A stretch of DNA of 64,000 nucleotides from positions 64,501-128,500 of the forward strand of contig OU744452.1 of the NCBI GenBank assembly GCA_916610825.1. The letters run 5' to 3'. Numbering within the stretch: position 1 is the first letter of the stretch; every line of letters starts with the position of its first letter. This DNA comes from Haliclystus octoradiatus. Lineage: Eukaryota; Cnidaria; Staurozoa; Stauromedusae; Haliclystidae. This document shows, piece by piece, positions 1 through 64,000 of the stretch. The notes under the pieces were generated by a model. It worked only from the letters and a program-made list of their open reading frames with translations. It did not search any database and was not told where the DNA came from. The translations under genes were made by a program, and so were the position numbers.

Positions 1-1430
1 AATATAGTTAGTTTTTATTTGGGGACGATTAATGCTTTATTTTTAGGTTTAAATAGTAGATTGTATTTATATATGTTGTGTTTAATGTTGTATTCACTTT
101 TATTAGCACTATGTAAGACGATTGTTTGTCCAAATAAGTTCATAAAAGAATACAATCGTTTTCTGCCGTCAGCAATAACCAGTGGAAGAATGTGCTACCT
201 ATAATTGCTTTATTCCCCTTTTCACCTATCCTAGATTCAGAAAAGAGAAAAATAGTCAATACAGGCATTAGAGATTTTGTATTGTTTCTGAAATTTTCAA
301 CGAGATTCTATCGCTTTTGACTGACCTTGCCTCTCATGCCTTTCATGTGACTCATTCGAGATAAGCTAGCTAGACTTACAATAGTCATCATTATCATCGG
401 TGAGGGTTTATGTGCAAATCAGTGAAGTCAATTGCACCGGGAAGGGGAGAACATTGAACTTAAATATAGCTACACTCTGTTTTACCGTCTGAAGATTACA
501 ATTAAACGCTTGAAACTCTGTGTAACGGAAAAAGGGTTTTGCCTCATCTCTGTCTTTTGTTATATAATGCATTGTTTTACCCAACACTGAGCACTTTCAT
601 ATTCGTATGTGTATGAGTTTACACTCACTATAATTAATTTTTTTGATTTATTATTATAAATTAATAAAGGATGTAGACGTTGAGAAATTGAAGGGAGTAT
701 GGCTAAAAAATATCATGAAAGATTCTACAAGGATTATAAATCAAATTAACGTTTTATTTAGATGCAGAACGACGCTTATCCAATGACCATAAGCACAACT
801 AATAGAAAATTTATCAATAATTCATATATAAGCTATATGGATACTTACTTCAAGTTAATGGGAACATATCTGGGAAATCAATGAAAAACAACTCATTAAA
901 ATTTTAATACATTTTCTACATTAGAAATTACATTGTTTTTGAATTGCAGTTACAATTCGCATCATATCATATCATATTATATTCATATATAACCGATATC
1001 CTTTTTTAAAGTTAATTTTCTAATAATTAATATAACAGAATAGATTTCTATTCTAAGCTTTTTGAATATTGTATTTTTATTATATAGCTTTTTATTAATG
1101 CTTGGCAAAATGTCCTATGCTAGACCAGCTTCACGCCACTTCGTATTTGATCTACATAATATTTTATATCGTACAAAATTATATTATAAAATTCAATCAT
1201 ATGGACACATAACTACATCTACCTACATCATGGTTTCGTATTTTGTCAATCAAAACACGAGGCAATAACACTTAACTAAATTTACAAATATGTCTGTTAC
1301 AATTACATGTTCCATAGGAATTTTTGAAATGGAATATAGGTCGGTGATGGTGGAAATGCGTAAAATTGTGCAATTCAAGCAATGTACTATAGTGAAAAAT
1401 TAGGTTCGTCAAATAAAATGTTTTTTCAGA
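1..1430. other. Non-coding stretch apart from one repeat
   Basis: No reading frame here looks like a conserved protein. The only feature seen is the dispersed repeat near 455-630. The short open frames are AT-rich and low in complexity. Confidence 0.5.
455..630. repeat. Dispersed repeat, copy 1
   Basis: About 170 bases recur in inverse orientation near 44750-44900, and partly in the same orientation near 51785-51875. Shared landmarks are TGTTTTACCCAACACTGAG and GAGTTTACACTCA. No clear terminal repeats or coding frame are visible. It could be a SINE or MITE fragment. Confidence 0.6.
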
Positions 1431-1439
1431 ACTCTTTAC

Positions 1440-1600
1440 ATTGAACATTTTTGCAGAAACCCAAAAAGTTTCAAAATCTACAATTTCCTGCCAAAAAAGT
1501 ATTTTAATCAGTTAGAATATGGACTGAAAAATAATGGCACGCCCGCAAAGTCTATTTTTCATATGGCAGGCAGTTACCCCTCGGGAGAACCAAATTTAAA
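1440..1600. repeat. MITE-like fragment
   Basis: It resembles one end of the MITE at 38547-38897. It has stretches of 'cccaaaaagtt', an AATGGCACG block and a terminal GTTACCCCTCGGGAG, against GTTACCCCTACGGG in the other copy. Only one end is recognisable. Confidence 0.4.
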
Positions 1601-1627
1601 TAAGCAGTCTATACGGTTGCCATAGAT

Positions 1628-2006
1628 TTGTGTAATAAAGTGTTATATACTGTTCAAAATGACTTTTGCAATCGTGTCATACCTTGGTGGAACTCTCTGC
1701 CAGAGAAATGTGTTATTTCAAAGACATTGCCAGCATTCAAACGTTCTTTAGCTAGCATAGATTTAAATGCCTGTAAATGTTTTAGTACAAATGTCGTAAC
1801 CTTTAAGTTTTATCTTATAGCCTTTTTAACTTAGCTAGATAGTTCTAAATGCTTTGCAAATATTTGAGTAGCAACTTTGTTTGTAAAACTTTTATCTTAA
1901 TAACCTATTTTAACTTTTTTTAACGGCTTTACATAAGTGGGAACCACAAGTTTCCCTGTATTTGTCTGTCACCATTGTTGACAAAATAAAATACATACAT
2001 ACAAGA
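1628..2006 (+). mobile_element. LINE (non-LTR retrotransposon) 3' end
   Basis: The frame at 1628-1834 encodes residues of the form NRVIPWWNSLPEKCV followed by LPAFKRSL. This is the extreme C-terminal signature of CR1/L2/Jockey-type reverse transcriptase ORF2 (RV..WN.LP....A....FK..L). The stop is followed by about 170 bases of 3' UTR ending in a short ATACATACATAC repeat, as is usual for LINE tails. The rest of the element is missing, so this is a 5'-truncated insertion. The exact clade is not assigned. Confidence 0.65.
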
Positions 2007-2009
2007 AGC

Positions 2010-3170
2010 GAATGGTATCACCACGGCCGTGAATTCCCGAGGGGGGGTGACACATCCAATCACATTTTTGACTCGTATCTTGGTCAACTTTGAAGGTAAT
2101 ACTGTATTAAACTATTAAAATATGCAAATGCCACGCCTTTTTAGGGAAAAATGCCCGTTTTGTCGAGCAAAATTCACCCACGGACAGTCGGAAATGCAGC
2201 TTGTAGCTAGGGTTTTGATGAGCTATCACATTGGAACTATGCTTTGATAATCTTCGTACCCCTTTTGATTGGTCGAAAAGGTTTCCAATTGAGTCAATAA
2301 TCGTGAACTTAAACGTTATCCGCCACCCCTTCTTCCATCATCATTAATCCTACACTTTACATGCTCAATATTTCATCGATTCCAGCTTTGTGTGGAGTAT
2401 AGGAGGGTAAAAATGTGTGGGAATTCTCAAGAGGGATCTTGCTGTCATCAATAATTGACTATAATAGCACAATAACACGCTTAAGCATCACATTATCGAT
2501 CGTATACCCGATGCACACACTCTACGCATTCTCGCACAAACAATGGGATCCCGCGAGTGGTGTTTAACCAACCATATAATTCTGAGTGTATGTGTACAAC
2601 GAATAGAAACTACAGTCAAAACGAGTGCGATGGTGGCCAACCATATGTGTGTTCATAGTGTGTACTTTCTTGCTATAAATTGTTACAGAATAAATTCAGC
2701 TATGTATAAATGTATGGAGTCTCAATAATACGCTACGGTATTTCTGCTATACTGAAAATAATATTCAGCATTTCAGCAACGCAATAATTAATGAAGAAGA
2801 AATTTACTAATAATAATGGATTAATTAAGTCTAATCAAATATAGATATTTCAAAAATAGTTATACTTTTACTTATCTAATCAGTGACACTCTAAGCTTGT
2901 CTTCATGTTTATGTACAGCACTTATCTTCAGGGGCACAATATTATATGGTACATTGTGTTTGAAAATTGCTGAATGTCCTGAATCAGCTTGCCAACGTCG
3001 TCTCAAAATACAAAGAAGTTGGCTAGCTAAGAAGAAGACAAAGGCAAAGAAGTTAGCTGATCTATTTGATCTCATCGTTGATACTCTTCTGATTCAGATA
3101 AAGAGGAATGCATCGAAGAAGAAGGAATATCAGTTTATATGCCAATTATTACAACTACTATAATTTATTC
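2010..3170. other. Non-coding, no feature recognised
   Basis: Nothing codes convincingly here. It lies between the LINE tail and the 3' end of the KDZ-1 gene. If KDZ-1 is organised like KDZ-2, this would still be inside the transposon, between its transposase and its far end. Confidence 0.4.
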
Positions 3171-3176
3171 AGCTTT

Positions 3177-6100
3177 TCAGTAATGATCAAGTTCATCATA
3201 TTCAGAATCACTATAATCCGATTCGTTATCTTCTTCTTCGTCCTCAGAAAGGCTGGAAATATTCGTAGTAATAATTGGCAGATAAACTGGTATTTCATCT
3301 TCTTCGATTATGCATTCCTCTTCATATGAAACAGGGGAACTTTCGACAGTGTGACGAAAACATTCGTCGGCAAATTCAGTCTCATAACTTGGAAGTTTAT
3401 CAACGATGAAATCAAATGGACCAGCTAATTTCTTGTATTTTGGGACGATCCTAGCAAGCTGGTACTGATTTCTTATCAGTTGATTATGAACGAGGGGTGA
3501 TGTATTGCTGTTGGGGTTACTAGCAATAAAAAATTTAAGTTTGGCAATCTCTATCCTCAAATGCTCAACATGAGATTGCCTTTCTTGCTTGCAAATTACT
3601 GACTCCTCCTCACAACGCAGCACCATCTGTCTGTGGTCAATCAATTCTCTCCTTATTGCTGGGCATATTTCAACAGTATCGTGATCATTCCTTGGTTCCG
3701 AGCGATAACATTGATTTTCAATATTTAATAGATCTTCTAGTGATGGACAAACGAAAGGACTTATAGATATGTTGGCCTTTTTTAGAAGAAGGGCATGCAT
3801 TGAGCTTATCTTCGCAGTGACTTTTGTAATGCATTTCGATATTTTTATGGCAATGCCTTGTCCACCTGAAATGTAAACAGAAATAGAAGAAAGTGTCAGT
3901 ATAGATATAGACAGGTGATTGAAATAAGTTTGAGGCAATGAATTGATTAACACTATTTCTTCAGTGTACCACTAGAATATCGCTTTTGCTGTTGTATCCA
4001 AATATACCGATCATATGCCAGTGCATGCGTAGACGAAATCAAGTTTTGTATCTCCTTTTGTTGGTAAGAGTCTAGATGAGATATGAACACATCACTAGAT
4101 CGATCCCATGGGTTTGTTATCAGATGTGCTTTCTCAAGATCTGCCATCACCTTTTGATATCTAGAAATAAATTGATATGCCTTGCTATATGTCACATTAC
4201 CGTCTAACTTTTTTTCCTCATCGTATAATAGGCATATAATATACATACCTTTTTAACTTGGATTCAAAATTCTTTTTATCCTTTGGTGTTATATTGACAT
4301 ATTTTAAAACAGCTCTACAATAATGGAGGAACAATAAACTACATATACTAACTTACATAAGAATTACTCTGTCAGAACCCTCCCATATCAAACCGATTTT
4401 CCCGAAGACGTTGGAAAACTATGTTCCATCTGCCTAATATTACCTTGCATTGTCAGCGTCTACACGAGTTTTCACGTAAAGTTCTTGCCATGGAGTTTGG
4501 TTTTTATTTGCTAGTACACAAAAGAGCAGTCGACCTAATTTAAATCGGGGAATAACATGCTGAGGATACAAACACAAACAAATCAAAGATGTTATACCTG
4601 ATAATTTGATACTTCTTTCTCTGTCCTTTTCAGCTAGTTCATCTAAAATAGCAATCTTGATTGACGGGACTATGAAAAATATACATTCACGTTAATGAAC
4701 ATTCTCATTAATGAATATAATGAACTTAAAATAAGACGAACTTAGCTGAAAGGTTGCTTTAAGGGAGAGCTATAGAAGATGTTGTCAGCAGTTTATTCGG
4801 GAACCTGACAATGGAAAAGAATAATTTACAGACGCAATTCACTTAAACCTAGGATATTCTAAATAGTTGTAGACTACTGAAATAAGACTCGTTCAAATAA
4901 TATTTGTTCCAAGAATTCAAAATTCAAAATCCAGAATTGATTTTCTTAAACTATAAAATGTAAACAACATGAAATGATCCGAGAAACGGTTAATAACTAG
5001 TGGCGCCATTGATTCCAACAAGCAAACATCATATTTCACACAATATTTTGGATATAATTACCTGATAAAAGAAGATCATCAAGACTCTTCTGTGCTGATT
5101 TTTTCCAAGAATCAGCCTTCATCATCTTTGTAACAAGCAAGATATCTTAATAACAAAGTAACAGACCAAGTGTATAAAAACGAATGTAAAGAAAAAGAGG
5201 AATATTGAAACCACCCATCAGAATCATTGTACCTAGCTTTTTGTTCTTCCGCTCAGAGAAATGAAGGAGAGCATCATTCAAAAGATCTTCCCTATTTGCA
5301 GCTGTCATTTCCTTTGTGATTGCACTGAATTCCCGTAGGTACGACCATAGGCGTTCAGCACCTTCGCCATCAGTAAGGCCAATCCCTTTGCTGCGTCTCG
5401 GACTATATTTGATCTTCAAACATAGGTTCAAAATCAAAACATTTTATCAGAATGCATAAAGGTATAAAGGCATAAAGGCATGAAGGTATGAGCAATAAGA
5501 AATAAGAGACTGACAATAAACTGGGAGAAGGCTTGGACCGAAAGCCATACTGGGGACATATCAAATAATTTGGAATAACATTTATGATTATATTGAAAAT
5601 AGGTAGGCTACAGGCTTACCTGACATGACATTCCATGACCATAAATATGAAAGCCTGGGATTGCAAGTGTTACTTGCTTCAGGAGATCATGCTGCTTTGT
5701 TTTCTTGAAGGTTGAAATACAAATACAGATTAACAGTGCAAGTGTATGGACAAACAAAGTTGTATGGACAAACTAATAATAGATCTATAGGCCTACCTTG
5801 AGATGGCTTTCCAAAGTACATGCTATATCATATAACAGGAAAGGCTTGATGTTTTTTGTTGCAATAGGCTTTAGCAATTCTCGTAGCCCATATACCATGT
5901 AGGCTATCCTGCAAAGTAACAAATCCATGTTTGATGGATAACATCTGAAAAATCTTAAAATTTTAGCTTCAACTTATGTTGCAGGATTTCTAATATATAT
6001 TATGACTGACCTTTCTCCATATTTACAACTATAGAAACGTTGGGGGCAATCATGGCGGCATACTACTGTACCAAACAAGCCAGTTTCGTCCAGCTTACCA

Positions 6101-9017
6101 TGTTTGCCTTTAGAGAATAAGTCTATCACTTCTTCGCCAGCATGGAAGTTGTGACAGCCCTGCAAAAGATCAGATATGAATGAGTTAAATATATTACAGG
6201 ATAAACGAGAAGAATGGACAAAATTTTAAAACGAATAACTAACTTCTCTTGTTTTACTCTTTTTCGTTTGACCAGCTTTGTAATAGGAATCAACAAATTG
6301 ATCAACTATAGATTGATCTTCTAAAAATAAACCGTTCCCAAACCGACGTCCATCATCAGAGGCTCCAGCAGACTTTTTCCTCACAAGGCCAAAGCACCCA
6401 TCAGCTGCAAAGACCTTTATGCCAGATTCCTAGAAAAAACATATGCCACAACTCATCTTAATCAGAGGCTATATCTCAAAAGATAACAAACAAACATACA
6501 GTAGGAATGTATCCTTAGAACTAGACTAATCATTCAGTATATGGATAATCAAACCTTTGGACATGCAAAACAGGTATTTCCACGTTCAAAACCAGTTTCT
6601 GAACTACCGTAATTGACAAGGTAATGGAATTGCCTATTAATAGAAAAAGCAGCTGACAATCATTAGAAATAAATTATTTAGCTTTCTTTCTAATTTAACT
6701 TAATATTCTTCTTCTAGCAGTAAATATTCATTACTACTAATACTCTGAGACATTTTACCTGTATTCCAGAAAACAACCTCTTTGCAAAACCGTATAAAAA
6801 TCTTGAACCTGCAGTGAAGAAAAAGGATAAGCTATCAACTCCAACTCTATTTGACAATACTAATGATGCTGGCCCCATCAAGCTTTGATCATAAAAAGAC
6901 TTACAAACAATGGAGTCAAAGCTGTGTATTTGCAATAGATTGCATCGCAAAACTTCCTGAGAGATACTTGGCATTCCAGTCAAGAGATGAAAGATAATCC
7001 ATGAATTGGAATGAAAAGGCAATAGTTGGACTGGAGGGTGTTCCTGGCCAGAATCCATTTTTTATTAGTAAGGCGGCTTCACTCTGGCAAGAACAGAACA
7101 TTGCGATAGCCTGGTGTTGGAATCCTTCAAATAAAAAAGACATAATAATGAATAACGCATAGATATTTGTAGCCTATGAAATATCACAGTCACAGATCAA
7201 ACATATTTTGTTCTAACTTTCTGATAATGTTTTGGTCTGTGTCCGGACAAGCTAGAATATTTATCATTTTTTATCACAGTGTCAGCTGAACAATGCAAAT
7301 TGATGCAATGCAAGTATTCAAATCCGCATAAATTTACATAATCCAACAATCAGCTTTAAAGTAACTTGTCAATATGTCATCAAATAAATTTATCACTCAT
7401 TGTGTGTACAAGAAAGTGTAGCAACAAATTGAAGAATGATTTTATAAATTTACCATTGTTTCAATTGCCAAATAAATTATCAATTGAGTCTAGCCTATTG
7501 AGCCCTGTAGGAAGGGGAATCATATGAGGACAAAATGGCAGACCCTCCAAACACCGAATTTCAAGACAGAATGTTTGCACTATATGCTTTCTACTACTTA
7601 TATTATACAAGGAAACCTTCTGCCCGCTCCTTCCCCTGCCGGCTAAGGCGCCCATGAGTCTCAACTATAATCAACATATTGCAATTGGGATTTTAAATTG
7701 TCTAAATACTCTGCTGAATGTAGGCATATGTCCATTAATCAATTACCTAACCCGTCAATACATGTTACTTTTTTCGGGAACACGGAAGAGCAAATAGATT
7801 CTTCGCAACATTCAATTTTACCAATGATCTGGAAGGGCACAAACATGTTTTCTTTAACCTAATATGAAAAAGCAAATTAAAGAAATTATCAAAAACCCAA
7901 TAAACATCAAATTAAATTACCTAGGCGACTCTTTGACATTGTCCTATTGAATTAAACCCGAAGCGTGGATATGTTTGTGTATGGTGCATGTTTATTTTGA
8001 ATAGGTTTCATGTAATATACTTTGTAATAATTCAGCTGACTTACCTATACCTTCAGAAATTATTGCTATATTAAAAGTGGACAGGCCCGCATTCAAGAGG
8101 TCTTCACAGAATGCTACCTAGTATGATCTTATGGTTTTGAGTTGTTTTTCAGAGGCTTGAACGCTTCAATATATTGTTGCTGTCAATCCAAAATCTGTCC
8201 AAAATAGTCTGAGCTGCCTACACGTGTCACAGAGCATACACCGACATTGATAATGATCGATGCAGAAGATAATAGGTAATCTATGCATGTTTCAATGGTT
8301 TCAGTAATGTGAGAATGTAATTCAAACTGTGACATTAATCAAGTAGAGAATGATGGTGAATTTTTGTGTGTTTGTGTGACATTGGAGTATCCAGAGACAA
8401 GAGGGACAACACCGATAACTTGTGTTTTATGTCATCATATGCTATGAATTATGATTCCTGAGTATCTCTAGTAGGCCTACCATTTATTAATTCACAATAA
8501 AATTTACCTGAAAATGCTCCATACGATGACAGAAGTTACCATAATCGTGCTTCTTCATGATGCAAGCATGGCAAAAGTGTAATCGCACTCCACAATCATG
8601 GCAACGGTAGGATGAATCTTCATCTTTGCAACTGAAACATAATGCATCAGCATCAAAAGTGAAAGGAATCAGCTTTGCAAAATGTTCAATTAAGTCTGCT
8701 GCTTTGCTATTCCATGCATTTCTTAGACGTTCTTTTCTTATAGACCAATTATTCACGTGTCTACTTTCTTCATCTCCACTGTCATCTTGCATGTCGTTCG
8801 TATCCCCAAAATCCAAGTTCTCATCATTAATTTCATTTGATGATAATAACAATAATCTAGTGGTAGAAGGTGAAGAAGCAGAGCTGCTTTCTGAGTTTTG
8901 CTCACTTGGACGGTAGACTTCTTGCCTCCGCTTTCCTCCAGGACCAATCAATTCATACTGAATTCCATTATAGTCCAAACGGCCAGCTTTTCTGTTTTTA
9001 CGTCGTTTTTTATCCAT
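3177..9017 (-). CDS. KDZ-family transposase, multi-exon (KDZ-1)
   Basis: Transposase of the Kyakuja-Dileera-Zisupton (KDZ) DNA transposons, read from ATG at 9017. Exons recognised: 8508-9017 (basic N-terminus, then a treble-clef Cys/His cluster CFSCKDED, CHDCGV, CHACIM); 7747-7858; about 6760-7127 (FCSCQSEAALL, GFWPGTP); about 6560-6632 (CFACPK); about 6246-6430 (ADGCFGLVRKK, probable first catalytic Asp); about 6010-6160 (LDETGLFG, CRHD); about 5797-5908 (LLYDIACTLESHLK); 5620-5707; 5236-5414 (GLTDGEGAERLWS, catalytic Glu); several small exons; last exon 3177 to about 3865 (coiled coil and acidic Ser-rich tail). It is collinear with the KDZ-2 transposase at 48625-55513. A one-base frame change near 6975 breaks the third exon unless it is an assembly error. 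Element ends are not found. A 9-kb flank like that of KDZ-2 would fall outside the window. Confidence 0.85.
7461..7680. other. Intron of KDZ-1 with open but unassigned frame
   Basis: A 67-codon minus frame lies between exons 2 and 3. The exon 2 to exon 3 join is in phase without it (G plus GA), so this segment is probably intronic. It might be a repeat insertion. Confidence 0.35.
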
Positions 9018-10725
9018 TTAATTAATCAGATTACAGTACTATTTATATAGGCCTATAACTCAAAACACAAACATCGGTTTCCCGCCGATTATTTGACAAG
9101 CAGCTTGCTGCTTGCAGCGCTGTTACTTCAATCTCATTCATGTTTCAGGTAGTATAAAGAGAGGCTAAGTTGAGGCTCCAGAGCCTCAAATCACTATTTC
9201 ATTCAATGATGTTTTCTACAAATCATTGACTATATACCATGACTTGGATGTACGACGGGTCACTTACCACTATGCTTGTAGACATAAATAGTCGACATAG
9301 ATCATTGAAATTTGACACTGAGAAGTAAATAGACGGTTGCCTGTCAATCGTAACTCCTCGCAAAGTCCAGTTAAATTAAAAAAACTTGGATTCAGCAGAA
9401 TAAACTCCTGAACAATAAGTCCACTGTAGCTGTGCAATTTCTAAACATTTTAATTAACATTTTATAAATTCCAAGGGCCTTTATATAAATACATCCATGT
9501 CATTCTAAACCTGTTTACATTAAAACAATAGCAGGGGCGACGATCGTCGGGACACCATGACAACAGAGAAACGGACACCTACTTGACAAAAAGAACGACA
9601 CTGGCGTTGTAAATATCCTTTTTTTGTAGATAATCGTTAATATCTCTTCATACAATAAAAATCTAGGATAAATGATTAGCGCAGCGCGCTGTTTGGATAA
9701 CGACGATCATTTTAAGCTATAGTTTATCACATTTCATAGATTAATAAATGCGTGAAAAGAAACATACATACACACAGGCACGCACGGATATCTATTTGTA
9801 CTACAGGGTTTGCTTGGTTTCCTATAGAAATATGTGTATTGTTTTTCGGAATAATATTTTTGGTTGATTGCTTCAACAAAATTAATTTATTGACTTTTTT
9901 ATCAAATACGAGATTTATAATTAGAAAGTCTGACACCTCCACCTAATCTTTTTTAGAATTTCAGAGGTTTTCAAGTCAGGATAATCACTTTACAGGTAAC
10001 TACGGATTTCCCGTATATCTTTCAATCGTGAAGCTAGAGAAACCATACTTAATTTGTGCACATAAAACTTAAAGATAATTTGAATACTAAATTATTAATT
10101 CATACTATATAGCCTACTGATTAAGAATTTCACTTGTGTCAGTAATGCATTGCAGCGTGTGTAGCAGCTAAACTTTAAACATAATTTTATTAACAATTCC
10201 TCACCAATGGCCGTTATGGTTCCACTATCTTTACTACATTTTCTGATCTCTATCCTCATTAATTGACAGTGAGGAAAATGTGTCTTAATACTGTTATGAG
10301 TTTCAGGTATTTCTAAATAAATAAATGATGATGATGATGATGATGATGTCGATACGGAAAACCGTTAAACAGATATCTGAAGAGGAACTCGATGATTTTA
10401 TTTTCGATAATATTCTTAAAACATTACAAATAATATCAAAAACGATAAATGTAAACTAATTTTACCTACCTATTAAACTAAAAATAAAAATAACGGCGGG
10501 ACCGATAGCGCCATGTCCAACTACGAATATCTCAATCAATAAAAATTATTGCCACTCCTTGCAGTAATAAAATAATAGAAATATAAACAGCCTCATATTA
10601 ATTTATTGCTAATACACTCCCTGACTACAGTATATATATACTGTATATCTTAAAACTTAAATTGAGCTTAATCTAAAATCTATTCTTGAATCATATTGTC
10701 ATATTGAAAACGTCAAAATGTGTCA
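9018..10725. other. Upstream region of KDZ-1, no gene
   Basis: This should hold the promoter side of KDZ-1 and one of its termini, but no terminal inverted repeat related to KDZ-2 was recognised. An ATG-type trinucleotide run lies at about 10325-10350. The remaining short frames look like chance. Confidence 0.4.
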
Positions 10726-10729
10726 TTAA

Positions 10730-10928
10730 AGGGGCAAAGTTGACGGGCGACCGCTGCGAGCACAAGTTGAATTTATGCTTAGCGTAATTCAACCGTCTCG
10801 CTTTGAAACAATTGTTATACGCAGGCCTAACTTGTAATAAAATTCATGTCAACAATGAACATTGTGTTATAACAATAAGCGTGCACGTGATCCTAAGTGC
10901 GTAGCGCCTGCCGGTCATTTTTGCTCCT
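10730..10928 (-). mobile_element. TTAA-type MITE, copy 1
   Basis: A 199-bp element flanked by TTAA on both sides. Its ends are imperfect inverted repeats (AGGGGCAAAGTTGAC... and ...GTCATTTTTGCTCCT). It is related along its whole length to 15746-15945 and 36688-36886, which lie in the opposite orientation. The TTAA duplication suggests mobilisation by a piggyBac- or Kolobok-type transposase. It is non-coding. Confidence 0.8.
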
Positions 10929-11681
10929 TTAATTGCATATATGAAAATGTTTTATTTTTCGGCATGTATGTGGGAATAATAAGCATCCTGGTGACATTGT
11001 CAAGAATCCAGTCCTCGAAAAGATAGTAATGGCATAATAAACATATGAATTTCTAATTTTATTTGCCAGGTGCATCAAAGTATCCTCGTATCTGTGTTTT
11101 TTATACAGTATAATAGCAGCGAAGACATCATTGACAAGCTAATTACAACGTCTCAATTACATATCTGAAATGATGAAATCTCAACTCGATTAGGCCACTC
11201 TCAATCAATATACAATTTTGCCATTATTATATAGAGAATAGCTGAGACACTAAATAATGTATAGTCTATAGAGAAATGCGAGTACATTTTTGGAAGTGTT
11301 ACTGAATATGATTCATACAGAACATTTTTATATATTATCATATAATTTACCATTAATAATATTTGATTGGTTTTTCACATAAATGTTCTATAATCAATTG
11401 CATATTGTCTACATTTTTTCACGATAAATCCTAACGCTAACCAATATATCTGACAACGTTTCGACTTTCACAAAAAGCCATTATTAAGTCTAAAAAATTA
11501 TGGGTGCAGATTAACTATTTATACTAAAATGATAGAGTTATACAATATTCATATCTTACCATATAAGGATAAGAATTATTTTATCTATTTTTAATTTTAA
11601 GTCTCTTAGGACCATAATAATGATTTTATTGAATCCGATTGCGTATTCAGGGAAGGCTTCATTTCACGATTGAACAACATT

Positions 11682-12890
11682 TCAATAAACTTTGCAATCG
11701 AATTTTGTTTTGCATTGTTGTAAAACTGAAATCAATTCATGAAAATTGTCCGTGTTCCCATGGTGATGTTCTTTCACATGGTTTCCGATCACTTTGAATT
11801 TGTGCTCAGCTATGCGTTTATAGAAATTTCGGCAGGTGTACCCGACATAGCTTGCTTCACACCAGCCACATTGATATTTGTACACAACGCGATGCTGGCT
11901 AACAAGAGACGGTTTTTTTTCGTGATGTCGTAGATCATCTTGCAGCTTACGGCTTTTAAAAACGGATTTAAACTTAACTTTACTTGATTTACTATTTAAA
12001 CGATCTAACTCTTGTCTTAATAGATTGCTAGATTTTTTGATCTTTAAAAGGTAATATAATTCGAATTATATCTTCATCTTTATTTACAACTTGGCTATTA
12101 AAAACATTATTTAACGGATAAACGTAACGGATGAAAAACGTAATTTAAAGGATGTTCGGGGTATAAAAAATTTCTAAAAATTGACTTTATATATTTACAT
12201 TCAAGGTTAAAAGCATTTTGCAATAAACATAAACGAATTGCGCGAATAATGAGAGTTTTTAAAAGGGCTGCCTTATAGCGTTCGTCCACATGACTTTTAA
12301 AATGAGTTAATAGACCAGTGTCCGTGGTTTTATGGTAAACAGCGGTTGTAATGTTGTTATCTCGTTTTTCTAATGAAAGCCCAATAAATGACAATCGCTT
12401 GTTGTTTTCCATTTCCATTGTAAACTTTATTGAACAGTGCGATGTTTGTAAGCAATAAAGTAGATCCTCTGCTGTCATTTGGTCTTTTACAATAGTAACG
12501 GTGTCGTCGACATAGCGATAAAATTGTGGTAACTTTCCACTTTGTTTTAAATGGTGCTCTACGTGACACATAAATGCGTTGGCCATTAATGGACCCAATG
12601 GCGAACCCATTGCTATGTCATCAATCTGTTCGTATAATTTTTCTCTGAATATAAAAAGCTGAGTTTTGGTAGAATTCTCAATTAGCTGTTTCAATTGTTC
12701 TCTATTCATTTCTAAGCCGTGTTCATGGTTTAGCCAGTCGTCTTTAAATGCCTCATCTATACTATATTGATATCGTTTCATTTAACGGAACGTTCGTAAA
12801 AAGTGCTGTTACATCATATGATACTAATAAATCTGTAGGAACGATCTTTAATTTAGAAATTTCTTTGGAAAATTCAAATACATCATAAAC
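11682..12890 (-). pseudogene. Penelope reverse transcriptase and GIY-YIG nuclease, broken
   Basis: Minus-strand reading. Near 12890-12785: DLLVSYDVTALFTNVPLNET (RT motif A region). After a frame break, 12781-12107 has IDDIAMGSPLGPLMANAFM (motif B), YRYVDDTVTI (catalytic YVDD, motif C) and YHKTTDTGLLTHF. Another break leads to 11885-11682, where the GIY-YIG segment YKYQCGWCEASYVGYTCRNF is followed by RIAEHK and the HVKEHHH block. This order (RT then GIY-YIG) defines endonuclease-bearing Penelope-like elements. At least two frame breaks separate the parts. The protein would reverse-transcribe the element RNA at a nicked target. Confidence 0.85.
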
Positions 12891-12894
12891 CACA

Positions 12895-13230
12895 AACCAA
12901 CTTTACAAATGAGGCCAATTCTTTCCGCTGTAAAAAGTTACAATTATGACCTAGCAAAATGGCTAAATGAAAAACTTCAGCCTATTTCCCAAAACAATTA
13001 TACAATAAATAATGTATTTGCCGACACCTGCCGACATCTCCATGAACGCATAGCTGAGCACAAATCCAAAGTGATCGGAAACCATGTGAAAGAACATCAC
13101 CATGGGAACACGGACAATCTTCATGAATTGATTTCAGTTTTACAACAATGCAAAACAAAATTCGATTGCAAATTTTTGAAATGTTGTTCATTCGTGAAAT
13201 GAAGCCTTTCCTGAATACGCAATCGGATTC
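12895..13230 (+). pseudogene. Penelope RT N-terminal fragment fused to GIY-YIG C-terminus
   Basis: The plus-strand frame has RPILSAVKSYNYDLAKWLNE (the RT segment that should precede motif A) and then jumps directly to RHLHERIAEHKSKVIGNHVK and a tail of the MKPFLNTQSDSIK type. This C-terminal half is an almost exact inverted copy of 11640-11840. It is a rearrangement product, not a working gene. Confidence 0.75.
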
Positions 13231-13379
13231 AATAAAATCATTGTCATGGTCCTAAGAGTCCAAGAGACTTAAAAATAAAAATAAATAAAATAATTCTTAT
13301 CCTTATATGGTAAGATATGAATATTGTATAACTCTATCATTTTAGTATAAATAGTTAATCTGCACCCATAATTTTTTAG

Positions 13380-13420
13380 ACTTGATAATGGCTTTTTGTG
13401 AAAGTCGAAACGTTGTCAAA
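13380..13420 (+). ncRNA. Hammerhead-like motif of Penelope end
   Basis: CTTGATAATGG...AGTCGAAACGTTGTC resembles the minimal hammerhead ribozymes found in Penelope-like elements (a GAUGA-like box, stem II, then CGAAAC). The first box is not canonical, so activity is doubtful. Inverted copies with the same spacing lie at 11452-11490, 19560-19600 and 20349-20385 (minus strand). Confidence 0.4.
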
Positions 13421-13644
13421 ATACATTCATTAGCGTTAGCATTTATCATGAAATCTATCAATCTGAAGACTCTTATCTGTCTACATTTTGTTGCTTTATT
13501 TAAAAAAATCTATCTTATTTGTCACCAAAACGAGGCTTATTGATGCTACTTCTGAGGAACAGGCTTGGATATCCGTATTGACGGTAGCCGTACATATTTT
13601 GTTCGGAGTTAGTCTGAACTTGAACGGAATTTGGTCGAAATTTG

Positions 13645-15165
13645 TGTAACATTAGTGAAGGCACTCCGTTCGTATATACGTTCTCTTGGTTTCTCTGTTG
13701 ATGATGATGATTTGTTGAGGTATGAAATTTGTTGTGGATGGATCATATATGCTGTGTGATCTAGAGATTAAGGGGGCGTGCAGCATTAGTGAAGGCACTC
13801 CGTTCGTATACACGTTCTCTTGGTTTCTCTGTTGATGATGATGATTTGTTGAGGTATGAATTTTGTTGTGGATGGATCATAAATGATGTGTGATCTAGAG
13901 ATCAAGGGGGCGTGTAACATTAGTGAAGGCACTCCGTTCGTATACACGTTCTCTTGGTTTCTCTGTTGATGATGATGAATTGATGAGATATGAATTTGGT
14001 TGTCGATGGATCATAAATGATGTATGATCTAGAGATCAAGGGGGCGTGTAACATTAGTGAAGGCACTCCGTTCGTATACACGTTCTCTTGGTTTCTCTGT
14101 TGATGATGATGAATTGATGAGATATGAATTTGGTTGTCGATGGATCATAAATGATGTATGATCTAGAGATCAAGGGGGCGTGTAACATTAGTGAAGGCAC
14201 TCCGTTCGTATACACGTTCTCTTGGTTTCTCTGTTGATGATGATGATTTGTTGAGGTATGAATTTGGTTGTTGATGGATCATATATGCTGTGTGATCTAG
14301 AGATCAATGGGGCGTGTAACATTAGTGAAGGCACTCCGTTTGTATATACGTCCTATTGGTCTCTCTGTTGGTGATGATGAGAGTGAAAGGCTCGGCTGAA
14401 GGTATTGGTATGGTATGATCGGGTTTGTGTGATATATGATATGTGATTTGTTATTGTGATCTAGAGTTATATATGATATGTGATTTATTACTGTGATCTA
14501 AAGATCAAGGAGGCGTGTATGTGTTAAATGACGTGTATGAACTGTAAAGGTGTATCTATGACTGCTGAATTATTTGTTTGGGGCTATTGTGACGTAATGC
14601 ATTATAAGGAATAGCTGACTTCATGTAATAAGAGTTGTTGTGGTATGTATGTTAAATTTAAATAATACTGGAATGGTTAACTGTGACGATGTGATGTAAT
14701 TATGTTTGTATTTTATGCTGAACTGGATTATATGACGTTTTTGTATTAAATTACTATAGTTTCATTAGTTTATTCATATGGTTTATTAGAGCTGTTGTTG
14801 ACAGAAAGTCATTTCGAATAGAGTAGCACGTTGACGTCATATATGTCAACAGCGGAACACAAATGATGATGGATTGAAATTGTTCCCGTGTTAATAGTTT
14901 AATGTTTAAATATGGTTTAGATTGGATATGTTTATTCCGTATCGTGTAAAATTGTTCCTGTCTTAATGACTTTGTTTTGTATTATTATGATTTGGACTTT
15001 AGCATTGACGTAAGTAGAATATAGTATAAATATAGAGTAATTTGTAAGTTTTAGAGAGAGTTTGGAGTTGCGTCGTGGTGGTGTTTGCTGATAATAAAGT
15101 TACAACTAACGTAAAAGTGTGTTCTGTTTCTGTCTCCTCCCGCATCTGCCGATAACCAACTTACA
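13645..15165 (+). mobile_element. Probable solo LTR
   Basis: The segment starts TGTAAC and ends CTTACA (TG...CA with a 5-bp inverted terminus TGTAA/TTACA). It is flanked by ATTTG on the left and ATTTA on the right (4 of 5 match). It has an array of 134-bp repeats in the 5' part, a TATA-like box TATAAATA at about 15025, and an AATAAAG poly(A) signal near 15096. No internal retroelement domain accompanies it, so it would be a solo LTR. The parent family is unknown. Confidence 0.5.
13648..14390 (+). repeat. 134-bp tandem repeat array
   Basis: Five full units and a partial sixth. The landmark ATTAGTGAAGGCACTCCG begins at 13651, 13785, 13919, 14053, 14187 and 14321, exactly 134 bases apart. Each unit also carries TTCTCTTGGTTTCTCTGTTG, a short GATGATGATG run and GTGATCTAGAGAT. 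The last unit is diverged. The array lies inside the probable LTR. Confidence 0.95.
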
Positions 15166-15745
15166 ATTTAATCCAAAATTTATAATTTTGGTCAAAATTT
15201 AGTCAGAAAGGCGTTGAAATTTGGTCGGAAATTAGTCGATTCAGGGTCGGAAATTTTGGTCCGAACGACGTATAGTAGTGTCCACAGAACTTCGTCTTTC
15301 CGACCGAATATTTCTGACGTCGTTACGACTCCGAAACAACGTCATGTGTTTAGCGGGTATAGATGAATCTTGCCGTATATTCCACACATCAAAGCTATAA
15401 AAATCAATTCTGCAACTTGCCTTGGTGGGCCTTAGTGGGCCTGGTAGATTGGCCTACCTGAAGATCAAAAATATTGTTAAATCAAGAATCAAAAATATTT
15501 TTAATCAAAGTTCTTGTTAAGCAAAATTGACTGATGGTCTCTACGCGCCCAGAGTCTCGTGCGTGTTTGCCGCTTGTATATTGTTTCTGTACCTGAACTC
15601 CTTTAAGATTAAAAGTTAACTTCAAACGGGTGGATTTAGCACCTTTTGTAAAATGTTAGCAGATTCAAATTATTTGATTCCTTTTCATCGATATCAAATG
15701 TCATTAGTAGCCATTATAATAATTTTACAATTTCGCTCATCTTAA

Positions 15746-15945
15746 AGGAGCAAAAATGACCGGCATGCACTACGCACTTAGGATCACGTGCATGCTCATT
15801 GTTTATAACACAATGTTCATTGTTTACATGAATTTTATTACAAATTAGGCCTGCGTATAACAATAGTTTTAAAGCGAGACGGTTGAATTACGCTAAGCAT
15901 AAATTCAACTTGTGCTCGCCACGGTCGCTGGTGAAATATTCCCCT
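15746..15945 (+). mobile_element. TTAA-type MITE, copy 2
   Basis: A 200-bp element flanked by TTAA at 15742-15745 and 15946-15949. Ends are AGGAGCAAAAATGACCGGC... and ...TTCCCCT. It belongs to the same family as 10730-10928 (inverted) and 36688-36886 (same orientation). Confidence 0.8.
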
Positions 15946-16548
15946 TTAATGCATTTCAAAGTGATCAAATTAAAACCTTGTGGAGAGTTTCAAAACACAA
16001 ATAAAGCTTGTCAAAACTGCGCAAATAGCTTTAAAACAGCACAGACATGTTTAAAACGATGAACAAAGATGTTTCAAATGCAAGGTCTATTAATCTGCAG
16101 ATATATGTGGAAGCGAGGCAGAACTGCATAATTATGATGTTATCTATATAATCTGAAATATTTTACATGATATAATGAGGTGTTTGTAATCTCGTGTCTA
16201 ACAAAATCCTTTTAATTGACTTTAATAGTTAATTGTTTGTGGCTACTAATTAATGCCATACTAACTGACTAATGTGTTGATATATTTTGTTTCTATCTAA
16301 TAACTTCGAATGACAGATAATATTATTATAATATTTTTAACATTGTTATAGCATAAATTTGGTGATTATATATGGACAGTTCGGATGATGAGATTTGGTA
16401 TTTTCTCTCGTCTGCAAATGAGCTGATTGGAAATTGACTATGGAAGGACTGCATTGCTTTGGAATATCAACACAGAAAACTGACACGTAATAATTATATT
16501 TTGATATTCATTTCGGATGTATTGAGCAATAATGAAGCAGTACTTGCA

Positions 16549-17376
16549 AGGCCGTCCCTAATATGGGGGTTTTGAGGGCGTGACAACTCCTAACGACTTG
16601 GTCAGTCGGCAAATCTTCCTTGAAATGTCTCCAGTCGGCAGAAGAGAGAAGAACTAGCAATGGAAAGTATTGTGATGTTCGCTTGCTAAGAATTGTAGTA
16701 TTTTCATCATTACTATTATTATCACAAATTATGCTATGTCATGATGATGTAATTTTAACCTATATTTAATATCATGTTGTAATATTCGTTGACCTTCTGT
16801 GATTCTAGAATATGCTGAATCACGATGATGTAAACATAAATCCTTAACTTTTGTATATGTAGATCTTTCTGTAATATTAGTCAGCATTTTGTAAACCTGT
16901 ATATATATGTAAGATTTGATTTTATTAAAGACTTTTCAGTTACAGCAGATTCAATGTTTCGTCTCTGACTGTATTCCTTGCGATACCACAAGAATAGAAA
17001 TAAGAGAGCCATTTTAATTCTTGTCTATTTATTCATGTCTTTCTACACAAATCATGAATACCGTAGAGACAATTATCTTCAACTGTTTGTGTTTGATCAG
17101 GACAAACGAGAGAAATGTTGGGCCCGATGAGATCTCTTAAAAACATGGCCCGGAAATTTCTTCTCTCTACACTCGGCAAGTATTCCAATGATGACTCTAG
17201 GTAAATGTACAATTTGAACACTGCATGGCAAACCTTGCTATGGAGGATTCAACTCCGGATACCACACCTTGAACCTGCACCTGCTTTTAATTCACGGTAC
17301 ATGTCCGGAGCAGACTCCGGTGAGGTCGGCGAATTTAGTGCTCGACACTCGAAAGAAAATTTCTCAGGACGGCCCT
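16549..17376. mobile_element. 828-bp element with 10-bp target duplication
   Basis: It is bounded by AGTACTTGCA at 16539-16548 and 17377-17386. Short imperfect inverted ends are AGGCCGTCC and GGACGGCCCT. A 9-11 bp duplication is typical of Mutator-like elements. It contains the minus-strand frame 17033-17260. No transposase domain is recognised, so it is either non-autonomous or unclassified. Confidence 0.55.
17033..17260 (-). CDS. Unrecognised open frame inside the 828-bp element
   Basis: An open stretch of about 70 codons ending in TGA. Its composition looks protein-like (for example LEYLPSVERRNFRAMFLRDL, then a Cys-containing tail NCLYGIHDLC). I do not recognise the family. It could be a captured exon or the remnant of an element-encoded protein. 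No start codon or splice acceptor was settled. Confidence 0.25.
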
Positions 17377-17702
17377 AGTACTTGCATTTAACAAATATCT
17401 TGAAGGAAAGTGTTATCAGCACAAGCGGAATTTCTGCTATCTTTTACTCCCTCGACAGATCCTTCATCCAATGCGCTCGATACAGCCATCACATAATCCA
17501 TTAATACCGACACTACTTTCTTCAATAAGCTATGCTCTTTATTCATGGTAGTAACAGACTGTTTTATCATGTAGTGAATTTCTTTGGACTGCTGGCCTCA
17601 CTCAAAGAAAACTGGCCTCACTACTAGATTTCCATTTCCGAAATATATACATCTGCTCTGAATAATTTCAACTTATTGGCAGCGAAGTATTTAGTTAAAA
17701 AG

Positions 17703-18110
17703 TTCAAATTTCTTAGGAAAATCTACATTTTTTTTTACAATCATTTCCGATCTAAGTGGAAGCAGGGCTATCCTGTATGTATTATAGACAAGTACTTGAA
17801 GGATGATAATTACTGTAAGATTTTCTGATTGATTTTCTACAGTCAGATCATTCAAATTTCTTAGAATAATCTACATTTTCTTTACAATGATTTCCGATCT
17901 AAGTGAAAGCAGGGCTGTTCTGTATGTATTATATATAAGTACTTGAAGGATGATAATTACTGGAAGATTTTCTGACTGATTTTCTACAGTCAGATCATTC
18001 AAATTTCTTAGAACAATCTACATTTTCTTTACAATGATTTCTGATCTAAGTGAAAGCAGGGCTGTCCTGTATGAATTATATTTAAGTACTTGAAGGATGA
18101 TAATTATATA
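17703..18110. repeat. ~147-bp tandem repeat, 2.8 copies
   Basis: Units begin TTCAAATTTCTTAG at 17703, 17851 and 17998 (periods 148 and 147). They share GATTTCCGATCTAAGTG, AGCAGGGCT and AAGTACTTGAAGGATGATAA. The third unit is incomplete. Confidence 0.9.
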
Positions 18111-18370
18111 TGAAATGACATTGGAATCCAAATAAGATCAGTAAACAATATCCGATTGAGAACTCATCAAATCTCTTGATACAACAACGATCGACCTATG
18201 CAGCATATATAATTAACGCAACACAAGACAGCCGAGCCACTCATGTTTTGAATTGCAGATAATTAAGACACCCATACAATATGGTACGGTAGTTGTGATA
18301 TATCTTAGTATATCATCATTAATTTGTCATGAATTTAATCATATGAAATGTATCATTTCTATTACATCAG

Positions 18371-18995
18371 GCGTGGAAGATCATTTGCGTAATAATTTAT
18401 CTCATCTTTGTGCTACAAGTGAAAAGTGAAAATGTCTCCCAAAGAGATGCTGCGGAGACGTATCTGAGTTTAAATTTAGTACACAAAACAGCGAAGAGTT
18501 GCTGGGAGGATTTCACGGTAATTATATTTACTTATATTTAAGAGGATTTCTACCATCGAAGTTGACTTGGTTGAGTTACAGAGTTGAATGTGTGATAATA
18601 TGTGTGATATATCTTATTTAATTTATAGAGTGCCCAGAAGTTGATACTTGCTCGTCCGTTTCAAAGGCAGTTGAACCTTGGTCTGGTTTCAAATGCAACT
18701 CAATGCAACTCTAAAAATGTAGGAATAAATATTAAAGTCAGCCTCAAACGATGGGAGAGTTGGTGTGGTATAATTTTTTTGAACTCATATTCTTTATTTT
18801 TAGGTTGAGGATATCTTGAAAGACTGTCACGAGGCATTGCATATTTTCGAGGCTCCGTTACAAGCGATGCAACTGTTATCAATCCATCCATCTCCGCTAA
18901 TTTCAACAAACTATTTTTCAACTAAAATGCAAACATGCATTAAATTGAGCAAAAAAGTTCTTGTGGAAACCAGCTACAAAATAGAAAAGCTACTC
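18371..18995 (+). CDS. Probable secreted helical protein, cytokine-like (3 exons, partial)
   Basis: Three exons with canonical splice sites, all phase 0 and multiples of three: 18371-18517 (49 codons), 18629-18718 (30), 18804-18995 (64). Exon A starts with a signal-peptide-like segment AWKIICVIIYLIFVLQ, then an amphipathic stretch with SCWEDF. Exon B is a linker with TQC. Exon C predicts two helices (about VEDILKDCHEALHIF to LLS, and KMQTCIKLSKKVLVETSYKI). Two N-glycosylation sequons (NVS, NAT) and four Cys outside the leader suggest secretion. Known of the family: IL-6/G-CSF-type cytokine genes have phase-0 introns with leader plus helix A, the A-B loop, helices B-C and then helix D on successive exons, the same layout. 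The first coding exon was not located. The final exon would lie in or beyond the gap. The cytokine identity is inference; the exon structure is seen. Confidence 0.5.
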
Positions 18996-19062
18996 GTAAG
19001 TAAAGCCTAATCATTTGCCTTCAACTCTTCCTATGACGGCATTTTAATTGTATGGATTATGA

Positions 19063-19262
19063 NNNNNNNNNNNNNNNNNNNNNNNNNNNNNNNNNNNNNN
19101 NNNNNNNNNNNNNNNNNNNNNNNNNNNNNNNNNNNNNNNNNNNNNNNNNNNNNNNNNNNNNNNNNNNNNNNNNNNNNNNNNNNNNNNNNNNNNNNNNNNN
19201 NNNNNNNNNNNNNNNNNNNNNNNNNNNNNNNNNNNNNNNNNNNNNNNNNNNNNNNNNNNNNN
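19063..19262. other. Assembly gap (200 N)
   Basis: Exactly 200 N, a conventional placeholder, so the true length is unknown. It truncates the caspase exon on the minus strand and follows the last visible exon of the plus-strand cytokine-like gene. Confidence 1.
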
Positions 19263-20091
19263 AATTCCGTTTCTTTGTTAAATTCAACATTGTTTATAAT
19301 AACACATAGGCCACGTGGATCACTTGTCATCGGGTAAACTAGAAAAAAAAAGATGTGTAACGTAATCGCTAACATACAATTTTGAGAGCCACCACCAATG
19401 CATACCAACTATAATCCTTGCTTACTTTATCTGAATCAGGATTTAATGTTGTCTTAATGATTAAAATTTATGATTCAATGTATTTGTATAAGATGTCGTT
19501 TACTTATTACTTTCAATGAAAAAGTTAATAGCAACAATTATGAAATTTTATTATTATTTTCAACAACGTTTCGGCTAGATTCAACTTCTGCCATTTTCAA
19601 GTTGAAAAAGAACCAAAAATTTTCAATCAATCAAAAAGGGATCGTTTAGTGTATGAGATGCTATACATAAAAGAAATCAAACCCTTTCTGAATACACAGC
19701 AAGACTCGAGTAGGTCCCTAATGTTTAAGTTATTTATAATATTTAGTCTATTGTTATCTTTTAGTATATATATTTGTAAAAATTTGTTACTTTTTAACTT
19801 ATAATATAATTAATGAGAACATCATTGGAGTGTCTTGTGAGTCATGAATAATTGTTACTGTAACTAGAATAAAGATTTCATTGCAATTTTTTAAAAGTTA
19901 AGAATTCATGGCTATTGGTCTAGTCTCTCTTGTTGCATCGTAGCTCACGAAATGTTATGTTTTAACTAACGGACGATTGAACAGCAATATATAATACACA
20001 ATTATATGCAAAAGCTGTAAGTTATCTCATAGTTTAAACGTATGAATCAGTGCTATAAAGAAGACAATTAATCAATAAAAAATAAAAGTCA

Positions 20092-20135
<44 letters not shown>

Positions 20136-23100
20136 TTATTCAGAATCTCTAAGTTATACAAACTTTTTTTCAAAGGACTGATCGGACTGTCTAGTTAGAG
20201 TTATAACTCACAGTAACCATCAAGCAAAATATATTCAATGAGAAAGGAAACACAATATTAATTAGTATAGGAAAATAGAATTATAATGTCATTTAGGTTC
20301 AGCAATTATGTATATGTGGTACAAAATAACAACACAACTAAGTTTGCACAACGTTTCGACTGATTAACTTCAGCCATTCTCAAGTGAATGTTTTTTTTAT
20401 TAATAATTAAGAATAAAAATTGTTTGCCCCTTGAGGGTAAAGTTACATCAGTAAGATTATTTACAATATGATATCGATATCAGTGACAACAGTAACTATG
20501 GTAACTAGCCTAGATATATTTCTAATCCTTAGAGGAAATGCTGTATCATGAAATGCATGCAGTTATTTGAAAACTTTGGCACTTTTTTATGATTTTAAAA
20601 TGTTTTTCAAATTCATCAGTAGATATGCCGTGCTCTTGACGGATGTGTGTACCAAGGTTACCTTTGTTGTGTGTTACCTATGTATATGTGCTATGATTTG
20701 AAGCTTGACAAGCGAAATACATTGATGGACAACAAATAATCCAACATTGGCCGCTGCCTCACAGATCACATCATATGCAAAACAAAAATGTACATAAACA
20801 ATATTATAATTGAAAAAACTTTATATCTATTTTACCAGACAGAAATAATATTATCTTTAATTGTTCATATCCTAGAAAAAATGTCCTAGTTGTTACACCA
20901 ACTTTAATACCATCAGTCAAAATTGCGTAGAATTTTAAAGTTTAATACAAAGTAGAAAATGTTTTTTTAAATGTCTTCAATGCAACAGAATGAGATACAT
21001 GTATGTATGTTGAATTTCAAGATCTGTATGACCAAACATCAGTTATTCCTAATTTGAACAAAACCTAATATACACAGGTCTATAGATTTCAAGATTATTA
21101 TTGACTCACATTTTTCAACAGGTATTTTTTCTTCATCTTCATGACTTCTGTCTTTAATTGATTCAATTTGATCTAAGCATAAGAGAGTGATTCAGATTAA
21201 CACAATCTTAGTATGATATAATATTTTATAAAATATTGCGTCATGATCCTGCACTTTGATTGATTGCTTTGATTGTTTTCAAACACTGTTTATGATTACT
21301 GTCTAGCTGCACTAGTCTCCTTGGTTTCTTTTCCCAGGCCTTTCTAAATTTTCACCTACTGGGAATATGGCCTAATAAGACAACTATGGGAGATACTCCC
21401 TCATAAGAATTCTGGTCATTTTGGTCTTCTGTATTTCATGAATTTTCTTTGCAAGTGGATGGTTCAAATAGTATTTGCTTTGAGGGATGTTATTGGAAGG
21501 GATTATGGATTATTTTATGGATTTTCTGAACTGGTTTAAGTTTCATATAGTATTTGCAATAAGAGATGTTTGATTGAAATTTTGATGGAAGTTCTGCTGA
21601 TGTCTCATGTATCTGCTAAAATGCTGCTGTATGGCTCAAAATTATTTCAATTGAGAGGTGTCAGACAGGAATTTGGTATCTTAGCTCATACAAGTGTCAT
21701 TGAACTAATAACGTAAATTTTTTGCAGACACAATGACTTTCTGTATCTAATCTAATATCCTATACAGATATGTATGAATCCTTAAAATATCATACCTTTA
21801 GAAGTTGATAGTAGAATGTCTAACTCCTTTCCACTTTGGCTCTGTTCAAACAGATCTGAAAAACAGCAATAAATGACTACTGTAATCATTACACCTTGTA
21901 AAGCATTAATATATATTCAGTGAAACTCGGTTAATATCCTCTCTTTTAATGTCCCACCTAGTTGCTTAATATCCCCACATGAAACTGATCTCTAGTTTTA
22001 ATTCTCCATATCAACTATCATATTCCTACCTCGCTTAATGTCCTGCTTTTTGTCGTATTACGTAATTGTTATTCCTGTATATATAACCTCTTTATATTAA
22101 CCTCGTTTTGATGTAGACTATAAAAGTAGATGTTCTTTATTAATAAGATTCGATTATGTTGGATCTCGCGTTGTACTCATTGACTCATGAATATCTTTAA
22201 TCATTGTCATACGACAAATTGGCGCTGCGAGTTATAAAGTACAAAGAATCTTCGCTGACATCGCGATGGACCGAAAAAGAATTTTAGTCGTAGATGATGT
22301 CGAGAAAGCAAACGCTTGGTTTGCTTCGTTTAATGCTAAATGCCGTCGCGATCATCTTGAAGATGGTGATCTTTCCAAAGACGGGTATTTAGAGCAAACT
22401 GATATGTTCATAGAAATGTGTGGAGAGACATCATATGTCACATTGTCAAGATTGGTTACACCAAAGAAGCTTGAACAAATGCCATTTGCTGACATTTATG
22501 CTATCGCTTGTAAATACATAGAGCCAAAAGAGCGTTTTTTGATTGCTGAACGCACTACATTTTTAGCAATACGACAATTGCCAGATGAGTCAGTAGAAGA
22601 TGTCTACACTAGAATCAATTATCAAAGTGAAAGATGCGACTTTTCACGGTTCAAAGAAACATTGGACCCATCAGAAGAGTTAAAGAAATTGGTTTTTATA
22701 AACTGCTTCAACGATGTCAAAATCACCAGAGAGTTGCTGGATTATATACGACTAATGCCAATGGCTACTTTTGAGGATTTAAGAGAACGTGTCCGCCTCT
22801 ACGATATGACGCAGACATTTCTACAACGAACGACATTACCTAATGAAGGAAAAGTGGTCGTTAATTATGTTAAAAGCTCAACCAACAAAGCTTCAAACAG
22901 TCATAAATGCAAATTCTGTGATGGGACACACCCTCCGCGTGCTTGTCCGGCTTTCAACAATAGATGTGGTTATTGCAACAAACGTGGGCACCTTGAACAG
23001 TGCTGTTATAAAAAGAAGAAAGACACCGCGAAGGTAAATCATGTAGCAGTGGACCATGACAGTGACGCCAATGACGATGTCAACGATGTAGCCATTATTT

Positions 23101-26100
23101 TATGCTGTGATGATGTCAATAATACAAGTCTATCTACTGAAGATATTAGTATTAACAATGTGAAAGTGAGAATGTTAAAAGACACTGGCGCCTCATGTTC
23201 TGTTCTGTTAAAGTTTGGGAACAGTTGGATTGTCCTCCGCTCACTCCAAGCAATCGTAAGCTCAAATGTTATGATGACCACGAGTTATCAGTAATCGGTA
23301 GCTGTAAATTAAATGTAGTTCAACATAGCGTAAATACTTCTATCATATTTTATGTAGAAGAGTCTAATAAAAATTATGGCCTGTTGGGTGGTGATCATGT
23401 TAGTGACCAGATGGTTAATTCCGCAGATGATGATGATGTGAAGCCACTCCCTTACATAACTGGTGTTTTAGCTTTTATGAAATTAAAGCAGGGTGCTGAG
23501 CCAATGTTTTGCCGTGCTAGACCTGTTCCACTCCCACTCCAAACCGCTGTAGACCTAGAGCTAACTCGGCTAGAGAGGATGGGGGTTATTGAGCCGATTG
23601 AATCGGGCGGGGCAGAAAATGCATCTCCTGTTGTTTGGATAAAAAAAAATCTGGTGGATTACGAATGTGCGCAGACTTTAGTGTCCATGTAAACAGCAAA
23701 ATCTTGTTCGATGATTACCCTCTATCGAATTCTGAAACAATTTTGCAAAAATGGATGGTGCACCTTTCTTCGCGAACATTGATTTGCAATCCGCCTATTG
23801 GCAAGTAAAACTCGACGATAACGCGCGAAAATTATCTATTATCAACACTAGTAAAGGCCTTTATAGCGTAACCCGCTTACAAATGGGCATGCGCAACAGT
23901 TCGGCTATTTTTCAACATGTAATTGAAGATGTCCTGCAAGGTTTAAAGGGCACAATTGCTTATCAGGATGATGTCCTTATTTATGCCACTACTGAAGAAT
24001 CTTTAAACAAACGTTTGAACGCTGTAATGGAACGGTTTAAATCATGGCGGCTTTCTATTAATATGGAAAAATCCACGCAGCGTGTTTCTGAAGTTTTGTT
24101 TTTGGGCTATCGCATATCAGCTTCTGGTATTCAACCAGATGATCGCCTTGTCAATAAAATTAACAGCATGCGTCCTCCTCAAAATAAAAAAGAAATTGAG
24201 TCATTTGTTGGTTTGGTGAATTTTTTTGGGCGTTTCATACCAAACTTTGCAGACAAAATAAAACCGCTAAATTTATTACGCAAAAAAGAAACCGCTTTTG
24301 AATGGAATAATGATTGTGCTCGTTGGTTTGAAAATCTCAAATCTGAACTTTCAAGTAAACCACTTGTTCAACCATATTCGTTGCTAAAAGAAGCGACATT
24401 GACCACTGACGCATCAGACCATTGTATTGCTGGTGTCCTCACACAGGATGGCCAACCTGTTATTTTTATTTCAAAATCCCTTACTCCAGCTGAAAAAAAA
24501 ATACTCTGCAACTGAAAGGGAAGGTCTCGGTATTGTTTGGTGTGTAGAAAGGCTGCGTCAACTGCTCTTAGGTCGTCATTTCACACTTATCACGGATCAT
24601 AAGGCTTTGATCCAATTATTTGGTGCTGATCAACCAATCCAAAAAACTGCTTCGGCACGAATCAGTTGGTGGCCATAAAATTAATGGCGTTTGATTTTAA
24701 TATTCTACACAGGCCCGGAACTGAAATCTGTCATGCTGATGCATTATCTCGCCTTTCAGTGTCTTCCACCCTTTCCCGCGAAGACATTGTTGCTGCTGTC
24801 GAAGTCACACGTAGCTGTGACGAGGCTTTTCTTCAGCCAGTTATTGCTTTTTCCGATTTAAAAAATGCTACTCATCTTGATGTCATCGCACAATCTCTAA
24901 AAGGGCGTATTATTTCGGGCAATTGGGCCAATCCCAGTGAAGCTGAGCGTCCGTTTGCGCGTTTGAACCAAAATTTAACTATACATAACGACGTTATCTA
25001 TTTCGGTTCTATTGCTTTTATTCCTGCATTGCTCCGCCGTTCAATTCTCGAAAAAGCACATTCTACCCACCAAGGTATAAATGCAACCCAGCGCTTTCTC
25101 TCAAAGAGTGCTTGGTGGCCAGGCATGGCTCGTGACATAGACCGCTATGTATCTTCTTGTGAACAGTGCTGTACTTTGCGCCCTAAGACTGCTAAATCAG
25201 TACATGAATGGCCAAAAGCTGACCCTTGGGAAAGATTACATATGGATTTCGGCCATGTCCCAGATATCGGAAATGTTTTAATGATTGTTGATGCTGGTAG
25301 CGGCTGGATTGAAGCTTTCCGATGTCCAGACCGATCCACTCCAAATATTATTCGAATATTTTCATCACTTTTTGCCCGTTTCGGTGTCGCAAAACACTTA
25401 GTTTCCGATAATGCGCAAGAATTCGTCAATGACGCTATTTTTTCTTGGCTAGCCAAATCTGGTTGCTACAAATCTGAATCACCCGCCTATTTCCCTCGCG
25501 CTAACGGCCTTGCAAAGCGGTCGGTCCAAACAGTGAAGCGTGCCATGAAAGCTTGGCATCGCAATATGCGCGTTTCTTTCGATATGTTTCTAAACAAGAT
25601 TTTGCTGGTACACAGAACTACTTCGAATGCTCGCTGAGAATCACCTGCACAAATTTTTTATGGGGAGAAATCTCAGAGTCCCTTTTGTTTCCGATCATGT
25701 ACCCGGAGACATTGTAATGTATAAGCCAACAAATTCCACACCCTCTCGGAAAGCTGCATTTGTTGTTGCAAAAGGATCAAACACAGCGTGGTTAAAATTG
25801 GGGGAGAGAACAGTATTAGCTTCGAACAATCAAATTGGCAATGCCCTTGTAGACTGCAATTTAGAACAAACAAGTAGGACTAGCCCCACACCCGATACAA
25901 CATCATCATCAGCAGTTCAACCAGCTGATTCAAACATATCTTCACCACATATGTCAATACGGCGTTCATCAAGAATTGTTCGTCAACCAAATCGTTTTGG
26001 TTATAGTTAATAAATAAAATAGATTAATTAATTAATTAATTTGGTAAAAAGACAACATCAGTAATAACAATATTTGCTTTAATTTAGATAAAGGGAAGTT

Positions 26101-29100
26101 GTCGTATTACGTAATTGTTATTCCTGTATATATAACCTCTTTATATTAACCTCGTTTTGATGTAGACTATAAAAGTAGATGTTCTTTATTAATAAGATTA
26201 GATTATGTTGGATCTCGCGTTGTACTCATTGACTCATGAATATCTTTAATCATTGTCATACGACACTTTTCATCCATACCAGAGGGGGGATATTAAGAAT
26301 ACAGAACTGTAATTATATGCATTAAAGTACCTGTTCTGTTTTTGCTTTAATATAATCTCAACATCATCAGAGGAAAAGAAACGAAATAGAATAGAATAAT
26401 GCACTAGCAAACAAAGTATGATTACAACAGGTTAAAAATTAGTTTCTGACATGTTGAAGTTTGTTTTACCTTTTGGTGGTAGTATCAAATTGATTGGTAT
26501 CAGTGAATCTTCTTTCCCACATAATAACGTACTTGTCTTGCATTTATAATCATGCCAAGATGAGATATTGAATTTGTATGGATCAACAATGGATTTTTTA
26601 ACACAACTTGGGCATAATGATTGTCGTTTAATGCAACCAAGACCAGGTAGACACACAAAAAAATCATCTGCAATCTAAAGTAATCGGAATGGATGGATAA
26701 GTATTGAATAAGATGGCTATTATTATTATATGTAGAATATTGAAATAATAATCCTAAAAATTGAACCTTGAAGATTCGTATTAATGACTTCCACAGGTCA
26801 TCAATATCTTCCTGGAGACATCTTCCTCTTAAAATTAATTTGCCACAACGCCCATCACTTTCCATGGTACAACATACTTTGCAGTTGGCTCCAGTTCCAA
26901 GGAAAGTATCTTGCCAAGCAATAGAATGATCGAACTCATGAAAAATAGTAGGAATGAAACGCTCAAATGAGCCAACAGGGAACGGAGAAACGATGGATTT
27001 AAATTGAACGGTTATTTCAACCTGCAAACGAATGCAAAAACAAAATGTTATGTATACTATACACGGTACATTTAAATATCCAAACAACGTGAAATGGCAA
27101 CACATAAAATTCATCAGGGCATGTTTGCATAATACGCGACTGCCAGTTCCAACATAATTGTATAATTACAAAGTAACGCATAAATTGAATACTCAAATAT
27201 GAAACTTACACGTTGATCAACATATATACCTAACAGTTTTCTGAAAAACTTTGGAGATCGATCACAGCCTAAGATCCGAGATGCGATTTGATCAACAATC
27301 ATGCATCAAATAATTATCAATTAAGGGCTAGGGTAACAGCATCAACAATCATATTATTGACTATTATATCTTCATATTATAGCAGTCATTAATTAAGGGT
27401 TACTACACACTTGCAAATGTTTGTATTCATATTTGAATAAATCAGGAAAAGTTGGGAGACACGAATTCACACGAGTGAAGCGCTAAAAAATCACGAGGGA
27501 TTTTTAGCTTCCCGATTGTCTCCCAACTTTTCCTTGTTTAGCTCTTTCGACCGATCAGATCGCAGAAAACATTTGTGATATTTTAGAACATTATATCTAC
27601 CGTAATCCAGCGTGTATAAGTCGCACGCGAGTATAAGTCGCAGGGTGATTTTTCAAGCAAAAAAGTTGAATTTATTGATTGTGCGTGTATAAGTCGCATC
27701 TTGATTTTTGAATCATTTGAACATAAAATATGGAAGAAATCACTGTAATTTGAAAATTATTTTCAGGTCTTTCTAGTAAACTAGTATGTGATAAGAAAAT
27801 ATGTCAATGTTTTTGTGAAATAATCCACAGTCATAGCAACAACAACAAAAACAAATCAAAACCAATTAATCATGAATTTTAAAAACCATAAACGCCAGAG
27901 AAAGAGTAAAATAAAGAGTAATAATCCAGTTTTAAAAACAGCCATTTTAAATAACATTTCATTCCTCAATATTGTACAATTCAGTAGATAACAAATCAAA
28001 TGAACTGCATAATTTCTTTACAGTTATAATGAAGTAATATGTTGTTTTTTGATGTCTCATTTCTTTCTAAACAAGTGAAAAGATTCCAGCATATTTTCTA
28101 TGTCCTACTACGCATGCGTTTTAAAAACAAGAAAAGAGGTTATTGAAAAATGGACAAAAATTTCGAAAAATTGTTGATGTTTTTTGTGTTTTGCACGTAT
28201 GTCGCACCATGATTTTGAAGAACAAAATTTTGACTTTAAAGTGCGACTTATACGCGCTGGATTACGGTATCATCTTTAAGAAAGTATCAAATGGGCAGAG
28301 TTCTGAGCGGTATTTTACTTACCCAATCCTTATCTTTAATCTCTTGCCTATTCAGTTTGTGTAAAACATCTTCTGGTGCTGGTTTAAAGAACCAAGGAAC
28401 AAGTAGAATCAATGAGGTACTACCAGATAAATCCTCTTGCTTTCCAAGATTAATTACAAGATTGAAATGACAAAGGATGTCAATCAGGAAGTAAATCATG
28501 TCATCATTATTTCTAACATAGTCTACATCTGACCAAATACATCTGCAATGCACAATACGAAATGTCAATCAGATATCAGAATTAATATCAAAATAAATTA
28601 TGACAACCATCATCAATCTATTATGGTATGCACTCCATGTTAAATATATCCTTCCTTCCTGCATTCATTCAAAATGTAATTGTAACTTGTAAGTTACGTA
28701 TAACAGAAAGCAGAACTTCCATTTTAGATTCTAGATTCTAAAGCAGGTTCTTCAATCTGAAAGCTCATGAAAGTTCTGTAATAAGTGAAATAGTGTTGAG
28801 TTATTAAGAGTCAGACGGGTAGCAGGTGTTAAGGTTGTTCATCTTTTAAAAGTTAGTAGGTTAAGATTCATTTTCTTTTTATTCAAATCAGGTTTTGAAT
28901 TCTATGTTGTTTACTTTCTTCAGATTATCAAATTCATTTATTATGCTTCTAATTTTGAAATTTCATTATGCTCAGTCTGACAGAAGCAAACAAATAATTC
29001 CCTCATTTGATCTTGCATTGAATCATTTTGCAAACAAGATTGAAAGCTCTTAATATACTATCAGCCTCTCATATGTGTTTACAATAAAAACAGGACACTT

Positions 29101-32100
29101 GAACAATATTTAAAACAGGCGATCAACTTTCACAACCCTCTTCCAACATAACTGGTCAACGTGAATTGTGAACTTCATTGATGATGTTCATACTTTGATT
29201 AATAAAAATGAAACTGTTCCATTGAAATATGGAGCAAGGATATATCTCAACAAGGAATAACTGTAAATTCAAAAACATAAGGTCATTATGTGACACTGAA
29301 TATCTACTATCATGCTCATTACGTATCAGAAATATCAGTACCTCAGAAGTTGTTTGCTTAGCCTTCCATTTTTTAGTAGCTCTTCCTTGAGTTGCACAAA
29401 ATCATCGAATGCTAAATCATACAGATCAACAAATTCATCTTTAAATTCAATAACATTATCAGCGTTGTGGTTAAATACTTTCTTTAAAACAATAATAAAC
29501 CATTCTGGATCCAAGAAAACAAAACGATTAAATGTTCCATAGCTGAAGTACAACACAGATCCGATTGTATCAAAGTATTGTAAAGCTGAGATTATCATTT
29601 CTTTAGTCATACCAAATTTGACTTTGACTGCTTCAATAAAAATATCTAACTTGATCACCGGGGTAGTCGTTCTTTGATTGACACAATACTCTTCTAGCTC
29701 AGCGTAAACGGTTGGAATTTCTCGCCCTACCAGTGGCATCACATCTGAATTGGTAAGGACTTTTATAAGTTCTTTTCTCAATTCACTAATACCATCAAGT
29801 TTACCAAATGAAGAAACTGGGATCATTTTGATTGAGACAGTTGTAGTTGAATCCCAAGACACTATGAACTGAAACATAATTAAAAAATATTGTGGTTGGT
29901 TCAAGTGGGTACAATTGGTAAATTTATACCAAGATGACATGTTTTGACACATCTTGAGATATAAATACTTTTCTGAAAAGATATCTTAGAAAAGGTAAAA
30001 ATAGTAACACCAGTTTTATCCTTGATTCTATTGGTATAAACATACTGTAGTCAATTTACATAGTCAGTGTGTGTGCGCTGCGTGCTTTTCCAGGAAATGC
30101 GTCATAATTTATCACCTTCTTGTATTACTTTATTACATTGTATCCAAGTTACTTCAACTTTTAAAAGATATGTTATGTTCTGTGATTGGTTTAATAATGC
30201 TGCTTGACATTCAAATAAATAATCATACAAATCATTGCTTGATTGCCATTTCTGTTACTGAAAAGAAGCATGATAGCCTGGTATGTAGATACAAAATATG
30301 CCTCACAAGTCTCATTAGAAAAAATTGTGGTCTTGTCTTTGAGACTCACCCAATTTCCAATTTGTAGTGCTGAACTAATATGTTTTTTCCATTTAACAGA
30401 TACATCAGTTACACGGGAAGATTGATCATCACGTTGGGTATTGTCAAGGCGACTTGTTTCTAAATCCTTTTCTCTTTTATCAATATCTTTCCACACATTT
30501 TGCATCACATGCTTACACTTCTCGTTAATTGAAACCTTATCTTCATCATTACATAAATCCAAATGAGTGGGTACAATGAGAATGGTAGCATCTGGTGCAT
30601 GAGCCAATATTACACTCATCCAGTTGCCAACATTCTCTCGGTAGTATTCAGGTGTTACTTCGTATTTGTAGAGATCCAATACAAGAAGAAATAGACAACC
30701 TTGAAATTAATTTAACATATTATGAGACAGATGCCTTTGAATATGATTGTGAGCAGATCATGGTACTGCTATGAATCTTACACGTAGTTAATCTGAACAC
30801 AAGCAATTGACACATAACTACAGCCGATTCTGCTAAAGAAATCACCTGTCTAAATGACCATAAATGATTTTCTATAGCATCACCTTACATATGTCAAGGC
30901 AAACTGTCTTTAGTACCTGCTTAATTCCTCTAGATTGTAAACGCGGCTCCCATATACAAAGCTCTCAACCCTCGCGATTCCCTCGGGAGTCTTCCTATTT
31001 CAAGCCTACTCTCCCGATTTCAGCAAAATCCTTCCGCTTATTTGATATTATGGTCATTATTCTGAATAATCAATAAATTGGCAAGTTTATATCATATTTT
31101 GTTTATTAACATACGCTTTTCGGCTCTGAAATGATGAAAAAAAGCCAGCATAAAAACATTGTAATAATTGTACCTTCATAAAATTGTAAGCAAAAACGTG
31201 CAAACGTGACTTTGTCAGTCTTTTATCCTTAATGTTATTAAGGTTATTTTAAAATGGCCAGGGTGCTTTCACAGAAATCTCCCTATATTTTGTCAAAAAA
31301 GGTTGAGAGCTCTGCATATAGAGGCTTCACTCCACAATTCAATCTGACAATCTGATTATTACAGTCACCTATTGAATAGAACAGTATATATTTCTTGGAT
31401 CCATAAATTTATTTTGAACAAAATTGTGATTTTATTTGTTTTATGGTATGTTTGTCACTTCTAGCCATATAGTTGAAAAACTAAGCTTGAGACACCATAC
31501 TTCTATTTAAAATTCAGATTTGTTATGTTAGATGTTCTGAACAAAATATACTACCCTTTATGTTCAAAATGGTTTCAAGGAATCAAAATCACAATTTTAG
31601 CAATGATCAAGGTATGGTCAGAGGGAATGCCTAAAGCTGGGAAATAGCAAGGTGACCCCATTTAAAAAAAAGAGAATTATCAATTTTCTTTTCTTTGATG
31701 TGCAGAAACATAATAGATTAAAAATAGACTAAAAAATTCAAGAGACATTCAATAATTAAACAATAGAAACGCTATCAGTATGATGTGTATAATTGTGATG
31801 GGATACGTATAATTTTCATTATGAATAAACCGTCTAAAGAACATTCTTAAGAGAAACTCAGAGTAAAGAACTACATTTGTAATCTCTGAGTAAATCTGGA
31901 TTATAGGACCACCAGGATTATCGTTATTCCAGTTCACGTCAGATTTACAAAAAAAATAGAAAGAAATTTGCAGAAAAATTTTAAACGAGATCAATTGTAT
32001 TTTGCGTTCCTGTAAATGAGTGTACCAAGTGGAAATACATTGTTTTGAGCGATTGATTTTAGGTTTAGTGAATATAGCAGCAACTAGCAGAATATTCAGC

Positions 32101-35100
32101 GATCTGGTGTTTGGATATTCGACCTAAAGACATTCAGACATTATTGAAATTTTCGCCTGCAATCTTTTACTTAGTTATTATCGTCGATTAATGGAACTGT
32201 TTGCTTGATTGATGGATTTACTGTATTTTGTATGTGTCTGTGTCATCTACGTTGATTATTTTTCAAATGATATAGGTCTACCATTGTATGTAATTGGTTG
32301 CATTGTCAATTTAAAGGTTGAATTAGAATGAGTTGAAAACAAAGAATAAAGTTTAGTTTTGATTATTGTTATTATTAATCTCTTAGTAATTGTGTTTTGA
32401 TTAATATATTATGTTGTTGTGTGTATTTATATTGTAGTTGCGTGTTCAGTTACTTCAAGTATGTGACCAATTATTATAAATTAAAATGTAGGCCTACATA
32501 TCAGGTAATTTAAATGGGAATTTCAATATTTAGAGTTTATAATTTAAGATATTTTGTAGCTAATACGGTCTCACGACACTATATATACATAGTAAGATAC
32601 ATTACCATCAATGATAGCTAAGCAATGATAACTGTGAAAGATGAATGGATACAAAATGATGATGATGACTGCATTAATAATTCTCTCGGGTGGGTGTGAG
32701 AATCCAGCCAGCAATCAAGTAACAACTACATACGATTTCTTTGCATAAACCGGGATTTTATAAATAATACCCAACTAAACCAATTTTTTAAAAAATAAAA
32801 AATAATTTTATGCTGAAATTTTGAACATTTGAGAATAATAGTTGGTGATAATCAGTACGGTGGGTCTAAACAGCTGAAGTGCGGAAAAACGCGGAAATCA
32901 TTGTTTCAAACTGGCGGCTTTTTAGGGATTGCAGAAACTTCACTTGCGGCATCTTGCGGTGATTCTATTGTCACGCTCTTTGATAGCCTTTGTATACCTA
33001 CCAATTCTTCTATTGATTAATACGCTATGAAGATTATTGCTTGCATGCTAGTTTACAAAAAATTATAGTCTTTAATATTTCAATTATCGTTGATTTAACA
33101 TATTTGCCTTTTCAGCGTAGAATGATCAGAACCTGAACTTAGATCGAAATCACCGTTCATTAGATCGCGTCTAATAGATTTCAACCGCTGCCAAAATCAA
33201 AGAGTAATTTAGCAAAGAGAAAACAATGAAAGTTAAATTATTGCATAAATATGATAGTATGACGTTCTATAGCTTTAGTCTAAATTATGTACCTAATATT
33301 TAACTGCCGAATGATTTTATACAAATATGCCCTTTCAATTAGTATTTTTTACAAAGCCATTTTCTTTCAATATGGTATTTGAATAATGCTATCAAAATTA
33401 TGACATCCTCTATTTTTTTAAATTATGTACTTAATATTTGACTGTCCTTTCCGATTGATATTTTTGTTTCAAGTAATCCTGTAATAGTGAAGTTGAGTGC
33501 TAACATGAGGATGTTCAGGTGGCACTACTATAACACTGCTAATTGAAGAGAAGTAAATGAAATCAAAGGGAGCCTCAATTCAAATTCAAGTTCATGGTTC
33601 GAGTAAGTTCCAAAGTTTATTTTTAAACTGATATGACCCCCATCGATTTTTCAGATATACATGTATAACAGACCAAGATGAGCGAAAAATAACAAGCTTG
33701 ATAGTTGTTTAACAGTACTGCCACCTTAACAGCCACGTGTTAACATTCAATTTCACTATTATTGCTATGGATTACTATGGATTCGTTGAAACAAAATGTC
33801 AATTGGAAGGGACAGGACTATTTGTGTGAAATAAATTGGTAGCTGAATATTAAGTACATAATTGAAAAAAAATAGAGAATGTCACCAAACTTTAATTTTG
33901 GCTGCGGTTGATATCTATTAGACGCCATATGATGAACGAGGATCTAATCTAAGTATCTTCTGATCATTCTATGCTGAGAAGACAAATATGTTAAACCAAC
34001 GATCACAATTGAAATTTTAAACACTATTAGGGATGCACGGGAATGCTATTCCGGCTGTGGCCGAAAAACCGAAAATGCTGGTATGATCGGCTGGAATTCG
34101 GTTTTGTTCCGGCATATTTTTTCTTTCGTTTGAAGTTCTTATACGACATTTGATCACCAAAAACGAGTTGAAATTGCTTACTTTGGAATATAGAATCATT
34201 TTTAAAACAAATTGACCATCAACACAAATGATTGCTCCTATTTGATTTCATGTTTAATCATAAAAGGCAATCAATTTATCTCTTCTCCACTCCAGTAGTA
34301 GGCCTACTACTTCGTACCCGACTTCGTAAAACAAATCGAAGGTTAAAAAGAACAATATTTGTCTCTATTTAGGAAAAAAATAATTGATACCAAGGAAACA
34401 TAATTTTCATGCAACAAACATGTCCGTCCAATTTATTTTGACCACATTGTCTGATGATTTATCTGGAACCGAGGTTTTTTTGAAAATGAGGCAAAGCAAT
34501 AAAATGGCTGCAATCAGCGGAAAACTTTGTAGGACTCCATTTCAAGACTTATCAAAGACAGTAAAGGCTATATGATGCATTGGAAACAGGATGGAATCAA
34601 TTATTATTTTGATTTATGTTATCAAATATGATTATTTGTTACATTTTATGTGTTTATAAGAAATGGCCGAAATAACCGAAACGGCCGAAACTGAAGTCAA
34701 ATTTCGGCCAAACCGAAATGCCGGAATTTTATGCCGAAACGAAATTTCGGTGCATCCCTAAACACTATATTGTATAAACTAGCATGCAAGCAGCAATTGC
34801 CATAGTGTATTAATCAGTAGAAGATTTAAAGGTATAGAAAGACTATCGCAGAGCGTGAAGATTCTGCAATCCCTCAAAAGCCGCCAGTTTAAGACAATAA
34901 TTTCCGCGTCTTTCAGCTGTTAAGACCCACCGATATTCAGTATAATTATTGGACGTTTTCAGTTTACAGTGAAATTCAATCAAAATGCGTCAAACTAGAA
35001 AAAGCTGCGATTGTCTGTGATAATGAAGGGAGCATCGTTGATTATATGTTGTGACAAGTCCTGCACAATAAGCTATGAAAAGCAGTGATTTCATTGAAAT

Positions 35101-38082
35101 GGATCAAGCTTCTAGTTTTTAGTTGCTAGTTGGTTTCCAACACCCCCCCTAATTGTTCACCATAACATGGCTAAGTTTACAAGAGAGAAAAAACCCGGGT
35201 TTCCAAAAGTCTCTCAAAAGTCCACCTTCGAAAAGTTTAGATTGGGTATCAGTTTACACAAGGATAGATTTATCTATTTTGTCTTAATAAAACGCTGTAA
35301 CTCCATTATTTCTTGTCGGTTTTTCGTCGAAATTGGATTTTTATACTTCTTTGATTCTGCAGTTTCAGATCGATATGTTTTTTTTTATTTAAATCATTCA
35401 AATTAACTTTTGTTATTCAGATCTAATTGAATTCCATGTGAATTGACACAGCTTTTGTAAATAATGCATTTTGAATACATGTTATTCACGATTATATCTG
35501 GGAAATACAGATTCATTGAATAGTTTTACTAAACTATAGTATTTTATCCTAAAACGAAGCCAAGAGGTTGCCAATATTTTCATGCCGTATCGCCGTGAAA
35601 TGGAAGTGGACTTTTGTAAAAACGGGTTTTCCATAAATCACTGTTTAGACAACAGAAAGAACCGGGTTTTGCAACGCATCAATGTGATACGAATTACGAT
35701 CTAAACAGTTTCAATTGAAAACATTTGCAATCTGGTATTTTTTTCTGTCCATGATTAATTATTGGTATCTATTACAGGAATAAAACAATAATATACGGTA
35801 CAGATGCTGTGACATAATAATCACAAACAATCAGACAACCATGCAACGCAGCAAAATGTTGTATTCACTACAACTAAATCCGTCGCTCACAACGCTGTAA
35901 GAAAGTAAGAAGCCTGCAATTAATAATCAAGCTAACTACCGTATTTTCCGGTGTATAAGTCGATTTTCTAGCCTCAAATTTTCAAGCTAAATACAAGGGG
36001 TCGACTTATACACCGAGTCTACAAATTAGTACCCAAAATCAAAGACAAAAACGACAACAATACAATTAAATCCTATATATAACGGACAACCTATATTGTT
36101 CATATTAATTGTCCGTATTGTTTTGAAAGTAATAAAACTATTTTTCAGACAAGCGATTTCAAAACAATTGTATGAATGAATGGTAAATGTAATTCAAAGC
36201 TGATGTGATCAAATTACGTTGAATTCTTTGTTTGCTCAAGTGTAAAAGGTCAACACATAAAGCGAGCAAGACTTGACAACTCGACAAACACGGAGAGAAT
36301 ATCTTGGACTACAATACTAAATCTTGAATTATATTTCCAATTAATTTACTTGGAAGCTGATCTGACCGATATATCAAGGCTAAATCATCCATGAATGTAG
36401 TACTAGTTTTGATATTGGTTTCACAAAATACATTTTACCGCTTGTTTGTTGATCTTGAGACAAAGGAAAAAGATCGAAAAGCCGTAAAGTTCCAAAATGA
36501 TTATACAAACATTATTGAAAATAAACAAAATTAAAACGATTCAGAACATGATGACTATGATTTAAATTCGGCTTATACAGAGAACATACCTTAAAACCTA
36601 GAAAATGGAGCCCAAAAACAGGTGTCGACTTACACACCGGAAAATACGTAGCTTATAAAACGAAATTAATCTTCACAAATTACTTAAAGGAGCAAAAATG
36701 ACCGGCAGGCGCTACGCACTTCGGATCACGTGCATGTTTATTGTTCATAACACAATGTACATTGTTGACATGAATTTATAACAGATTAGGCCTGCGTAGA
36801 ACAATGGTTTCAAAGCGAGACGGTTGAATTACGCTAAGCATAAATTCAACTTGTGCTCGCAGCGGTCGCCGGTCAATCTTGCCCCTTTAACTAATCTATC
36901 AGACATCACAACAAGAGATAAATTAAAAGCAAACAATTTACCTGCCATCGACTCCCCAATCAAAATACATTTCGATCTGTTGCTATGGAATCCATTAAAT
37001 TTATTTAACGCTTCAAAGTAACCAACAATTGAATCTAATCCTTTTACACATATTTCGTAGGGTGGTTTTTGCAAAGGATTAATATAAATATTTAATTCAG
37101 TTAACGATTTCAATTCTGTTATGCTTTCTGGTAAAAAAGTTAATGAATTTTTAGAACAAATTAATCTCTTTAACTCAATAAGATTTCCAATGTCATCTGG
37201 TAACGATAACAGCCCATTCGAAATAATATCTAATTCTTTTAATGCTTTCAATTTTGTTATTGAATTAGGTAATGTTTCGATGCTGTTTGATGATAGATAA
37301 AGTTTCTTCAATTTCATATCACTATTTGTAATTTCTGGAAACGACGTCAATTTATTGCGACCAATATATAATACATTTAACGCTTTCATATTTGATATTG
37401 AATTAGGTAATGTTTTGATGCTGTTGTTTGATAGATCAAGTATCTTCAATTTCATATCATTATTTGTAATTTCAGGAAACGACGTCAATTTGTTCCCGCT
37501 CAAATCTAAATGTATCAACTGAATCAAATTGTTTAATATATTATCTGGGAATTCTTTGATTGAGTTCTTACTTAGATCAAGACTTTGCAAGTTTGTTAGA
37601 TTTATAATTTCATTTGGGAATGTTTTAAGTCCACAGCTGAAAAAACCTAAATGTACCAGTGATTCCAAATTAAAAATAACACTTTCAATATTCTCAATGA
37701 CAAGTTCCGTATTTGATATATCCGACTCAATCGAATATATCGAATTACAAAGCCGAGCAGCAAAATTCTTGTTCCACTCTTCCGACAAGTATATATTTCT
37801 TTTAAATTGTATCGCTTTAACATTTCTTATAACATCATTAAAATTCCTTGAAATTTCATCCCCAACTTTGATGTTAGATAAGACAATTATAACAGGATAA
37901 ATATAGTAACCATCTTCTTCGCCAAGAAATAACGTAACACATCCACTTTCATTATCAAAACTTCGCTTTCCTTTATCGAGAAGCAAGTTCCACAAATGAA
38001 TAAATGCCGTATCACATTCAATTTCATTGTCAAATCTTCGGCTTCCTCTATGGGTAAGTAACTTCCGAATATGATTTAACAT
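19263..38082 (-). CDS. LRR-Roc-COR (Roco) protein continuing into a caspase domain, partial
   Basis: Exons (minus): 36942-38082 (ATG at 38082; N-terminal region, about nine leucine-rich repeats, then P-loop CILIGESMAGK cut by the intron); a missing Roc exon; 30350-30699 (CLFLLVLDL, THLDL = G4 of Roc); 29342-29868 and 28323-28542 (COR; FVFLDPEWFI, LVPWFF); 26767-27021 (COR-B; PFPVGSFERFI); 26470-26667 (Cys-rich, ends LPPK); 21796-21855 (LFEQSQSGKELD); 21110-21172; 19263-19338 (FYPMTSDPRGLCVIINN, the start of a caspase p20 domain), cut by the gap. Phases match at 30350/29868, 29342/28542, 28323/27021, 26470/21855, 21796/21172 and 21110/19338. The 26767/26667 join is out by one base next to a run of seven T. 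Roco proteins are GTP-binding scaffolds and caspases are Cys proteases, so the fusion suggests a GTPase-controlled death or immune protease. Catalytic His and Cys are not visible. Confidence 0.75.
19560..19770 (+). mobile_element. Penelope-like remnant
   Basis: Plus frame with IKEIKPFLNTQQDSSR, matching the C-terminal tail of Penelope proteins (EMKPFLNTQSDS in the copy at 13200). A hammerhead-like end motif in inverse orientation, AACGTTTCGGCT...GCCATTTTCAAG, lies at its left side. Confidence 0.6.
20094..20145. repeat. (ATC)n microsatellite
   Basis: About 15 perfect ATC units in a row. A simple repeat in the intron between exons of the Roco-caspase gene. Confidence 0.97.
20345..20700 (-). 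mobile_element. Penelope-like remnant
   Basis: The minus reading gives THIRQEHGISTDEFEKHFK, the region just after the GIY-YIG domain of Penelope proteins. It ends in CTTGAGAATGGC...AGTCGAAACGTTGTG, the shared hammerhead-like terminus (20349-20385). Confidence 0.6.
22051..22216 (+). repeat. 5' LTR of Gypsy-1
   Basis: 166 bp, TG...CA with inverted ends TGTCGTAT/ATACGACA. It contains TATA-like CTATAAAAG. Matches 26100-26265 except GATTCGATT versus GATTAGATT. Confidence 0.95.
22266..23294 (+). CDS. gag: Gypsy-1 Gag with zinc knuckles and protease start
   Basis: A 342-codon frame from ATG at 22266. The N-terminal half is a helical capsid-type region. Near residues 215-245 there are two CCHC-like knuckles (CKFCDGTHPPRACP and CGYCNKRGHLEQCC) that bind element RNA. 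Near residue 305 the aspartic protease motif begins (LKDTGASCSVLL, catalytic DTGA), still in the Gag frame. The downstream pol sequence continues in another frame from about 23195, so a frameshift or mutation separates protease from RT. Confidence 0.9.
   Translation: MDRKRILVVDDVEKANAWFASFNAKCRRDHLEDGDLSKDGYLEQTDMFIEMCGETSYVTLSRLVTPKKLEQMPFADIYAIACKYIEPKERFLIAERTTFLAIRQLPDESVEDVYTRINYQSERCDFSRFKETLDPSEELKKLVFINCFNDVKITRELLDYIRLMPMATFEDLRERVRLYDMTQTFLQRTTLPNEGKVVVNYVKSSTNKASNSHKCKFCDGTHPPRACPAFNNRCGYCNKRGHLEQCCYKKKKDTAKVNHVAVDHDSDANDDVNDVAIILCCDDVNNTSLSTEDISINNVKVRMLKDTGASCSVLLKFGNSWIVLRSLQAIVSSNVMMTTSYQ
23195..26010 (+). pseudogene. pol: Gypsy-1 Pol (RT, RNase H, integrase), frame-broken
   Basis: Frames 23195-23692, 23751-24515, 24427-24678, 24666-25637 and 25627-26010 form one Pol. 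Its parts are the RT (NIDLQSAYWQVKL, then YQDDVLIYA, catalytic DD), RNase H (LTTDASDHCIAGVLTQ and LITDHKALIQLF), integrase zinc region (a His pair followed by CEQCC), the integrase core (HMDFGHV, then SDNAQEF) and a Ser/Thr-rich C-terminus. The breaks at about 23645 and 24495 sit in runs of A. Others lie near 24665 and 25625. Homopolymer errors or true decay are both possible. As it stands no full Pol can be made by simple translation. Confidence 0.9.
26100..26265 (+). repeat. 3' LTR of Gypsy-1
   Basis: 166 bp, nearly identical to the 5' LTR and preceded by a purine-rich tract. Followed by CTTTT, the right copy of the target duplication. Confidence 0.95.
27440..27540. repeat. Short hairpin repeat
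   Basis: GGAAAAGTTGGGAGAC near 27446 pairs with GTCTCCCAACTTTTCC near 27519, and inside it TCACGAGGGA is followed by TCCCGA. About 90 bp in total. It looks like a tiny foldback MITE. No coding content. Confidence 0.6.
27598..28269. mobile_element. MITE with TACCGTAATCCAGCG ends
   Basis: A 672-bp element with terminal inverted repeats TACCGTAATCCAGCGTGTAT and ATACGCGCTGGATTACGGTA, followed inward by TAAGTCGCAC. The MITE at 35938-36649 has a related end structure (CCGTATTTTCCGG..TATAAGTCGA). No transposase is visible. It lies in a Roco intron. Confidence 0.8.
30700..32825. other. Large Roco intron region, little recognised
   Basis: The Roc exon carrying the G2/G3 motifs should lie between here and 36940, but only the doubtful frame at 31749-31994 was seen. 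No mobile element with clear ends was recognised in this part. Confidence 0.4.
31749..31994 (-). other. Possible but doubtful Roc exon
   Basis: An open minus frame contains DVNWNNDNPGGPIIQIY, in the place where the Roc exon with G2/G3 motifs is missing. No good acceptor precedes it, and the DxxG motif expected after the beta-strand is absent. It may be a decayed exon or chance. Confidence 0.2.
32835..34972. mobile_element. 2.1-kb foldback (palindromic) element
   Basis: The left arm (about 32835-33540) and right arm (about 33712-34972) are inverted copies. Examples: GGTGGGTCTAAACAGCTGAA (left) against CAGCTGTTAAGACCCACC (right); GCTTGCATGCTAGTTTA against TAAACTAGCATGCAAGC; TAGTGAAGTTGAGTGCTAAC against the reverse of TGTTAACATTCAATTTCACTA. 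The loop is about 170 bp. The right arm is interrupted by a hAT MITE at 34028-34760. Divergence between arms is moderate. No coding region. Confidence 0.8.
34028..34760. mobile_element. hAT-type MITE nested in the foldback element
   Basis: Ends are TAGGGATGCACGG and CGGTGCATCCCTA. It is flanked by the 8-bp duplication AACACTAT at 34020-34027 and 34761-34768. Both the end sequence (GGGATGCACCGAA type) and the 8-bp duplication are typical of hAT elements. Repeated GGCCGAAA/ACCGAAA blocks lie near both ends. Non-autonomous. Confidence 0.88.
35938..36649. mobile_element. MITE with CCGTATTTTCCGGTGTATAA ends
   Basis: A 712-bp element with inverted ends ACCGTATTTTCCGGTGTATA and TTACACACCGGAAAATACG, each followed inward by an AGTCGA-type block. 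An internal smaller inverted repeat lies near 36080-36120. It lies in the first Roco intron. Confidence 0.8.
36688..36886 (+). mobile_element. TTAA-type MITE, copy 3
   Basis: 199 bp flanked by TTAA at 36684-36687 and 36887-36890. It is homologous to 10730-10928 and 15746-15945. It sits only about 55 bases inside the intron from the splice donor of the LRR exon, so it could affect splicing. Confidence 0.85.
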
Positions 38083-38339
38083 GGTATCAGTTATTTAGGC
38101 ACAATTGAGAACAAATTACTTATAACAACGTAAGCTACGAGAGTCTACCTACATATCTCCAAATGAAAGATGGGGAAATAACCGCCTTGATTTTCATTTT
38201 CTCTAAGCATGGGCGTGAACACGTGATTGACAGAAGTTGGTAGAATCAAATCGAGGCAAAAGGCCAGACCGCTGACCGGAAAGAGCCAGATAATTCCAAA
38301 TGGCAAGTATTGCGTAACTATGCTTGAATAATGCTTAAA

Positions 38340-39060
38340 TAATTCATTTCAAAATTCTTGTTCAACTGTTGCAAGTCTATTACCGACAAGTATCTTTTTT
38401 CTTTTGAATTGTATCGCTTTTACTTTTCTTTTAACATCATTAATATTCCCTTAAAATTTCATTCCCAATTTTGATGTTAGATGACGTAACACATCCACTT
38501 TCATTGTCAAATCTTCGCTCTCCTTTATGGGTAAGTAACTTCCAAGCTTCGGGGGGGGGGGTAACTCCTGTTTTTCAGGAACAGGGGGGTGCCACTTTGG
38601 AAAAAGGTGAAGCACCCAAAAAGTTAAAAAAATTCTGTTGATGCTACCCAAAAAATTCCACAATTTGAAAAATACTACTCAAAAATTTCTAGCATATTGA
38701 TTGATTTCAAGTAAATACACAAAATGATGCAAAATGTTTCCAAAAATTCTTGATAAAGTCAAAAATAGGATAACTCATACCCAATAGTTCCAAAATTTGA
38801 AATCTCATACCCAAAAGGTTTTTTTCAGCTGAAATATGAACCCAAAATAAGTGGCACGTCCCCGTATAGCCGTCAGACGGGAGTTACCCCTACGGGTTTC
38901 CAAGTATGATAAAGTGACTGTACTATCAGTAATTTAGGCAGAATTGCGAACAAATTACTTGAGCATAAAATAACGTAAGTTACGTTGAGATGAGTCTATC
39001 AAAATATATCAAAACCAAAGATGGAGAAATGAAAAGTATTGATTTGATTTCCATCCAGCA
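38340..39060 (-). pseudogene. Decayed duplicate of the Roco 5' exon and upstream region
   Basis: 38340-38546 resembles 37760-38060 of the functional exon (shared blocks CAAATCTTCG, TATGGGTAAGTAACTTCC, GACAAGTAT, TTGTATCGCTTT). After the MITE, 38905-39060 resembles the sequence upstream of the Roco ATG (38083-38200: ATCAGTTATTTAGGCA..., CAAATTACTT, AACGTAAG). Coding frames are lost. This is a tandem partial duplication, later hit by a MITE. Confidence 0.75.
38547..38897. mobile_element. hAT-like MITE with TTCCAAG duplication
   Basis: A 351-bp element between copies of TTCCAAG (38540-38546 and 38898-38904; 7 of 8 if extended). Ends are GGGGGTAACTCC and GGAGTTACCCC. Inside are many CCCAAAA-type blocks. 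It is related to the fragment at 1440-1600. Confidence 0.75.
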
Positions 39061-39089
39061 AAAAGATGCGTAGATAGCAGCATGCCTTG

Positions 39090-39140
39090 CGAGCAAACAT
39101 CTCAGGCATAAGGGGCCATCCCTAGTATAGGGGTTGTGGG
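39090..39140 (-). pseudogene. Possible Gypsy-3 integrase fragment, left of Gypsy-2
   Basis: Read on the minus strand, the bases next to the Gypsy-2 LTR give HNPYTRDGPLMPEMFARK. This resembles the integrase C-terminal stretch after RNTP in Gypsy elements, which is where the minus-strand integrase on the other side of Gypsy-2 (63552 onward, ending YRNTPG) breaks off. The match is short and no target duplication was found. Confidence 0.35.
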
Positions 39141-39197
39141 TGTAGTGCCACGTGATTAGTCACGTGTTTTATGTATATTGTTTGAGGGTTAACATAA
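39141..39197 (+). repeat. 5' LTR of Gypsy-2, first part
   Basis: 57 bp matching 63414-63470 of the intact 3' LTR, from TGTAGTGCCACG to GGGTTAACATAA. The last 8 bases, TAACATAA (39190-39197), are the left copy of the KDZ-2 target duplication. Confidence 0.95.
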
Positions 39198-39357
39198 CAC
39201 CCTATCCGTCCCCAAATCACATTACTGGTAAGGGTTATTATGAATCTTGAATCAATATGTAGAGTAAGATGATTCTGGGCTACTAAATCCCTTGAACCCA
39301 GTCTTTCCGATTATCATTCGAGCCCGCGAAATCAGACGAGATTGCTTCGAAAGGCCA
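39198..39357 (+). repeat. Left TIR of KDZ-2
   Basis: 160 bp beginning CACCCTATCCGTCCCC and ending CGAAAGGCCA. Inverted copy at 55675-55834, with CCGTCCCC against CCGTCTCT the only visible differences. Confidence 0.95.
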
Positions 39358-41830
39358 GTAAGCAACTCAAGCTGCTTGCACTTGCACAGTTGCATTTTAT
39401 TTATCGAAACGAAACTGTCTTAACAAGTTAACTCTCTGTTCTAATCAACTGTGAAGTTAAAGGCATATCAAGTTTTGTGATCAAGAGTTCTGAATTAAAG
39501 TAATATACTCTATTCATCCAGAGGTAAGTCCTTTTTCATTCGGGATTTTGAGCGTTCTATAAACACACCTGGGCAGCTGAGCTGTTTACATAATTTCATT
39601 GTCATGTCTTCATTGTTTATAAATTATCATTATAATATAGCCTACTGTCTGACTGACAGATATAGCCTGCCTTAAGTATCACTTCATACAAAGTCACAAC
39701 TATTTGAAATTAGTCAGTATAACTGGTAGTGGGATATATTAGCTAAGACTACTAGCAACTAAACTTGCTGCCTTTAAATAGGCTACCAGCTTGGCAGCTT
39801 CCAGAGCTACAATGACTACCTCATTTTGAATTTTCCCTTCAGTTTCAAATGATTAAAATATGTAATATACAATACAAGCCTAGTACCCGTTGCTGGTAAA
39901 ATACTGTCAGGTCACCCAAGATCTTGAATTGTGCACAGCCAAGTTAAAACAATTTAGTAAAGATATCTCGATAATAATGCCACATTGGCTTAAATCTATG
40001 TGCATTTAGCATGATATTGCAAAATGGGCAGCTAGAATTTCATCTAAGATCTTGCCTACATACAGCATTGATAGCATCTATAATGCAAAGACTATATTTA
40101 CTCCATTGGCTTTTACTGTTCACAATTCAAATTTAACATTTTCATCCTCATTGTTTTCTTTTTCTCCTGTCTCATTCTTTTCATTTCACGTTTCAACTAT
40201 TCCCCTGAACTGTAATACCATTTAAAATATAATCCCAGGAACACATTAGGCTGCCACATGTGTCTCATGTCATTACTCGGTATGATATTGCCTGCTAAAT
40301 TTAAATTCACAAGTAGCTTAATGATACTCTCTATGATTTAGAATAATACATTACAAATATGTATACCTGAATTTTCAAAACTTGATATTGATCCTCCTGT
40401 TGATCTGTTGACGCTCATGTCTGTAAAGGTCTGGTTTTCTTGCCTACATTTTAATATTGGAACTTTATGCCAGGGAGTATACACCTATAGAGATGCTAAC
40501 CTTACCTCAGAAATGCTGATTCATGACCAGGAACGGTAGCAATGCTCAAAAACAGAGGGATTTTCTAGACCCCAACCAATCAAACTCAAATCAATTTCAA
40601 AAGTTTAGTTTAAGAAGTTCTACCAATATCAATTGATTAAAAACAGAAACTGTAAAACTTTTCAAGCTAGAGATAACTTGATCTTCAAAGGACTGGTGGC
40701 CTACATGTTGCATATACTTATAGTTTACACAAAACCTAACATTAAATTATAGAGTGAAATAATAGAAGGATTGGTAAGTGTAATTATTATTATAGCCTCG
40801 GAACATTTGTTATATCTTTTTGATTCCCAATATTAACATAAACATGCATCAGAGAATTCAAAGGACCAGGTGATTTGTTTCTTTTGTATCAATATAGGTG
40901 ATACTAAAAAATTTGCTCAAAAAAATGATTATAAAACAATCCTGCAAAGCAGAAACAGAACAGAGCATATTTAAATATACTACAAAGTAGACTACTATAT
41001 ATGATATATACAATATACTATGATATAATATGCTACGTAAGTACTGGATTTGTAAGGCAAACCAATTTTACAAATGATTTGAACAGAATTTGTGGTATGG
41101 TTTGCAGCTTCTTTGTCTGGATGAATTCAATGTATGTTCCATTGCTAGAATTCTACTGAACTATGACTCAATATTCTATGAATTTTTGCTGTAAAATTGA
41201 TTTTGAAGTTGTTTGAAATAGATTGTTTCCATAGTATATAGGTAGGAATAAAACATACGCATGGACAATAGACATTAAAGAATTTTCTGTCCTCAAGGCG
41301 GAACCTATGCCAGCTTGATTACAAAATTAACAATTAAATTAGCTAGATTTGGATTCATTTAACTTCTTGAAAAATAATGCAATTAGCTGAACATACTCAT
41401 TACTCAATCCTTAACTTTTGTTGATGATCAGTGTTGATCCATTATTTAAAGTTTGGACACTGAGCACATATTGGCTATTCAAGAATGTAGGCAACATGGT
41501 CAATGTCATTTTGTCACATATCGGTTAATACTGTAGTACAAACAAATCTAATTACAAATTCATTCGCTTTTTGAACTAAATTTAACATGTGAAGTATCAC
41601 ACATTATCAATAAATAACCTATTAATGCCAGCTTGCCAAGCATTGTCTATAAAAAAAGTGAATATTTGAGCAACCAATCAGAATGCATATCATAGAATAG
41701 TATATTAGTTGTTCTAGTAATGATTATTATACTACACTCTTTATAACTCAATAAAAAATACCGACATAATTAACGTCAGTTGAATTTTTTCCAGAGAATT
41801 CTTTTTCATCAATTGTATTTACGTACCATA
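39358..41830. other. KDZ-2 left interior, mostly non-coding
   Basis: About 2.5 kb between the TIR and the first coding exon of the homeodomain-HMG gene, probably its promoter and 5' UTR introns. One possible exon is 40341-40432 (acceptor GATTTAG, open frame with FSKLDIDPPVDLLTLMSVK, donor GTCTGG), but it is not needed by the phase-consistent gene model. Confidence 0.4.
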
Positions 41831-44800
41831 ATGGCAAGTTTGCTATTATCGAAACAAAAGAACACGTCACAAACCTGTAAGTTCAACTTCAAAATATTTA
41901 ATTCAAATAAAGATGCAAAATGTATTATAAGTGTAGGCATGTTTCTATCAATCAATTATATCTTACAGAGTCTGATAATTTTATAAAACTTCAAATAATT
42001 GCTTGTTACCTGTTTACCAGGATAGCCTGTCCTCAACTACAAATCATGCATACATTGTATGCATGCATACATTGTTTTGTTATGCCGTATTTTTGAAATA
42101 TTAAGGTCAGATCAAATTACTTTAATTAAGCATGAGAGAGTTCTTCCAATCAGCAAATTTCCTCTTTTCGGCTAGTTCCAAAACAAGGAAAACACTGATC
42201 TACCTATTGTTTAAGGAAGTTTTTAAGGGTTTTTCTCCCTTTTGACTGATCTACTCTCATGCATGTTAAATACATATGATGCTTTAATTTCCTAGGTATG
42301 CCTATATGATCTATCTTAACATATAAAAGAGAGCTTCTAAAAATGTTTGTTCATCCATCAAATCGTCAGTTCAACCCATTTTTCTAATAGTATCATTAGA
42401 ACCGCTGATTTTTAAATCAGGATATAGCAGAAATCTAGTTTCTAAGTTCCATTTTGTTGCGAAACAAAGTGAACCTTTTCCATAGTTTTCTTTTGCGATT
42501 CCTAGGCTCCTAGGCTCAAACTAGCAAAACAAGGGTTTTCCCCAATTCGATTACCATAGCCATCATTGACGCTGAGAGCGGTATGAATGCAGCAGCAAAT
42601 TCTTTTAGACATGTATTTAATAAAATCTGTTAAACCCACCCTATAGAATTCACAGTGAAACTGTAGATAATTTTCTGCAGATCTCCCAAATCGCACGTTA
42701 CCCATTGATAGTAATCAATAGGTAGATGTTAGGCCTTCAAAGATGACAATTACTTATATTATATGATTGTCGTTACAGCCAAGACTAAATATTCACAGCA
42801 TCAAAAAGATCTATTAAATGATGCTTATGACAATGGACTACAATCTGTTGCTGCTGAATGTAAATTACAGATTGAAAAGTTGGCAGCTGATTGTGAACTG
42901 TCTGTGAATCAAACAAAGGTTGGTTTCAGCTGTAGAAGTTCCAGCAAGATGAAACTGGAATTAGTGTAAATGTGTAGGTAGGCCTACATCATAGCCATCA
43001 TAACTGTAAACCTTATCTTTGCAATTTTCTTTCTCTTTATGATATCCTAGACATGGATCATAAACAGACGAAGAACAGCTAGAGGCCCCTGTGTACGCAA
43101 AGTTTCTAATAAAATTGGGAAAAGGCTTTCATCGTACAATATACACTGCTCAAAGGTGTTCAAGAGAGGTAAGTTACTAAATATATCTTAACAGACTTTA
43201 ACTAAGGAAGTATCAATGTGATTACTTAGTATAACTTTAATAAGCTCTCTAGTTTTCTCGTTTAAATTCTTTTTTGTAAATATGATTTCTTTTGCAATTT
43301 TTTTGTAATCTTAAAACTCACTCGTTCTTCTTCTTCTTTAGATCATATAGGAATATCATCCAAAACAATGCATTGCTTTGTCGAATTCCTATGGATGGCA
43401 ATAATCAATTCTAGCAACGTCGGATATAATTAAATAATTATAATATAAAAGTACTTATCTTATGTAGTTTTGCTGTTTTAATAGTGCTCTATGCTATAAA
43501 TGTAGAGCTATTTAATAATAAATAAACGCAAAATTCAGACATTCATATTAGCATTATTAATCAAACATGAATGTCTGATTTTGCGTTTATTCATGATTCG
43601 TTAAATAATTATATATTTTCAATGTACCATAATTATATTTCATTTCAGGGGAATTACAGGGTAAAACGTTTAAAGAAAAGATCAAAATTGCCTCTGTAGA
43701 GTTTGCGGCCATGTCTAGTGAAACTAAGAAAGATCTTTGTAGCTCAGCTTTCTCATTGGCCAATCCAACGACGGAACAAATGCAAATGTTACCTAATAAA
43801 GAGAAAAAAAATCTTGCAGGACGATTTGTCAATGATATAAGAACTAAGGTAGGTTATTACGTAACTCTTTATTGCTCTATTAATTTAGAGTCAATCTTAA
43901 TTACAGTTTTATTGTATTAATTTTTAGTTGGTAAAATTGGGAGAGCTTGGGTTCCCTGTATTTTGTGCTGTGCTGGACTGCGAAGGTAATCCGTTCAGTG
44001 AAATTGCAAATGCCCGAGCAGATCCTTTCTTAAAGAACAACAATGTTCACTTGGACTTTTTGAAGTCCCTTTGGTTGGAAGGTAGGAGTCTTCACATCTG
44101 TCTGTATTATAGCAGTTTAATATTTCTGATCAAACATGCATAAACAAGCATGCATATATGACTCTTACTCTGTATTTTTGTCTATTGATGAATTTTACCG
44201 TGTAAGTTAATCTATGCATATTTTCAATAAACATTTTCATCCGTTGGATGAGGATAAGAGAGATTTGCTTTAACTTGTTATTATGATACCAGTATATTCA
44301 AAAATATGGATATGCTACAAGTATACTTGAATATTGTATGAAATTTATAAATTCATTTGAGCTACAATTTGTAGTATCTTTGTCGCGAAACCATCGTGCA
44401 TGCTACAACATTTTACTTCAACTGTAACAATAATACGTAGACCTATACAGTTTACGCTGCTATATTGCTAATTACATAATTACACATAATATCGCTTAAT
44501 ATAACTTTGCTAAACTGTGTAGTAGTAGTATGCCTGTAAATCTGTAATGGTAATATTTTCTTTACTCGATATGTTTTTTATACATGACTGTGTGTACGGG
44601 CAGTTGATCATACCTTAACTGCACGTACAACGCGTATATTGAATATTGAAGTGACCCCTGTAGGCCATATATACATCGTATTGTTTCATTTTTGTATGAA
44701 TGCTTTTATAGGTTACAAATTGATAATAATAAATTAAAACAATTCATTTTAACGGGTGTAAACTCAGATACACATATATAATGTGAAAGTGCTCAATGTT

Positions 44801-46071
44801 GGGTAAAACAGAGCATTATATAATGAGAGACAAAGATGTGGCAAAGCCTTTTTCCGTTACTCAGAGTTTCACGCGTTTAATTGCGATCTTCGGACGGTAA
44901 TAGATTACATATTGAGAACTCATTATTCATTTACTTTATTTAAACGCCTGGTTACTTCTTCATTTTTATTACAGATAACCGTGATTGGACCAAAAAAGAC
45001 ATCAAAACTTTATTCAATAGTCTGTGGGGTATGTTCACAATGGTTTGTAATCACGGTGTGCCGAATGCATAGGTCTAGGTTTATAGTGATTACGATCCTG
45101 GACGATGAGCTTCATGTTAACCTGATTTGCGTGTTCAAGTTATAATTTTGAAGATTTTTTAATATTTGTTACACTTGTTTTACGTTTCCTCAGGTGGTCA
45201 GGGTATAATAAAGCAGAATTTGGAATCTGGTGATCAGAACTTTTACCAACAGGGTATTGTGTTCAATCTTTAGCATTTAAGCACTATAGATTGGCGTTAG
45301 GAAGGGCAGCCGACTTTGAGATACACATACGCTTCGAAAATGATATTCAAAACGGCGAAAAAATGCTTCAGACTTACACTCTGCTTACTCTGTTTGTTTA
45401 TAAATGAAAAGTATAAAAATTCCCCAAGGTCATCAGAAGTTAGTATGGTATCATTCTATGAAATCCTATGTACTGTATACATGCACTATGAATTTTGAAA
45501 ATCTGAAAACCTACTGAATATGCTACTGAATTGGGCTCTTTTCAAACTTTAAGTATTTCAAATTTTAAGGTAGTTGTCAAGTAATAGAATGAGAAAAATT
45601 TAGATTTAAGTTTCTGATAAATTTCAGTATGGTTTCAGTATATCCAAGATTCATAATGCTACGGGGAACAATATATTATTCCAATTGATTTCCATTGTTT
45701 GCCAGTTGATTTGATTCCCCTATATACTATTTATTTCCTTGCAGTCAAAGGCAATGGTCTGGGCTCTGCTCCTTGCTATACTAAGAAAGATGCATTCTGT
45801 TTGCATGGACTGCCAGCAGATGTTCCTTTCAAAAGGCCAGCTGATTATGGAGTTCATCAGCGAAACAAAATCCGGGATAGTGCCAGCAAACTCTGGTTTG
45901 AAATGCTGCGTCCTCAAGAACAGGTTGTGGGTGAGTTGTTTATCGTTAATCGTTGAAATATACTATAAAGATTTACTGTTAATCTTCTGATAACATTCAT
46001 CATTTTTCTCGGTAGACCCTCAAGAAAACCAGCAACAAGGGGAAACGACAAGCGAAGTGGACGAAACCTGA
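41831..46071 (+). CDS. Homeodomain plus HMG-box-like protein carried by KDZ-2 (9 exons)
   Basis: Exons 41831-41876, 42779-42918, 43051-43168, 43649-43848, 43928-44081, 44975-45028, 45194-45253, 45745-45930 and 46016-46071 all have GT-AG sites and matching phases. They sum to 1014 nt, i.e. 337 residues and a stop. Residues about 17-75 are homeodomain-like: KYSQHQKDLLNDAYDNG (helix 1), QIEKLAADCELS, and a recognition helix TWIINRRRTARG carrying the W..N.R signature. Residues about 85-150 look like an HMG box (LSSYNIHCSKVF, KTFKEKIKIASVEFAAMS, ETKKDLC). The C-terminal half (FPVFCAVLDCEGNPF, APCYTKKDAFCL, an acidic Gln-rich end) is unrecognised. It faces the transposase gene convergently within the same TIRs. 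A DNA-binding accessory or regulator of the transposon is inferred. The upstream 5' end could include more exons. Confidence 0.8.
43515..43600. repeat. Small hairpin repeat in intron
   Basis: ATAAACGCAAAATTCAGACA and its inverted partner TGTCTGATTTTGCGTTTAT with a loop of about 30 bases. Lies in the intron before the HMG-like exon at 43649. Possibly a mini foldback element. Confidence 0.75.
44750..44900. repeat. Dispersed repeat, copy 2
   Basis: Inverse copy of 455-630, including GTGTAAACTCAGATAC, CTCAATGTTGGGTAAAACA and CGGACGGTAATAG. It ends about 75 bases before exon 6 of the homeodomain-HMG gene. Confidence 0.65.
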
Positions 46072-48624
46072 TGTTGCAATAGGCCATTATAATAATGATA
46101 ATAATAATGGGAACTATCCCGGATTTGTTACGCTGCATGCATGATGAATGCCATAATCAGCCGGTCTTTAGAAAGATACATCTGCTCGCAGTCTTTGATT
46201 TTTATATAATATAGAGTTGAATTTTAATTTCCTTGACTTCATTGATGTCTTCGTTGAATCTTTGTAACGCCCGATATCTGAAGACCGTTGATCTGTTAAT
46301 TTCTAATGTATAGTCTGTATAGGATTCCACACTTTGGGGCTTCAGCATTCAGCTACGTTGTTGCTACCTCGAATTGCTAAGAGCACCTTCTAATATAGTG
46401 CATAAAGTTCATTCTATACTATCCTGCTGACAAGAAAGAGTTTATTCATATGCTGGTAAAACACAGATCTACATGTGAGAAGAGTTTGAATTTTGTATAC
46501 TATACAAACGGTATCAACTTATGTTTCAAGAGATTCACTACATACCCTTGGATATAGGATGCAATAGTGCAACATGTGGTCAAGGCTAGAGACATGATAT
46601 AATATATGTATAATAAAATATGTACCAGCTTAGTTGCCCTGTTTCGGACATTTTTGGTTGAGTCTTAGAGATGCACCTGCACAAACATATCATAACTATA
46701 GCATGTGTGCAAAATGAAAATCATTTTCATATAGCATCAGCCATCGAGGGAAATCATTAAAATAATTTATGAGGATAAATTAGAAATTTATTATCTTAAG
46801 AAGTATCGGTTACATGGGCTACCATTATTTCAGTATTGTTGAGTTAGAAAAAATATTGAAATGTAAGGACATCTTTTATGTATATACAGTATCATGTATG
46901 TATATTTATTTCTCAATGAAAATATTGACTGGCAAATACAGGAGATGTTGTAAGCTCCCGCTTACGTCATTTACAGCATTTGAAAAAAACTTTGTATCTA
47001 CATATCTGAGATATGGTAGGCTAATAATCATGCATTTGTGGTACAATAAGGTTTTAAATCTATATTGTTAACGTGCCGTTTAAAAGAAGACGCACTTTTT
47101 GAAGTTACACATGCATGTCATCTGGTAGATTATTCCATCATGTAGGGTATAACCCGTGGAAAAATTGATATTTTACTATATGTTAATGGTTTTAATTTTA
47201 AAGTGTTACCACGCATATTTTAATTACTACTACTGTATGTACGTACTACTACTAATTTAAGTACTAAATGTTGAACATTATCAACATCTTACACCATCTA
47301 TTAAACTTGGCTTCAAACAAGTCAATCCTCAAATATACAACTAATTGAACGAAGCCGGGAACAACGTTTCATTTAATATTTATTAATTTGAACGAAAGAT
47401 ATCGAAATTCTATTAAATAATTGCTCAGGTCAGTTAGCGAGTTTTATGACCAGTCATTCTATAGTGGCCTATTTCATTCAAGGGGCTGCACCATTCATAA
47501 TTATGGAAACAACAAAAACGTACATCCATGGGTACTGTTCTATATTTGTTGTACAATTTTTTCCTATATTTTTTTTTCTCGATAGAAAAGACCGAGTATA
47601 CTACTTTTAGTACATTTGGAAGTCCTATCAAGGGAACATTGTAAGTGGCGTGGGCACGTGTCAGGGTGTATCGCGGTGAGGAGGTATCCTTTCTAAATAT
47701 CCGATACTATACCAATATTTCTGGGGTAATCATTTAGTTTACTTAGAAAAAAAATCCCGTCAACTAATTTCCCTTGAGTTTGCTAACAATTGGGGCTCAG
47801 TGTTCATATTGTAAAATATTATATGCTGTATTGTATGCTATTTTGATGACATAGTAGGCTGCCGATCTATGGCTGTCTATGTGATTTAGCCTTTATGATA
47901 TGCTTCCAGTATGGATTTCGGGTATCTATAATATGCACAATCAAGGTATTCAGCCAATCAATAAGATTTTACCCCCTTACATGATATATTTCCCTTGCTA
48001 TGAGCAATATGTATTACTATATTATGTAGCATTCTTAAAGGCTAATATCACCTGCTTTTTACTCTGGAATATACTTGACTATGAAGTATGGACGGTATAT
48101 GCTTGTATATAATGGTTTAGTCTCCCCTATGGTTATCCTAATGGCAGGTTTGTTCGTGTTGGTTGACCTAAAGAATATTTATCTTAGTTGACCAATACAG
48201 TCAGTAAAAATAGTTCACGTCTTACTTTGCATAGAATGACGCACTGCGACGTGTATCGGTACTGTATAGATAATCGAATGCATGATGTGATGGTGTGTGA
48301 AGGGGCCTTTATATTTCAAGGCTTATCGATTTCATCAAGAATTCGAATCGTTCTTATGGAATTAATTATATTGCATTGTATACTATAATTACTATGAAAG
48401 ATAAATATCTCTCTTCTAAACAGCCAGACTATTATCTGGAGTATATGCTCTTGTGTCGTTGTCAAAATGTTACTATCTATTAATGTGGCGAATGGGACAG
48501 AATGCAGAATCAAAGCAATACACAAGTTTAACACAACAAATCAATTAATTTTAACAAGTGTAATTTTAAAAAATAAATATATACAGAATAAAACATTTCT
48601 ATTAATCATGAAATTTATCAATTA
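46072..48624. other. Intergenic space between the two convergent KDZ-2 genes
   Basis: About 2.5 kb holding the 3' ends of both genes. No convincing coding frame. The short open frames seen are AT-rich and lack conserved motifs. Confidence 0.5.
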
Positions 48625-51600
48625 TCAATTATCGCTAATATCATCATCATTATCAGTATTGTCATCATCAAAATCATGATCACCAATTTCTTGCTCGTCC
48701 TCAACATCATCCTCATCACCATCCTCGCAGCTATCACAAAATATTGTTGTACTCAGACTCGGGGGGGCAGTATCAACATATAATTTTGTTTTAGAATTTC
48801 GATTCAGGGCATTTTGAGACTTAGATTCAGGGCTATTCACAATGCTTTTGGCATGGGAAAGCATTGACAACTCTCTTTCCTTCATTTTTTTGAGGGACCC
48901 TAATAGGGATCTCTCCCATCCCTCCCTGCTGTAAGAAAGAGATTTAGAGATGTTGGAGATTTCTACGTCGTAAAACCGCAGAGCTGCCTTAAATTCATCA
49001 TCCAACATCTTAACCTCTTCCTTACAGCGTTCCTCCATATGGAAAGCGTCCAAAAGTTCCCGCTTGACTGATTTTGGGAACCCTTCATCCCCTAGTACAT
49101 AATCCTTTCTATACATCACATTGGAATGATCTAGGATACATTCCAATGTGATAGGACAATCCTTAACAGTTACACAACATGAAAGAGCTAGCTCATTATG
49201 GTATTCTTTTAGTCGTCTTTTCAGTTTGTTGGTAACATTGGTAATGCTGGAACTCAGTCGTTTTCGGATTGCTTGGCCACCTTCAAATTATAGAAAATAA
49301 AAGAACGATGGAACTTTCACAGTCGTTGAATTAAATAGAAATTGCTATGACGTGAAATAGACAAACCTGATCCTAGCTCATTTTTCATTTTCAGTAACGT
49401 GAATCGATCATATGCCAACGGTCTGCATGCTTCAATGAAACAATCCCTTTTGCGCTGAGCAATAGCTTTCACAGCAATGGCATAGTCTGGTGATGTTGTC
49501 TTCCAGCGAGATAGCACACAATTATCATGTTCAAGGGATCTAACAGATTCAAGAAGACTGAAAAGAAAAGTATATATGAAAAAATAGATGTATTTGTATT
49601 ACTGCAATTACATAGGCCTACAGTAAAGTTAGGAAGTGAGAGATAAGTTTTCACAATACATTAAAGACACAGATTTTACAAAGAGGACTTACATTGGCTA
49701 TACTGTTTTCATTAACGTATCATTTTCAAAAGCGCCATTTGCTCGATTCACATGGAATTTAGAATAAAATTGGATGCAGCTTTGATTTTGTTTTCTGTTT
49801 CAACCCCTCCCTTCCCAATTTTCCATGCAATGAAAGGGTAAACATTAAATGTTCATGAATTTTCTGAGGAAATGTTTCCCAATTTTGAGGTGTCAATTCT
49901 CACATGCTGTGAATTTGTATTACCCACCTTAATCTCTGAAACCCACACCCCCTTCGAAAGTGCAAAAGCCCCATTAGAAAGGCACATTATATGTTAAATA
50001 AGCTGATTAGATGGGATTAGGGTGATACCGTCGCAATTACTATGTTCAATAAAAATCAATTTGGAAATGAATAGGTTTACCTATCCACATTAGCAGGAGT
50101 GCTTTCTGAATTTTGATCAGTATCAGAATTAGCAGCATGCGAGAAAGGCACAGAATGTAATTCAACTCCAACAGTTGTAGAAATGACAGACCTAGAGAGT
50201 AAATGAAAATAGTTTTCGAAGCATAAAATGGAAAACACAAAAATTGCATGGCTGATAAACATTTGCACACTAGGTGTGCCACATACGTATTATATTCAGA
50301 ACTGATGTTTTCTAAATTCTTATCAGTTTCAGTAGAGGACGTAGATGTGGAAGGCAAAGTGGAAGTGGAAGGTAATTCACTTCCAACAGTGGAAGAAATG
50401 ACATGCCTAAAACGAGATATGTTACTCACAGGTTATTGATACATCATACGTCATCACTGAATAATACATTTGAGTCGGAATCTAATGTAAAAACTGTGCT
50501 AGTAAGCGATTTCATACAGTTTGGTTACATCAAAATATGTTTAAATGTAATAGATTTATAACTTTCAATGTTATCAGTCTGAGGCAATTAACATAGCTAA
50601 ATACATTTATATGTTACTAACCTTGATGAATTTAGCTCGTGCAGTTTCATGACATACACTTCATTCCATGGAATTTGGGAAGGATTACTTTTGCCTGTAG
50701 TAAAAGTCAAACCTCAAGTTCTAATTATAACAAAAAAATCATGAAAGTTTTTCAAATTGAAAGATTGGGTGCATACCTTGCGGCTTTTGAGAAAGAATAA
50801 ATTTTTCTTCCACAGCCCAGATCTTTAACAAATCACGATTCACTTCTGCAACTGTGATTGAAAGAGAAACAATATGCTGCAAATATTGGTACTGTTTATT
50901 AGAGCTGTTCTGTTTATAAATGTACGTACAGTCCTTCAACAACGCATCAAGATGTGCAGTTGTTGTTGCAAGGCATGCAGTTGTCTTTCTACTACGGAGC
51001 AGAAGAGAAACACCTAAATTGAACAGAAAACATAATCATTTAATCATTTAAAGTAGGCTAAAGATAGGCTATAGGAGAAGACAAAAGTAAGACACCAGTC
51101 ACTAACCTAAGCTCCATCGCTTCCGTTCAGCATAATGCAGAAGAGCATTATCAAGGAGACTTGTCCGATTTTGAGGAGTCATCTCTTTTGATATTCTAGC
51201 AAATTCACCAAGGTAAGACCACAATCTTTCAGTACCTTCACCATCTGTGAGCCCAAAGCCTGCCAAACGCCTGGGGCTATATTTGAGCTGAAAGATTTCA
51301 AATAAACATATCAACTAGATTGTTAATAACATTTACAACATACTGTTATGGATACTAAATTATTGAATAATGGCAGAAACAAACTTGACAGGACATCACA
51401 TGACCATAAACATGAAACGCTGGCAAGGCTAAAGTCACGTTACTTTTCATCTGTGTTCCAGCAATGGATCTCTGTTAATGCAGAATAAATGTTTAACAAA
51501 TTGTAATATGAGGAGATATAAGGATTTGAGAAATAACTTTCCAATCAAATGTAGAAAAAATTTAAATTAGGTCTTGCCTGCAGATGCTTATCAAGGAGAC

Positions 51601-54600
51601 AAGCAATGTCATAGATAAATAATGGTTTAACATCACTATCTTTAACATCTTCAATGAGCTTTTTTAGTGCATAAACAGCATATGCAATTCTGAAAGTGAA
51701 AATTAGGAAATTCTAATGAATGATCAAAATTTGAAAAAGAAACTATAGAATTGGAAACAAAGATGCTCAGGCAAAAGCATCATCTGTTTTTCCTATTCTA
51801 AATTATGCTTTGTTTTACCTAACATTGACTACTTTCATATACATGCGTGTGTCTGAGTTTACACTCAGTATAATTGATTTGGAATTCATCATATAAATTT
51901 GTGAGGTGTTTATCTTACTTTTCTCCACCAAAGCAACTGTAAAACTGTCCAGGGTAGTCATGTCGACAAACAGTCCCTAGGACACCTTTCTCTGCCAATT
52001 TGCTGTTTCTGCCTTTAGATCTGAGGTTATCTTCTACTTCACCGGCATGGAATCGATTGCAATCCTAGCAATAATAGTATAATTCATCAAGTAATATACG
52101 TTTCATAACAACGCAGTGATTACATCTTAATAATATGTTTTTGCTTTGTATTTACTTTGACATCTTTCATAGCAGGCTTGCTCAAATTTTTGTTGTAGTC
52201 ATCTACGAATGCGTCAATAGTATTCTGGGGTTCAAAGAAGCGATTTGATGCCAGCAGTTCCTCAAAATCATTGTGTTGGCCACGCCTCTTTCGAACAAGG
52301 GCAAAACAGCCATCAAAAGACATAACTTTAGTACCAGATACCTTGACAAAAATAAATAAACATCTACAATTATATCAATTGCAATTCATAGTAGGCAATT
52401 TACATCTCAAATATAAATAATTGAATAGCACAATCATGATCATTGATGAGAACTGCAAGGATAAGCATTGATCCAGTTAACACACACTAATCCCTTGCAA
52501 ATTGCTGCCAGTCATAGATGACTATTTCGATATTAAGCAAGCAATTATGAAACATTTACGTTATTTATATCTAATAGTATTATAAGGTTACAAGAGATAC
52601 ATTATATTTCGCAGTTACAATACTTAAAATTCCATGTAGTTGCAATCATCATGAAACTTAAAGTAGCAGCAAACAACAAAATTGTTAAATCTACAAATAC
52701 GTTGATTAGTTGGTCATTGCAATGTATTTTAGCTTTATGCTCAATTGGCTTAATTGCAACATTTGACATTCCTAGGCGTTTCTTCAAGGGTAATATACTA
52801 CCTGCATGTAATAGATTGCATCCGAAGTATGTTTACAATTTAATACAGTAGGCCTAACACTTTAGTAGATCTAAAAATTTAGGTGGACCACACTATACTA
52901 TATATACTATACTATACTATACCACAGGACATGCTGGACAAGTTGTTCCATCATCTAAATCTAGTTTCAAAACATTTCCATAATGCATACTTTGACGCCA
53001 ATTTCTACAAATTGAAAATATCAAATCCAAGCTTGGTATGAGAGGATATATTATTAAGTACAATATGTTACATATTTTAATTTTTCTATTCAAAAGATCA
53101 TGACAGTTAGAATTGAAAGTTAAAGAAAGGCTGGAAGCTGGTAAGGAGTTATTGCTAAAATATTTACTTATTCTTGAAATTGTATTAATTAATTATAAAT
53201 TGTACAAACCGGTACTCTGTAAAACAGTTAACAAGCACTTTGTAGATATCTGATCTCTAAAAGAAACATACAATAATCCCCTTGTTAATGTTTAATTGCT
53301 AGAAATTTATATCTGGGAATAAATTGAAACAAATGAAGTGTTTAGAAATGTAAAATTCCAATACTTAGCCTACATAGTTATAAGACCATTTTCTAGTGCG
53401 ATATAAAGCAGCATCCCAGAACTTTTTTATAGATGCATGGCACTCAAATTGAATGGAATACAAATACTCCATGAAATCCATATGAAAACAGGTAATAGGT
53501 TTAACTGGGCTACCTGGCCAAAAGCCTACAAAGAAGTACAATAGTATCAATCGTTAAGAAATGAGTTTTCATTCACAATTTTAAATAAAGTTGTTTAACA
53601 TTAATTTGATTCAACATTGATTTGTTCAACTCAATCTTAACAATCAGTAGGCCTATGTCAATATAGCCTAAGCGTGAATAGTGGTGTATGTATTTGTGTA
53701 CCTGCTTTCACCAACTGCACAGCTTCAGAATGACAAGAGCAAAATGTCATCACAAACTGATGTTGAGCGCCTATGTAGGCAGAAAGAAAATCATATAACC
53801 TCTAGAAATTGAGTACAGTAGGCCTACATCAACACTTACACATTATTGATATATATTGAGACAAACAACAAGGATATAGCTCACCCAGGCTGTCTACTAA
53901 CACCATATTTCGTTTTTGGAAATTACACAAGCTTGAATGTTGCATCTTATTAGTGACATCGACATATCCTGATACAGTCACACTTGAATATACCCCATCC
54001 TAGCGAAACAAATTATTTTCTCAATATTGTAAAGGTTATGCTTCACAGCAAATGAAACAGTTTTACTGTTCACCAATTTGCTATCAACAAACAATTTTAC
54101 ATTTTCAGAAAGTAACAGCCATCATAAATATCACAGAATTTCGCTGTTTATTACCTTGAAAATCTCTATTTTGTGATGGAATAAATCCCCTTCATGGGAT
54201 TTTATCATGCAGTCACTACAGTAGTGCCTCAAAGAGGAGCATGTACAGCAGCGGACATGTGCACCGGTGATATCTGTATCACATTTAAAGCATTTGAAGT
54301 CATCATCTGACATTGTTAAGGCTGCTTTAACTAAATTTTCTGAAATTTTGGCCCATTCAAGAGCTTTGCTGGATCTTTTATCTCTGTAGGACTTTGAAAA
54401 TTTGGTCTTTTTCCTAGTAGTGTCTTCTCTGTCACTTCCAGAATCATCGCCTGGAAAAACAGTTGTGATATGCAAACAGCTAATTTTACAGAATACTTTC
54501 CAATCAAAATAAAAGTTATTGAAAGAAAAAAAGATTTATACTCAGGCCACCACCACTGTCCCAAAACTCTGTTGTAGGGCTTCTTTGACTGGAGCTGTTG

Positions 54601-55513
54601 GTCTGTGATTCATGGTTTTCAGATCCTTGGACATCCACTGATGAACTTGCTCCAGGAACGCTTTTTCCATAGTCTATGTTTTTTTTGAAGTCAATTTTCC
54701 TTAGAAGATAGAAGGCAGTTAGTTATGAAGTCCAAGAAGAGAGAAAGGTTGACAAACGGGCACAACTTTAAACAGTTATGTCATGCCAAACTATACGCCA
54801 CTAGGTACCATTTTCAAAAATAAGTCTATCAAGACCATGCCTGAGTTGTACAATTGTTGAAATAATATATTGATAGCCTATATCTTATTAAGCATACAGT
54901 GTAACCCGCTTATGTGAAATTCGGATAGTGAAATTCCCGCTTATCTGCAACCTGGCTTTGAAATCCGTTAAACAATTTTCTGGTCAAGTCCTTGGTAAAC
55001 AATTTCGGATAAATGCAATAAAAACCGTTGACATTTTTGACTTGCACTTAAGCGGGTTACACTGTATTATATTAGCCAGTCATTTGAACTACTAGACCTA
55101 CTGTAAAACTTGTCAGGTGAATACTGAATAAATAATGATGATTATGATGTTTGTCCATTTTCAAAAATTCCAAATATATCAATCGTACAATTTTGTGTGA
55201 TTTATGTTTAATTTAATTTTCACCTCTACAAAGTTGTTGAGTATGATCCTGTCCTAATTTCAAATTTGTTATCACAGTTACACAATGTTTGATGTTTTAC
55301 AAGGCTATAATGTATTGATCACACGCGTGACAGGCCTCTAGTGTCTTATGTCTGTGTATGATTTATTGTAATTACTAATTGCAGTCTGAAATTAAAGCCC
55401 ATCATTCAGCTCAGCTTAGGGCCTACCTTATTTTGCCTTTACCAGTTTCTGCTTTTATAGATTTGATTTTAAAACCCCAGCCTCCTCTTCTTTTTATTCC
55501 TTTCTTGCCCATT
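48625..55513 (-). CDS. KDZ-family transposase, multi-exon (KDZ-2)
   Basis: Starts at ATG 55513 (exon 55430-55513: MGKKGIKRRGGWGFK), followed by exon about 54545-54701 (Ser-rich), joined in phase. Then the Cys/His cluster exon ending near 54155 (CFKCDTD, CCTCSS, CSDCM); 53885-53998; 53707-53780 (FCSCHSEAVQLVKAG); about 53400-53526 (FWPGSPVKP); 52920-53010 (CPACP); 52157-52341 (MSFDGCFALVRKRRG, first catalytic Asp); about 51920-52070 (LAEKGVLGTVCRHD); 51577-51690 (FIYDIACLLDKHLQ); 51105-51294 (GLTDGEGTERLWSYLG, catalytic Glu); small exons; 49317-49517; last 48625-49280 (GGQAIRKRLSSSITNVT, acidic tail). Same order as KDZ-1. Oddly, the Asp in KDZ-1's LDETG is Ala here. It would excise and insert KDZ elements. 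Confidence 0.88.
51785..51875. repeat. Dispersed repeat, copy 3 (partial)
   Basis: Related to 540-630: TTTGTTTTACCTAACATTGA and GAGTTTACACTCAGTATAAT. Lies in an intron of the KDZ-2 transposase. Confidence 0.6.
54897..55064. mobile_element. Pogo/Tc1-like MITE inside KDZ-2
   Basis: 168 bp with perfect ends CAGTGTAACCCGCTTA and TAAGCGGGTTACACTG, flanked by TA on both sides. It sits in the first intron of the KDZ-2 transposase gene. TA duplication and CAGTG ends fit pogo/Tigger-type mobilisation. Confidence 0.85.
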
Positions 55514-55674
55514 ATTCTTTTTTGCAAAATGGAGAAAATCCTTGTTAGTAAATAATATGTTAGTTACATTAAATGTAATACATTTTGAATAGTATTATTC
55601 TACATTCCCAAAGTGAACGATTATTCCTCCAAGTCTAAGGCTGGTAAATTATGCAAAAATTCGCGGTGGCAGCT

Positions 55675-55834
55675 TGGCCTTTCGAAGCAATCTCGTCTGA
55701 TTTCGCGGGCTCGAATGATAATCGGAAAGACTGGGTTCAAGGGATTTAGTAGCCCAGAATCATCTTACTCTACATATTGATTCAAGATTCATAATAACCC
55801 TTACCAGTAATGTGATTTAGAGACGGATAGGGTG
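55675..55834 (-). repeat. Right TIR of KDZ-2
   Basis: Inverted copy of 39198-39357. The repeat stops at TGGCCTTTCG. Inward of that the two ends differ. Confidence 0.95.
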
Positions 55835-55924
55835 TAACATAAAGTTACCTCAGTCTAGGTGTGGCTGAACTATTGATAAGTGTGTTCTCTGAGTTATGTA
55901 AATCATATAGTTGAGGACACCACA
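55835..55924 (+). repeat. 5' LTR of Gypsy-2, second part
   Basis: It begins with the right copy of TAACATAA (55835-55842), continues AAGTTACCTCAGTCTAGG... and ends GGACACCACA. It matches 63463-63551 of the 3' LTR with a few substitutions. A primer-binding region (TTTGGCGACGAAAATGG) follows. Confidence 0.95.
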
Positions 55925-56945
55925 TTTGGCGACGAAAATGGGATCTATTCTTCTTTTATCATCAATGTTAAAAGACCAAGCGGTTATTTTCTGTAAAGAA
56001 TGGGGTTTCTCTCACGAGGGAACCAAAGACGAGCTTATCGGACGACTCCGACAAGGGCTAATTGCTGTTGGTATAGAACCTACACTTTATGATTTCCAAT
56101 CAAGGTCACAATTGGTACCTCAAAGTGCTATTATTCAACCATCGAATAATTTTTCGCGTTCACTGGATATACCAGCTCCGCAGCAGTTCGAGTTATCACC
56201 TTCTGCAAATGTTGCTAGTCGTTGGGAGAAATGGCTACGATGTTTCGAAGTCTATCTTAGTTGCATAGGGGATGAAATCAATCCAAATCGCAAGGCTTCA
56301 TTAATGTTACATGTCTCTGGTCCACAAATTCTACATTTGGTGGATACATTTGATTTAGAGAGAGATGGAGATTACTACAAACAGTTGGTAAAGACCATCA
56401 CCGATTATTTTCGCCCACGGAAGAATAAACATTATGAAAGGTTTTTATTCGGGCAATCAATTCCAAAAGAGCACGAGTCTACTGATGTATATGTGACAAG
56501 GTTACGGGAATTGGGTAGTCATTGTGAGTTTACATGTAGTAAAGATGATTGTAAACAAAATTTACTGGAAGAAATGATTACTGATCAAGTGGTACAGAAT
56601 GGCTATTCGACAGACTTACGGAAAAAGTATTTACGTGAGGAAAACTTAACTTTAAATAAAATATTGGAGATTTCCAGAAGTTACGAGGCAGCAAATCATC
56701 AAACCGAAAGTATGACAAAGTTTCAGCTACCTGATAGTAGCTCTAGTTTAGTACAAGCTATCAGCGGTAATAAAGAATTTAAAAGTTCAAAAGGAACAAG
56801 AATGAAAAGCTTTGTTATTTTTGTGAAAGTTACCATGTTTTTGGAAAATCTAATTGCCCTGCAGGCAATGCGGTGTGCCATACTTGTGAAAAGGTGGGGC
56901 ACTATGCTAGATCACGGAAATGCCAAAAGAAGCAAAAGACTGTAA
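55911..56945 (+). CDS. gag: Gypsy-2 Gag with SAP-like N-terminus
   Basis: The likely start is ATG at 55938 (MGSILLLSSMLKDQ), just after the primer-binding region. The open frame begins earlier, inside the LTR. Residues about 10-45 (LKDQAVIFCKEWGFSHEGTK, then a LIGRLRQG helix) resemble a SAP DNA-binding helix-turn-helix. A helical capsid-like region follows (WEKWLRCFEVYLS ... YFRPRKN). The zinc knuckle CHTCEKVGHYARSRKC lies at 56873-56925 in the pol frame, so a frame change separates it from the capsid. Gag would package the element RNA. Confidence 0.85.
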   Translation: MRTPHLATKMGSILLLSSMLKDQAVIFCKEWGFSHEGTKDELIGRLRQGLIAVGIEPTLYDFQSRSQLVPQSAIIQPSNNFSRSLDIPAPQQFELSPSANVASRWEKWLRCFEVYLSCIGDEINPNRKASLMLHVSGPQILHLVDTFDLERDGDYYKQLVKTITDYFRPRKNKHYERFLFGQSIPKEHESTDVYVTRLRELGSHCEFTCSKDDCKQNLLEEMITDQVVQNGYSTDLRKKYLREENLTLNKILEISRSYEAANHQTESMTKFQLPDSSSSLVQAISGNKEFKSSKGTRMKSFVIFVKVTMFLENLIALQAMRCAILVKRWGTMLDHGNAKRSKRL

Positions 56946-58461
56946 ATACTAATCGGCAAGACGTTAGAACAGTCGAAGTACATAATGATAACGAGAACGA
57001 TTCAGATTGTCATATTATCATATCAAAGTTGAGTAATAAAGATGGCAATAGTGGCGCTATATTTTCAACTCTTATTGTTGCTGGAAAGGAAATAAAGTTT
57101 TTACTTGATGGTGGCGCCACTTGCAATGTACTGTGCAGCTGTGATGTCCCCGTTGGCCTTTCATTAGAACCTGCCAGGAAGCTGCGATTGTATGACGGAT
57201 CGGAATTACACGTAAATGGCAAGATTATGTTACCGGTTACAAACCCAAAGAATGGTAGAAATTATGACGTTGTATTTCATGTTATTGAGGATAAACATTC
57301 ACCAGTGTTAGGTATCAACACGTTACAAGTGATGGAATTAATGTCCATAAGAACAGAAAATATCAACTCAGTTAGTACAGGTAAAGATTTTAAATTAGAT
57401 CAAATACTGGTAAAATACGAAGATATTTTTGGCAATGACTTGGGGCGCATCAAAGGCGTAAGTGTGCAAATTAATCTCAAAGACGATCCAACACCATCAT
57501 TCGCTCGAGCAAGAACGGTTCCATTTGCGTTAAGATCTGCTGTGGAAACGTCGTTAAATAAAGCTGTTGCTGATGGGTCTATTGAAAAAGTCGACTCAAG
57601 TGATTGGGCATCTCCAACAGTTAATGTTTCAAAGAAGGATGGGACAATTCGCATATGTTCGGATTTCAAGCGCTCTGTGAATCCACAAATAAAAGTGGAT
57701 ACATATCCGTTTCCTTCGATTGATTATTTGTTTTCAAAGTTGAATGGTGCAAAAGTGTTTACAAAGTTAGATTTATCAAGGTGTTATGAACAATTGGAAG
57801 TGATAGAATCATGTCGTGATATTTTAACTATCAAACACATAAAGGACTTTATCGTCATAAAAGATTGCCATACGGGATCGCTTGTGCTCCGGCAATTTGT
57901 CAACGTGCCATAGAAAAATTATTAGCAAATATTTGTGGGCGTGTGTTGATTTATATGGACGATGTTTTACTTGCTGGTGAAAATGAACAAGAATTACTTC
58001 TTCTTATGCAAAATGTATTTGACATATTTCAAGACCACAATGTACGTCTGAATCGATCAAAATGTGAATTTATGTGTACTAAAGTTGATTACCTCGGTTA
58101 TGTTGTTAGTGGGGATGGAATACATACAGACCCTGCTAAAGTAGAATCAATTAGTCAAGCGAAAGTACCACAAACAACTGGTGAGTTACGATCTTTTCTC
58201 GGTATAGTAAACTATTACGGTAGATTTTGTCCAGATTTATCAACAATTGCTGCACCATTAAATGCTTTGACATGTAACGATGCCGTGTGGCAGTGGACAG
58301 ATGTTTGTCAGGCATCATTTGATAAGATCAAGTATTTGCTTACTAATGCTCCTATTCTTGCACATTATAGCAATGATAAAACGTTAATTCTACAGTGCAA
58401 TGCATCACCTGTAGATGTTGGCTGTGTGCTAGCACACAGAAATGATGATGGCTCTGAATCA
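56873..58461 (+). pseudogene. pol: Gypsy-2 Pol, first part (PR, RT, RNase H start)
   Basis: 56873-57913 has the knuckle, the protease motif LLDGGATCNVL (DGGA in place of the usual DSGA/DTGA), then RT with VFTKLDLSRCYEQL. A frame change near 57830 leads to 57865-58461, with LPYGIACAPAICQRAIEKLL, catalytic YMDDVLLA, GYVVSGDGI, and the RNase H start LILQCNASPVDVGCVLAHR. The RNase H is cut at 58461 by a foldback element and resumes at 61791. Confidence 0.88.
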
Positions 58462-61400
58462 CTAGCCTGCGTCCAGACTAAAACGTTTCTGAAGGAAAGT
58501 GTAAAGTCTGTGTAGCCGACAAAACAAAGCCGTTTTGCTGACACTGCACTAGACTTGCAAAAGCAGTGACTCAATCCTATTGGTTAGCTTTGCTCACGTG
58601 ATTTTAATTCAATGCAAGCCAATCAGATTGTGGGTATCAGTCATGTGATCAACAAAAATTGGGCCACATTTAGGAAGACATTCGGATTTTGAAGGCAATC
58701 TCATTTGATGAACATATACAACGTATTTTTGAGTGAGTTAAATTTGTGTGAGTTAAATCCAGTAACAGTTATAGTTCAGGGAAGAAAAATTCAAAGAAAC
58801 TATTGACAGCTAATGTTTTATTTTCACATGAATTCTGTATAAATCCTTTTCGAACGTACGGAGCACTTCGAAGATTTGGTGAGCGAGTTGGAATGTCACT
58901 TTAGAAGTCAACAAAAAATTTACAAATATAGGAGTTATAACATTGGTATTTTATAACATCGGGACACAAATGATCAATTCTTCCTTCGGTTAGACAATCT
59001 ACTATACAAACAACACAAATTTCTACTCAATTTTTCTCTCGAATGAGTGTCATAAACTTTTTTCAATGATTTATTCCCAAGCTTTAGTGTTTTTTAATGT
59101 TTAACATGTAAACATGATTTTTAGTACAGTCATTTTAAGCCAATATAAGCCTTAACCTCACACAAATTGCAACAGAAGCATTTTTTACCAATTCTAGGGT
59201 CAAATTTTATGCTTAACAACATATCCAAAATGTTCCGAAATCGGAGTAGGCAAAATGCCTTAATTTCGCAATTTGATTTATGGCAATTCCAGTAGAAACA
59301 TGAAAGCGAGGCTGTCCAGTTACAGTGCAATCATGTGATTTAATTTGAAGGAATACCATCAGACATTATAGCCCTGCATCATTTAGCTCATAAAATGTGC
59401 TTAAAATGTATTTACTGTCACTATGTATCAAATTATCAAAACGAGGCTATGTATGAAGATTAAACAAATCGACATAGGAAAACTAGAAAAAGATATATAC
59501 AGTAAGTGAAAAATGTTATTCATTATATTTTAACATTCTACTAGCAGTATAGATCATGTAAATACTTAATTTATCTTATTTAGAAAATACAACCAGGTAA
59601 TATACATTGTTCACAACGAACAAATTCAGGCAAATGTCTAGGAATGTTCATGGTCGCAATTATTTTTGACAGAAATTGACTATTACGATTTGATGATAGG
59701 CCTGCAGAAAAATAGCAGAATAAGATATGCAATAGAAACGTCAAATTAAATTAAACTAAAGAACTAATACCTTCATTAATCATCGACAGGAAATCAATGC
59801 AACTTCGTATATAGACTACAGTTACCCACTCGTTTATGTTACTAATTTAACCATGGAATGAAAATTTAACACAGGAACTTCATCTAAAGGTTATGCCCAA
59901 AATGTTAACTATATACTATACACATATACAATCGGACCTGTTATAACAGCCGTCTCTATATAGCGACCACCTGTCTGAAGTGGTCACTCTTGCAATGTTC
60001 TGAAATAGTATTTTCTATTGAATCGAAGATTGATGAGCTTGGCTGCAGTTTTAGTGAGTTACTCTTTTTCTAGTTCTTGGTTCGTCTGAGCAGATAAAGG
60101 AAACTTGTATAAAGCAAATAATTTGTGCCACTTTTGAAATTTTCAAATTTCCCCGACCATTAGTTCTCCATTCATTTTAATCAATAATGGTTAACATATT
60201 TTCGAAACTTCGAATACAAGTGAGTAAAACTGTAGGGTTCACAATATGTGTTTGGCAGCTATTCATAATATCCCTGCGAAAAACAGTTCAGGAGTTAATG
60301 AACAGTCCATGAACAGTTCATGAACGTTAAATGGCCCAAAGTTTTCATGGATTGTTTATGAACTGTCCGTGAAGGTTCATGAGCTGTTTTTGAATAGTTC
60401 ATGAATTGTTCTAAACTTTTGAACTCCTGAACATTTTGCAGGGGATGTATCGAATCTGTTGTATAAAAATCTTCCGTGGAAAAATAGTTCATAAATGTTA
60501 AATGGCAAAGTTTCATGAACAATTTATAAGCAGTTCATGAACTGCTGAATTAATTTATAAATTGTATAATTTATAATAAATGAAAACTCGGGAGCATTCA
60601 ATAACAATGTTCATGAACTGTTCATGGACTATTCATACGAGTTCATTGACTATGGACCATTTTCTCCATACGAGCTTCCTTTGTCTGCTCAGAGAAACCA
60701 AGGACTGAAAAAGAGGAAATCACCAAAATTACAGCCAAGCTCATCAATCTTTGATTTAATAGAAAATACTATTTCAAGACATTGCAAGAGTGACCACTTC
60801 AGGCAGGTGGTCGCTGTATAGAGATGGCTGTTATAGCAGGTTTGATTGTACGTGTGTATAGGATATAGTCAACATTTTGGGCATAACCTTTGGGTGAAGT
60901 TCCATGTTCAATTTTCATTCCATGGCTAAATTAGTAACATAAACGACTGGATATCTGTAGTCTATATACAAAGTTAAGTGATTTCCTGTCAAGAAGTAAA
61001 AGGTATTAGTTCGTTAGTTTAATTTAATTTAACATTTCTATTGGATATCATTTTCTGCTGTTTTTCTTCAGCCTATCATCAAATCGTAATGGTCAATTTC
61101 TGTCAAAAATAATTGCGACTATGATATCCCCATGCATTTGCCTAAAATTGTTCATTGTGAACAATGTATATTACCTAATTGTATTTTCTAAATAAGATAA
61201 ATAAAGTATTTACATGATCTATACTGCTAGTGGAATGTTAAAATATAATTAGTAACATTTTTCACTTACTGTTTATATGTTTTTCTAATTTTTCTATGTC
61301 GATTTGTTTAATCTTCATATATAGCCTCGTTTTGATAACTTGATACATGGTGACAGTAAAGAAATTTTGAGCACATTATATGTGCTAAATGATGCAAGGC

Positions 61401-61782
61401 TAATATTCCTGATATTTTCCTCTCAAATTAAATCACATGATTTCACTAAAAAAGGACAGCCTCGCTTTCATGTTTCTACTGGGAATGCCATAAATCAAAT
61501 TGCAAAATTAAGGCATTTTGCCTACTCCGATTTCGGAACATTTTGGATATGTTGTTAAGCATAAAATTTTACCCTAGAATTGATGAAAAATGCTTCTGTT
61601 GCAATTTGTGTGAGGTCATTTTTTATAATGACTGTACTATTTCACTCACACAACTGAGACCGGAAATTAAAATTTTATAAGGCGACATCAGAGTAGTACA
61701 GTGTCAGCAAAACAGCTTTGTTCGGTCGGCCACACAGACTTTACACTTTCCTTCAGAAACGGTTTAGTCTGGACGCAGGCTA
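58462..61782. mobile_element. 3.3-kb foldback element in the Gypsy-2 RNase H
   Basis: 3321 bp flanked by the 8-bp duplication CTGAATCA (58454-58461 and 61783-61790). The ends are inverted repeats beginning TAGCCTGCGTCCAGACTAAA. The arms pair almost throughout: 58462-60110 with 60665-61782, the right arm lacking about 500 bp found at 58570-59120. The roughly 550-bp centre is rich in short palindromes such as GTTCATGAACTGTTCATG. No transposase is present. It is a foldback/long-TIR element of unclear superfamily (hAT, P or KDZ by duplication length). Confidence 0.9.
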
Positions 61783-61790
61783 CTGAATCA

Positions 61791-63295
61791 CCTGTAGCCT
61801 ATGCTCATAGAAGTTTATCAAAGTCTGAGCGTAATTATGCGCAAATTGATCGGGAAGCTCTCTCTATTATATTTGGAGTTGAAAAGTTTACGAATTACTT
61901 GTTTGGTCGTGAGATCATTATATTAACTGATCATCAACCCTTGGTCCGCCTACTAGGGCCGAAAACTGATTTACCTGCATTAGCTACAGCCCGATTACAA
62001 CGGTCGGCGATTAAACTGTCTCCGTTGCAGGCCGCGATAATGGTAATGCGGATGCTCTTAGTAGATTACCAGCGTTTAATTCTATTAATAATTATGTTGT
62101 TGATAATGATGAATCTGCTGAATTCTATGTTCAACAGATCGAGAACTTACCTGTCAATGGATCTGATGTGGCAACTGGAACTAATCAGGATTTAATATTA
62201 AAAAGTGTATTTAATTTTGTAAAAATGATTGGCCAAGTAAATGTAGCGACAAATTATTATTACCTTATTACAAGAAGCGCTTTGAGATTGCTTTACACAA
62301 TGATATTTTGCTTTGGGGACGTCGTGTTATAATACCATCTAATTTACGTGAACAAGTTATGACAGAATTACACGATAACCATCCTGGCTCTGTCCGTATG
62401 AGATTACCGGCTAAAATACATTGCTGGTGGCCTAGTATCGATTCTGATTTAGAGGACTTGGTCAGTAACTGTAATATATGTCAAGAAGCAAGACATCACC
62501 CTATACATCAACCAGTGTTACCATGGTCATGGCCAGAAGCCCCTTGGGACAGAATTCACGTGGATTATTCACCGAAGTTCGAGGGAAAGGCCTTATTAAT
62601 TTTAGTAGATGCGCATTCAAAATGGCCTGAGGTAGCTATAACAAATATGAACGATACTGGTTCAACAACAACTATAAACATCTTAAAACGATGGTTTACA
62701 CGTTATGGTTATCCAAAGGTTATTGTTTCCGACAATGGAGCAATTTGTGTCAGAGGAATTTGAGCAGTTTCTAAAAACTATTGGTGTCCGTCGGAAGCCG
62801 ATCGCTCCGTATCATCCATCATCAAATGGAGAGGCTGAGCGTGCCGTACAAACTGTTAAGAATGGTGTTCGGAAAATTCTAAAGGTCAGAAGCATAGAGA
62901 CATGCAGGGTGCAGTGAATGATTTCTTACTAAGCTATCGATCTACACCACATGCTACTACTAAAGTTACACCAGCAGAGTTATTCTTACAAAGACCGGTT
63001 AGAACACGTTTGGATTGTTTATCGGAGGTTAAATCAAGAATGAGTATGGGTGATATAGCTACAACTGAACAGGGCATTGAGAAAGGAGAGTCGTTGAAAT
63101 TTAGAGAATATCGGAAAGATAAGCCAAAGTGGTCATCTGGAACAATAGAAAAGTTGCTAGGAACTAGAAATTTTTTAATCAGAGATACTGATGATAAACT
63201 CCACATTAGACATAGTGATCAGATCATTAGGCAGAGATCTACTCGTAATGTTAAACCGCCGGATTATCTTGGCTTTACTAATGGTAATTAGATGT
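61791..63295 (+). pseudogene. pol: Gypsy-2 Pol, second part (RNase H, integrase)
   Basis: It resumes the RNase H with PVAYAHRSLSKSERNYAQID and LTDHQPLVRLL. After a frame change near 62030 comes the connection ending in NADALSRLP. The integrase has the zinc region (HDNHPGS..., CNICQEARHH), the core (HVDYSPKFEG, then SDNGA with a frame change near 62738) and PYHPSSNGEAERAVQTVK with the catalytic Glu. A further break near 62890 precedes the C-terminal part (FLLSYRSTPHATTKVTPAEL). The stop is at 63290-63292. Defective by at least three frame changes. Confidence 0.88.
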
Positions 63296-63413
63296 GTTAT
63301 TATGTAGCTAGTTTTAATAGTTCTAATACCGTTTAAACAACAATTTAATATAGAGTTTAACATTTATTCACAGTTAATCATTATAAGGTTTATTGTATGT
63401 AAGAAAGGAGGAA

Positions 63414-63551
63414 TGTAGTGCCACGTGATTAGTCACGTGTTTTATGTATATTGTTTGAGGGTTAACATAAAGTTACTTCAGTCGAGGTGTGGCTGAACTA
63501 TTGATAGTGTGTTCTCTGAGTTATGTAAATCATATAGTTGAGGACACTACA
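63414..63551 (+). repeat. 3' LTR of Gypsy-2 (intact)
   Basis: 138 bp, TGTAGTG...CACTACA. It contains the unoccupied KDZ-2 site GGGTTAACATAAAGTTAC near 63460-63478. A purine-rich stretch (AAGAAAGGAGGAA) precedes it. Confidence 0.95.
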
Positions 63552-64000
63552 GGAACCAGGCGTATTCCTATATTGTAACAATGCTTTGGTCCATTCGTCA
63601 ACATTTAAACATGATCGAGAAGAATCCCAACAACGGCTAATAAGTTTTTTCATTAATTTAATCCCAGCATCGGCTCGGCCAATCGACTGTAGATCATATG
63701 GCGATGATGTACTTTTGGTGATGCCCCACTGAGTTAAAAGTCATTAAATGTTTTGGGCTATAAATTGTGGGCCATTATCACAGCAAAAGGTATTGGGTAC
63801 TGAGCTCTGACAAAATACAGCTCTTAGCGAGTTTATAACGGTACCTGTAGGAGCATTCTTACCAAGGTTGAATATAAATGGCCAACCAGAGTAGGCATCA
63901 ATAATAACGAGGAAGTGATGGGCAGCATAAGGAAATCCATCTCGTATCAATTGACGTAGTGCTTGATACTCACTGTCATAGTTACCATTGTGAAGGACAT
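63552..64000 (-). pseudogene. Gypsy-3 integrase fragment
   Basis: The minus reading from the window edge has HHFLVIIDAYSGWPFIFNLG (integrase core strand with Asp), then FCCDNGPQFIAQN (second Asp). After a frame change near 63740 come KSTSSPYDLQSIGRADAG (catalytic Glu site replaced or shifted; normally SNGRAE) and LLQYRNTPG, which stops at the Gypsy-2 LTR. An older Gypsy copy running off the right edge. Confidence 0.8.

Follow-up and report, generated by a model that had tools for sequence, protein, structure and literature searches.

Exon chain on the minus strand of the window

The window, that is, the whole stretch of 64,000 nucleotides analyzed here, corresponds to C8:64501-128500 in a genome of 261.9 Mb assembled in 33 contigs, and its GC content is 34%. 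The caspases, Death domains and introns of this genome point to an animal. Its minus strand carries a chain of exons that begins with exon 1 (36942-38082), which contains a start codon, an N-terminal part without a Pfam match, leucine-rich repeats (LRR_14, E=2.1e-25, and also LRR_4 and LRR_8) and the start of the Roc P-loop (GESMA/G, with the slash at the exon border), and which ends in phase 1. Exon 1 is also present in an intronless copy on contig C4, whose homology extends to window position 38178. Just upstream of exon 1, at 38398-38543, its 5' part recurs as degraded, partial repeats, and several further exon 1 copies have similar broken pieces ahead of them. A dispersed repeat is located at 36683-36890 and 15741-15949, with copies about 90% identical.

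The next exon found in the chain is the Roc exon with the THLD (G4) part (30350-30699), which matches the C4 copy and sibling loci on C8, and whose alignment with the Roc domain of LRRK2 was not significant on its own. It is followed by COR exon a (29342-29868), identified as COR-A by Pfam (E=3.5e-11), by LRRK2 chains (whole-sequence E 0.0047) and by the C4 copy; COR exon b (28323-28542), matched by the C4 copy and by siblings L034, L036 and L048; and COR exon c (26767-27021), matched by the C4 copy and by siblings L033, L034, L036, L038, L039, L046 and L048. The donor of exon c is weak (GTTCAA), yet its junction differs from the C4 copy at only 1 of 30 positions. COR exon d (26470-26674) ends in ...NLILPPK in phase 1, and its junction shows 0 mismatches of 30 with the C4 copy.

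Two linker mini-exons, each running from phase 1 to phase 1 and each supported by the C4 copy and by sibling matches, separate the COR exons from the caspase. Linker 1 (21796-21855, 60 nt) was detected at E 0.01 or better in 6 of the 17 sibling loci (L034, L035 with 59% identity, L036, L038, L039 and L047), and the homology search did not find it in the other 11. Linker 2 (21110-21172, 63 nt) was detected at the same threshold in 12 of the 17, with best matches per locus 52-95% identical, and was not found in L041, L042, L043, L045 and L046. The chain then enters the caspase p20 exon, of which the first 76 nt (YPMTSDPRGLCVIINNVEFNKETE; 19263-19338) are present. A sequence-only reading of this DNA had joined COR exon d, both linkers and the p20 start in phase 1; the joins hold, with GT/AG borders and phase 1 at 26674-26470, 21855-21796, 21172-21110 and 19338-19263, and only the start of the first of these exons has to be moved, from 26667 to 26674. 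The spliced frame reads ...INLILPPK/DLFEQSQ...STSK/DQIESIK...VEK/FYPMTSDPRGLCVIINN.

The p20 exon is cut by an assembly gap of exactly 200 N (19063-19262), so that the window shows only the first 24-25 residues of the caspase. Over 25 residues this start aligns with PDB chains of caspase-8, at E 0.00094 in the best case; Pfam, queried with the 27-residue piece alone, returned no match even at a limit of E=1. A search with a sibling p10 found no p10 exon in the window, and tblastn beyond the first caspase exon, with caspase-8 and caspase-3 queries, returned only weak matches in the window (best E 0.40) that contained stops or were scattered. Downstream of the gap, a 147-nt unit is repeated three times in tandem (17729-18169).

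The window copy is also incomplete in its Roc part. A motif scan and a homology search between 36942 and 30699 detected no exon that completes the P-loop and carries G3. The stretch beside exon 1 in which sibling comparison places this exon is 35896-36941 (minus strand), and homology to sibling L050/L036 restarts at window position 35896, about 155 bp past the G1-G3 exon of that sibling. Because of this restart beyond the exon, the window copy seems to have lost its G1-G3 (GKT/DCAGQ) exon; an exon hidden in the window was rejected, since neither the P-loop/G3 motif scan nor the homology search gave a match.

In addition, the intron between COR exon d and linker 1 contains an LTR retroelement (22050-26265, plus strand) in antisense to the gene, with two 167-nt terminal repeats that are 99% identical and a frame (23736-24515) matching RVT_1 (E=8.9e-24). 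Sibling L036 has an empty site at this position. As to other elements of the window, frames at 55911-63288 (plus strand) resemble by eye a second gag-pol retroelement, and two cysteine-rich frames without a Pfam match, at 8490-9017 and 54134-54535 (-), look alike by eye and perhaps belong to KDZ-type transposons. Judged by its sequence, the window gene is a damaged, incomplete member of a clustered and expanded family; neither the incompleteness nor the family was visible to the sequence-only reading.

An intronless copy on contig C4

In the copy on C4 (L031) the introns are absent: exon 1 is followed directly by the Roc exon that the window lacks, and then without interruption by the THLD exon, the COR exons, both linkers and p20. 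When the seven window junctions from Roc to caspase were compared with this copy, six matched with 0-2 mismatches of 30 (2, 0, 1, 0, 0, 2), and the same six gave 6-12 mismatches of 30 when the acceptor was shifted by 1-3 bases. The three joins that lead from COR exon d through linkers 1 and 2 into p20 are among the matching ones, with 0, 0 and 2 mismatches. The first junction, from Roc to COR, has diverged and is not distinguished from its shifted versions (10 of 30 mismatches against 10-13 when shifted), and the Roc and COR matching blocks abut in the C4 copy to within one base.

The C4 copy is frameshifted: its LRR and Roc parts are broken, and an open frame sets in with the THLD exon. The p20 donor is the exact point at which it departs from the family, so that the evidence of splicing that it provides spans from the LRRs to p20 and does not extend to the p20-p10 join. 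From that point it continues in frame into a tyrosine-recombinase frame (L031:1744-2757; C4:10862743-10863756, minus strand) with a Phage_integrase match below the Pfam cut-off (E=3.1e-05); a chimeric transcript, formed by splicing into an element with a recombinase, may have given rise to this join. Taken as a whole, the C4 copy is a putative retrocopy of a past spliced transcript that reached from the LRRs to p20. The linkage of a Roco GTPase to a caspase proposed in the sequence-only reading is thus borne out both by this copy, which reproduces the joins, and by the position of COR exons upstream of 17 of the 18 caspases on C8; the joined LRR-to-p20 sequence largely disposes of the case named there as refuting it, transcripts that end after the COR exons with the caspase in a gene of its own.

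A transcript joined in this way could also arise if Roco and caspase were two adjacent genes and the retrocopy had preserved a read-through or operon-like product. This reading finds some support in the frame of COR exon d, which runs to a stop 38 bases past the donor (...MSETNF and stop), and in the C8 COR loci that lack a p20 partner (11 of 28). Against it, the reading frame passes from COR into p20 through the two mini-exons, both of which are spliced precisely in the retrocopy and neither of which has an in-frame ATG. The parts also stand in the same order at 14 loci, among them some with COR subfamilies whose silent divergence is high or saturated. We consider two adjacent genes highly improbable.

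The gene family on contig C8

The exon-1 N-terminal, Roc, COR-A and p10 exons were mapped genome-wide, and 10 kb of sequence, slightly more at two loci, was read at each of the 17 C8 siblings, which together with the window make up 18 C8 caspase loci. A COR-A exon on the same strand was present within 40 kb upstream in 17 of the 18. Shuffling of strands gave a mean of 9.7 loci, and random positions within 0.06-3.1 Mb gave a mean of 2.8; the value of 17 was reached in 0 of 10000 permutations and in 0 of 10000 trials, respectively. The complete ordered set of exon 1 (LRR), both Roc exons, COR and p20 was found in 14 of the 18 loci, a count that rests on search coordinates, with spacings of up to 12, 16 and 20 kb allowed among the upstream parts; the locus at C8:2129159-2154252 is one example of a full sibling. 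A same-strand p10 lay within 20 kb downstream in 17 of the 18, all 14 ordered loci included, and none of the 17 p10 matches on C8 contained stops.

Four loci depart from the complete set: the window (no G1-G3 exon, no p10), C8 1412085 (exon 1 not found), C8 1498743 (neither the G1-G3 exon nor exon 1 found, and p20 truncated) and C8 7966187 (no COR, and p10 15 kb away). Conversely, no p20 partner was detected for 11 of the 28 C8 COR loci used; examples of such Roc-COR copies lie at C8 1692860, 1702672, 1641561, 2191064 and 2428287. Exon-1-like and p10-like matches also occur near each other at C2:30476714-30486187 (minus strand). Chance splicing of the window exons was ruled out by the retrocopy junctions together with this array.

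The domains of the siblings are recognizable by profile. Pfam searches with joined sibling exons identified Roc (1.5e-13), COR-A (1.6e-10) and Peptidase_C14 (5.6e-46), the last with a query made of the p20 (L034) and p10 (L049) of one locus. The Roc motifs GESMAGKTSL, DCAGQ and THLD are present in sibling L050/L036 and, up to its breaks, in the C4 retrocopy. Accordingly, the features of the Roco family, a P-loop of the form GxxxxGK[ST] and a DxxG motif, were found in the siblings and not in the window copy; COR follows Roc directly, as COR-A in the window and by exon order in the 14 loci. The features of metazoan caspases (Peptidase C14), that is, p20 and p10 with the catalytic His and Cys, were likewise found in siblings.

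The sequence-only reading had looked to the catalytic His and a QACRG-type Cys as a check. Both residues were found in 16 of the 17 sibling p20 exons, all 16 of them open and full-length, with SHG in every one and the Cys in QACQG (15 exons) or QTCQG (one exon); the window copy is cut by the gap before it reaches them, and the p20 of the seventeenth sibling (L048) is truncated. The two p10 exons that were read contain SWR...GTWF and end in a stop. Among 12 similar p20 copies, pN/pS was 0.31-0.72 in all 19 windows of the alignment. Diversifying selection was rejected, since none of the 19 exceeded 1; a separate value of 2.45 comes from a window with only four ungapped codons.

These data bear on two rival explanations. 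According to the first, the window copy is a pseudogene fragment in an array that is mostly dead, and the fusion has no present function. The missing G1-G3 exon and p10, the retroelement in the window intron, the truncated p20 of L048 and the frameshifts of the retrocopy would fit such decay. Set against this, 16 of the 17 sibling p20 exons have an open frame with both catalytic residues, pN/pS stays below 1 in 19 of 19 windows, and the 17 p10 matches on C8 are free of stops, and we regard a dead array as unlikely. According to the second, Roc-COR would be the working part, and the caspase would chiefly serve as a scaffold or regulator. About 70% of effector-position caspase domains in bacterial vWA systems are catalytically inactive, as stated in the available text of PMC7159879, which gives this explanation some ground; the siblings, however, retain the catalytic residues in 16 of 17 cases, and the two p10 exons read keep SWR and GTWF, and we regard this explanation as very unlikely.

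The COR exons fall into two main subfamilies, which differ by a dN of about 0.27-0.60 and by a dS that is above 1 or not computable; where dS could be computed, dN/dS between them was 0.12-0.48. A third COR type, L046, gave a dN/dS of 0.81-0.87 against the main group in exon d. Because both diverged main subfamilies precede caspases, the sequences suggest that the Roco-caspase fusion is old. In 10 of the 12 copies compared (L032-L047), the closest relative of one half of p20 is not that of the other, a pattern suggesting that caspase exons may have been exchanged between copies, as by gene conversion. Such exchange weakens the dating of the fusion by COR divergence.

Origin, proposed function and comparison with known systems

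The origin of the caspase was approached with a p20 tree of 23 sequences, which takes in animal caspases only: 9 of the 17 siblings, 5 of the 7 other loci tried from the same genome, 7 of 9 database caspases and 2 human sequences. The nine Roco caspases in it cluster together (98/90), beside a caspase on C6 (96/90), in a tree with 4 of 20 inner branches well supported. The genome-wide profile search gave a single DED match, below the Pfam cut-off, on C6 about 0.5 kb upstream of another caspase, and 14 Death matches, one of them on C8 at 7.82 Mb. Neither DED nor Death was found beside the C8 array in this search, and no Death match fell in the 0.08-3.04 Mb array; on C1, one COR has a Death match 6.3 kb downstream. 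Because, among the sequences searched, the caspase is nearest to animal caspases and the Roc-COR part is nearest to Roco-Death proteins, the LRR-Roc-COR-caspase combination probably arose anew in animals.

In animals, initiator caspases are known to be turned on when death-fold adaptors recruit them, and activation of initiator caspases results from their mutual proximity. Roco proteins dimerize through C-COR in a manner coupled to the nucleotide (PMC6337361, in the part available). The two together would make a GTPase-gated caspase. With fairly good confidence, we propose that the family encodes one polypeptide composed of LRRs, Roc, COR, a linker and a metazoan caspase (p20 and p10), to be read as a GTPase-gated initiator caspase, with the window as a damaged member. 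The LRRs would sense a ligand, Roc-COR would act as a nucleotide-dependent dimerization switch, and dimerization would bring two caspase domains together, which might then begin proteolysis after self-processing in the linker between p20 and p10, which contains Asp. Since dimerization itself would join the caspases, COR would replace adaptor recruitment, and the GTPase would take the role that DED/CARD prodomains and adaptors have in ordinary initiator caspases. The likely use would be cytosolic innate-immune sensing or cell death; a GTPase-gated protease that would serve immunity or cell death, as the sequence-only reading had proposed, is a reasonable hypothesis.

If this is correct, a caspase placed directly behind LRR-Roc-COR would constitute sensor and executioner in one animal protein, similar to a predicted bacterial defense design. 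It would also offer a clean readout of what the GTPase cycle and COR dimerization do to an attached effector, a question that is open for Roco proteins such as LRRK2, DAPK1 and MFHAS1.

Precedents were searched for among proteins and in the literature. With a 584-residue query, none of 6434 candidates reached E 0.001; a 964-residue query, for which 7993 candidates were scored, turned up a single protein, of the Roco-Death type; and a 1273-residue query (4538 candidates) gave 11, namely two Roco-Death proteins and nine caspases, eight of them with DED or CARD. None of these 11 lists both Roc or COR and a caspase, in searches that need shared five-residue words and limit length, so that a protein joining them may have been missed. 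No Roco-caspase is mentioned in the available portions of PMC3196919 (amphioxus), PMC10923776 (Ciona), PMC7836458 (bivalves) and PMC8283722 (cyanobacteria), and the literature search, with most subscription papers outside its scope, found no animal Roc-COR-caspase protein in the texts it covered. Within the literature and proteins searched, bacterial LRR-AP-GTPase-COR-caspases and animal Roco-TIR proteins are known, and the animal Roco-caspase is apparently new.

The nearest relatives of the Roc-COR part, the LRR-Roc-COR-Death proteins P0001 and P0002 (E 3.8e-47 and 3.5e-63 over the part searched), have the same order of LRR, Roc and COR, and their COR ends at the same place; they carry a Death domain at the position where the C8 family has a caspase. 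The likeness to DED initiator caspases of the caspase-8 type lies in the other half: the p20 start is nearest to caspase-8 (PDB), and the QACQG site and the p20/p10 layout are common to both, whereas these caspases have a DED and the C8 loci have no nearby DED match. DAPK1 is a Roco protein tied to cell death, as the accessible part of PMC6337361 describes. Unlike the C8 family, it has a kinase before Roc-COR and a Death domain, and it has neither LRRs nor a caspase.

The peptidase entry IPR009003 denotes a trypsin-like fold and not a caspase. Within the text available to us, PMC11378527 reports this entry at the C terminus of brown algal ROCO group 3, and CARD and death domains in Trichoplax ROCOs, which resemble the C8 family in having a peptidase, or death-fold domains, attached to a Roco part. 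Toll-like and MyD88-like proteins of Aplysia carry ROC and COR (PMC9334734), and sea anemones have TIR_2-GTPase-COR genes (PMC5094078). These animal Roco-TIR proteins combine, as here, a Roco part with an immune signaling domain, but this domain is TIR instead of a caspase, and no caspase is named in them in the available parts of both sources.

The closest parallel in architecture is bacterial. LRR-AP-GTPase-COR proteins with C-terminal effectors, a caspase among them, have been described in bacteria, and in the sections of PMC8195603 available they show the same order of LRR, Roc-type GTPase, COR and C-terminal effector, with several paralogues per genome; they differ from the C8 family in being prokaryotic and in having varied effectors. 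We also consider it possible, though slightly less likely than not, that in an animal lineage single-chain LRR-GTPase-caspase receptors bypass the relay of receptor, adaptor, DED and caspase and thereby re-invent the bacterial LRR-AP-GTPase-COR-caspase design. They would have multiplied near one end of the contig into an array of 14 or more genes, with segments passing between their caspase exons in the manner of immune receptor families that evolve fast.
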